36,504 nt of DNA from positions 1-36,504 of IMG/VR virus record IMGVR_UViG_3300036670_000244, one strand, 5' to 3'. The translations under genes were made by a program, and so were the position numbers. Below the pieces are notes generated by a model, which was not told the origin of the DNA, did no database searches, and saw nothing but the letters and a program-made list of their open reading frames with translations. Below are positions 1 to 36,504 of the stretch, piece after piece (within the stretch, counting starts at the first letter, position 1; each line of letters starts with the position of its first letter). The stretch comes from a virus.

Positions 1-60
1 AACAAATTCTTCAAAAGTAATTGCATCAATTACCACAGGTTTTTTTCTAAATTTTGCCAT
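1..60 (-). CDS. Phage PGDYG-like protein, 5' part of a second copy (truncated by the contig edge)
   Basis: These are the first 20 codons, start at 58-60, of the same protein encoded in full at 33365-33640. The bases are identical to 33581-33640. The copy is probably not a second gene: the first 127 bases of the contig exactly repeat 33581-33707, as expected for a shared node in an assembly graph with k=127. Read it as the junction that links the end of the backbone to the short variant arm. Confidence 0.8.
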   Translation of the reverse strand, partial: MAKFRKKPVVIDAITFEEFV

Positions 61-127
61 ATTATTTTTTTGTGGATTTTTTAAGGTCGTCCAAACCGTT
101 TATTCTTAAAAGCACCATCGCACAACA
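1..127. repeat. 127-bp exact copy of 33581-33707 at the contig start (assembly-graph overlap)
   Basis: Positions 1-127 and 33581-33707 agree at every base and diverge at the next base (t at 128, g at 33708). The match is exactly 127 bases and ends one base past the CACAAC box of the attC-like boundary. A match of exactly this length at a contig edge is typical of a k=127 overlap. It shows that the sequence after the PGDYG cassette has two alternative continuations. Confidence 0.85.
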
Positions 128-251
128 TCGGTTTGAAAGCAATGGCAAAATATGTGGTTAATTCACGTCTATCTTTCGCAAGAAATTCATTAGTAACGGA
201 AAATTTACGTTTCCGAAATTTGCCACTGCTTCCAGCCGAGAACCGTTGTTC
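120..251 (-). repeat. attC-like site A (short-arm allele, after the outer membrane protein gene)
   Basis: An imperfect palindrome of 132 bp. Its left box is GCACAAC (120-126) and its right box is GTTGTTC (245-251), which overlaps the TGA stop of the neighbouring gene. The arms pair: AAAGCAATGGCAAA (136-149) against TTTGCCACTGCTT (219-231), with a further TCGG/CCGA match outside. The loop of about 70 bp contains TTTCGCA and CGTTTCCG, which recur in other sites of the array. Orientation follows the - strand genes: right box = R'', left box = R'. Called attC-like from its structure; no covariance model was run. Confidence 0.75.
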
Positions 252-744
252 ATCTTGCATAAGGATCAAACCTCCAGTATAAACCAAGATAACCGCTAAA
301 TCTATAATTTTTACCACCGTAGTAATAGTTTAGATCTGTACTGGTACTATAATTAGCAATTGCTGAAATGCCAAAATTGTCATTAAGCATATAAATTAAT
401 TCCCCATTTATTCCAGCGTTAAGGTGGTTTAAACTTTCACGAATAATTATTGTAGCCTCTATTGTTGGAATAAGCTTTATCTTTTCTGTAATAGAAATTT
501 GTTGACCGATTTCAAAACCATATTTTTGAAAGTCAATTGCTTTAAAAGTTTCGTAAAGAACTCCGATTTTTAAATTTTTATTGCTGATCATTCCGGCACG
601 AAATAGTAAATCTGCTTTTGGTTCATTATTGGTCGGATCGCTGCCGATGGTTCCGTTTCTTAAATCTGCTGCAACGGAAACGTAAGGACTTCCTTGAGAA
701 AATGCAATCGTAGTAAAAAGTAATAATATTAGTAGTGTTTTCAT
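250..744 (-). CDS. Small outer-membrane beta-barrel-like secreted protein
   Basis: 164 aa. The N-terminus is a signal peptide (MKTLLILLLFTTIAFSQ, cleavage after about residue 16). The rest alternates polar and hydrophobic residues with many Tyr/Phe and Gly, as in small beta-barrels, and ends WRFDPYAR. I do not recognise a named family. It is the first gene after the early operon and the first unit of the cassette array; its stop codon lies in the right box of attC-like site A. A diverged second allele lies at 36079-36504; the two share codons only from about position 549 onward. A phage-encoded envelope protein suggests lysogenic conversion or superinfection exclusion, which is inference. Confidence 0.7.
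   Translation of the reverse strand: MKTLLILLLFTTIAFSQGSPYVSVAADLRNGTIGSDPTNNEPKADLLFRAGMISNKNLKIGVLYETFKAIDFQKYGFEIGQQISITEKIKLIPTIEATIIIRESLNHLNAGINGELIYMLNDNFGISAIANYSTSTDLNYYYGGKNYRFSGYLGLYWRFDPYAR
549..675. repeat. 127-bp exact match to the contig end (36378-36504)
   Basis: Positions 549-675 equal 36378-36504 over exactly 127 bases. The mismatches at 543, 547 and 548 mark where the two alleles of the outer membrane protein gene begin to differ. With the overlap at the contig start, this closes the sequence into a circle by way of either arm. Confidence 0.85.
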
Positions 745-834
745 AATGTTGTTTTTATTTGGTGTTTGATTGGTGTAAGAAGTTAAATTAACCTTTGTTT
801 TTCCTAGGTTTTTTATTTTTGTTTATAAATCGTT
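745..834 (-). other. Junction between early operon and cassette array
   Basis: A 90-bp AT-rich spacer upstream of the outer membrane protein gene. It contains the 11-bp palindrome GTTAAATTAAC (near 782-792). The cassette boundary expected for the neighbouring gene (a GAACAAC or GATGAAC box matching its own right box) is not present, so this is the fixed edge of the array. No recognisable attI and no clear -7/-33 pair was seen. Confidence 0.35.
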
Positions 835-1044
835 TTATTCCGTTTTTTGATTATATTCTTTCCTCAATTGTCGCTCTTTAGAATTAATAATTTCATCGTT
901 TGATCCGTGTTCTAATAAATATTGCTGAATTGCAGTTACTTTGGCTAATTCTACAATTTTTATACATCCTTCTAGTAAATTTAGATCCATTTCTGCACCA
1001 AATTCAGAAGGTATTAACTGATTAAAAGCGTTTTTCAAATCCAT
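835..1044 (-). CDS. Small hypothetical early protein
   Basis: 69 aa, mostly helical by composition, with a charged C-terminus rich in Lys, Arg and Glu. No family recognised. It is the last gene of the early - strand operon and overlaps the end of the preceding gene (1022-1225) by 23 bp, which suggests translational coupling. Confidence 0.55.
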   Translation of the reverse strand: MDLKNAFNQLIPSEFGAEMDLNLLEGCIKIVELAKVTAIQQYLLEHGSNDEIINSKERQLRKEYNQKTE

Positions 1045-1225
1045 GTATTTTTGTTTTTAGATAATTATTTAATATCGCATCTACATTGTTTCCGGATACT
1101 CCAAATTTTTTTGAAATCTCTGGTGATGAATTGTTTTTGTTAGTTTTGAAGTACTCTATTATTTTAGATTTTGTTGTTTCTGAAATGTCTTTTATATAAG
1201 TTGTTTCTTTGGTTTTTTTTTTCAT
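1022..1225 (-). CDS. Small helix-turn-helix-like protein
   Basis: 67 aa. After a Lys-rich start, residues about 20-55 read like a helix-turn-helix: a helix ending in IIEYFKTNK, then SSPEISKKFGVSGNNVDAIL, where the SPEISKKFGVS turn and NNVDAIL recognition helix fit the Fis/winged-helix pattern. Its start overlaps the stop of the preceding gene (1222-1437) by 4 bp (ATGA). Probably a DNA-binding regulator; target unknown. Confidence 0.5.
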   Translation of the reverse strand: MKKKTKETTYIKDISETTKSKIIEYFKTNKNNSSPEISKKFGVSGNNVDAILNNYLKTKIHGFEKRF

Positions 1226-1437
1226 TTTACTTTATTTTTTTTCATTACTAAATATCCGTTTACTCCTTCTCGGATTTCTATTTGCTCCTGGTTGTACATT
1301 TCGGATAAAATTGGTTCTAATTGAGAATATTTTATTTTTAATAATTTTATGAAATCCACCATGTAAGTTCCGCAATGCCCTTTTGTTTCTTGGTGTTTTT
1401 TGTTTACTATTTCTATAATTTTAAGTTTAAAGTCCAT
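1222..1437 (-). CDS. Small winged-helix-like protein
   Basis: 71 aa. The pattern of an N-terminal helix, a middle helix pair (DFIKLLKIKYSQLEPILSEM) and a C-terminal basic wing (IREGVNGYLVMKK) resembles winged-helix domains. No named family recognised. It lies in a tightly packed early operon, three bases from the preceding gene, with a 4-bp ATGA overlap to the next. Confidence 0.5.
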   Translation of the reverse strand: MDFKLKIIEIVNKKHQETKGHCGTYMVDFIKLLKIKYSQLEPILSEMYNQEQIEIREGVNGYLVMKKNKVK

Positions 1438-1440
1438 TTT

Positions 1441-1635
1441 TTAGTAATAAAACTTTAATGAAAAACTTAAAATTATTATTTCAAAACGATCATAAAAACT
1501 AAATGAAAAAAGGTTAAATTCTTCTTTTGTTATCCATAAATTCTCAAATTTAAAAGATAGTTTTTTGTCATATATTCTAGGATTTTTGCCTTCAAAAACA
1601 ATCCAAAACGTGCCGTAATAACTTTTTGTTCTCAT
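1441..1635 (-). CDS. Small hypothetical early protein
   Basis: 64 aa, unusually rich in aromatic residues (Phe, Tyr, Trp), with an RTKSYYGTFWIVFEGK start. No family recognised. It sits directly between the DnaC-like gene (end 1638) and the winged-helix gene, with no intergenic space, so it is probably part of the early operon. Short and compositionally odd, hence moderate confidence. Confidence 0.4.
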   Translation of the reverse strand: MRTKSYYGTFWIVFEGKNPRIYDKKLSFKFENLWITKEEFNLFSFSFYDRFEIIILSFSLKFYY

Positions 1636-1637
1636 AG

Positions 1638-2519
1638 CTATTTTCTAAAAGATTTGCCTTTAAATTCAATTATGTTGAACATTTCGAATAAACGATCATA
1701 AACTCTTGGTCCATATTTTTCTCCAAATTCATCAACTGCTGCTTCAATGTCGTTTTCAAATCCTTCTTTGAAATTTGCGGTGATGAATGTTTTTGATTTA
1801 CGATTATATCTTTCCTCTAAAATTTCCTTGAAAATATTAACTTTTCCAAAATTAGAAGCAATTCGTTCGGTTTTTAAATCATCAAAATATCTATTTCCGT
1901 TGTACATTCTTTTTATAAATTCGGTTCTCAAGGCATCTGCAGAATTTCCACTACACTTTTCAAATTGTAGTACAACTTCGTTTGCAGAATATCCTTTGAA
2001 ACCTACACCAGGAATGCTTTTAAAAATGTGTTCAAAAACTTTCATTGTAGAAGTTTTGCCGTTGCCGAATGTTCCGATTATTAATAAACCTTTGTCAAAA
2101 CTGGGTTCGGATAACTTGGATAAATTTTCACATTCAAAAAAGCGTTCATCCTTTGAGAAATAGTAAACTAACGGCTCTAAATTCTTCGTAGAAACTCCAT
2201 CAATACCGCCAATTTTTATAAATGGTCTTTGGTTTACTATTGGGAAATTTGCTTTGAATAATTGCCATAGAACCTTTGCCGACGTTGTAAACTGAATTAT
2301 TTCTTTTGGCTTTGCTATTTTTTCAAGGTAATCATGGTATTTTTCAATCTGCTCTGGAGTTGGGGTTTTTTGCTTGTTTTCAAAAACTCGCATTTGCTCT
2401 TTCTGATCGGCAGTTAATTCCTCTGGATTAAATGTTTTAAGAAATTCATATTTCCTGATTCCGATAATTGTTAAACTATCGGTTTTTGGCGAAGCTGATG
2501 TTTGTGTTTGCTTTTCCAT
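1638..2519 (-). CDS. DnaC-like AAA+ replication ATPase (helicase loader)
   Basis: 293 aa. A Walker A motif GTFGNGKT lies at residues 149-156, a Walker B-like YFDDL at 211-215, a sensor-1-like TFITANF at 244-250 and an arginine-bearing RVYDRLFEM near 272-280. This order and the YFDDLKTE motif match DnaC/IstB-type loaders. In phages such proteins load the host replicative helicase at the phage origin. It overlaps the YdaU-like replication gene upstream (2476-2519), and such a pair is a common phage replication module. The N-terminal 140 residues are not recognisable and may carry partner contacts. Confidence 0.8.
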   Translation of the reverse strand: MEKQTQTSASPKTDSLTIIGIRKYEFLKTFNPEELTADQKEQMRVFENKQKTPTPEQIEKYHDYLEKIAKPKEIIQFTTSAKVLWQLFKANFPIVNQRPFIKIGGIDGVSTKNLEPLVYYFSKDERFFECENLSKLSEPSFDKGLLIIGTFGNGKTSTMKVFEHIFKSIPGVGFKGYSANEVVLQFEKCSGNSADALRTEFIKRMYNGNRYFDDLKTERIASNFGKVNIFKEILEERYNRKSKTFITANFKEGFENDIEAAVDEFGEKYGPRVYDRLFEMFNIIEFKGKSFRK

Positions 2520-3216
2520 TTTCTATTGTGTTTTTTAATTCAAAAAATCCTTTCCAGCCTTTTGCGATTGATTGATTGATTATTAAAATTGCTAATGTTT
2601 CTTTGCTTTGGGCTAAATTTGATAATTCGGACAAAGAAGCTTGTTCACTTTGAATTGATTTATATTTAAAACCAAATTCTTTAGATTTATAAGCTTTCCA
2701 TAGTTGCCACTGCACTTTAAATTTTTCTGTAAAAAATGGAAAATCGATTTTTTCTTTTTCTTTTACTTCTTCTATCTTCTTATTTCTATTTTCATCTTCT
2801 TCTTCTAAAGGCTTTTTTTGGCTATCATTTGGCTTTATGTTTTTAAAAGGCTTGGGTTTTGTTTGGGTTTTTTTCTCTGCTTTTTCAGTGTCTTCCGAGC
2901 TATCTATTTTCTTCGGTCTGCCACCTTTTTTGCCGTTTTCCGCTTGTTTTTCTCTAAAATTTACCTTCTTTTCTCTTTCGATTTCAAGCCTTTTGTTGAT
3001 TATAAATTCGCCTAAATCTTCAAATTTTGATTTTAATTCGTCCGATAAAGAAACCCACTCTAAACCCAGAAGAAACCCAAGCCTTTTTTTGGGTATTTTT
3101 CCATCTGTCCATTGTTTGCATAACATTTTAATATACATTCCAATTTCTTCGTTAGTCAAATAAGTACATCCGGTTAAGAAATCTTGAGCGTAAAATTGGA
3201 ATGCTGGTGCTTTCAT
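2476..3216 (-). CDS. YdaU/DUF1376-like phage replication protein
   Basis: 246 aa. Residues 1-80 (starting MKAPAFQFYAQDFL, then LTNEEIGMYIKMLCKQW) match the N-terminal winged-helix pattern of YdaU/DUF1376 proteins. A long Lys/Glu-rich linker follows (about 95-155), then a C-terminal helical part with FKVQWQLWKAYK. Such proteins accompany DnaC-like loaders in phage replication modules and probably recognise the origin. The last 44 bp overlap the loader gene in another frame. Confidence 0.65.
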   Translation of the reverse strand: MKAPAFQFYAQDFLTGCTYLTNEEIGMYIKMLCKQWTDGKIPKKRLGFLLGLEWVSLSDELKSKFEDLGEFIINKRLEIEREKKVNFREKQAENGKKGGRPKKIDSSEDTEKAEKKTQTKPKPFKNIKPNDSQKKPLEEEDENRNKKIEEVKEKEKIDFPFFTEKFKVQWQLWKAYKSKEFGFKYKSIQSEQASLSELSNLAQSKETLAILIINQSIAKGWKGFFELKNTIENGKANTNISFAKNR

Positions 3217-3253
3217 ATTTTGGATTTATTTTTGATGTCCATAATTATTTTAA

Positions 3254-3619
3254 TTAAAAAATTGATATTTGATTTCTGTTTGTAATTCTGTTTTTTTGTT
3301 GTTTTAATCGGTATTGTTTGCTGATCCACATTTGTAATATTCTGCAATGCGCTACTTTATTTTTTGCAGTAGAAAATCCGTTTTTAAATATTAAACCTTC
3401 CCTGGATAACCTTCTAAAAACTGCTCCAAAAACTGCTGGTTGCCTTGGTAGTTCGTTTCCTTTTTCAAAGAATGCAGATTTTAAATCTTCACTTGTAAAA
3501 TTTCGCATTTGAGAAGTAACCCAAACCTCAGCGAATTCGATTACTCTATTGTAATAGTTTAAGTTGTTTTGCTTTACTTGTTCAATTGCGTTATTTGTTA
3601 TTTCAAAAGGTGTTTCCAT
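3254..3619 (-). CDS. Hypothetical winged-helix-like replication-region protein
   Basis: 121 aa. The middle (TSEDLKSAFFEKGNELPRQPAVFGAVFRRLSREGLIFKNGF, about residues 42-82) looks like a winged-helix domain of the type often seen beside phage replication genes. The C-terminus is basic. Function unknown. It starts 3 bp downstream of the HNH gene. Confidence 0.5.
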   Translation of the reverse strand: METPFEITNNAIEQVKQNNLNYYNRVIEFAEVWVTSQMRNFTSEDLKSAFFEKGNELPRQPAVFGAVFRRLSREGLIFKNGFSTAKNKVAHCRILQMWISKQYRLKQQKNRITNRNQISIF

Positions 3620-3622
3620 AGT

Positions 3623-3916
3623 TTAAAATTGTAAATGCAGTTTGTCTTTAATTTGATGGCAAGCGCGACAGAGTATTTCGATATTACCTACATTCCAGCA
3701 TTGCTCTGTTTTTCCTTCTTCTTTTGCTCTCTTTACGCTTATACCGTGAGAGCAATCTAATCTCGTATTTGATGCGTTACGTCCGCAATTTTCGCAAAAA
3801 TTATAATCGTGTTCATTACATTGCTTTTCTAAAGCTTTTGCCTTAGCCTCTGTAATTTTTCGCTCAATCTGACTTTGTGTGAACCGCTCGCCGTTGGATG
3901 TTTGATAGGTATTCAT
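3623..3916 (-). CDS. HNH-type zinc-finger nuclease-like protein
   Basis: 97 aa. Residues CENC (41-44), LDCSH (53-57), NVGN (75-78) and CRACH (83-87) followed by K90 give the CxxC ... D/H ... N ... CxxCH layout of HNH endonucleases with a structural zinc. The N-terminus is helical. It lies among replication and recombination genes and not beside the terminase, so a role in recombination or DNA processing (compare NinG-like proteins) fits better than packaging. The start overlaps the stop of the preceding gene. Confidence 0.65.
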   Translation of the reverse strand: MNTYQTSNGERFTQSQIERKITEAKAKALEKQCNEHDYNFCENCGRNASNTRLDCSHGISVKRAKEEGKTEQCWNVGNIEILCRACHQIKDKLHLQF

Positions 3917-4203
3917 TAAAAAGGTAAATCGTCTTGTTCTTCCTCTGTTAATGGTTGCATTCCTTTATCGTCCCAAATCCGTCCGTTTCCTAAAAAAACT
4001 CGTTTTACATCTTGACCAGCTTTTTTATTTTCTTGTTCTTGCTTTGTTAATTGCATCGATACGGAAAAGTCGTTGTCATATTTATCTGGTGCATCGTAAT
4101 CATAACTTTGAAGCAGTAAATAAACTTTTCCGTTTTCGTGTCTAAAAAGTTTTTCTTTTGGAATGTCTGAAACACAAACACTCATAGTTCTTGATTTTCC
4201 CAT
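3916..4203 (-). CDS. Small protein with SSB-like C-terminal tip
   Basis: 95 aa. The body (about 10-75) is beta-rich with VYLLLQSYDYDAPDKYDND and VKRVFLGNGRIW. The C-terminus is acidic and ends EEEQDDLPF. The last residues DDLPF closely resemble the DDDIPF tip with which bacterial SSB recruits its partner proteins. It lies next to the RecE-like nuclease and HNH genes. It may be a phage SSB with a minimal OB-fold or a protein that mimics the SSB tip; the fold itself is inferred. Confidence 0.5.
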   Translation of the reverse strand: MGKSRTMSVCVSDIPKEKLFRHENGKVYLLLQSYDYDAPDKYDNDFSVSMQLTKQEQENKKAGQDVKRVFLGNGRIWDDKGMQPLTEEEQDDLPF

Positions 4204-4215
4204 TTTATAGTTAGG

Positions 4216-5409
4216 TTAGTTGTTAATTTCGGATGGTAGGAATTCTTTATTATTCCATCTAGGCAAAGTCATTTGAATAAGTCCAAAATTTCCAGATTCT
4301 GCAAATGAATCATAACCAGGAAAATAATTTTTATCTAAAGCTTCTTTTGCTATGTTTATTCCAGTTCTGTATTTATGTTTTCCAGTTTCAATGTCTTCTG
4401 GCGACCAAACTAAAACGGCAACGGCAAAAGGTGCAACTGTTTGCAACATTATCATTATAGTAGTATTAAAATCTCTACCAGTAACTTGAGTTGCCACTTC
4501 TTGATACATACCTTCTGATAAATCGTAATGCATTTTAGCTGCTTGGTGATAAAACGCTCTTAAATCTTCAATTCCGGAACTCTTTACAGATATAATAGCA
4601 TCTACTCCTATATTTTCTTTGAACTGCATTGCATCTGGACGTACTTTTACATCTAAACCAGTAATTGCATCGGTAGCATAAAGAGAAATTTCTCTTTTGG
4701 AATGGGTTAGTAATCGTTTTAGAATTCCGCCACCGTATTGCTCGTAATGTTTTTTAAGAATTTTAATTTTAAAGAAGTTTTCTTCTGTAACAGATTCTAA
4801 ACCTGAAAGAGTTTTCAAGCCTTTCAAATACGCTTTTTTACCGTCTTGCTTATTTATATCTAATCCAGCATTTTTAACAGCATCTAAAGACATTTGCAAA
4901 ACTTCGCAAGGTGTTAATTGATTTTCGCTTTCATCAAATCCGTATCCTTGTTCTTTTATGGTGTTTTCCCAAAACTCTGTACCAACTTTCACGCCTTCGC
5001 CGCTCGCAAGAGAATAACTAGGCTCTACAATTGCTCGGCTAAATTTTCTAGGTTCTAAAACCGCTTGGTGTAAATAGTTACCTAAGTTAAAATGCCCTTT
5101 TTCACCTTGTAACTTTTGTAATTCTGATTTATCACCATCTAAAGAAAAAGAAAAATGCATCGGAGTTTTTAAAGCTTCTTTTAACATTCCAGAACTCAAA
5201 GCTTCGTTAGACAAATATTTATCCATTTCATCTTGAACCGCTAAGCCTTTTTTGTTTATGTCAGCAGTATATATATGCTGTGGTGCAATTCCTTGCATTA
5301 AGAAATTGGTAATTGTTTCTGGTGTTGGATATTCAGATAATGGGCGAGTATGTTGAATACTCGCATCCATTAATTCCACACCTTCAGAGAAGTTGCTTAA
5401 ATCTGTCAT
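4216..5409 (-). CDS. RecE-like PD-(D/E)XK exonuclease
   Basis: 397 aa. The segment NLGNYLHQAVLEP (108-120) matches the conserved helix of RecE/DUF3799-type nucleases. It is followed by E240, VRPDAM (256-261) and IISVKSS (272-278), and then HYDLSEGMYQEVA (294-306), the usual QxxxY-like C-terminal region. The predicted metal ligands are D259 and the lysine K276; the acidic residue of the (D/E)xK is Ser here, with D270 nearby. Such nucleases resect dsDNA 5' ends to feed phage single-strand annealing. It overlaps the neighbouring gene (5409-5846) by one base, as expected for a recombination pair. Confidence 0.7.
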   Translation of the reverse strand: MTDLSNFSEGVELMDASIQHTRPLSEYPTPETITNFLMQGIAPQHIYTADINKKGLAVQDEMDKYLSNEALSSGMLKEALKTPMHFSFSLDGDKSELQKLQGEKGHFNLGNYLHQAVLEPRKFSRAIVEPSYSLASGEGVKVGTEFWENTIKEQGYGFDESENQLTPCEVLQMSLDAVKNAGLDINKQDGKKAYLKGLKTLSGLESVTEENFFKIKILKKHYEQYGGGILKRLLTHSKREISLYATDAITGLDVKVRPDAMQFKENIGVDAIISVKSSGIEDLRAFYHQAAKMHYDLSEGMYQEVATQVTGRDFNTTIMIMLQTVAPFAVAVLVWSPEDIETGKHKYRTGINIAKEALDKNYFPGYDSFAESGNFGLIQMTLPRWNNKEFLPSEINN

Positions 5410-5846
5410 TAGGATATAATTAAAGGTTTAACACTCCAACGAGCAGATTTGTACGCATTCGTTTTGTTTTTTTCCTCTCCTAAAAAGGTAATTTGTAAAG
5501 GCATACCTTCTGTAATTCTACCATCGTTTACCGCTTCTTCTATTGCAGCAACTAATCTTTTTGATCCGTTTCGAATTGTTGTAACGTCGCCTTTTTCATC
5601 TTGCGCAACTAGAATAATGCAAGGCAAATCAATTGCTTCGCCAGTCTTTTCATCTACATAAGTAGCAATTTCAATTCTTTGGTAAAAGCCTCTTTTCAAT
5701 TCACCTGGGTTTTCTGGTGTCCAATACGAACTGCTTAAATCAATTGGTAATTCCTTTGCTTCTGTGTGAAGGTTTGGAAGTACTCCATCTAAGGCATACG
5801 TTTTAACTAATTGTCTGTTTTCTGTTGTTGTAACTGAATTTTCCAT
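5409..5846 (-). CDS. Putative ssDNA-binding/recombination partner protein
   Basis: 145 aa, beta-rich, with conserved-looking stretches LPCIILVAQDEKGDVTTIRN and a C-terminal NKTNAYKSARWSVKPL. Its position directly before a RecE-like nuclease is where phages carry an annealing or ssDNA-binding protein. It is too short for RecT or Erf, so a single OB-fold ssDNA-binding protein is more likely. No signature motif proves it. Confidence 0.45.
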   Translation of the reverse strand: MENSVTTTENRQLVKTYALDGVLPNLHTEAKELPIDLSSSYWTPENPGELKRGFYQRIEIATYVDEKTGEAIDLPCIILVAQDEKGDVTTIRNGSKRLVAAIEEAVNDGRITEGMPLQITFLGEEKNKTNAYKSARWSVKPLIIS

Positions 5847-5872
5847 TTTTGCTCTTGTTTTAAATTTGATTA

Positions 5873-6190
5873 TTATTGTTGTTTTTGTAATGCTGGTAAT
5901 GTCAATTTCATTGATATTATAAACTCATCAAAAAAAGTTTTTTCGGCTTGAGTTAATTCTGGGTATTTTTTATTATTGATTAACCAAGTGCCGTTTTTTA
6001 AGGTGATATGAATTGCCATTTTTACTAATATTTTATTATTTAATTTTAAATAGGCTTTTTGCATTTCAATTTCGTTTATATCTTGAGTTCCTAATTTGCA
6101 ATACCAAGTTTTAAACTTTTCACACTCTGTAATCCAAGGTTCTAATGTGGATTTAATATTTTCACTATCTAATATTTCCACTATACTCAT
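5873..6190 (-). CDS. Hypothetical early protein
   Basis: 105 aa, probably helical, no recognised family. It overlaps the stop of the preceding gene (6187-6486) by 4 bp (ATGA), so it is translationally coupled in the early operon. Confidence 0.5.
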   Translation of the reverse strand: MSIVEILDSENIKSTLEPWITECEKFKTWYCKLGTQDINEIEMQKAYLKLNNKILVKMAIHITLKNGTWLINNKKYPELTQAEKTFFDEFIISMKLTLPALQKQQ

Positions 6191-6486
6191 ACTGCTGATT
6201 TTTGATTGTAGTAAAATCCTTGAGTTAAAGTAGCAACTGACTTTTTAGCATTTTCTAATTGATTTGCGTACTCTGGTCTGTTTTCTCTATCAAAAATGAA
6301 TATCCCGATTGTTTCTTGGTGAATTTGTTGTAGCAAATTAGTGTACTGATCTTGTTTAGGATTTGCCACCAATTCGCCATCTACAAGCACCATTGAAGTG
6401 TATTTATGTTGTCGGTTTAATTCTACCAATTTTTCCCAACGTGCGTTTAAATGCGCTTTTCTGTTTTTTCTCTGAATATTTTTCAT
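6187..6486 (-). CDS. Hypothetical early protein
   Basis: 99 aa, strongly basic N-terminus (KNIQRKNRKAHLNARWEK), then a Gln/Asn-rich helical part with TIGIFIFDRENRPEYANQL. No family recognised. It follows the hairpin at 6534-6558 and is the first gene of the second half of the early operon. Confidence 0.5.
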   Translation of the reverse strand: MKNIQRKNRKAHLNARWEKLVELNRQHKYTSMVLVDGELVANPKQDQYTNLLQQIHQETIGIFIFDRENRPEYANQLENAKKSVATLTQGFYYNQKSAV

Positions 6487-6533
6487 AACTTTGTGTTTTA
6501 TTATTGCCTTGCTCGGCGTTTTAAATTTGATTT

Positions 6534-6562
6534 AAACCACTTTTACCCGAAGTGGTTTTTTT
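6534..6562 (+). terminator. Hairpin with T-run between early genes
   Basis: AAACCACTT (6534-6542), loop TTACCCG, AAGTGGTTT (6550-6558), then a run of seven T on the + strand (6556-6562). The T-run makes it an intrinsic terminator for rightward transcription. On the - strand the hairpin is followed only by TTTAAAT, so leftward early transcripts may pass. No + strand gene lies upstream, so it may stop antisense transcription or serve as an RNA-processing hairpin. Confidence 0.5.
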
Positions 6563-6755
6563 ATTTTGTTCTTGTTCTTCTTTTTTCTCCTCTCAACTTT
6601 ACATCTACTAAGGCTTTTGCGGTCAATCCCTTTTGGGGAGAGTTGTTTGACACCACATCGATCAACTCTCTTTTCAACATTGTAGTTTCTTTAATCACCA
6701 ATTCTGCGAGTATATGCAACTGGTTTAAACGGCTTTCTATTTTTTTAATCTCCAT
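6561..6755 (-). CDS. Small hypothetical coiled-coil-like protein
   Basis: 64 aa, helical N-terminus with heptad-like spacing (IKKIESRLNQLHILAELVIK) and a basic C-terminus ending RGEKRRTRTK. It overlaps the preceding membrane-protein gene by 11 bp. No family recognised. Confidence 0.4.
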   Translation of the reverse strand: MEIKKIESRLNQLHILAELVIKETTMLKRELIDVVSNNSPQKGLTAKALVDVKLRGEKRRTRTK

Positions 6756-6867
6756 ACAAAATCATTAAGTAAATTGAAAATCCAGTTAGTGTTATGATTA
6801 CCATTGCGACTAAAATAAAAAGAAGCAACTCGTATAATTTTCCTTTTGTGTATTGATTAATTCGCAT
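6745..6867 (-). CDS. 40-aa single-span membrane protein
   Basis: Starting at the ATG at 6865-6867 this encodes MRINQYTKGK followed by one strongly hydrophobic span (YELLLFILVAMVIITLTGF, residues 11-29) and SIYLMILYGD. A longer upstream reading is possible in the same frame but would run deep into the preceding gene, so the short start is preferred. It sits in the early operon; a role in host takeover or exclusion is possible but not shown. Confidence 0.45.
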   Translation of the reverse strand: MRINQYTKGKLYELLLFILVAMVIITLTGFSIYLMILYGD

Positions 6868-7111
6868 TTTGAACGGTTTTAATTGATTGCTTTTGCTCGG
6901 ATAATCTTTTTGTGATTTGCTCCAAAACCACTTCTTTATAATCAATCGGAATGCTCCAGAATTCTGCAAACCAATGATTGCGAATTGTTCTTGGTGATTT
7001 TTGTACTATTTCTGCTAAATCAATGATAAACAGAACTTTGTTTTTTAATTGCTTGTACTGACTTTTAATATCTGCAATGTTGATTTCTTGGGTTGTTGTC
7101 TGATTATTCAT
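6857..7111 (-). CDS. Early HTH-like regulator (Cro/excisionase position)
   Basis: 84 aa, first gene of the leftward early operon and divergent from the repressor. Residues about 32-52 (AEIVQKSPRTIRNHWFAEFW) look like a MerR/excisionase-type turn with a recognition helix RTIRNHW. A Cro-like or excisionase-like role follows from position, not from a full domain match. It is probably controlled by the operator at 7194-7210. Confidence 0.55.
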   Translation of the reverse strand: MNNQTTTQEINIADIKSQYKQLKNKVLFIIDLAEIVQKSPRTIRNHWFAEFWSIPIDYKEVVLEQITKRLSEQKQSIKTVQNAN

Positions 7112-7161
7112 TCTTTTTGTCGATTATATTGTTAAAAATTAAGCACTCAAGTATTAATTAC

Positions 7162-7169
7162 TATATTTG
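7162..7169 (+). promoter_or_regulatory. Possible -7 box for the repressor promoter
   Basis: TATATTTG on the + strand fits the Bacteroidota -7 consensus TAnnTTTG, and would direct transcription through the operators toward the repressor. No convincing TTTG at -33 was found (nearest TTG at 7129-7131 is too far), so this is weak. Confidence 0.3.
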
Positions 7170-7184
7170 TGTGTTGCTGTGGTA

Positions 7185-7192
7185 CAAATATA
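7185..7192 (-). promoter_or_regulatory. Early leftward promoter, -7 box TATATTTG
   Basis: CAAATATA on the + strand reads TATATTTG on the - strand, a match to TAnnTTTG. It lies 74 bp upstream of the early gene start at 7111. The perfect palindrome at 7194-7210 lies immediately upstream, between -7 and -33, where a repressor would block RNA polymerase. Confidence 0.55.
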
Positions 7193-7193
7193 A

Positions 7194-7210
7194 TGTAACA
7201 TAATGTTACA
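7194..7210. promoter_or_regulatory. Repressor operator palindrome TGTAACAT-A-ATGTTACA
   Basis: A perfect 17-bp inverted repeat centred at 7202. Further half-sites TGTAACA(T) occur at 7222-7229 and, as TGTAACT, at 7244-7250. They sit between the divergent repressor gene and early operon, so they are the likely binding sites of the 7282-7902 repressor. Confidence 0.65.
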
Positions 7211-7281
7211 CACAAGTTTTTTGTAACATTTTTTATCATAAAATGTAACTTTTTGTTTTGTTTTATTTTACATAATTGATT

Positions 7282-7902
7282 ATGAGTGAATTAAATATTA
7301 AAGAAGAAAGGAAAAAAAAAGGTTTGTCTCAAGAAGATTTAGCCAACTTAATTAGCGTTAGCCGTAAAACCATAAGTGGCTACGAAAATGGAGAACCTAT
7401 AAACGAATCAAAAAAGATGTTATTGGAAATTATTTTGAAACAAAATGTTACAAATTTGGTTCAAGAGAGTAACGAAAAATATAAATTGAGTAACGTTGGA
7501 GTTCCTTTTTACGATATTGACTTTACCGCTAGTTTTTTAGAAGTAGAAAACAACCAGAGCAAACCAGATTCTTATATAAGTCATCCGTTTTTCAAAGGTT
7601 GTGATTGTGTCGTACGTGCTTCTGGTCAATCGATGGCAAAAGTTATTTGTCATGGTGATGCAATAGGATTGATAAAAATTAATAATTGGATGGAGTTTTT
7701 CCCTTTCGGCGAGATTTACGCAATAGTTACCAATGATGGTTTTAGAATGATAAAAGTAATTTCAAAAGGAGAAAATGAAAATTATTATACATTGATTAGC
7801 AAACCAACCGATAGTAAAAAAGATGAATTCCCACCTCAACAAATTAAAAGAAGCAGCATACTACATATTTTTAGAGTACAAGCTTCAAGTCACTTATTTT
7901 AA
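7282..7902 (+). CDS. Phage repressor, XRE HTH plus S24 (LexA/CI-like) domain
   Basis: 206 aa from the ATG at 7282; a TTG six bases upstream is in frame but less likely. Residues 4-45 form an XRE helix-turn-helix (LSQEDLANLISVSRKTISGYENG). Residues about 75-200 form an S24 domain with the catalytic serine in ASGQSM (Ser117) and lysine in FRMIKV (Lys158). The protein should keep the phage in lysogeny and respond to DNA damage. No clear Ala-Gly or Cys-Gly cleavage pair is seen in the linker, so self-cleavage is unproved. It faces away from the early operon, with TGTAACA operators between. Confidence 0.85.
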   Translation: MSELNIKEERKKKGLSQEDLANLISVSRKTISGYENGEPINESKKMLLEIILKQNVTNLVQESNEKYKLSNVGVPFYDIDFTASFLEVENNQSKPDSYISHPFFKGCDCVVRASGQSMAKVICHGDAIGLIKINNWMEFFPFGEIYAIVTNDGFRMIKVISKGENENYYTLISKPTDSKKDEFPPQQIKRSSILHIFRVQASSHLF

Positions 7903-7906
7903 TATT

Positions 7907-8119
7907 ATGAAAAAAATATTTTTGTTAATTACCGTTTTGGCTTTGTCAAGTTGTTCAAAAGACGATAACGATTGTAAATGTACCGGACAGTATGCGAATT
8001 TTGATTCACCCGGATTCTTTTTTGTTCAAAATGTGCCTATTAATTGTGAAACAAAACATCCAGTAAATTCTTTGCCAAATAATGAAAATGCAATTTTCGT
8101 TAAATGTGTTGAAGATTAA
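7907..8119 (+). CDS. Small surface-exported lipoprotein
   Basis: 70 aa. The start at 7907 gives a proper type II signal, MKKIFLLITVLALSSC, with the lipidated Cys at residue 16. The residues after it, SKDDND, fit the charged lipoprotein export signal (K-D-D/E type) that sends lipoproteins to the cell surface in Capnocytophaga and Flavobacterium. The mature part is only about 55 aa with several Cys. It begins 4 bp after the repressor stop and is probably co-transcribed, so it may be made in the lysogen. Superinfection exclusion is a reasonable guess but not shown. Confidence 0.6.
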   Translation: MKKIFLLITVLALSSCSKDDNDCKCTGQYANFDSPGFFFVQNVPINCETKHPVNSLPNNENAIFVKCVED

Positions 8120-8129
8120 AACTTATACG

Positions 8130-8708
8130 ATGAAAAATATATTTACAATTTTATTACTTATTATTTCGCTTTATGGATTTAGTCAAAATTTAAGTAAATC
8201 AGAAAGGAAATCAATTTTAGATGCTAAAAAGTCAGGAATAAAGAAAGAAGTTTTATCTGATACAATTCAAAATAAAGATTGTAAAAATACTTCTACTTAT
8301 GATAAATTTAAAAAAACTACTAGAGTTAGAAATACAATAGATGTTTTTCAAGGAATTCGCTCACTTAGATTGGAATTTGGAAAGATTATCACAGAAAAGC
8401 ATCAATACTATTCAATAACTACTTACTCTGCTCCAGGATGTATTACAAGCAGAAGTTATTTAGCATTTATAATTAAAGGAGATGATGTTATTACTTTGAA
8501 ATACGAAGGTGATATTGATTGTAATGCTGTAATTGCGCCTTTTTTAATTTCTGAAATAAATTTAAAAAAGCTAATGAATTCAAAAATAACAGATGTAAGA
8601 ATAATGTATGATTATAAATTTGATTTAGAAGTTAACGAAAAGAATGATCTAAAAATAAAATCTTCAATTTATTGTATTTTAAATAGTAGTAATGAACTCA
8701 ACAAATAA
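8130..8708 (+). CDS. Secreted hypothetical protein
   Basis: 192 aa from the ATG at 8130. The signal peptide MKNIFTILLLIISLYGFSQ ends in the GFSQ typical of Flavobacteriaceae secreted proteins. The mature part is beta-rich with four Cys (in DCKN, PGCIT, IDCNA and YCIL) and no known motif. It follows the lipoprotein by 10 bp and overlaps the next gene by 17 bp, forming one lysogeny operon with the repressor. Function unknown; location probably periplasm or outer membrane. Confidence 0.55.
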   Translation: MKNIFTILLLIISLYGFSQNLSKSERKSILDAKKSGIKKEVLSDTIQNKDCKNTSTYDKFKKTTRVRNTIDVFQGIRSLRLEFGKIITEKHQYYSITTYSAPGCITSRSYLAFIIKGDDVITLKYEGDIDCNAVIAPFLISEINLKKLMNSKITDVRIMYDYKFDLEVNEKNDLKIKSSIYCILNSSNELNK

Positions 8709-8925
8709 GAAAATATTTTTAGTAATAGATGAATTAAAGGCTTTGGGTAAAATTCGTTTTTACGCAGAAGTATATCGAGTAATGAAAATGACCAAGCAAC
8801 ATTTTAATTTAATAAAGTTAGGTGTTAACTATTTCATGGTAGATCACATTTATTTTTTCATTAAAGAGTTTAATGTAAATGCAAATTATATTTTCGGCAC
8901 TGATACACAAATGTTTATCGAATAG
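8692..8925 (+). CDS. Small XRE-like protein
   Basis: 77 aa. The end FNVNANYIFGTD is the usual end of an XRE domain in Bacteroidota repressors (compare NANYLLTG), and MTKQHFNLIKLGVNYFMVDHI matches the recognition-helix region. The fold is intact but diverged. It is the last gene of the repressor operon, just before attP, and may take part in the lysogeny decision. Confidence 0.5.
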   Translation: MNSTNKKIFLVIDELKALGKIRFYAEVYRVMKMTKQHFNLIKLGVNYFMVDHIYFFIKEFNVNANYIFGTDTQMFIE

Positions 8926-8940
8926 AAAAAACTATGTTTG

Positions 8941-8950
8941 CGCACATAAA
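8941..8950 (+). promoter_or_regulatory. Integrase arm-type site (CGCACATAAA), left
   Basis: First of three perfect direct copies of CGCACATAAA; the others are at 9160-9169 and 9172-9181. One lies about 100 bp to the left of the tRNA core and two about 80 bp to the right, the layout of arm-binding sites around a phage attP. Confidence 0.55.
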
Positions 8951-9042
8951 AAAAGTAACAAAAAATTAAAAAATAGCGTTTTTACATAAAATTGTAGCTT
9001 GAAAATCAACGGTTTATAATAATTTTCTCTAAAATATTTTCT

Positions 9043-9084
9043 CTGTTAATCAGAGGGTCCTTGGTTCGAGCCCAAGAGAGGGAG
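9043..9084 (+). tRNA. 3' half of tRNA-Asn(GTT), attP core
   Basis: The anticodon loop CTGTTAA (9043-9049, anticodon GTT at 9045-9047) is followed by TCAGA, a short variable region, a T arm with stem CTTGG/CCAAG around TTCGAGC, an acceptor strand AGAGGGA and discriminator G84. No D arm or 5' acceptor strand precedes it, so it is only the 3' half. This is the classic attP of a phage that integrates in the tRNA-Asn gene and restores its 3' end. Not a functional tRNA by itself. Confidence 0.8.
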
Positions 9085-9090
9085 CAAAAG

Positions 9091-9126
9091 CCGAAAGCCA
9101 CACCACATAAGGCTTTCGGTTTTTTT
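9091..9126 (+). terminator. Intrinsic terminator within attP
   Basis: CCGAAAGCC (9091-9099), loop of 11, GGCTTTCGG (9111-9119), then TTTTTTT (9120-9126). A perfect 9-bp stem with a T-run. It lies just after the tRNA fragment and could end both the repressor operon and, after integration, the host tRNA transcript. Confidence 0.8.
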
Positions 9127-9159
9127 ATTAAATCAAATTTCAACATTGTAGCAATTTAT

Positions 9160-9181
9160 CGCACATAAAAACGCACATAAA
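9160..9181 (+). promoter_or_regulatory. Integrase arm-type sites, right (two CGCACATAAA copies)
   Basis: Two perfect copies at 9160-9169 and 9172-9181, 12 bp apart, directly before the integrase start at 9192. Together with 8941-8950 they flank the tRNA-Asn core. Because they lie at the integrase start, integrase may also repress its own gene. Confidence 0.55.
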
Positions 9182-9191
9182 TTAAAGCTAA

Positions 9192-10466
9192 ATGAAAACA
9201 AAAACAAGAACAAAAGAATTCATTTATTTACCTAATGGATGTCATTGCAGTACTCCTACTGTTTACCCTAAAGATTGGAAAACCTGCACCAAAGAAGCAC
9301 TAGATAAAAATTGGTATATCCAATATTATTTCTACGATCCGAAATTTCCTAAACCAACTTATCCGGTTACGGTAAAAGGAATGAATAAATTTATGGATTT
9401 AGCATCCAGAAGGAAAATAACGAAGGTTATTCTGCTGGATGAAATCGAAGCTTTAACCAATAAAGGTTATAATCCTTATTTAAAAAAATATACTGCTTTA
9501 GACGAGCCTAAACCATTAGCAAGGCTAAATCCCGAATTATTGGTAATTGATGCCTTCCGTGGTGCATTTGAAAATATAAAAGGCACAAAGGAACATTTGT
9601 ATCAAATTAAAAACGCAATAGATCGTTTTGAGAAAGCAACAATAAAACTAAGATTTGACACTATTATAATTTACGATTTTAAAAGAAGTCAGTTTAAAGA
9701 AATAATTGAGTTTATGAAACTCCCAGCAAACTATTTCAATAAATTCAAATCCTACTTTTCTACATTATTTAAAGAATTGATTGAGTGGGAGTGTTGCGAA
9801 ATAAACATCACAAGGGATATTCAGAAAAAACCAATCGTTAAAAATCAAAGAGAAACTTTAGAATCAAATACAGTAAGTTTAATTTTGGACCATCTTAAAA
9901 TCAATAATTATCCTTTTTATCGATACGGAAAGATTTTTTTCTATTCCGGTGCAAGGAGTACGGAATTACTATCGGTACAATTTAAACACGTTAGATTAGA
10001 AAAACAAGAATATGATATTTTAATTAAAAAAGGTAAGCAGCATATTTGGCAAACTAAAGTAATTATTAAAAACGCCGTTCCATTTTGGAGTGAATTAATG
10101 CAATTATCAAAAAGTAAAGAGGATTTTATATTTTCTCATGGCCTTGTTCCTGGTGAATTAAAAAACTGCGCAAAGCAAATTACTATACGTTGGAGGAAGC
10201 ACGTTAAAGATAAATTAGTTATTAAAAATGGTGAAGTTAAAAATAAAGCTGAATTAGACAAAAACAAAGATTTTTACTATAATCGTATAACTGCTGATTT
10301 TTATTCAATGAAACACACTTTTCTCGACTTATTGGACGATTTAAATAATGGTGATTTGACCAATGCCAAAGCAATTAGTTCGCATACTAGCGAAAATACT
10401 ACAAAAATATACACGTCTGGTAGAACTAAAAGAAATAACGAGCATTTAAAAACTATAAAAGTGTAA
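9192..10466 (+). CDS. int: Tyrosine-recombinase phage integrase
   Basis: 424 aa. The catalytic domain shows the first Arg in GARSTELL (Arg255), a beta-hairpin lysine in KKGKQH (280s), YSMKHTF (371-377, where the usual HxLRHT is YxxKHT as in many Bacteroidota phage integrases), H398 in SSHTSENTT and the nucleophile Tyr407 in TTKIYT. The N-terminal part contains an Arm/SAM-like core-binding region. It catalyses integration and excision at tRNA-Asn, whose 3' half lies 107 bp upstream. It lacks the extra helix segment typical of integron IntI, so there is no evidence that it acts on the attC-like sites. Confidence 0.85.
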   Translation: MKTKTRTKEFIYLPNGCHCSTPTVYPKDWKTCTKEALDKNWYIQYYFYDPKFPKPTYPVTVKGMNKFMDLASRRKITKVILLDEIEALTNKGYNPYLKKYTALDEPKPLARLNPELLVIDAFRGAFENIKGTKEHLYQIKNAIDRFEKATIKLRFDTIIIYDFKRSQFKEIIEFMKLPANYFNKFKSYFSTLFKELIEWECCEINITRDIQKKPIVKNQRETLESNTVSLILDHLKINNYPFYRYGKIFFYSGARSTELLSVQFKHVRLEKQEYDILIKKGKQHIWQTKVIIKNAVPFWSELMQLSKSKEDFIFSHGLVPGELKNCAKQITIRWRKHVKDKLVIKNGEVKNKAELDKNKDFYYNRITADFYSMKHTFLDLLDDLNNGDLTNAKAISSHTSENTTKIYTSGRTKRNNEHLKTIKV

Positions 10467-10468
10467 TT

Positions 10469-10612
10469 ATGGAATGGTACGAAATAGTTATTGGAGTTGT
10501 TTGCTGGGTTGTAGGATTTTGGATTTTGATGAAATATCAGGATTTTAGAAAATACGATGGATTTAATTCAACTTTTAAATCGGATCTTAAAAAACGAAAA
10601 AAGCGCACCTAA
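10469..10612 (+). CDS. 47-aa small membrane protein
   Basis: Starts two bases after the integrase stop: MEWYEIVIGVVCWVVGFWIL and so on. One transmembrane span (residues 5-20) and a basic tail ending KKRKKRT. Probably co-expressed with the integrase. Its stop codon lies inside the terminator hairpin. Function unknown. Confidence 0.5.
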   Translation: MEWYEIVIGVVCWVVGFWILMKYQDFRKYDGFNSTFKSDLKKRKKRT

Positions 10613-10626
10613 TTAAAGGTGCGCTT
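10601..10626 (-). terminator. Terminator of the leftward late operon
   Basis: A perfect 10-bp stem AAGCGCACCT (10601-10610) / AGGTGCGCTT (10617-10626) with a 6-base loop. Read on the - strand it is followed by TTTTTTCGTTTTTT, a strong T-run; on the + strand it is followed by GTCAAAAG. It therefore ends the leftward late transcript, and folds over the 3' end of the convergent small + strand gene. Confidence 0.75.
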
Positions 10627-10650
10627 GTCAAAAGTATATTAACCAAAATA

Positions 10651-10728
10651 TTACTTTAATATCAATGCTTTTGTAAACAGTAATTCTTGCAGCTTTGTAT
10701 TTAGTTGCTTTTGAAGAATTGTATCCAT
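10651..10728 (-). CDS. 25-aa micro-ORF at the end of the lysis cassette
   Basis: Reads MDTILQKQLNTKLQELLFTK and five more residues. Its ATG overlaps the TAA of the preceding gene (TAATG), which favours re-initiation. An amphipathic helix is possible. Very short and without homologs that I recognise, so it may be a chance ORF. Confidence 0.25.
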   Translation of the reverse strand: MDTILQKQLNTKLQELLFTKALILK

Positions 10729-11390
10729 TATTTTGATAGTAATGCCTTAGCAATTTCAAATAAAATAATTCCGCCACCAATTTTGGCAACATCCGTTCGG
10801 TACCATTTTTTATTTTCTAATAATTCAATATGCTGCACTTCTTCGGTTTGTACAAATTTATTAGTATGCGTTAGATCAAAGGTTTTTGTTTCTTTTCCTA
10901 AAAACCATTTCCGTTTGGTTCCAGCAACCATTATTATAGAATCTGGAATAGAAAGCTCTGTTATTTTTATTCCAAATTGATTTGATTTATAACCAAGTGA
11001 ATATTCTGGAGTAAATATCGCGCCATCGCGTTCGAATTTGCACGGAATAGAATCTCGGTAAACAATTGTAATTGTATCAATTTTGGTAACTACAATTTCT
11101 TTAGTTAGACTTGTAACTTTTGCAAATTTGGAAGCAACTTCTTTGGCTGTTTTATTTTTGGCAATTTCTTTTTTTAATTGCTGCTTGTCGTATTGTAAAA
11201 TACCAACACTCATTGCTAAGTTTCCGTTTTTTAAACGATAGCTTTTTGCATCGGCAGTTAAGGCATCAACATTAGCATTTGCGGTTTTTCCGTTTTGCCA
11301 AGTAACATAAAGCATCGATAACAGAAAAATAATTACTGAAACTAATATGACTTTTAGCCAGTCGATTTTGTGGAGATTAATTTGTTCCAT
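10728..11390 (-). CDS. Spanin-like lysis-region membrane protein
   Basis: 220 aa. An N-terminal transmembrane anchor (LKVILVSVIIFLLSMLYV, about residues 12-29) is followed by a helical, Lys-rich segment that fits a coiled coil (NGNLAMSVGILQYDKQQLKK), a beta-rich part (EIVVTKIDTITIVYRDS) and a C-terminal hydrophobic segment (IGGGIILFEIAKALL). It comes after holin and endolysin in the lysis cassette, where an i-spanin normally lies. The family is common in Bacteroidota phages but its role has been inferred, not shown. Confidence 0.5.
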   Translation of the reverse strand: MEQINLHKIDWLKVILVSVIIFLLSMLYVTWQNGKTANANVDALTADAKSYRLKNGNLAMSVGILQYDKQQLKKEIAKNKTAKEVASKFAKVTSLTKEIVVTKIDTITIVYRDSIPCKFERDGAIFTPEYSLGYKSNQFGIKITELSIPDSIIMVAGTKRKWFLGKETKTFDLTHTNKFVQTEEVQHIELLENKKWYRTDVAKIGGGIILFEIAKALLSK

Positions 11391-11402
11391 AGTTTTTACT
11401 TT

Positions 11403-11972
11403 TTAAGCAGCTAATAAATTGTAAGCCGTATTTAGTTTACCATCGTAATTATTCTTCCAATAAAGCGGTCCATTATATTGAGCTGCGTAACTTTTCCAAT
11501 TCTTATCTCTCAATTCGTCATCCAATCTGGTATTGATGATGTAATTTACAAATAGGTCAAATTGCGCTTCTTCCGATTCATAATTTTTATTAATAAATTC
11601 CTGAAGCGATTTACATCCACATAATTTAAAGTTGTTTCCTAATATTTGAAATAATCCCCAGCTTGCAGACTTTAAAGCAGCTTCGCGATTAATTTTGGCT
11701 GCTTTTTCTAATCTTGCAGGTTGTGCTGAAACTTTTCCGTATGGTTTTGTTTTCCATTTTGGATAACATATATCAGAAACTACCGGAGTAATTCCAAGCT
11801 TTCGTAATTCTTTCCAAAAAATATGTGGTTCAAATAAAATTATAGGATGTCCTGTCGGCAAAAAACCAGAGCCTTTACTTTCTACTTTGTAAACTGCTTT
11901 TATCGCCCTTACTTCACAACCTATTTTCTTTGCGCCTTCTTCAAACTTTTCTTTTGAGATACCTGTTTTCAT
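11403..11972 (-). CDS. Endolysin, N-acetylmuramidase (DUF3380 type)
   Basis: 189 aa from the ATG at 11970-11972; a longer frame overlaps the holin gene and is not needed. The early YKVESKGSGF carries the likely catalytic Glu (E31), then GHPIILFEPHIFWKEL, ASWGLFQILGNNF and the C-terminal YAAQYNGPLYWKNNY match the N-acetylmuramidase (DUF3380) family of endolysins. No signal peptide, so it needs the adjacent holin for release. It cleaves peptidoglycan at the end of infection. Starts just after the holin stop. Confidence 0.8.
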   Translation of the reverse strand: MKTGISKEKFEEGAKKIGCEVRAIKAVYKVESKGSGFLPTGHPIILFEPHIFWKELRKLGITPVVSDICYPKWKTKPYGKVSAQPARLEKAAKINREAALKSASWGLFQILGNNFKLCGCKSLQEFINKNYESEEAQFDLFVNYIINTRLDDELRDKNWKSYAAQYNGPLYWKNNYDGKLNTAYNLLAA

Positions 11973-11974
11973 AA

Positions 11975-12514
11975 CTAATCGTTTATTTCTTTTTTCACTT
12001 CTTTGTAAAACCCAATCATTTTTTTTATTCGATGCCAAAGGTTAAAACCGCATTTTGGTAGGTTTTCGTGAAATATCGAAAATCCTTCGTTTAAGCAAAA
12101 AACGATTAATGCTATGGTTGCCAATTCAAATTCGGCATGTGAAAAACTTTCGTATCTAAAGTTTTTAAGCATTAAAGCTTTTTGAAATTTTATAAGAAGT
12201 AAAGTCAATCCGATGTAAGCAATCGCTTTAAATATCATTTTCTTAAATTTATCCGAACTAAAACCTTCGCCTCGACCAAAAAACCATTTTTCCTTTCTCG
12301 TTAAACTTTTTTTCCATTCAAAATATGAAGCAAAAAGACCTGTTACTAAATCTGCCAAAAACATCCAAAAAAGAATGTAAGCCACTGACTTAAAATCAAC
12401 CACTACATTGACCACTACGATTGCAGGAATTGTTGAAAGCATTACTAAAGGCTTTTCAATAAAAATATTTAATAAAGAAAATTTTGGTATTGCGAGTTCT
12501 AAGAATGATTTCAT
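11975..12514 (-). CDS. Holin (phage_holin_4-like)
   Basis: 179 aa with several membrane segments: LVMLSTIPAIVVVNVVVDF (about 23-41), SVAYILFWMFLADLVTGLF (43-61) and IFKAIAYIGLTLLLIKF (about 93-110). The DLVTGLFAS motif in the second span is the hallmark of the phage_holin_4/toxin-secretion holin family. It lies directly before the endolysin. It would permeabilise the inner membrane to release the endolysin. Confidence 0.75.
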   Translation of the reverse strand: MKSFLELAIPKFSLLNIFIEKPLVMLSTIPAIVVVNVVVDFKSVAYILFWMFLADLVTGLFASYFEWKKSLTRKEKWFFGRGEGFSSDKFKKMIFKAIAYIGLTLLLIKFQKALMLKNFRYESFSHAEFELATIALIVFCLNEGFSIFHENLPKCGFNLWHRIKKMIGFYKEVKKEIND

Positions 12515-12523
12515 TGTTTTATT

Positions 12524-12586
12524 TTATTGTATTTTTAATTCTGCTAATTCTGCTTTTAAAGTTTTAATTTTTAAGAATAATTTCAT
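12524..12586 (-). CDS. 20-aa micro-ORF between lectin-like gene and holin
   Basis: Reads MKLFLKIKTLKAELAELKIQ. Its ATG overlaps the TGA of the preceding gene (ATGA), which suggests translational coupling. The heptad-like Leu/Ile pattern fits a short amphipathic helix. Chance ORF is a real alternative. Confidence 0.3.
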   Translation of the reverse strand: MKLFLKIKTLKAELAELKIQ

Positions 12587-13305
12587 AATCCGTAACGTGA
12601 TTTTTCATTGTTAAATTTCGCTAATAATTCAGCTGATGTAGCTACAACTTTTTGAACTTGTACATAAGACATATCGCCATAGTAATAATCGTTCGATGCT
12701 AAAATTCTTGCACCGATATAAAAATTATCATTTATATATGTGATTACGTTAGAATTTTGAAGACTAGCAGAATATGATAATTCTACACCATTTTTATATA
12801 ATTTTATTGTGTTACCGTTATTCTCAACAGAAACACTAACCATTTGCCAAACCAAACTAGATATTGTACTATTAACGGAAACTTTATATTTATTATCCTT
12901 ACCTATTGTAAACCATAAATTATCACTACCACTAGCTCCGCCAACGAAGAAAATCCAACCATTATTATTAATTTCATTATTATTCCCATTATTTATGATA
13001 CATCTTCTTATATCAGAAATTTGACTTGGATTAATCCAAGCATTAATTGTAAAATTTGCACCAGTATTTAAAGACGCATTATCATAAACGTAATCGTTAG
13101 TTCCATCTAATAATAATTTACCACCGTCTGAACTTGAAAATCCAACCCCATTTAATAGTTCTGATTGCTTTGCGCCAGTTGATAAATCGAATACATCAAC
13201 ACCAGTTCCGCTGTAACAATATGTATTACCAAAATCATAAAGAAGAAAATCATCTGTTATATTAACTTTACTTCGACCAAAAATGTATTTTTTTAAATTT
13301 CCCAT
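12583..13305 (-). CDS. Tail-tip LamG/concanavalin-like protein
   Basis: 240 aa. Residues about 60-230 show the LamG (concanavalin A-like) pattern: LLLDGTNDYVYDN, FTINAWINPSQ, WQMVSVSVENNGNTIKLYKN and FYIGARILASNDYYYGDMSYV, followed by a helix. Such domains bind glycans. In the late operon, after the tail genes and before the lysis genes, it is probably a receptor-binding or decorating tail protein. Its stop overlaps the next micro-ORF. Confidence 0.65.
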   Translation of the reverse strand: MGNLKKYIFGRSKVNITDDFLLYDFGNTYCYSGTGVDVFDLSTGAKQSELLNGVGFSSSDGGKLLLDGTNDYVYDNASLNTGANFTINAWINPSQISDIRRCIINNGNNNEINNNGWIFFVGGASGSDNLWFTIGKDNKYKVSVNSTISSLVWQMVSVSVENNGNTIKLYKNGVELSYSASLQNSNVITYINDNFYIGARILASNDYYYGDMSYVQVQKVVATSAELLAKFNNEKSRYGL

Positions 13306-13307
13306 AA

Positions 13308-14834
13308 TTAAAAATCTAACAAAATTGTATTAGTACTACCTCTGCGAATAAGGCTAAAGGTCTTTTTTTCTGTTATAGTAGTTGGAACTGTTTCAAAAGT
13401 AAAAGGAGCAGTAATTGCAATTGTTAAAGTAACCCCAGCCAGAGTTCTGCCGACAAACATAAATTGATCTAATAAAGTTGCTGGTATTGTAATTGTGCAA
13501 CTTGCGGTTACTAAAATAGTTTTGCCGTTCCAAGCATTCGAAACGTTTGTACTCCCGTTTACTTCAATTTGACTATCCTTTACTTGCTTGGAATTTATTT
13601 GTGTTTGTATAGAACTTGTAGCATCTAAAAAATTAATTGTTTTAAAGTTTTCTAAAGATTGATCAAAAAACACCTTAACGTAATTTATTAAATTATCAAA
13701 TGTTAATTTTTTTCTTTTAGAATCGACACTATCTAAAATGGTAAAAGAATCTGTTATTATTGGAACTTCTTTTTCTAAAGTTGGTTGCACAAAATCAAAA
13801 ACACCACCGCCACTTACTGCGTTTGTGCTATTTTCTATAACTTCGGCATCTATTGTAGGTGGTGTAGCGGTTTCACTTAGCAACTCATAATCTGCTAGGG
13901 TTGTAGTTGTAATTCCACCAACTCCGTAATTTCCGCCTGCAAGTTTAAATAAATATATTCCGCTTGGTGTTGCAAATAATGTTCTTCCTTCTGAAATTGC
14001 TTTAACTACATAAAATGGATTTTTTGCGTTTACGAATTGTGCAACATTCAATCCGCCAAGATTGTCAATTACAATAGTTTCGGTTGTTGGTAAATCTTGG
14101 TAGTCTTGTGCTGTTACATTAGCTATAATAGGTATAGAAAAATTTGCACTTGTTAATTGTATTCCTTCATTTCCGTAAATTCCTTTTCCAACATTATATG
14201 TATCGTATAGCTCAACTCTAACTATATTTCCTAAACTATCTATAACTAAAACTTTAATAGATAGCAATTCTGTTTCGCTAATTGTATATGTTTCAATTTG
14301 ATTAGAAACAAATACTACGTTGTTATTAACGCCTCCTACTTCGTTTAGGGAAATGGTTTTTATTATTCGCTTGTTATCTAAAGAATTAGAAATTTTACTA
14401 AATGCGGTTAAAATGGTATCCGTTGCATCTACTTCGCCAGTAATTGCCTCGTTGTAACTGTTTAAAACGGTACCTAAAACCCTAGGACTTGTAAAGTATT
14501 TATTTACAGCACCTTCTGGTAAATTATCGGTAGTTGAAAAAGTAGGAGAAAAACCTTCGTTTAAAAAAGCCGTATAACCTAAAGATTTAAGGCGTGACCA
14601 AAACACATCTGGACTAACAAAAGTTTCTGGATTCCCTAAATTAGTATTGTCAATAATAGTAATATTTTCAACTAAATAAATGTAACGAACCGCACCATCG
14701 TTTTGAATTATATTGAATTTATTACCATCTAAAGAGGCTTGAAAATCCGATATAGCAAATCTAGTATTTGGCAAATTGTTATGAACGTGCCAAAAATTGT
14801 CTGTTCCTTCTTTGGTTATTTCTAATGTATTCAT
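13308..14834 (-). CDS. Tail fibre/appendage protein
   Basis: 508 aa. TTDNLPEGAVNKYFTSPRV (about residues 102-120) is the repeat seen in many phage tail-fibre proteins (DxLxEGxxNKYFTxxR). The C-terminal third (EVNGSTNVSNAWNGKTILVT onward) is a beta-rich head domain like those of appendage tips. It lies two bases upstream of the lectin-like gene and may be its partner. Host receptor recognition is the likely role. Confidence 0.6.
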   Translation of the reverse strand: MNTLEITKEGTDNFWHVHNNLPNTRFAISDFQASLDGNKFNIIQNDGAVRYIYLVENITIIDNTNLGNPETFVSPDVFWSRLKSLGYTAFLNEGFSPTFSTTDNLPEGAVNKYFTSPRVLGTVLNSYNEAITGEVDATDTILTAFSKISNSLDNKRIIKTISLNEVGGVNNNVVFVSNQIETYTISETELLSIKVLVIDSLGNIVRVELYDTYNVGKGIYGNEGIQLTSANFSIPIIANVTAQDYQDLPTTETIVIDNLGGLNVAQFVNAKNPFYVVKAISEGRTLFATPSGIYLFKLAGGNYGVGGITTTTLADYELLSETATPPTIDAEVIENSTNAVSGGGVFDFVQPTLEKEVPIITDSFTILDSVDSKRKKLTFDNLINYVKVFFDQSLENFKTINFLDATSSIQTQINSKQVKDSQIEVNGSTNVSNAWNGKTILVTASCTITIPATLLDQFMFVGRTLAGVTLTIAITAPFTFETVPTTITEKKTFSLIRRGSTNTILLDF

Positions 14835-14836
14835 TT

Positions 14837-16237
14837 TTAAAATATAAATTCGTTACTAAAAACGGTCAATCCACTCGATGTGTTTACTGCATAAATTCTG
14901 AATGAAACTTTAGGACTAAGCGGAAGTGTTACTAATTGTGGCGAACTTGTACCTCCTAAGAATAATTCATCTCCGATAAATGGCAAATCTGCACTTTCTT
15001 TAAATTGATAGTACAATTCTGTAATTGGGAAATCTTTATTAAATATAAAAGTGAAATTTTCGTTGAAACCAGAAACTACTCTTGTAATATTGGTTAGATT
15101 TAAGGCTGCATTGGTAAATAAATTAAACTGCCATTCTCCAAAAGTAAAGCCTTTAAAATATTCTGGTATTGCAGTTTGTGAACTAAAAATTTCGTTTTGT
15201 TTTACAATTATATCGTAATTGCCAGCAGTAAAACTATAAGCTAAAAAGTCAATATCTAAAACGTTGTTTGTTGCCAATGGAGTAACGGATGCGACCAAAA
15301 CCGAATTTTTATATAATTCTACTATGGTTCCAGTTTCAATTGCAATATTTTTATTAAATGTTAGTTTAAACAATCCGTTAAGTTGGTTTAAGTATAAATT
15401 AGAACTTTGCGGAAAAATTCTATTTACAACCTCTAAATATTGATAAATTTGATAAGAAAACGCTTTAAATTCTTCTCCTAAATTATATTCGTAATCCAAT
15501 TGAAAGAAATTGCTTTGTGCTATTCTATCTCCTTTTTTTGGTGCTGGTTTATTATTAGTTCTAAAACCATTTACGTACAATATGTCGTGTGAAAACAAAG
15601 TAATCACACGTTCAAAAATAAAGTTATTGCAATATTTAAAAGTTCCTTTGCGGATATTTGACAAAATTTGTCTAAAACTAACTACATCTCCATTCTGTTC
15701 TGTGTAACCTTGTTCTTCAATTTTATAATCTAAATCATTGTCGTAACAAACCAGACGAATAGACTGAAAAAAGTTTTGATTTTCGTAAGAAATACCACGG
15801 AAGTAACTTTGGTTTTTATAGTCAAATCTAGTCGTTTCATATTGGTTTATTTTGGTAACAACAAAAGGGGCAGAATACCAAACTTTATCCGATGTAGTGT
15901 GTTGTAATTTCAAATACAAAAGTTCCCCTCCAAAGTCAATTCCGATATTTCCGAACTCAAAAGCAATTTGCCGAATTCCTTTTATATCGGTAAATTCATT
16001 TAAGTAAAAGTTGTCATTTACGTTAAAAGTGAATTTTGTTTCTTGTGCGCAATTTACCAAAGTTGCTTCTAAATTTCCAGCAAAGGCAATATCTGTATTT
16101 GAGTTTGTTATTTGTAAAAAAGTTTCATTTGGCAACATTTGTATAAACCTATTTTCAAAGACTTGACTTACCAATAAATTTTCATTTAGTTTGGCAGTTG
16201 TAAAGTCGGTAGAAAGTTTTAAAAAGCTATTATCCAT
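14837..16237 (-). CDS. Tail tip/baseplate protein (hypothetical)
   Basis: 466 aa from the ATG at 16235-16237, which starts MDNSFLKLSTD; an upstream in-frame ATG (16249) adds four residues. Beta-rich throughout, with repeated short strands ending FSNEFIF, as in phage tail-tip proteins. No domain recognised. It follows late promoter P3 and the hairpin at 16255-16282 and precedes the tail fibre gene by 2 bp. Role inferred from position. Confidence 0.5.
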   Translation of the reverse strand: MDNSFLKLSTDFTTAKLNENLLVSQVFENRFIQMLPNETFLQITNSNTDIAFAGNLEATLVNCAQETKFTFNVNDNFYLNEFTDIKGIRQIAFEFGNIGIDFGGELLYLKLQHTTSDKVWYSAPFVVTKINQYETTRFDYKNQSYFRGISYENQNFFQSIRLVCYDNDLDYKIEEQGYTEQNGDVVSFRQILSNIRKGTFKYCNNFIFERVITLFSHDILYVNGFRTNNKPAPKKGDRIAQSNFFQLDYEYNLGEEFKAFSYQIYQYLEVVNRIFPQSSNLYLNQLNGLFKLTFNKNIAIETGTIVELYKNSVLVASVTPLATNNVLDIDFLAYSFTAGNYDIIVKQNEIFSSQTAIPEYFKGFTFGEWQFNLFTNAALNLTNITRVVSGFNENFTFIFNKDFPITELYYQFKESADLPFIGDELFLGGTSSPQLVTLPLSPKVSFRIYAVNTSSGLTVFSNEFIF

Positions 16238-16254
16238 AATTTTAAACAAAAAAA

Positions 16255-16282
16255 CCCTTTGCCAAAATCAATTGACAAAGGG
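16255..16282 (-). terminator. Terminator-like hairpin in the leader of the tail-tip operon
   Basis: CCCTTTG (16255-16261) and CAAAGGG (16276-16282) form a 7-bp stem; on the - strand the hairpin is followed by TTTTTTTG. It lies between late promoter P3 (16335-16366) and the gene at 16237, so it may attenuate transcripts from upstream or act within the leader of P3 transcripts. Confidence 0.55.
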
Positions 16283-16334
16283 AAAAATTTACAAGTAGAT
16301 CAAACATTGTTTCACAACAGTATTAATTTAATTA

Positions 16335-16366
16335 CAAATATATAAAAAGTATAATCTAATTATACT
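16335..16366 (-). promoter_or_regulatory. Late promoter P3 with inverted repeat AGTATAA-N5-TTATACT
   Basis: On the - strand a -7 box TATATTTG (+ strand CAAATATA, 16335-16342) with a perfect 7-bp inverted repeat (16348-16366) directly upstream, where -33 would be. The same arrangement occurs at 28872-28907 and 30794-30826. It drives the tail-tip, fibre and lysis genes. Overlaps the stop of the upstream tail gene. Confidence 0.65.
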
Positions 16367-19031
16367 ATAAATTACTCAAAGCATCTACTAAATTATTTTC
16401 GGATTCGTAAATTATTCCGTTTAATTGAACTTTATCAAAATTAGTAAGGTTGCAAATCGGAATGTTGTTACTGTCAAATGCTTGAAATAAACCGTTTGAA
16501 ACCTTCCACCAATCTAAAAATCCGTTTAAATCATAAACAACGTCGTCGACAATTATTGAAGTTAAATTAGAAACTATTGTAATAAATTCCGCGCTAAACT
16601 TTTCTTCTCCGGTTACATCTAATTGATTATTTATCCAATTTTGTTTTTGGTTTTGGATGAATAATTTTAAAACACGTCCGTTATTATCGTAACATCTTAT
16701 AAATCCACGATTTAATTTATATTGTGCAATCAATTCTAGTATTTGGTTAAAATCGGCATACAAAGACAAATCAAAAACAGAATCCGTTGTTAGTGGGTTT
16801 TTAAGGTCGATATATTCAATTAATGCGTTTTCTGTTGTTGTTAAAAAAACTTCTAAATCTAATCTACTTTGGTAACTTCCGTTTGACTTGAAATAATTGT
16901 TGACTATATTTTTTTTAGAACCAAGCAAACAACTATGTAAATATTCATCGAAATAACGCATGTTTCTTTTTATGGAATATTGAACATTTTGTATTTTATT
17001 CGGATTTAATGCAACTCCTTCTGTTGTTCTGGTTATAAAATTCACATTGGTAAGTGGATATTCAAATGAAAGAAAACTATCGCCGCTAAATGCTGGAGTA
17101 AAACCAATAGGAGTTAAAGTAAGGACAGAAGCAGTAATTGAAAAAACGGTGTAATTTCCTATATTATTTCCTAAAAGTATTTTAAACGTATCACCAATGC
17201 CAAAGCCTAGCAATAACCAATTAATTACTACATCACTACTATCGCCTTCACTATCTCGGTTTAAAATTTGAACACGTCCAGAAACTACTCTAATATTTAA
17301 ACGCGCACCAAAGCCGCCTTTTGTTCCTGGGGCAATATTCGTAATTTGCACAATGTAAACATCGTCATCGTCGGTAGTTGAAGTACTTGGATTGTTTATT
17401 TCTAAATCTACTGCTGTTTGCATAGCAAAAGGATCACGAACAAAAGAAACTTTTACATCTTTGGTATTTTCTACGTTTTCATTTTGAACGTTCCATTCAC
17501 TCTCGGTATGTATAGCGTTTGAAGTTCCGATAGTATTTCGGTCTTGTTCGTATTTCTTATATCCGAATTTAAACGAATTAATCATGCAGCGATCATTAAA
17601 ATATTTCGCTGAAGCTTCTGAAGGCAAAATTTGAAATACTCCAATTTCGTTGTTGGTGTAAAAATCAGAGTGGTGTCCAATGTAAACTTTATCGTTTTGT
17701 AATTCGTAATCGCAATTTATTTCGGTTATGCTTTCTAAAACTTCTTTGGGCGTGGAATAAAAAGAATCTACTTTTTGAGAAATCATGCTTTTACAAAAAA
17801 CAGCATTATCATAGTGCGTTCCTAATGATTCGAACAAAACGGCATCTACTGGCAAATTGCTTGAATATTTAACGGCTTGTTTAATAAAATCAATCCATCT
17901 AACTCCTTTTACAATTGTATCTAAAGCTGTTGAAGTTGCAGTAATATCAATTTTTAAAGTTTTCAGAATGTTTACCGATACACTCGCAATTGGACTTCCA
18001 GCTGGCAAGGGATTCGGACTTGTAACTGAAAAATAAAACCAAACTTTCTGACCTATTTCTAAAATAGGAATTACAACTTCTGGGAAGGCTTGATTAGTAA
18101 AAGTTATTGCACTTGAACTACTCGAAAAAACATCAATAGTTTGCCAATCTGTTAACGGTATTGTACCGTATGCTACACGAATTCTAATATTTAAAGTTTG
18201 TCCTGACTTAAAAATGCTTCCAGTTAAACCCGATATTTTAATAGTTAAATTGGTAATTCTGCGTTTTGCTTTTATAATTGTGCGGTTTTGAATAGCATTT
18301 GTTACTGTTGTTGTATTAGCGTTGTCGTTGATATAGTCAAACAAATCAAAAGAAGTTAAAGTATTTTCTATTTCATAGCTTTGAATTGTAGAACACGGAT
18401 TAAAAACTAAAGAATCATTACCAAAGAAATTTTCACTTTTAGTAAATATTTCATCTTGAATAAAATTACTACTCTGTTGCGTTGGAGTTGCTTTTCGTAA
18501 AAAATTAAAATTTGGCGCGGGCGTAATTACCTCTTGTTTGGCGTTTTTATCTGCAAAAGCATTGAATTTATTGTCAATTCTGCGCTTAATGTTTTGCACG
18601 TCATTATTCTCAATTAATTTACACTTAATATAAGTATAACCATCGGTTAAATCTTTATCGGTAAAGTCTAAAGTTTGACGTGGTGCAAAAGTGTTACCTT
18701 GACGTAAAATGTAGTATGCTTTAAATTCAAATCGGTATTTTTCCAAACCATACAAAAGCCATTCTAAACCATAATTTAAGTAAGTGGATGTTTCACCTTG
18801 CGGATTTATTACTTGTTCTACATTCGTGTTTTTTCCAATACGATTGTAGAAGGTTAATTTTTCAATTGCTCCGTATTTCGTATCTCTGGCATATCGTTTA
18901 GATTCTTGAGCAATGACAAAACCAGAAGCATCAAATCCGCTAGGTTCACAAATTTCATATAGTTCGTCAAATCCGATTCCTTCAAATTGTAGGTAGTGGC
19001 GAAAATCGTTAGTTTCAATTGGTGTGTTCAT
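16365..19031 (-). CDS. Large tail/baseplate protein (hypothetical)
   Basis: 888 aa. N-terminal region (EGIGFDELYEICEPSGFDAS) followed by beta-rich modules and a stretch FDYINDNANTTT; the C-terminus ends INGIIYESENNLVDALSNL. No catalytic motif seen. The gene follows the tape measure, the usual place for the distal tail or baseplate hub protein. It carries many Asn-rich loops, as tail proteins do. Function assigned from position and size. Confidence 0.55.
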   Translation of the reverse strand: MNTPIETNDFRHYLQFEGIGFDELYEICEPSGFDASGFVIAQESKRYARDTKYGAIEKLTFYNRIGKNTNVEQVINPQGETSTYLNYGLEWLLYGLEKYRFEFKAYYILRQGNTFAPRQTLDFTDKDLTDGYTYIKCKLIENNDVQNIKRRIDNKFNAFADKNAKQEVITPAPNFNFLRKATPTQQSSNFIQDEIFTKSENFFGNDSLVFNPCSTIQSYEIENTLTSFDLFDYINDNANTTTVTNAIQNRTIIKAKRRITNLTIKISGLTGSIFKSGQTLNIRIRVAYGTIPLTDWQTIDVFSSSSSAITFTNQAFPEVVIPILEIGQKVWFYFSVTSPNPLPAGSPIASVSVNILKTLKIDITATSTALDTIVKGVRWIDFIKQAVKYSSNLPVDAVLFESLGTHYDNAVFCKSMISQKVDSFYSTPKEVLESITEINCDYELQNDKVYIGHHSDFYTNNEIGVFQILPSEASAKYFNDRCMINSFKFGYKKYEQDRNTIGTSNAIHTESEWNVQNENVENTKDVKVSFVRDPFAMQTAVDLEINNPSTSTTDDDDVYIVQITNIAPGTKGGFGARLNIRVVSGRVQILNRDSEGDSSDVVINWLLLGFGIGDTFKILLGNNIGNYTVFSITASVLTLTPIGFTPAFSGDSFLSFEYPLTNVNFITRTTEGVALNPNKIQNVQYSIKRNMRYFDEYLHSCLLGSKKNIVNNYFKSNGSYQSRLDLEVFLTTTENALIEYIDLKNPLTTDSVFDLSLYADFNQILELIAQYKLNRGFIRCYDNNGRVLKLFIQNQKQNWINNQLDVTGEEKFSAEFITIVSNLTSIIVDDVVYDLNGFLDWWKVSNGLFQAFDSNNIPICNLTNFDKVQLNGIIYESENNLVDALSNL

Positions 19032-19034
19032 AAT

Positions 19035-21830
19035 TTATACATCTTTTCCGATTCCTGAAACTCGGTTGTTTAGAATCTCAATTTCTTTTTGTCCGTTTGT
19101 AATGTAAGTTCTAAAGCCTTTTTTGTCAAATACTGGCTTGTATTCGTTTTTATTTTTGATTGTAGAAACAAGCCTATCAATATCGGCTTTCTGAATTCCG
19201 CTACTTTGTTGAGATTGGTTTAAAACAATGCCTTGACTAAATAAAGATTGTTCTAGTTTATCTTTCCATTGTTTGTGTGTGAAAACTTTTGTTCCTTTTG
19301 GCGCATCCATTACAACATTTCTTTCTGTTGGTTGCATTATTTTTCCATCTGGAGTAACAATTGTTTCTTTATAATCTGCTCCAAAACCATCATTCACCAA
19401 CATTGCACCTCCTTTGTGGTTTTGAGTTCCTTGAAAATATGCCGGTATTTGTTTTCCAGATACAATTCCAGCTTGTAAAAGTCCGATTACTCCGATTGCA
19501 ATTGATAACGGAACATTTGGCGGTGTAGATGCTAGTGCAGAAATAACTCCTTGAGCAGTATTGATACCTATGTTAAATAATGCTAGTTTTTTAGCCGACT
19601 TAGCCTCTCTTACTCGGATTTCTCTTTGCGAACGTTCGTATTGTCTATCAATTTCTTTTTTTGCTTCAGAACTTTCATTAGAGTAACTAATTGCAATATC
19701 TCTTTGAGTTGCTAAATTATCTCTTTCAATTTGAAAGTTTTCTTTTGATGCATTATTCAATAATGCGAAAGTTTCAATTGCTACATCGCCAACTGCTTTA
19801 AATGTTATTGCAAATTTTTCCTTTAAAGAAGTTGCTCCTTCAATTAGTTTATCAAAAGTACTTTGACCGTTTTTGTCAAAGTCTAAAAACATCCTTACAG
19901 AGGCTAAACCGATACTATTAAGTGAGTTTTCTAAAACTCCACTAGAAATTGAATCAATATATTGATCCGTTGCTTCTTTTAATTTTAACCATGCGTAATA
20001 GTCTGAATAAACAGCTTCATCTGTTAACTCTATTCCCTCAATAACTTCTTCTTGACCTTGAGAAATTTCTTCTTGACCTTGAGAAATTTCTGAAAATAAT
20101 TGTTTGTAGATGGTTTTTAATAAATTTAATTGTCCTTGTATTAATCCGTATGCATCGCTTGTTCTGTCAATTCCATCTAATTCATTTTGTAATGCTGCAA
20201 TATTGGCCTCAATTGCTTTTTTAGAGTTTTTTTGGTATTGTTCTGTAATTTTTACATCCTTTTCTTTGGCTTTGGCTTTGGCTTTAGTTTTATCCTTAAT
20301 TATTTTTTCTTCTTTATAATCTAATAAAATAGATGCTTTTTTTTGTTTGATGGTAAAATCGGTTAGCGTTTTAGATACTTTATCTAATTCGTATTTTTCT
20401 CCGCTTAAGGTATTTATTTTAGAAATTAAAGAAATATATTCCTGGGCCAACTGAGATAGCGCAATACCTTGTGAACTTGAAACATTATCTGAATTTTCTA
20501 ATTCTTTTTGAGTAGAATCTATAATGGTTTTAAGTATTGCCGCCTCTTTTCTTAACTCAAGTCTTTGCATCTCAATATCAATAACCTTTCCTTGATTTTC
20601 TGTAATTTTAGCAACTGCTGCCGTTGCTTTTGCTCTTGCAACAATTGCATTAGTTAAAGCATTTTCTGCAACGGCAGTATTACCAGCCAAAATTTGTTCT
20701 TTACTTAAATTACCTAAATAAGCTGGGTATTGATCTTGCAAAGCTTCAACTGCAATATTTCTTTCTTTGTACGATAAATTAACATCTTTTGCAATTTCTA
20801 AGTTTGCTTTTAATGTAATCAATTCCTCTTGAGCACTTTTTAAACCTTCTTTTCTAACATCATTTAATTTGGTTTGTGCTTCTGCCATTCCATCAATTGA
20901 CTGTGTACCTTTTATAGTTTTACCGATAAACTCAACAATATCTTTTCCGTAAATAGTAAGTAAGGTAATGCCTATGCTTAAAGCAGAACCTAATGTTAAA
21001 AAGCCACCCGCAAAAATTTCTAAAGCATTTTTACTGGGTAAACCTTGCTTTTGAAGTTCCTTCTGCTGTCCTATCGCTTGTTGCATTGCATCAAAGAAAA
21101 TAGGTAAATTATTGGATATCGCTAAAAATCCTGTTTGCACAGAAACGGCAAACGCTGGCATTTCTCGTGTTAATTGATTAATTGAGTTTGACACCGGATT
21201 AAATGCACTGGCGTAATTCCCAACATTTCTTTGGTATTTTCCCATTGAAGCATCAACTGCCTTTAAAGTTCCATCGTATTTTTGTATTCTGGCACTTAAA
21301 AAATCATATCTTTTGGCTTCGCTATCAGATAGCCTTCCGCTTAATTCTTTTTGTGTTGCGAGTGCTTTGTATTCGTTTTGTAACGCGCTTAATTTGGCTT
21401 GTACTTTGTTATACAAATTTAAAGAAGCATTTAGCTTAGTGGCTTCCTTGTCATTTTGAGCAATAGTTTTATCGCGTTGTTTCTCTAAACTTTGACGTGC
21501 TTTGGTTTCATTTTCCAAGGCTTTCATAGTTTGAGCGATAGTAGTAGTTTCTTTTCTTTTTGCTTGTTCAATCTTAATTATTTGAATCTGCAATTTTTGT
21601 ATTAAAGCTTCTTGACGAAAATACTCATCTGCTAACTTTTTGTTGCTAATTATTTGATCGTTTAATCCTTTAGGAGAAACAATGTTTACTGTGTTTTTAT
21701 TTACTAAAAGCGCATCGTTTGCAAGTTTAATCATTGCTAGATCTGCCTTTTCTATTAGTTTGGTAAGTTTGTCAACTTGTTCAAATGCTATATCGCTAGC
21801 AATTAAATCTATTTCGCCATTATTTGCCAT
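19035..21830 (-). CDS. Tape measure protein
   Basis: 931 aa. The N-terminal 200 residues are mostly coiled coil (KLADEYFRQEALIQKLQIQI). Hydrophobic segments lie around 275-295 (LTLGSALSIGITLLTIYGK) and near 785-810 (LSIAIGVIGLLQAGIVSGK). Long Lys/Glu coiled coils lie between. Near the end IPAYFQGTQNHKGGAMLVND and APKGTKVFTHKQW match the C-terminal part of siphovirus tape measures. It sets tail length and spans the tail tube. It lies after the putative tail chaperone gene. A 21-bp tandem duplication at about 20046-20091 gives a doubled EEISQGQ. Confidence 0.8.
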   Translation of the reverse strand: MANNGEIDLIASDIAFEQVDKLTKLIEKADLAMIKLANDALLVNKNTVNIVSPKGLNDQIISNKKLADEYFRQEALIQKLQIQIIKIEQAKRKETTTIAQTMKALENETKARQSLEKQRDKTIAQNDKEATKLNASLNLYNKVQAKLSALQNEYKALATQKELSGRLSDSEAKRYDFLSARIQKYDGTLKAVDASMGKYQRNVGNYASAFNPVSNSINQLTREMPAFAVSVQTGFLAISNNLPIFFDAMQQAIGQQKELQKQGLPSKNALEIFAGGFLTLGSALSIGITLLTIYGKDIVEFIGKTIKGTQSIDGMAEAQTKLNDVRKEGLKSAQEELITLKANLEIAKDVNLSYKERNIAVEALQDQYPAYLGNLSKEQILAGNTAVAENALTNAIVARAKATAAVAKITENQGKVIDIEMQRLELRKEAAILKTIIDSTQKELENSDNVSSSQGIALSQLAQEYISLISKINTLSGEKYELDKVSKTLTDFTIKQKKASILLDYKEEKIIKDKTKAKAKAKEKDVKITEQYQKNSKKAIEANIAALQNELDGIDRTSDAYGLIQGQLNLLKTIYKQLFSEISQGQEEISQGQEEVIEGIELTDEAVYSDYYAWLKLKEATDQYIDSISSGVLENSLNSIGLASVRMFLDFDKNGQSTFDKLIEGATSLKEKFAITFKAVGDVAIETFALLNNASKENFQIERDNLATQRDIAISYSNESSEAKKEIDRQYERSQREIRVREAKSAKKLALFNIGINTAQGVISALASTPPNVPLSIAIGVIGLLQAGIVSGKQIPAYFQGTQNHKGGAMLVNDGFGADYKETIVTPDGKIMQPTERNVVMDAPKGTKVFTHKQWKDKLEQSLFSQGIVLNQSQQSSGIQKADIDRLVSTIKNKNEYKPVFDKKGFRTYITNGQKEIEILNNRVSGIGKDV
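20046..20091. repeat. 21-bp tandem duplication in the tape measure gene
   Basis: TTCTTCTTGACCTTGAGAAAT occurs twice in a row with an offset of 21 bp, giving the doubled peptide EEISQGQ in the tape measure coiled coil. In frame, so the protein is only 7 residues longer. Probably replication slippage. Confidence 0.7.
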
Positions 21831-22443
21831 TTTTATTATTTTTAGAGAATTTTATTAACTCGATCCATTCTTTTACCGTGGTTTCTTTGGCGTTTATTTT
21901 ATACCCTAACTCCAAATTTTTAGAAACTAAAATCATTTGTTGCTGTAAGTTTACACTTTCGGTCTTTTGTGTTTTCTGCAATTCCTTTTCTAATAAAATG
22001 ATTTGCATGTTTAACGATTTTAATTTTTCCACTATTTTAATAGACTCTTTTACGTCGTTTTCTGCTGAGTTTATTAATGGTATGTTATAACTATACTTTT
22101 TTAATACTTCGATGAATTTCGCTCTTGTTTCTTGAGATTCCGTGGTGTTTGTGAAACCTTTTACAATTCGGTTTGCAATGCCTAAGACAATATTATATTT
22201 TAATACTAAAAAATCCCTTCTTGCTACTTTTTGGTATTTCGGAATTAAGCTTGTATCGTTAAAGGCTTTGAAATATTGGTTTATTATTTCTTCGTAAATT
22301 GGATTTAGTTCTGTTGTATCGGCTTTCGGTTGCCTTCCGTTAAAATCTTCGTACAACCACATCAAATCATTTGTAGTTTCGATTTTATCGAAATTATACA
22401 AAGGAAGTTCGTCGATATTTATGTAAAATTTGGTTAAATCCAT
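21820..22443 (-). CDS. Tail assembly chaperone-like protein
   Basis: 207 aa, all-helical by composition, with IVEKLKSLNMQIILLEKELQ as a likely coiled coil. No motif. It overlaps the tape measure gene by 11 bp and precedes it, the usual position of tail assembly chaperones. No clear slippery sequence for a -1 frameshift was found, so the fused form is not claimed. Confidence 0.45.
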   Translation of the reverse strand: MDLTKFYINIDELPLYNFDKIETTNDLMWLYEDFNGRQPKADTTELNPIYEEIINQYFKAFNDTSLIPKYQKVARRDFLVLKYNIVLGIANRIVKGFTNTTESQETRAKFIEVLKKYSYNIPLINSAENDVKESIKIVEKLKSLNMQIILLEKELQKTQKTESVNLQQQMILVSKNLELGYKINAKETTVKEWIELIKFSKNNKNGK

Positions 22444-22917
22444 TTATATAAATTGTTTTGCTTTTGCTCTCAAAGCCAAAATTATTTCATTATTTAACCA
22501 CAATTGTTTGTCCTTAGTTAATCCGTAAAGGTTTTTATATCCTTTAAAAAAATCCGTTTTTTCTCCTCCATCACCGGTGCTGTAAATTCTAACTTTAGTT
22601 AAAGACGAATCAATATCTACTTTAAAATTATTAACAAAATCACCACTCCAAATAAAATTATAATGTTCACCAGCTTTTTTTTGAGTAATTGAATTGCTTT
22701 GTTGCGCGAATAGTTCGGTTGCTAAACTGTAAACTCCATCAAACTTTTTGTTCGTATTTATTAAATTATTACCATCAAAACCGATATGATTTTCGATGTT
22801 TTGTAAATTCAATTTAATTATTTCTGGCTCTTTTTTAATCACAGTTTCTTCTTGGGTATCTAAAATAGTACTTCTAAATTCTTTTAGATTCTTTAAATAT
22901 TGTCGTATTGTTGCCAT
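22444..22917 (-). CDS. Hypothetical tail-region protein
   Basis: 157 aa, mixed alpha/beta, starting MATIRQYLKNLKEF. It lies between the major tail protein and the chaperone-like gene, and its start is just 9 bases after the T-run of the terminator at 22926-22958. A tail completion or chaperone role is possible by position; nothing in the sequence identifies it. Confidence 0.45.
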   Translation of the reverse strand: MATIRQYLKNLKEFRSTILDTQEETVIKKEPEIIKLNLQNIENHIGFDGNNLINTNKKFDGVYSLATELFAQQSNSITQKKAGEHYNFIWSGDFVNNFKVDIDSSLTKVRIYSTGDGGEKTDFFKGYKNLYGLTKDKQLWLNNEIILALRAKAKQFI

Positions 22918-22925
22918 TTTAGAAA

Positions 22926-22958
22926 AAAAGGCGAATAATTATAAACTACTCGCCTTTT
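22926..22958 (-). terminator. Intrinsic terminator after the major tail protein gene
   Basis: AAAAGGCGA (22926-22934) and TCGCCTTTT (22950-22958) form a perfect 9-bp stem. On the - strand it ends in TTTTTTTC. It lies between the major tail protein and the next late gene, where partial termination would raise tail-tube over tail-assembly expression. Confidence 0.7.
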
Positions 22959-22981
22959 GGATTTTAAATTAAATTGAAATA

Positions 22982-23911
22982 CTAAGCTACAATTGCAGTT
23001 TCTTTTTTCGATTTGTACAATATTTCTTCAATTAAAATAATGTTTTTCAATGAAACAACATCGTTTGTTTGAATAGTTACAATATCGCCACTCGCTAATG
23101 TTGGAACTGTTAACGTAACCGAATCTGGACCATAAACAATTACTGTTGGAGTTATGGTTGTTGTATTTCCGGCAGTGGTTTTACTTACTTTTAAATTTGC
23201 AATAGTTATTCCTGGCACTTGGTGCGTTCTATCTCCCAATAAAGGATTAAAAACGATTGAAGTTCCAGCAGTAATTGGCTCGATATTTAAAGTAATATCG
23301 TTTACATCTGTCAATTCGCTTGGTGAGAAATCTAAACTGTCGGCATCAATTCGTACTTGGCGCGTTTCTTCGGAAACATCTGTGTATTGAAACTCCATTT
23401 TTGTAGAAGGCGCAACCGTTCCATCACTACCTTTATAAGGCATCACATAAATTTGAGCGATTGAAATTCCTTTTACTTTTCCTGATTTAGTTTTAATAAC
23501 ATATTTTGCACCACTTACATCATATGCTGCAAGGTTGTATTGTCCGTAAGAAATAAGATCACGCAAAGAGTTTCCGAAGTCCATTCCGTTGTCAAACATT
23601 ACAACGGTTTTACCCGGTGTTTCTCCCGCTAAACGGTCTAAGTTCGAGCCTGGCCTTGTATCATAATTTGGAGTAGAATCTGCCGTTTCAAACGAAACCA
23701 CATCTTGCAAAATTATAATGTTACCCAACTTTTGTTGTGCTTGAATGTAGGTTTTACTTTTGCCTTCGTAGTTAAAACCAGCTTTTGTTAATTCGATAGT
23801 AACAATTCTGTTTTTATCTTTTTTGCAACCAGCAAAACCGAAACCAGCAATATCGCCAGCATCGCAATTCACTAAACCTAATGAATCTAAAAATTCTTGT
23901 AATTCGTCCAT
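22982..23911 (-). CDS. Major tail protein (tail tube)
   Basis: 309 aa. A beta-rich protein with EETRQVRIDADSLDFSPSEL and a C-terminal Ig-like half (SVTLTVPTLASGDIVTIQTN). Size, place between head-tail connectors and the tape measure, and the following terminator fit the tail tube protein. The start overlaps the stop of the preceding small gene (TAATG). No tail sheath gene was found, so the phage should be a siphovirus. Confidence 0.6.
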   Translation of the reverse strand: MDELQEFLDSLGLVNCDAGDIAGFGFAGCKKDKNRIVTIELTKAGFNYEGKSKTYIQAQQKLGNIIILQDVVSFETADSTPNYDTRPGSNLDRLAGETPGKTVVMFDNGMDFGNSLRDLISYGQYNLAAYDVSGAKYVIKTKSGKVKGISIAQIYVMPYKGSDGTVAPSTKMEFQYTDVSEETRQVRIDADSLDFSPSELTDVNDITLNIEPITAGTSIVFNPLLGDRTHQVPGITIANLKVSKTTAGNTTTITPTVIVYGPDSVTLTVPTLASGDIVTIQTNDVVSLKNIILIEEILYKSKKETAIVA

Positions 23912-24087
23912 TATTTGATGAATTTATTAGTTAATAAATGTTTTTCGGCATCTTTACTCAAATTAGTAACCGTTTGCCCTGACTGGTATTTTTTGTCAAG
24001 AGTAAATGGCTTCAAAACTTCGTAGGATTTATCCAATTTTGTTTGTTTTGGCGTTGGTTTTTCAACTGCCTTTTTATCGTTTTCCAT
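23911..24087 (-). CDS. 58-aa small late protein
   Basis: Reads MENDKKAVEKPTPKQTKLDK, then YEVLKPFTLDKKYQSGQTV and a short helix. Its stop overlaps the start of the major tail gene (TAATG), and it starts 2 bp after the tail completion gene stop. The KPFTL...YxxGQTV pattern resembles short phage structural accessory proteins. Function unknown. Confidence 0.45.
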   Translation of the reverse strand: MENDKKAVEKPTPKQTKLDKSYEVLKPFTLDKKYQSGQTVTNLSKDAEKHLLTNKFIK

Positions 24088-24089
24088 AG

Positions 24090-24617
24090 TTAGAATTTTA
24101 TAGTGTTAATACACTTTCGAGTATCGAATGTTATTTTTGCTTCTAAATAAATAACCATCCAAACATCACCAGTAGCATTTTCATCATTTACGTTGTTCCA
24201 TTGGTAATCTTGAATTCTTGAAACATTGTAAAGATTATCTATTTTAGAAATTCCAGATGCTTCTAAAGCTTTAATTAAATTATTCTTAATTGGATTAAGA
24301 ATTCCTTTGTATTCTGCTTTGTAGATTTCTCTATTAAACCTAGATGCTCCTAATGTTTGGGTTGCAATTATTATTTTTGAATCCCGACTGATATAACCAG
24401 TAACTTTGTCCTCTTTGTCTTTTCCTTCGACTAGCCAAATAAGCGGATATTTTGATTTGTTTTCTGGCAAACAGATAAATTCGTTTAACTTTTCCTGACT
24501 TCCCCAATCAAAGCGAATGTTAAAAATTTCTGGACTATCGCTTTCTGCATTGTTAATGTGCGGGGGCAATAGATCTACCAAAATTTCGAATTTTTCTTCA
24601 AAGGTTGTGGTTATCAT
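24090..24617 (-). CDS. Tail completion/terminator-like protein
   Basis: 175 aa, alpha/beta: YPLIWLVEGKDKEDKVTGYI, SKIIIATQTLGASRFNREIY, NPIKNNLIKALEAS and GDVWMVIYLEAKITFDTRKC. The pattern fits the tail terminator or head-tail joining proteins that precede the tail tube in siphoviruses. It overlaps the preceding gene by 4 bp. Assignment is by fold guess and position. Confidence 0.5.
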   Translation of the reverse strand: MITTTFEEKFEILVDLLPPHINNAESDSPEIFNIRFDWGSQEKLNEFICLPENKSKYPLIWLVEGKDKEDKVTGYISRDSKIIIATQTLGASRFNREIYKAEYKGILNPIKNNLIKALEASGISKIDNLYNVSRIQDYQWNNVNDENATGDVWMVIYLEAKITFDTRKCINTIKF

Positions 24618-25249
24618 AATCCGAAAGAATTTACTTGTTCATCACATCCAAAAATGTAAAAGTTATTTTCGTTCCAAGTTGGGAAGTCTGCTTTTTTATC
24701 GATTAAGTAAGTCCAAAAAGAAACGTCAATTTCATTTTGACTAAACCAATCAATTCCATTTTCAAATACAATCGGTTCTGTAACGTAGCCGTTTTGATAC
24801 CCTTTTAAAAATAAGTTGTTAGATCGTACTATTCGATAATTTGAACTGGTGTTTACGTTGTTCTTAGATTTTGCTTTAGAAACTCCCAATGCTGTAAGTT
24901 GGTCAGCGTTTTCTGTTAAGAATATTGCGTGAATTTTATAAGCTAGAAATGAATAATCGTTTTTTAAACCTTTCCAAGTTTTATCGTCGTAATTTTCTCC
25001 ATTAACTAAATTTTTCCATTTGGCATTAGCGTTATCTATATCCGCTAATGCCGTTTGGAGTTCTTGGTAAAGTACATTTCCCAAAGCGTTCAATAACAAA
25101 TCTATTTCAACTTTTGCACAAAGATTATTTATAATACTAACATTGTTTGAAGTTGTTTGTCCTGTACTTGGTACTGGATTTGCAACCGCCAAAGGCAAGT
25201 ACAATTCATTTTCTTTATTGAAGTAAGTTTGATTTATTATCTGTGGCAT
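24614..25249 (-). CDS. Head-tail connector-like protein (DUF6712-like)
   Basis: 211 aa. The sequence NQTYFNKENELYLPLAVANP and the ending FPTWNENNFYIFGCDEQVNS resemble the DUF6712 family of Bacteroidota phages, found right after the capsid gene. A helical core with W, Y and L lies between. Such genes encode head-tail connector proteins. Ends with an ATGA overlap to the tail completion gene. Confidence 0.55.
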   Translation of the reverse strand: MPQIINQTYFNKENELYLPLAVANPVPSTGQTTSNNVSIINNLCAKVEIDLLLNALGNVLYQELQTALADIDNANAKWKNLVNGENYDDKTWKGLKNDYSFLAYKIHAIFLTENADQLTALGVSKAKSKNNVNTSSNYRIVRSNNLFLKGYQNGYVTEPIVFENGIDWFSQNEIDVSFWTYLIDKKADFPTWNENNFYIFGCDEQVNSFGL

Positions 25250-25255
25250 GGTAAA

Positions 25256-25384
25256 TTACTTTTTAGCTGCTAATTTTTTCTTTAGTGCTTCCGCTTCGTG
25301 TTTGTTGACTAAACATTTTACTCCGTTTATCTCAACTTCTACTGTGTTTTCTGCGTAAAACCCTTTTGATTCTTCTTTTGCCAT
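25256..25384 (-). CDS. 42-aa small late protein
   Basis: Reads MAKEESKGFYAENTVEVEIN, then GVKCLVNKHEAEALKKKLAA and KK. Its place between the capsid gene and the DUF6712-like gene and an intact frame suggest a real small structural or decoration protein. Function unknown. Confidence 0.45.
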   Translation of the reverse strand: MAKEESKGFYAENTVEVEINGVKCLVNKHEAEALKKKLAAKK

Positions 25385-25410
25385 TTTATGGTTTATTTAA
25401 AAATTAATAA

Positions 25411-26685
25411 TTAAACAGTTGCAAGTAATGCCTTAGCTGCCGTGAAACTTCCTTTTACAATAGCCCCGTAATTTGTACTAGAAATATAACCAGCTCCGCG
25501 CATTTCAGCTAATGGAGTAATCATATTTTTAGTCCAGTCATTACCATCGTAACCCAATTGCATAGAAATATCTTCTCTAATTTTGAATTTGTATTTAGAG
25601 AAATCGCCAACGTAGAAATCATTAATTCCAACACCAGTATTCATTTCAACTGCAACACCTCTTACATTCATTCCATCAGCAGTAATAAACGGTGCTAATA
25701 AATAATGTCCATCCGTTCCTTTTTGTAAATCCATGATTGCGGCTTTATCTGGATGGATAAATATTTTAGTTGGTATAAACTCTTGTCTATAAACTTGAGC
25801 AATTGCAGCGCGTAAAACATCAGTATCATTTGGAGTAACAACAGAATCGGCTAAACCACCAGCTGCGAAAGGAGTAGCATTTACAGAAATACCAATAATT
25901 TTATCTCCAGTTCCTGAACCAGTTAATGCTTCCTGGTCTGCTACTAGTAAAATTCTTTCTTCTAATTCGTTCTGAATGTCTTGTGCAAATCCTTCAATAT
26001 CCTCTAACATTTCTTTAGAAACTTTAGTAAAAGCGGTGATTTTTCTAATCGGCACACTTCTTTCGATGTAATCCCAATCAATTTGCGCTTTTGTTGCTCC
26101 TTCAGCAGTCATTTCTGGAGTTCCATCTGGATTAACTTGATCTACCCAATACAAAGTATTTGCAGTAGTTCTCGTTACAGTTACACTATCTAAAACAAAT
26201 GGTCTACGTCTTACGATTCGGTTTCTTTGCGCTTCTGTTTCAATTCTTGCAACTCTGCCAGTAGTGTTTGTAGAAATAAGCATATCGGCAGCCGCTTTAA
26301 CTGTAAAAGTCATAGTTGCTCCTTTGCTAGTTTTTAAGCTTTCAAAATCTTTTTTATTCGCTTCTATAACTTCTTTGATTTGCTCTGCAATACTTTTGTT
26401 TTCGTTATCACCAGGAACTCTGTTTTTCATAGCTTCCATATCAATTGCGATATCTTCAAACTGTTTAACTAATGTGTCAAACTTTGATTTTTCGATACCT
26501 TCTTTTTTCAAATTTTCGATAGAAGTTTTGATAGTATCTAAATCGTCAGATTTTGGTAAATCTTCGATACTTTTTGCTAATTGGTCAAGGAATTCACCGT
26601 GCAATTTAGCTTTTTCGGCTTCTGTTTTTTCTTCAAATTGAGATTCAGAAATGCCTTTTGTCAATAAAAATGCTTTAAATTTCAT
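25411..26685 (-). CDS. Major capsid protein, HK97 fold
   Basis: 424 aa. The first 125 residues are a charged, helical scaffold-like delta domain (KIRE, KDFESLK), followed by HK97-fold blocks: IVRRRPFVLDSV, SVPIRKITAFTKVSKEMLED, ERILLVADQEALTGSGTGDK, EFIPTKIFIHPDKAAIMDL and GAIVKGSFTAAKALLATV at the C-terminus. The delta domain is expected to be removed by the protease encoded directly upstream. Forms the icosahedral head. Confidence 0.9.
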   Translation of the reverse strand: MKFKAFLLTKGISESQFEEKTEAEKAKLHGEFLDQLAKSIEDLPKSDDLDTIKTSIENLKKEGIEKSKFDTLVKQFEDIAIDMEAMKNRVPGDNENKSIAEQIKEVIEANKKDFESLKTSKGATMTFTVKAAADMLISTNTTGRVARIETEAQRNRIVRRRPFVLDSVTVTRTTANTLYWVDQVNPDGTPEMTAEGATKAQIDWDYIERSVPIRKITAFTKVSKEMLEDIEGFAQDIQNELEERILLVADQEALTGSGTGDKIIGISVNATPFAAGGLADSVVTPNDTDVLRAAIAQVYRQEFIPTKIFIHPDKAAIMDLQKGTDGHYLLAPFITADGMNVRGVAVEMNTGVGINDFYVGDFSKYKFKIREDISMQLGYDGNDWTKNMITPLAEMRGAGYISSTNYGAIVKGSFTAAKALLATV

Positions 26686-26689
26686 TTTC

Positions 26690-27502
26690 TTACGAGATTA
26701 AATTAGAATAATAACTTTTTTGTGTTTTGTGAGTGTCGTTTGACGGCTCTTTTTTTCGAGTGTCGTTTGACGGCTCGTAATTTTTAACGTATAAAGTAGG
26801 GGTGATACTATTGCTTCCGAAAACAACGGCACTTCCTTCTCTTTTCTTTGCTTGACTAACTACCCAAAAATAACCGCATTCATCTGCCACCTCTGGATTG
26901 ATTGCTTTTGCTTTCATTTCGTTAAAGAAATCCATTTCTTTTTGGCTTTCTTCGTTTCTGTAAGCAATGTCTAAATCCACATACATCATTCCGATACTAT
27001 GCTCGTTTACCTCTCCATTTTTATAAGCATCAAACATTATAGGAAGCTTGGAACGCTCTAAAATGAATTCATTTATATTGGCTTCCATTTCAAAATCAAT
27101 ACTTAAACCTAAGTCTTTGAAATTCATTTTTTCGTTGTAGGATTTCGCCTTATTTGAAATAACAAATTCAAAATCTGACTTGTGTGATTTTAAATGGTAA
27201 CTATTCGGATTGTCTTTTACTGTTTTATTCCAAATTCCTTGTAAGTGTAAATCCATGTGCGAATCAATAACATTTGTAGTATTGACTACCGTTTTAACTT
27301 GTATAAAATCGGATTTAATATCTTCAATAATTGGCGTGAATTCTTTAACAAATATGTTAGAATTCAACATAGGTTCTGACTTTGTTTTATATTCCGCTTT
27401 TTTTAAAGCAAAGAGTTCGCTCTTGTTTTCTTGCATGAAACGAATCATATCCATTTTATCGGTAAATGACTTATTCGGAAATTGTTTTATTGTGTGTTTC
27501 AT
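26690..27502 (-). CDS. Prohead protease, HK97 (S78-like) type
   Basis: 270 aa. The catalytic His lies in YHLKSHK (His103 or His107) and the nucleophile Ser in NEHSIGM (Ser169), as in the HK97 prohead proteases. It would mature the capsid protein encoded 5 bp downstream. The C-terminal tail carries a doubled EPSNDT(R/H)K from a 19-bp direct repeat (26731-26749 and 26758-26776). Starts with an ATGA overlap to the small Cys-rich gene upstream. Confidence 0.8.
   Translation of the reverse strand: MKHTIKQFPNKSFTDKMDMIRFMQENKSELFALKKAEYKTKSEPMLNSNIFVKEFTPIIEDIKSDFIQVKTVVNTTNVIDSHMDLHLQGIWNKTVKDNPNSYHLKSHKSDFEFVISNKAKSYNEKMNFKDLGLSIDFEMEANINEFILERSKLPIMFDAYKNGEVNEHSIGMMYVDLDIAYRNEESQKEMDFFNEMKAKAINPEVADECGYFWVVSQAKKREGSAVVFGSNSITPTLYVKNYEPSNDTRKKEPSNDTHKTQKSYYSNLIS
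26731..26776. repeat. 19-bp direct repeat in the protease C-terminal tail
   Basis: GAGTGTCGTTTGACGGCTC occurs at 26731-26749 and 26758-26776. It encodes the doubled EPSNDT motif. In frame, near the C-terminus, so it does not disturb the catalytic domain. Unlike its surroundings it is GC-rich. Confidence 0.6.
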
Positions 27503-27624
27503 TTCTTTACAATTTTACCTTGTGATACAATTTTGTTTCTATTCGATATTACCCGGTTAATTTTTTTTGTTTTGCACTTGCAGTTTGAAACTTCGCAATC
27601 ATTACATTTTTTATTCTCTTTCAT
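27499..27624 (-). CDS. 41-aa Cys-rich mini-protein between portal and protease
   Basis: Reads MKENKKCNDCEVSNCKCKTK, then KINRVISNRNKIVSQGKIVKK. Four Cys as CxxC...CxC (residues 7, 10, 15, 17) suggest a zinc-knuckle fold, with a basic tail. It overlaps the portal stop and the protease start (ATGA on both sides), so it is firmly part of the head operon. Possibly a portal/scaffold accessory factor; function unknown. Confidence 0.5.
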   Translation of the reverse strand: MKENKKCNDCEVSNCKCKTKKINRVISNRNKIVSQGKIVKK

Positions 27625-28841
27625 AACTTCAAATTTTTCATTAATTCCGTTGTTTTTGCTTTAGCATCTGCAACTGTAATAGTTTGGTTTTCAATTCCTG
27701 ATTTCATGGCATTTTGAAAATCGGATAAAGTTTTAATCTTTGCATTCATCACAGATTGCATTATTGGTAAATGATCGTAAGAAGCGACAAGCTTTTCGCC
27801 TTTATCAAATAATCCCCATTGTTGGCTAAATGAATTCATTGTGCTATCTGCATCCGTCTGAGTAGAATTTTGTAAATATCTTAAAAATCCTTGCTCTTGA
27901 TTTTCGTGAGTGGATGCACCATTGCTAAAATAGTTTAGCATATCTCGGTTCATTTCAAAGGCATTTAAACAAGTGGTTGCATCGTTGCTTAGCATTTCAT
28001 CTAAAAACAATTTTTTAAAGTCACTTACTAAGTGTTTTACTTCAATATCGTTGTTGGTAATCTGAATTGTTTTACTCCAAAGTACCTTTTCGATAGTTTT
28101 TCTGTCTGCTTCTTGAATAGGAGTTGCCACGCCTTGCATGTTATTTTTGTTCTTTGCCAAATACTTCTGGCTAAACTTGAGATTTACATTTTTAGATTTT
28201 ATATTCTCATCGATGTTTTCTAAAACCTTTGAAATTCCTTTCACACGGCTTGGCGAATGCATAAAGGAGTTTTTTATTAAACCATTGGATAAATCGTAAA
28301 ATGGAATAATATCTTTTAATGATATTTTCGTTTTTTCATTATCTAAGCAATAAGTGATTTGTTTTTCTCCGTATGCTTTCTTATCTTTTTCAGTAGTTAT
28401 AAAACTATTTATTTTGTGCACGTTTTTAAAATCTACATCACTGGGAATAAGATTATAAATTGATTTAGCGATTTCGCTTTCTGTGTTAGCAGTTCGTGCT
28501 TTAATTTGATATGTCAAGTTCGTTCCAGTTGCAGATTGAAACCACATTAACTGATACAGGAAGTCCTCTTGGGATTGAAAGAAATTCGGAGTATTAAGTA
28601 GTTTTACGTATTCGGAGTTTTCAATTATAGTCCCATCTTCTTGTTGATGTGTAATTCTCATTTGTGAGAAAATCTTTGACCTTAAAGAAATTATAGTAAG
28701 CAGTACCGGATTGCATAAAGATAAATCTAAGTACTTTTCTGAGTTTACGAAACCTTCCGAGTCGATAAGTGTGTAAAATGTATTTCCATTTCTATCTCTT
28801 TCAAAGGTGAAAGCGTTTCGCAACCAATTTTTTATACTCAT
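27621..28841 (-). CDS. Portal protein (HK97 type)
   Basis: 406 aa. A helical N-terminus with NPVLLTIISLRSKIFSQMRI, a core with LLNTPNFFQSQEDFLYQLMW and LIPSDVDF, and PFYDLSNGLIKNSFMHSPSR match HK97-type portals, including the clip region around TIEKVLW and the stem NRDMLNYFSNG. It forms the dodecameric DNA entry ring. It follows late promoter P2 and ends with an ATGA overlap to the Cys-rich mini-gene. Confidence 0.8.
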   Translation of the reverse strand: MSIKNWLRNAFTFERDRNGNTFYTLIDSEGFVNSEKYLDLSLCNPVLLTIISLRSKIFSQMRITHQQEDGTIIENSEYVKLLNTPNFFQSQEDFLYQLMWFQSATGTNLTYQIKARTANTESEIAKSIYNLIPSDVDFKNVHKINSFITTEKDKKAYGEKQITYCLDNEKTKISLKDIIPFYDLSNGLIKNSFMHSPSRVKGISKVLENIDENIKSKNVNLKFSQKYLAKNKNNMQGVATPIQEADRKTIEKVLWSKTIQITNNDIEVKHLVSDFKKLFLDEMLSNDATTCLNAFEMNRDMLNYFSNGASTHENQEQGFLRYLQNSTQTDADSTMNSFSQQWGLFDKGEKLVASYDHLPIMQSVMNAKIKTLSDFQNAMKSGIENQTITVADAKAKTTELMKNLKL

Positions 28842-28871
28842 ATCTATCGATGTTTCACAACATTAATTTCA

Positions 28872-28907
28872 CAAATATACAAAAAAGTATAACTTAATTA
28901 TACTTTT
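28872..28907 (-). promoter_or_regulatory. Late promoter P2 with inverted repeat AAAAGTATAA-N5-TTATACTTTT
   Basis: - strand -7 box TATATTTG (+ strand CAAATATA, 28872-28879), with a perfect 10-bp inverted repeat (28883-28907) upstream. No TTTG is seen at -33; the repeat takes its place, so an activator is plausible. It lies 31 bp upstream of the portal start, between TerL and portal genes. Confidence 0.7.
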
Positions 28908-28911
28908 GTAA

Positions 28912-30267
28912 TTATTTAATACCTAAGTAAAACTGAAGGAATGTTTTTACATAACGGTCGGCATCAATAATGTGATCGTCTTTCTTAATTGGTCTATCTA
29001 AATTCATACCTTTCACAATTTCCCATTCGTAATTTTCGTACTCAAATTGATAGTTATTACTAGAACTTGTAAAATAGTTTTGTTTCGAATTAACAAAGTC
29101 TATTCCTTGATTTACGCTTCCTGGTCCTTTAATAGCCGGAACAACATTAAACCCATATTGCAATAATTCACTTATTCTATTTGGATCGGCAGAATCCGCA
29201 ATAATTAAACTATTTTTTTCTATTCCGATAAACTCTAATGTTTCTGCAAGGCTCAAAGTCATTTGACTAATTGGCATGTACAAACGTTCTTTGCTGAAAA
29301 AACAATCTTCATAAAATTTAACCTCAACTAGCGCACTTGGATTTGTAGAACCGAAATCTAAACCAAAATAAGAACTTGCTGGTATGTTATCGAATTCGGC
29401 ATCGCTTATAATTATAAAACCTCGATAAATTCGATTAGGCTTTTCGGCTTTTTCTCCTAAAGCATAAACAGAATGCATATAAGCATCTGCTGTACCATTC
29501 GATACGTTTATCGGATTTGCTGGATCGTATGATAATATTTTTAATTTCTGACCAACTGGGCAAAATGGATTATTCTTAAATGTACTATGAATTACTTTAC
29601 AGCGCGGGTGATCGTCTAAATTATCACTCCAATGCATTCCGCTGGGGTTAATGTCAATTATAATTTGTTCGGCTCTTTGGTCGATTTGGTCGAAAGTTTC
29701 ATTTGTCATTTTGTATGGTTCGTTTAGCCATGCAATATCTTGAGTAATTCCGTGAGCGTTTGTAGTATCGTCGCCGTGTGGTTCGATAATCGAACTATTA
29801 TTAAAAAAAATAGGTACAGTGTTCCTGGTGAATTTGTATTTTCTTCCAGATAGCGGAAATATCTTTTTAAAATCTTTCCAAACCGAGTTACCTAAGCTTT
29901 CTCTTGTATCTCGCCAAACAGTTACACGTAGGTTTTTATTTTCTTCGCATTTTCTGATAATGTATTCCTCAATACTCCATGATTTAGAGCTTCTGGAACT
30001 GCCAACGTGCTTAATGTATTTATATCGAAAAATCGAGTGTTCTCCTTCTTCGTAAAAGTAAAAGAAGTTTACTTCCAACGGATATAAAAAGAATCCTTTC
30101 TTTATTTCGTATAGTTTTTTTGAAGTAACTATTTGTTTAATTTTTACACAATTATCTCCGTTATCCTTGTATAAAAAAAGCTTATCGTTTACTTTTTCGA
30201 CAAGCTTAATTTTTAAAGATGAAAAGAAATCGTGTTTTATAAAAACTTCTGTTACTCCGTATTCCAT
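28912..30267 (-). CDS. Terminase large subunit
   Basis: 451 aa. Walker A is GSSRSSKS (89-96), with Ser in place of the second Gly, Walker B QDIAWLNEP (176-184). The C-terminal nuclease has acidic residues in GLDFGS (D304), IIADSAD (D358) and HIIDADRY (D435, D437). About 85 residues precede the ATPase, longer than usual, and do not match a known domain. It packages DNA into the prohead. Adjoins TerS. Confidence 0.85.
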   Translation of the reverse strand: MEYGVTEVFIKHDFFSSLKIKLVEKVNDKLFLYKDNGDNCVKIKQIVTSKKLYEIKKGFFLYPLEVNFFYFYEEGEHSIFRYKYIKHVGSSRSSKSWSIEEYIIRKCEENKNLRVTVWRDTRESLGNSVWKDFKKIFPLSGRKYKFTRNTVPIFFNNSSIIEPHGDDTTNAHGITQDIAWLNEPYKMTNETFDQIDQRAEQIIIDINPSGMHWSDNLDDHPRCKVIHSTFKNNPFCPVGQKLKILSYDPANPINVSNGTADAYMHSVYALGEKAEKPNRIYRGFIIISDAEFDNIPASSYFGLDFGSTNPSALVEVKFYEDCFFSKERLYMPISQMTLSLAETLEFIGIEKNSLIIADSADPNRISELLQYGFNVVPAIKGPGSVNQGIDFVNSKQNYFTSSSNNYQFEYENYEWEIVKGMNLDRPIKKDDHIIDADRYVKTFLQFYLGIK

Positions 30268-30774
30268 TTATTCGGGTTGTAGTTCTTTTTTTAAGTCCTC
30301 GTAAGATTTACCTTCTGCTAAAACTATCGGTATTGATTTTGTTGTTATTTTATCACCATCGCTGGTTATGTCGGTTTTGTCAACAAGTCCTAATTTTCTT
30401 GCAATTATATTCGGATTAAATGCGCCAACTGTCGCACCTTCAAACTGTTGATTTTCAATAATTGTTTTAATTGTTTTAGTGATACGGAAAAAAGCTTCGT
30501 AACCTTCTTCTTTTAAATAATTATCAAAAGTACTTTCGTCTATGTCCGCAAATGTGCAAAATGAACCAATTGACATCGGAATTTGAGTAGGAATGTCAAT
30601 TAATTTTCCGGCTAAATCACCTGATTTAATTGGATCTTTTTTATTCCAAACCTTTTTAGAAATCCAATCAAAATACTTTATAGCTTCTTCCCACAAACCA
30701 TCTGGAGTATATTTATAATCTCGACCATGTTTGTTTCTGAATTCCCAGTAATTATTACCTAATGGTGCACTCAT
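30268..30774 (-). CDS. Terminase small subunit
   Basis: 168 aa. Early helices (DGLWEEAIKYFDWI), then MSIGSFCTFADIDESTFDNY as the DNA-binding helix-turn-helix, and AFNPNIIARKLGLVDKTD, the typical TerS ending. The stop adjoins the TerL start. It recognises the packaging site and starts DNA packaging. It is the first gene after late promoter P1. Confidence 0.75.
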   Translation of the reverse strand: MSAPLGNNYWEFRNKHGRDYKYTPDGLWEEAIKYFDWISKKVWNKKDPIKSGDLAGKLIDIPTQIPMSIGSFCTFADIDESTFDNYLKEEGYEAFFRITKTIKTIIENQQFEGATVGAFNPNIIARKLGLVDKTDITSDGDKITTKSIPIVLAEGKSYEDLKKELQPE

Positions 30775-30793
30775 TTCATTAATTTTATTTCAA

Positions 30794-30826
30794 CAAATAT
30801 ACAAAAAGTATAATTATGTTATACTT
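30794..30826 (-). promoter_or_regulatory. Late promoter P1 with inverted repeat AAGTATAA-N5-TTATACTT
   Basis: - strand -7 box TATATTTG (+ strand CAAATATA, 30794-30801), with a perfect 8-bp inverted repeat (30806-30826) directly upstream. Transcription would start about 13 bp before the TerS ATG (30774). It overlaps the 3' end of the RHH gene, which is a candidate regulator. Confidence 0.7.
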
Positions 30827-31037
30827 TATTTATAATAATTGAATTATTACTGAAAGGGCAGTACTCTGGTTTAGGTTTTAATATTTCGTGTTTTTCTCTT
30901 TGTAGCTTTTCTGATATTGCATCCCGAATAAAACTGGCTACATTTATTTTATAAGACTTCATTTTTTTAAGTGTTGAATCTTGAACTTCTGAAATTCTTA
31001 TTACTTTTACTTTTTTATATTTTATAGGTGTTGCCAT
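30819..31037 (-). CDS. Ribbon-helix-helix regulator
   Basis: 72 aa from the ATG at 31035-31037; the upstream frame runs into the attC-like remnant. VKVIRISEV is the expected beta strand, QDSTLKKMKSYKI the first helix and NVASFIRDAISEKLQRE the second, with the FIR.AI signature of Arc/CopG-type ribbon-helix-helix proteins. A Pro-rich C-terminus with one Cys follows. It ends in the inverted repeat of late promoter P1, so it probably binds AAGTATAA...TTATACTT sites to control late genes. It may be autoregulated. Confidence 0.6.
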   Translation of the reverse strand: MATPIKYKKVKVIRISEVQDSTLKKMKSYKINVASFIRDAISEKLQREKHEILKPKPEYCPFSNNSIIINKV

Positions 31038-31044
31038 AGTTTTG

Positions 31045-31080
31045 TAATACTTTAGGTTCGTATAGCCAGGAGTTATATGC
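31045..31080 (-). repeat. Half attC-like site at the late-operon edge of the array
   Basis: Only the right arm remains: TTCGTATAGCCAGGAG and the right box GTTATATGC (31072-31080). Its box matches the reverse complement of the cassette end AGCACATAAC (31424-31433) at 8 of 10 positions. The left arm is missing, replaced by the RHH gene region. This marks the last, fixed end of the array. Confidence 0.55.
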
Positions 31081-31084
31081 AAGG

Positions 31085-31396
31085 CTACGATAGCTTTTCA
31101 GTAGAAAACTCCTCAAACATTAACTTGGCTTTTGTTTTGAACATTTTACCATTTTGAAAATATGCTTTCCAAATATCTGCGCTTTCTTCACCTTCTCCAT
31201 CGATGCAAAATAATACTTTTGGATGTTTTTTAGAATATGCTTTCATATCTTTTTCGCAATCATACCATTTAATACTATACTCAAAAAGACTTTGATAGTT
31301 TGTAGTTTCTGTAATTTCTTGTTCGTAATCAGTTTTGTAATCGTCGCCTGATACAATTGTCAATTCGTGTCGTGTGTAATATCCCATTTTATTCAA
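31085..31396 (-). CDS. Phage accessory protein (GYYTRxELTIVxGDD type)
   Basis: 103 aa. The MGYYTRHELTIVSGDD start is shared by many small phage proteins of unknown function; a start at that Met (31385-31387) is as likely as at 31396. SADIWKAYFQNGKMFKTKAK follows near the end. It is the last gene of the cassette array, 35 bp downstream of the boundary at 31433 and followed by the half attC-like site. Confidence 0.55.
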   Translation of the reverse strand: MNKMGYYTRHELTIVSGDDYKTDYEQEITETTNYQSLFEYSIKWYDCEKDMKAYSKKHPKVLFCIDGEGEESADIWKAYFQNGKMFKTKAKLMFEEFSTEKLS

Positions 31397-31426
31397 ATTA
31401 AAATTAGTGCTGATAATCCGCCCAGC

Positions 31427-31557
31427 ACATAACAGCGGTTTTATTCAATTGCGAAATTCATTTTAAAATCACGTTCACGTTTCGCATTACGTTTTGTGGT
31501 GGTGGAAAATATTCAGTTCCGAACTTCGCAACTAAATAAAGCCGCAAAACGTTAGTT
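31427..31557 (-). repeat. attC-like site B
   Basis: 131 bp, left box ACATAAC (31427-31433), right box GTTAGTT (31551-31557). Arms AGCGGTTTTATTCAATTGCG (31434-31453) and TTCGCAACTAAATAAAGCCG (31525-31544) pair with one bulge. The TAA of the gene at 31552 lies in its right box. The right box GTTAGTTTCC matches the reverse complement of this cassette's start GGAAAACTAAC (32142-32152) except for one inserted A. Confidence 0.8.
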
Positions 31558-31704
31558 TCCATTGCTACGTTTACGTTTAAAATCAGCAATCATCTTACGT
31601 AAGTAAAACTCACATTGCGCTTTTCTTGACCGACCTTCTTGCTTTGCAATTTCTTCTAAAACCAAAACCTCTTCTTTTGTCAATTGACTTTCTATTCTTA
31701 CCAT
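31552..31704 (-). CDS. 50-aa RHH-like cassette protein
   Basis: Reads MVRIESQLTKEEVLVLEEIA, then KQEGRSRKAQCEFYLRKMI and a basic tail. The pattern beta strand, helix EEVLVLEEIA, turn GRSRKAQ and helix EFYLRKMI fits a CopG-like ribbon-helix-helix. Its TAA stop falls in the GTTA of the attC-like right box, as for many integron cassette genes. It overlaps the preceding gene by 7 bp. Two-gene cassette with 31698-32045. Confidence 0.5.
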   Translation of the reverse strand: MVRIESQLTKEEVLVLEEIAKQEGRSRKAQCEFYLRKMIADFKRKRSNGN

Positions 31705-32045
31705 TGCATTTTATTATTTGGTTTCTTTTCGGTTCTGTCAATAATTGAATGTGATAATTCTACTTTTTTATCTGTCGGTTTTAAATTGAAAATTTGAATA
31801 TTCCAAGATTTACCAGTTACAATGCATTTACATTCTGCTTTTGTTCTATTAATTTTTATAATATTAAATTCTTTGTAGTGAATATTATTTGAGCTTCCAA
31901 TATATTCTGCAATCATTCCAACTAATAATTGTTCTTTATTTTCAAATGCTAAATTTTGTCTTTTTAGTTTTGAAACTTCGATTATCCTTTTATTTAAGTC
32001 GCTTAATTCTTGAAGCGACATTTGCATTAATTCTGAATTTGTCAT
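31698..32045 (-). CDS. Hypothetical cassette protein
   Basis: 115 aa. A helical N-terminal half (LMQMSLQELSDLNKRIIEVS) and a beta-rich end with a CKC pair (KAECKCIVTGKSWNIQIF). No family recognised. It shares one cassette (31433-32152) with the small RHH-like gene, whose start it overlaps, so the two may work together. Confidence 0.5.
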   Translation of the reverse strand: MTNSELMQMSLQELSDLNKRIIEVSKLKRQNLAFENKEQLLVGMIAEYIGSSNNIHYKEFNIIKINRTKAECKCIVTGKSWNIQIFNLKPTDKKVELSHSIIDRTEKKPNNKMQW

Positions 32046-32145
32046 CTTGATATGTTTTTAATTATTTATACGACAAAGTAACGTATAATAAACGTAATAA
32101 ACAAGTAAAAAAGAAACTATTTTTATTTAATAATCCACAACGGAA

Positions 32146-32274
32146 AACTAACACGTGTTTTGCGAGATTGTGAAATATGTATTAAGTTCAAATCTATCTT
32201 TCGCATAATGTTTAGTACTTGCCGAAAATATCCGTTTCCGAAGTTCACAACCTCGCAAAGCACCACCGTTACCA
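32146..32274 (-). repeat. attC-like site C
   Basis: 129 bp, left box AACTAAC (32146-32152), right box GTTACCA (32268-32274). Arms ACGTGTTTTGCGAGATTGTG (32153-32172) and TTCACAACCTCGCAAAGCAC (32244-32263) pair over about 20 bp. The cassette's own start CCATCTGGTAAC (33189-33200) matches the reverse complement of GTTACCAGATAG (32268-32279) at 11 of 12 positions. The arms are almost identical to those of site D. Confidence 0.85.
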
Positions 32275-32280
32275 GATAGT

Positions 32281-33165
32281 TTAAGAGAACGCCTCGCATA
32301 AACCAGCACAAGCACCTTCTGAATCAAGTTCCGAATCAAAAAATAAATCTTGCTGATGCGTTAAATTAAATCTATTATCTGGTGCGTCTTTTATTTTTTC
32401 ATCTTTTGCCATTTCAAAAATATCGTCAATAGTCTTATATCCGTTGTAAAAAGTCCATTTGCCATCTCCGTATTTATCAGATAAAAATTTAAAAAACTTA
32501 AATTTTCTAGGCCTAATTCTAGCAATAGTGCATAGCGTTCTTATCGATTTTGAAATACAAGCACCGCAATTGCCTAATATTGAATTTAACTCTAATCTAA
32601 AAGGCATTTCAAAATGAAAATATCTATTTAAAGATGGCTTAGTAACTCCCTCTAATATCAATGGATAATATTGTTTTGGGTCTGGTTTTCTTTTTGCTAT
32701 TTCATCAAATCTAATCCCAACAACTCTTACGCACATTCTCGGAAATACTCCAATAGATGAAAGATACCTTGTAATTGTTCTTTCTTTCATTTCTCTTGTG
32801 CAAGTTCTTTCAGGATATTGTGGCAAACCATAATCTTTTACCCATTTATGAAAAGGATGGTTAGGATATTCATTTTCCTCTTCCCAGTCTGTAATTCTAT
32901 AAGCACTTCCAAATTCAACTACATTAAAACCTCTTTTGCTTTCATATTCTAACCAAACAACTTTAACGTTAAAATATTCAGATATTCTTTTGCTAAAAAT
33001 AAAAGTTTCTTCATCTTCTTCTCCAGTGTTACAAAAACAAACTATAATTTTATGTGTTTCTCTAAATTTTTTTAACACAATTTCTAATGCTTTTGCGGAA
33101 CTTTCTCCACCTGAAAAAGCAACAACTATTGTTTTATTATTTGGGATTATTTTTAGCAATTTCAT
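32281..33165 (-). CDS. PP-loop / PAPS reductase-like protein
   Basis: 294 aa. The PP-loop SGGESS (18-23) in VAFSGGESSAKALEIV marks an adenine nucleotide alpha-hydrolase. YPERTCTREMKE (118-129) and GIRFDE (150-155) are typical of phage phosphoadenosine-phosphosulfate reductase-like proteins. GNCGACISKS (198-207) and the C-terminal ACAGLCEAF add Cys that could bind an Fe-S cluster or metal. The real reaction is unknown; relatives act in sulfur chemistry, tRNA or DNA modification. It is the only sizeable enzyme in the cassette array (cassette 32152-33200). Confidence 0.65.
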   Translation of the reverse strand: MKLLKIIPNNKTIVVAFSGGESSAKALEIVLKKFRETHKIIVCFCNTGEEDEETFIFSKRISEYFNVKVVWLEYESKRGFNVVEFGSAYRITDWEEENEYPNHPFHKWVKDYGLPQYPERTCTREMKERTITRYLSSIGVFPRMCVRVVGIRFDEIAKRKPDPKQYYPLILEGVTKPSLNRYFHFEMPFRLELNSILGNCGACISKSIRTLCTIARIRPRKFKFFKFLSDKYGDGKWTFYNGYKTIDDIFEMAKDEKIKDAPDNRFNLTHQQDLFFDSELDSEGACAGLCEAFS

Positions 33166-33193
33166 ATTTTGTATTTAAAATTAAAAAACCATC

Positions 33194-33322
33194 TGGTAAC
33201 ACGTGTTTTGCAAGATTGTGAAATATGTAGTAAGTTCATGTTTAGTAGTTCGCAAGGCGTTTATCTTAGCCGAAAACCTCGTTTCCGAAGTTCACAACCT
33301 CGCAAAGCACCAAACGTTGTGC
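33194..33322 (-). repeat. attC-like site D
   Basis: 129 bp, left box TGGTAAC (33194-33200), right box GTTGTGC (33316-33322). The left arm ACGTGTTTTGCAAGATTGTG (33201-33220) pairs with TTCACAACCTCGCAAAGCAC (33291-33310). The right box GTTGTGCGA matches the reverse complement of the cassette start TCGCACAAC (33698-33706) at all 9 bases. The arms are nearly identical to site C, although the cassette boxes differ. Confidence 0.85.
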
Positions 33323-33324
33323 GA

Positions 33325-33349
33325 GATGCTACACGCACAGTATAGCATC
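33325..33349 (-). terminator. Hairpin between the PGDYG-like gene and site D
   Basis: GATGCTA (33325-33331) and TAGCATC (33343-33349) form a perfect 7-bp stem with an 11-base loop, 15 bp after the gene stop. No long T-run follows on the - strand. It could stabilise or end the transcript of this cassette, but it could also be part of the site. Confidence 0.35.
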
Positions 33350-33364
33350 ACGACAACAATAAAT

Positions 33365-33640
33365 TTAATCCACAACTAATTCATAAGTTGCTTCAAAAAT
33401 GTCTTTTTTACAAGGGTAAATTTCTCCTTGAATACCAGTAATAAGCATGTCTTTTGAAGTAAAATTATGATTACCCTCTAATGTCGGAATGATATAACAA
33501 TCATCATTTTCGTGAGTTACATTTACACCATTAAAAGGAATACTCCAATGTGGTGGATCAGTTATGGCTTTTGCCATTTCAACAAATTCTTCAAAAGTAA
33601 TTGCATCAATTACCACAGGTTTTTTTCTAAATTTTGCCAT
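33365..33640 (-). CDS. Phage PGDYG-like small protein
   Basis: 91 aa. The start MAKFRKKPVVIDAITF and the ending YPCKKDIFEATYELV, with TLEGNHNFTSKDMLITGIQG between, match a phage protein family found in many tailed phages (MAKYRKKPVVIEA...TLEG.H...GD.II.G..GE.YPCK.DIF..TY). Function unknown. Cassette 33200-33706. Its upstream flank through 33707 is the exact 127-bp node shared with the contig start. Confidence 0.7.
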   Translation of the reverse strand: MAKFRKKPVVIDAITFEEFVEMAKAITDPPHWSIPFNGVNVTHENDDCYIIPTLEGNHNFTSKDMLITGIQGEIYPCKKDIFEATYELVVD

Positions 33641-33707
33641 ATTATTTTTTTGTGGATTTTTTAAGGTCGTCCAAACCGTTTATTCTTAAAAGCACCATCG
33701 CACAACA
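33581..33707. repeat. Internal copy of the contig-start 127-mer
   Basis: Equal to 1-127 in every base. It ends at the CACAAC boundary of site E, after which the long arm (this contig, 33708 onward) and the short arm (128 onward) differ. Confidence 0.85.
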
Positions 33708-33830
33708 GCAGTTATAAGCAATGGCAAAGTTTTTTTTAAGTTCATAATTTCGTTTCGCAAGGCGTTTATTTTAATCCGAAAATTTACGTTTCCGTAGTTT
33801 GCCACTGCTTATAGCTGCGAAACGTTAGCA
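33700..33830 (-). repeat. attC-like site E
   Basis: 131 bp, left box GCACAAC (33700-33706), right box GTTAGCA (33824-33830). Arms GCAGTTATAAGCAATGGCAA (33708-33727) and TTGCCACTGCTTATAGCTGC (33799-33818) pair with two mismatches. The right box GTTAGCAAA is the exact reverse complement (9 bases) of its cassette start TTTGCTAAC (34407-34415). The arms resemble site A, although the boxes differ. Confidence 0.85.
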
Positions 33831-33850
33831 AACATTGTTACTATTCGTTT

Positions 33851-34135
33851 TTAGAAGTGAGAATATCCACATTTACACTTCCAAATTCCGCTTGATTTCA
33901 TTTGCATATTTTCGTGCTTACAATCAGTTTCTTTTGGTAATAAAGGATTTTCGTCTAATTCTTTCCAAGCCATAACAGTTTGTTTGTCTAATAATAAAAA
34001 CCAACAATTCATTGCGCAAGTCATTACGGCTTGAAACTTCCATATATTACCACATTCTTTTTTTTCGTAAATCAAAACTAAATAACTGCCATCAAAGTCG
34101 GGCATTTTTCCTAATTCTGTAATCCAATTTTTCAT
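33851..34135 (-). CDS. DUF551-like protein with zinc-ribbon end
   Basis: 94 aa. MKNWITELGKMPDFDGSYLV and TVMAWKELDENPLLP match the DUF551 pattern (W...LP..DG.YLV ... V.AW..L...P), common in phages. The C-terminal CKHENMQMKSSGIWKCKCGY contains CxH...CxC, a small zinc ribbon. Second gene of the cassette 33706-34415. Function unknown. Confidence 0.6.
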   Translation of the reverse strand: MKNWITELGKMPDFDGSYLVLIYEKKECGNIWKFQAVMTCAMNCWFLLLDKQTVMAWKELDENPLLPKETDCKHENMQMKSSGIWKCKCGYSHF

Positions 34136-34138
34136 AAA

Positions 34139-34375
34139 TTATTTTTTTGTAAATATCGCAACTCTTGTTAACCCATTTGGCTCAATATCAATTAAATTAT
34201 ATTTATTTGCAAACTTTTTTAGTTTATCAAAATCTTTAGATTCGCTTGTCCGGTCTTTTAAAACTACATTAAAGTATTTTTGTCCTTTATGTTGTTTTAT
34301 TCCAGTAAAATCAGGACATAATTTCAAGTCTAATCCTGTTTGTTCTTTGATTAATTTTAATGTTTTTTTTATCAT
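34139..34375 (-). CDS. Hypothetical cassette protein
   Basis: 78 aa from the ATG at 34373-34375; the longer frame begins inside the cassette boundary and is not used. Alpha/beta pattern KKTLKLIKEQTGLDLKL, KYFNVVLKD, KDFDKLKKFANKYNLIDI, GLTRVAIFTKK, with strands and helices like a ferredoxin-like fold. First gene of the cassette 33706-34415. Function unknown. Confidence 0.5.
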   Translation of the reverse strand: MIKKTLKLIKEQTGLDLKLCPDFTGIKQHKGQKYFNVVLKDRTSESKDFDKLKKFANKYNLIDIEPNGLTRVAIFTKK

Positions 34376-34408
34376 AATTGCATTTTGTTTTAAATTCCCA
34401 CAACGATT

Positions 34409-34544
34409 TGCTAACATCGGCTATACGCTATTGTGGACTTTGGTTATTAATTTATAATTTGTTTTGTGTCTGTAAAATCAGTCTTAAACTGAAAGTTTTG
34501 GCATTCCTTGAACACAACAGACGTATAGCCGAGAACCGTTATAA
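34409..34544 (-). repeat. attC-like site F
   Basis: 136 bp, left box TGCTAAC (34409-34415), right box GTTATAA (34538-34544). Arms TCGGCTATACG (34417-34427) and CGTATAGCCGA (34522-34532) are a perfect 11-bp match. The right box GTTATAAGCC is the exact reverse complement (10 bases) of its cassette start GGCTTATAAC (35036-35045). Confidence 0.85.
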
Positions 34545-34550
34545 GCCATC

Positions 34551-35000
34551 TTAGGACAGTGCTAACATTACAGTTTCGTAATTAGAAATAGCTTCTTCAA
34601 AAGTATCACCAAAAGCATAATTATTTGATGACTGTAAATCTTGAAAATCTAATCCGTGACAACAAAAAGCGTTACCATCCTTTTCAACTCTTATCTTCCA
34701 CCATTCCTTGTCAACTCCGCTTCTATTGCAAGAGTTGCAAACAATAGAACCCCCATAACTAAAAGGATGACAATTATTGTTTTTGCTACCACATTTGAAA
34801 ATATGAGTAAACGAAATGCCATCCTCTTTTGCCATTTTCTTTGCAAAATCGTAGCCTTGTTGCTCTTCATACCATTGGCTCTTATCTCCATAACCGCTCC
34901 TATTTGGCTGACCCATTCCGTAGATAAATTGATTAAAACCACCCATTATGTTTGAGTTTCTTGTTTTAATTAGTTCTTGTGCTGTTTGTAATTTTTCCAT
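34551..35000 (-). CDS. Hypothetical Cys-rich cassette protein
   Basis: 149 aa. Middle segment with HIFKCGSKNNNCHPFSYG, IVCNSCNRSGVD and NAFCCHGLDF: CxxxxxxC, CxxC and CC groups that could bind zinc. No named family. Cassette 34415-35045. Its stop lies 7 bp from the site F right box. Confidence 0.55.
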   Translation of the reverse strand: MEKLQTAQELIKTRNSNIMGGFNQFIYGMGQPNRSGYGDKSQWYEEQQGYDFAKKMAKEDGISFTHIFKCGSKNNNCHPFSYGGSIVCNSCNRSGVDKEWWKIRVEKDGNAFCCHGLDFQDLQSSNNYAFGDTFEEAISNYETVMLALS

Positions 35001-35038
35001 TTTATTATTATTTTAAATTATTCATCCAAAAAAACGGC

Positions 35039-35171
35039 TTATAACAGCAGCTACCCAAAAGAGGGGTTTTAGTGGTTAATTGAGCATTAGTGCTTCGGTT
35101 ATACATTTGTGTTTAATTCAAAATTTGTGCTTCGTAATCCCCTCCTTCGGGTAGCTGCAACAACGTTAGGT
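35039..35171 (-). repeat. attC-like site G
   Basis: 133 bp, left box TTATAAC (35039-35045), right box GTTAGGT (35165-35171). Arms AGCAGCTACCC (35046-35056) and GGGTAGCTGC (35149-35158) pair, then AGAGGGG and CCCCTCC extend the stem after a mismatch. The right box GTTAGGTGCA is the exact reverse complement (10 bases) of its cassette start TGCACCTAAC (35439-35448). GTTAGGT is a consensus GTTRRRY core. Confidence 0.9.
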
Positions 35172-35177
35172 GCAATG

Positions 35178-35414
35178 CTATTGAGACCTTAACCATTCGA
35201 CAAGTTTCTTTTTCCAATCCCATCTTTCGACATTACTGAAATCTGCTATTTGTGTGTTAAAAGCTCCAAATCTTTGTAATACTTCGCCTTTGTTATTGGC
35301 AAAAGCAATGAATTTATTTGACTTTACAATCCATAAATTTCCACGAAAGGAGTAAACACCATCGTTTTTTGTTTTGGCTTTTTCGTGTAATAAATTTGTT
35401 TCATCTATTGTCAT
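35178..35414 (-). CDS. Hypothetical cassette protein
   Basis: 78 aa from the ATG at 35412-35414; a longer frame begins with TTG at the cassette boundary and is not used. Beta-rich (VYSFRGNLWIVKSNKFIAFA) with a C-terminal helix WDWKKKLVEWLRSQ. No family recognised. Cassette 35045-35448. Confidence 0.5.
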   Translation of the reverse strand: MTIDETNLLHEKAKTKNDGVYSFRGNLWIVKSNKFIAFANNKGEVLQRFGAFNTQIADFSNVERWDWKKKLVEWLRSQ

Positions 35415-35441
35415 ACTATCTAAAATTGTGAGAAGCACTGC

Positions 35442-35573
35442 ACCTAACAAGGTATTGCCAAAAGCAGGGCATTCTCTGTTAATTGAACATTTGTATTTTT
35501 AATTAACATTAGTAATAATTTGAGCGTTTCGTTTTCAAAATCCCCAACTTCGCCAAGCCGAATCCCGTTATAA
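35442..35573 (-). repeat. attC-like site H
   Basis: 132 bp, left box ACCTAAC (35442-35448, consensus RYYYAAC), right box GTTATAA (35567-35573). Arms around GGTATTGCCAAAAGCAGGG (35451-35469) and CCCCAACTTCGCCAAGCC (35542-35559) pair imperfectly. The right box GTTATAAGTA is the exact reverse complement (10 bases) of its cassette start TACTTATAAC (35953-35962). Confidence 0.8.
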
Positions 35574-35579
35574 GTAACT

Positions 35580-35945
35580 TTACTCAACATTGCGGTTAAA
35601 AATTACCCTAATTTCATTTAGTTTGTTTATAACTAAGTCAATATTATTTTTATTCAAATAAAACAAACCACTCTCGTAACCTCCTAAATCATCTTCAGAC
35701 ATTCTTTCATCATCACAACATTCAATAAAAGCGGTTATTCTTTGCTCTATTGGGCATTTGAAAGATAATAATTTTAACGTATGAATACCCTCTTTAATAG
35801 TTAATCCTTCAGGTATTAGATGTTTTTTTTCATCTTCAAGAAGTTTTTCTGCCTCAACTTGACAAAACCTTAAAAGTGTATTTGATATATCGCTTTCTTT
35901 TCTTTTATTCTTAATAATTTCGATTAATTTTTCTAATGGTGTCAT
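35580..35945 (-). CDS. Hypothetical cassette protein
   Basis: 121 aa, helical, starting MTPLEKLIEIIKNKRKES, with KCPIEQRITAFIECCDDERM and YESGLFYLNKNNIDLVINKL. No family recognised; the composition fits a small intracellular protein. Cassette 35448-35962. Its stop is 7 bp from the site H right box. Confidence 0.5.
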   Translation of the reverse strand: MTPLEKLIEIIKNKRKESDISNTLLRFCQVEAEKLLEDEKKHLIPEGLTIKEGIHTLKLLSFKCPIEQRITAFIECCDDERMSEDDLGGYESGLFYLNKNNIDLVINKLNEIRVIFNRNVE

Positions 35946-35955
35946 AAAAAGCTAC

Positions 35956-36083
35956 TTATAACAGTTGTTTGGCAATATTGCCGTTTGGTTTTTCAGCGGA
36001 AAATACTCTGCTGATATTATTATTTATTTTTCATAATTTCGTTCACGTTTGGTCAACATCGCCAAGCAACGGGAACGTTCATC
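35956..36083 (-). repeat. attC-like site I (long-arm allele after the outer membrane protein gene)
   Basis: 128 bp, left box TTATAAC (35956-35962), right box GTTCATC (36077-36083). Arms GTTGTTTGGCAATATTG (35964-35980) and CAACATCGCCAAGCAAC (36054-36070) pair over 17 positions with mismatches. It takes the place of site A in the long arm. The cassette start lies past the contig end, at the array edge near 745-834. Confidence 0.75.
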
Positions 36084-36504
36084 TTACATAAGGATCAAAA
36101 CGCCAAATAAAACCTACGTAACCACTAAACTTATAATTTTTACCACCATAATAATAAGTCAAATCCGTTCTTGTACTGTAATTTGCAATTGCTGAAATTC
36201 CTAAATTTTTGGTAAGCATAAAAATTAGTTCGCCGTTTGCACCAGCGTTTAAAAAATTCAAACTTTCGCGAACTATTATAGTTCCTTCTAGTGTTGGAAT
36301 GAATTTTAGTTTTTCTGTAATATTAATTTGTTGCCCGATTTCAAAACCATATTTCTGAAAGTCAATTGCTTCAAAGATTTCGTAAAGAACTCCGATTTTT
36401 AAATTTTTATTGCTGATCATTCCGGCACGAAATAGTAAATCTGCTTTTGGTTCATTATTGGTCGGATCGCTGCCGATGGTTCCGTTTCTTAAATCTGCTG
36501 CAAC
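36079..36504 (-). CDS. Outer-membrane beta-barrel-like protein, long-arm allele (5' end beyond contig edge)
   Basis: The visible 141 codons match the 250-744 protein closely (for example YEIFEAIDFQKYGFEIGQQI and the ending WRFDPYVR) but differ at many positions in the C-terminal two thirds. The final 127 bases equal 549-675, so the gene continues at 676-744 and the full protein is of the same length. Not a separate truncated gene but a second allele on the alternative arm. See 250-744 for features. Confidence 0.75.
   Translation of the reverse strand, partial: VAADLRNGTIGSDPTNNEPKADLLFRAGMISNKNLKIGVLYEIFEAIDFQKYGFEIGQQINITEKLKFIPTLEGTIIVRESLNFLNAGANGELIFMLTKNLGISAIANYSTRTDLTYYYGGKNYKFSGYVGFIWRFDPYVR
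36378..36504. repeat. 127-bp contig-end overlap with 549-675
   Basis: Every base equals 549-675, and the match starts at exactly 127 bases from the contig end. It closes the genome into a circle of 35,829 bp through this arm. Confidence 0.85.

Follow-up and report, generated by a model that had tools for sequence, protein, structure and literature searches.

Late promoters lying before terS are the targets of late activators and antiterminators such as lambda Q and ArpU/RinA, and in phage P1 the C1 repressor controls several lytic operons through dispersed operators, which are asymmetric 17-mers. In mycobacteriophage L5, the sites are asymmetric 13-mers, about 24 in number, mostly intergenic and bound by a monomer (PMC9283540, PMC5712189), and the related situation of phage D29 is that the L5 stoperators were kept after the loss of the repressor (PMC5712189). 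Our searches of the open-access literature turned up no study of how temperate Flavobacterium phages control their late genes.

The phage described here, whose DNA was analysed over the whole stretch of 36,504 nucleotides (hereafter, the window), is temperate and related to Flavobacterium phages. Three of its late promoters carry the same 19-bp dyad, AGTAT-N9-ATACT, which is probably the operator of a phage-encoded regulator.

The three dyads and their promoters

The late region comprises the following features (window coordinates):

30819..31031, minus strand: ribbon-helix-helix-like (RHH) protein (phrog_25647), directly upstream of terS
30807..30825, minus strand: putative operator dyad 1, AGTATAACATAATTATACT, before terS; shares bases with the stop codon of the RHH gene upstream
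30794..30801, minus strand: -7 box TATATTTG of the terS promoter; spacing to the dyad 5 bp
30268..30774, minus strand: terminase small subunit (terS), Pfam GP3_package
28912..30267, minus strand: terminase large subunit (terL), Terminase_3C
28886..28904, minus strand: putative operator dyad 2, AGTATAATTAAGTTATACT, before the portal gene; exact match to the repeat
28872..28879, minus strand: -7 box TATATTTG of the portal promoter; spacing to the dyad 6 bp
28851..28862, minus strand: leader 12-mer TGTTGTGAAACA of the portal transcript; 5-bp stem, GUGA loop
27621..28841, minus strand: portal protein, assigned by synteny and phrog_12 (E=1e-4)
16348..16366, minus strand: putative operator dyad 3, AGTATAATTAGATTATACT, tail region; exact match to the repeat
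16335..16342, minus strand: -7 box TATATTTG of the tail-region promoter; spacing to the dyad 5 bp
16308..16319, minus strand: leader 12-mer TGTTGTGAAACA of the tail-region transcript; same 12-mer as in the portal leader
16255..16282, minus strand: hairpin of an intrinsic terminator, with 11 pairs and a following T7; some 50-80 nt past the tail-region promoter
14837..16249, minus strand: tail-region gene, the first to follow promoter 3 and the terminator

An earlier note on this DNA had pointed to an inverted repeat, AGTATAA-N5-TTATACT, a few base pairs upstream of three late -7 boxes. This was borne out: the repeat has three exact matches before these boxes and none elsewhere in the record, and TATATTTG follows it 5, 6 and 5 bp downstream on the minus strand. 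Its functional core is the 19-bp dyad. Since the arms are identical and the loops differ (CATAA, TTAAG and TTAGA), the three dyads are not recent duplicates of one segment, and their arms are under selection. A chance origin of the three dyads is excluded. Markov simulations gave an expectation of 0.05 AGTAT-N9-ATACT per genome (0 for the 7-5-7 form), and in a look-elsewhere test, which considered any dyad with 5-bp arms and any spacer repeated upstream of TAnnTTTG, the largest family had one or two members in 200 simulations versus the three observed, a family of three arising in 0/200.

The Bacteroidota -7 box TAnnTTTG (TAHHTTTG) is present at all three dyad promoters (3/3). The form TATATTTG occurs five times among the 75 TAnnTTTG of the window, the remaining two copies belonging to the pair of divergent promoters that separates the first early gene from CI. 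In Flavobacterium johnsoniae, the -7 box lies at -12 to -5 and transcription starts 4-5 nt downstream of it (PMC6847099); on this basis, the 19-bp dyad would span about -37 to -18, with its centre near -28 and its left arm in the place of the -33 element. In agreement with the earlier note, TTTG is absent at -33, i.e., about 19-21 bp upstream of the -7 box, from the three dyad promoters, where AGTAT sits instead. This absence is an ordinary one, since in F. johnsoniae RNA-seq data the host promoters in general show hardly any -33 motif, the AT-rich motifs at -18 and -28 being far more evident (PMC6847099). A similar picture emerged from related phages, in a non-redundant set of 43 late promoters of which only that of L106 has the AGTAT dyad: TTG near -33 was found 6 times versus 6.5 in shuffles, and TTTG was marginally commoner (6 versus 2.8).

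Downstream of the promoters, the 12-mer TGTTGTGAAACA following TATATTTG is conserved in 78 IMG/VR stretches (L008-L123), usually 7-13 nt upstream of the portal start codon; it is absent at the terS promoter of the window. A strong terminator hairpin (16282-16255), missing from the earlier note, separates the third dyad promoter from the next gene. The same order of elements, that is a promoter with the 12-mer, a strong intrinsic terminator about 50 nt further on and then a gene, is seen in the window (16342-16236, minus strand) and in about ten phages, including L055, L059, L072, L076, L084, L087, L096, L098 and L099, and might be read as a short leader RNA, an attenuator or an antitermination (put-like) signal.

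Some other repeated elements were observed in these phages. The late promoters of L051, L092, L094, L110 and L116 have a different dyad, similar to TTACGTT-N3-AACGTAA, and then TTTG 19-20 nt before TATATTTG; this dyad is possibly the site of another regulator. The sequence (A)AAGTATTAC, or a close variant of it, precedes the start codon of the RHH gene in the window (31032-31046, minus strand) and in L023, L024, L025, L026 and L029, and represents a possible autoregulatory site of the RHH genes, many of whose products end in CPF. Lastly, the window contains direct repeats (1-133 versus 33581-33713, 98% identity; 248-547 versus 36077-36376, 79%); its left end copies an internal segment, so that the assembly terminates in a repeat.

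Distribution of the dyad and of the lysogeny module

The search for the repeat in other phages, which the earlier note had proposed, gave a divided answer: the exact 7-5-7 form had three IMG/VR matches, none of them a convincing late promoter, whereas the 19-bp core was recovered in the records G002, G003 and G004. These were the multi-copy records of an IMG/VR scan for AGTAT-N9-ATACT plus TATATTTG, a pattern with much coding noise among its matches. Three to four copies are present in G003 (33.6 kb) and G004 (32.7 kb) and two in the partial G002 (14.3 kb), at TAnnTTTG boxes with a spacing of 5-8 bp; the -7 box of the G003-type late promoter, TAGCTTTG, is a non-consensus one. The dyad-bearing units are the late operon after the integrase, operons for replication and exonuclease, and the portal gene in the case of G002. 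After the tape-measure gene, G003 and G004 also have a copy that is nearly perfect but lacks a -7 box. The second gene of the putatively dyad-controlled late operon of G003 (L243, 5572-6024) codes for a small sigma-factor-like protein (phrog_1740).

A tighter scan added G084, G083 and G082, together with an integrase-less group (group 3) having one dyad each, AGTATTGTTATTCAATACT, after the endolysin gene. Being possibly terminators or relics, these single dyads were left out as support; the dyads of G008/G009 (structural-gene region) and G085 (CI/Cro-type region) were left out of the membership. In the apparently unrelated phage G085 (L323, 5774-6138), AGTAT-N9-ATACT-like dyads form a cluster in a CI-Cro-type intergenic region, so that the dyad form is also seen in an immunity-type region. 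In G081 the dyad is found only close to either end of the contig, and the two copies are probably a single site.

A de novo dyad search, to which no letters were given, returned AGTAT-N9 as the top family in the window, G002, G003, G004, G083 and G084, and found no family like it at the dispersed promoters of eight comparison genomes, six of them temperate or near-temperate (G021, G026, G027, G028, G032 and Arctus_1) and two integrase-less (G062 and G077). The close terL relatives of the window in IMG/VR have the same -7 box and the conserved leader before the portal gene, and no dyad; the same combination was found at the portal promoters of relatives without a detected integrase. In G083 the dyad precedes the first late gene, whose orthologues (76-80% identical) in the integrase-less G062, G077 and G081 have TATCTTTG and no dyad.

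The genes of the window that are relevant to lysogeny are the following:

6857..7111, minus strand: first early gene (Cro position), second candidate binder; common to G002, G003 and G004
7276..7902, plus strand: CI-type repressor, HTH_3 and Peptidase_S24
8692..8925, plus strand: 77-aa protein, best candidate for the dyad-binding regulator; related to phrog_9710, putative HTH protein
9192..10466, plus strand: tyrosine integrase, which marks the phage as temperate

A tRNA 3'-end-like sequence, probably attP, lies between the last two genes (9040-9110).

The window and G003 have in common only the first early gene (37%), the HTH of CI, the 77-aa protein (43%), a distant integrase and TerL. An integrase and an HTH_3 repressor are present in the window, G002, G003 and G004, and the integrase is absent from the dyad-poor relatives tested. 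The repeated dyads track a related integrase/CI/77-aa-protein module, the exception being G084, which we read as a deletion derivative; this association was obtained from the window, G002, G003 and G004 versus the eight comparison genomes, and the independent lineages carrying the module are only two, i.e., the window and the G002/G003/G004 clade. Some counts were made on fragments and G002, G003, G004 and G084 are close kin, so that the effective sample size is small.

A putative repressor of late promoters and the competing explanations

From the presence and position of the dyad, its repeated occurrence in other phages and its link to the module, we infer that AGTAT-N9-ATACT may be the operator through which a protein of the lysogeny/immunity module represses the late promoters in the lysogen, a reading to which we assign a probability of about 0.55. 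It is suggested by the fact that the dyad is tied to the lysogeny module and overlies the polymerase site. According to this model, a dimeric DNA-binding protein from the module would occupy the dyad in the lysogen; the bound dyad, adjoining the -7 box, would block RNA polymerase at the late promoters, and the virion genes would be kept silent despite their distance from the CI-controlled early promoters. Upon induction, the protein would be lost or diluted and the late promoters would fire, with no activator required at the dyad. Against the model stand the possible weakness of the naked dyad promoters, which have no -33 element, the occurrence of dyads in G084 and group 3 without the 77-aa protein, and the non-consensus -7 box of the G003-type late promoter.

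The case of G084 is informative in this respect. Most genes that this record shares with G003 are 97-100% identical, and in G084 CI, the 77-aa gene and most of the integrase have been replaced by other genes (L321, 12210-15168; one of them codes for a PAPS-reductase-type-looking protein), which makes a recent conversion from a temperate to a virulent phage probable. The dyads were kept. Their retention fits a repressor, because the loss of an activator would be costly, whereas the loss of a repressor would leave harmless relics.

As for the binder, the most likely one is the 77-aa phrog_9710-related protein (8692-8925, plus strand), which is the best candidate on account of elimination and co-occurrence. 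A scan of all of IMG/VR with this protein returned only G002, G003 and G004, records that the DNA pattern had already found, and a phrog_9710 search of 81 phage records (50 plus 31 more, with two repeats among the 31) gave clear matches only in the window and the same three; searches of genome contigs with TerL and with the 77-aa protein gave no match. The gene lies downstream of CI in the CI operon, its start overlapping the end of the preceding gene, and this position suggests that it is expressed in the lysogen. The protein matches phrog_9710, a family of unknown function, with E=1e-5; its assignment as an HTH protein is putative, since it has no Pfam, NCBIfam or PDB match and its AlphaFold (AF2) models are poor (pLDDT 52 and 44). 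More tentatively, it might represent a second repressor of the lysogen, distinct from CI and belonging to an undescribed small family (phrog_9710 relatives), whose dedicated task would be to silence internal late and replication promoters via palindromic operators lying over the site of the polymerase.

Other proteins were considered as binders. CI itself is unlikely, as the repeats of the CI region differ in their letters from the AGTAT dyad both in the window, where the presumed CI operators are TGTAACA-TTA-TGTTACA, and in G003. The product of the first early gene is less likely than the 77-aa protein, for Arctus_1 has its relative and neither the 77-aa protein nor the dyad. The 64-aa winged-HTH protein of G003, G004, G084 and G062 is missing from the window.

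The earlier note had interpreted the dyad as belonging to an activator-type late regulon, and of this idea the shared dyad and the regulon at three promoters have stood, whereas the activator site in place of the -33 element has not, given the weakness of that element in F. johnsoniae and the orthologous promoters of integrase-less relatives that keep the box without the dyad. A phage-encoded late activator contacting RNA polymerase from the dyad would agree with the lack of TTTG at -33 in every dyad promoter and with the late position of all three window sites; it would also be well served by the one G084 dyad that moved from 6 to 16 bp upstream of its -7 box, that is exactly 10 bp or one helical turn, so that the helical face was kept. 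However, Flavobacterium promoters in general have only a weak -33 element (PMC6847099), the dyad is not conserved at the orthologous late promoters of integrase-less relatives, and it lies at a variable distance (5 to 8 bp) from the box; moreover, one G003/G004 dyad precedes replication genes, another has no -7 box, and G084 retains its dyads with no regulator in common with the window. On the whole, we regard an activator as rather unlikely. If there were one, it would hardly be the RHH protein acting as a Q/ArpU-like late regulator: its sequence is RHH-like and its gene, at the end of the early operon, adjoins the first dyad, yet the records with its relatives (G013-G017) have no AGTAT-N9-ATACT and the dyad-bearing G002, G003 and G004 are without it, which makes this idea very improbable.

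It might also be argued that each repeat is an intrinsic terminator that ends the upstream gene next to a promoter, in the order hairpin, T-run and TATATTTG. Each window repeat does run into T5-T6 (with folding energies of -4 to -8 kcal/mol, i.e., weak hairpins), GC-rich hairpins right before TATATTTG are common in related phages (e.g., L118, L122, L065 and L013), and the group-3 dyad directly follows the endolysin gene. Terminators would not be expected, though, to have identical arms with different loops, nor to share the same AGTAT...ATACT letters among distant phages; several dyads of G003/G004 fold poorly (-0.8 to -4 kcal/mol), and no T-run is found at the dyads of the G004 exonuclease site, the G084 early site and the G003/G004 tape-measure site. 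A protein site is the better explanation, because the letters of the dyads are retained even at sites that have lost the T-run, and several of the hairpins are poor, and we consider a terminator function improbable. A similarly low likelihood attaches to a host transcription factor that would bind the dyad and couple the late genes to host physiology: the dyads do persist in G084 and group 3 without the 77-aa protein and CI, but other temperate and integrase-less relatives, which probably have similar hosts, show no repeated dyad, and G084, being nearly identical to G003 in the bulk of the genes they share, probably lost the module recently.

Comparison with known systems

The model of late silencing is amenable to experiment, since it comes down to a single short DNA site with a candidate protein, and G084 offers a natural loss experiment. 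If it were true, late silencing in lysogens would be direct and would require a dedicated repressor, and the dyad with its -7 box might be used as a tight repressible promoter in a bacterial group for which few genetic tools are available.

As in lambda Q and ArpU/RinA systems, the late promoter before terS would be targeted; unlike them, no homologue was identified, and the dyads follow the lysogeny module and are absent from integrase-less relatives. The window resembles the lambda-type CI/Cro immunity in its CI-type protein with Peptidase_S24, its divergent early promoters and its integrase, and differs from it in that the dyad letters are not those of the CI-region repeats and the sites stand at late promoters rather than at the early switch. 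With P1 C1 it would share operators dispersed across several lytic operons, those of P1 being, by contrast, asymmetric.

The closest likeness is that with L5 and the cluster A mycobacteriophages, where many copies of one site, in early and late regions, are served by one phage repressor (here putative); the same site is repeated at several transcription units, its presence is tied to the lysogeny module, and G084 would stand to its temperate kin as D29 does to L5, a virulent deletion derivative that keeps the sites after losing the repressor. The site is not of the asymmetric 13-bp L5 type (GGTGGMTGTCAAG): it is a 19-bp palindrome, present in 2-4 copies and nearly always directly before the -7 box, and, unlike the situation in L5, the dyads are apparently separate from the CI operators. 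Dispersed phage operators being known from L5 (PMC9283540), what we describe here is most likely a palindromic, promoter-overlapping variant of them, with a new candidate repressor and acting on Bacteroidota-type promoters.
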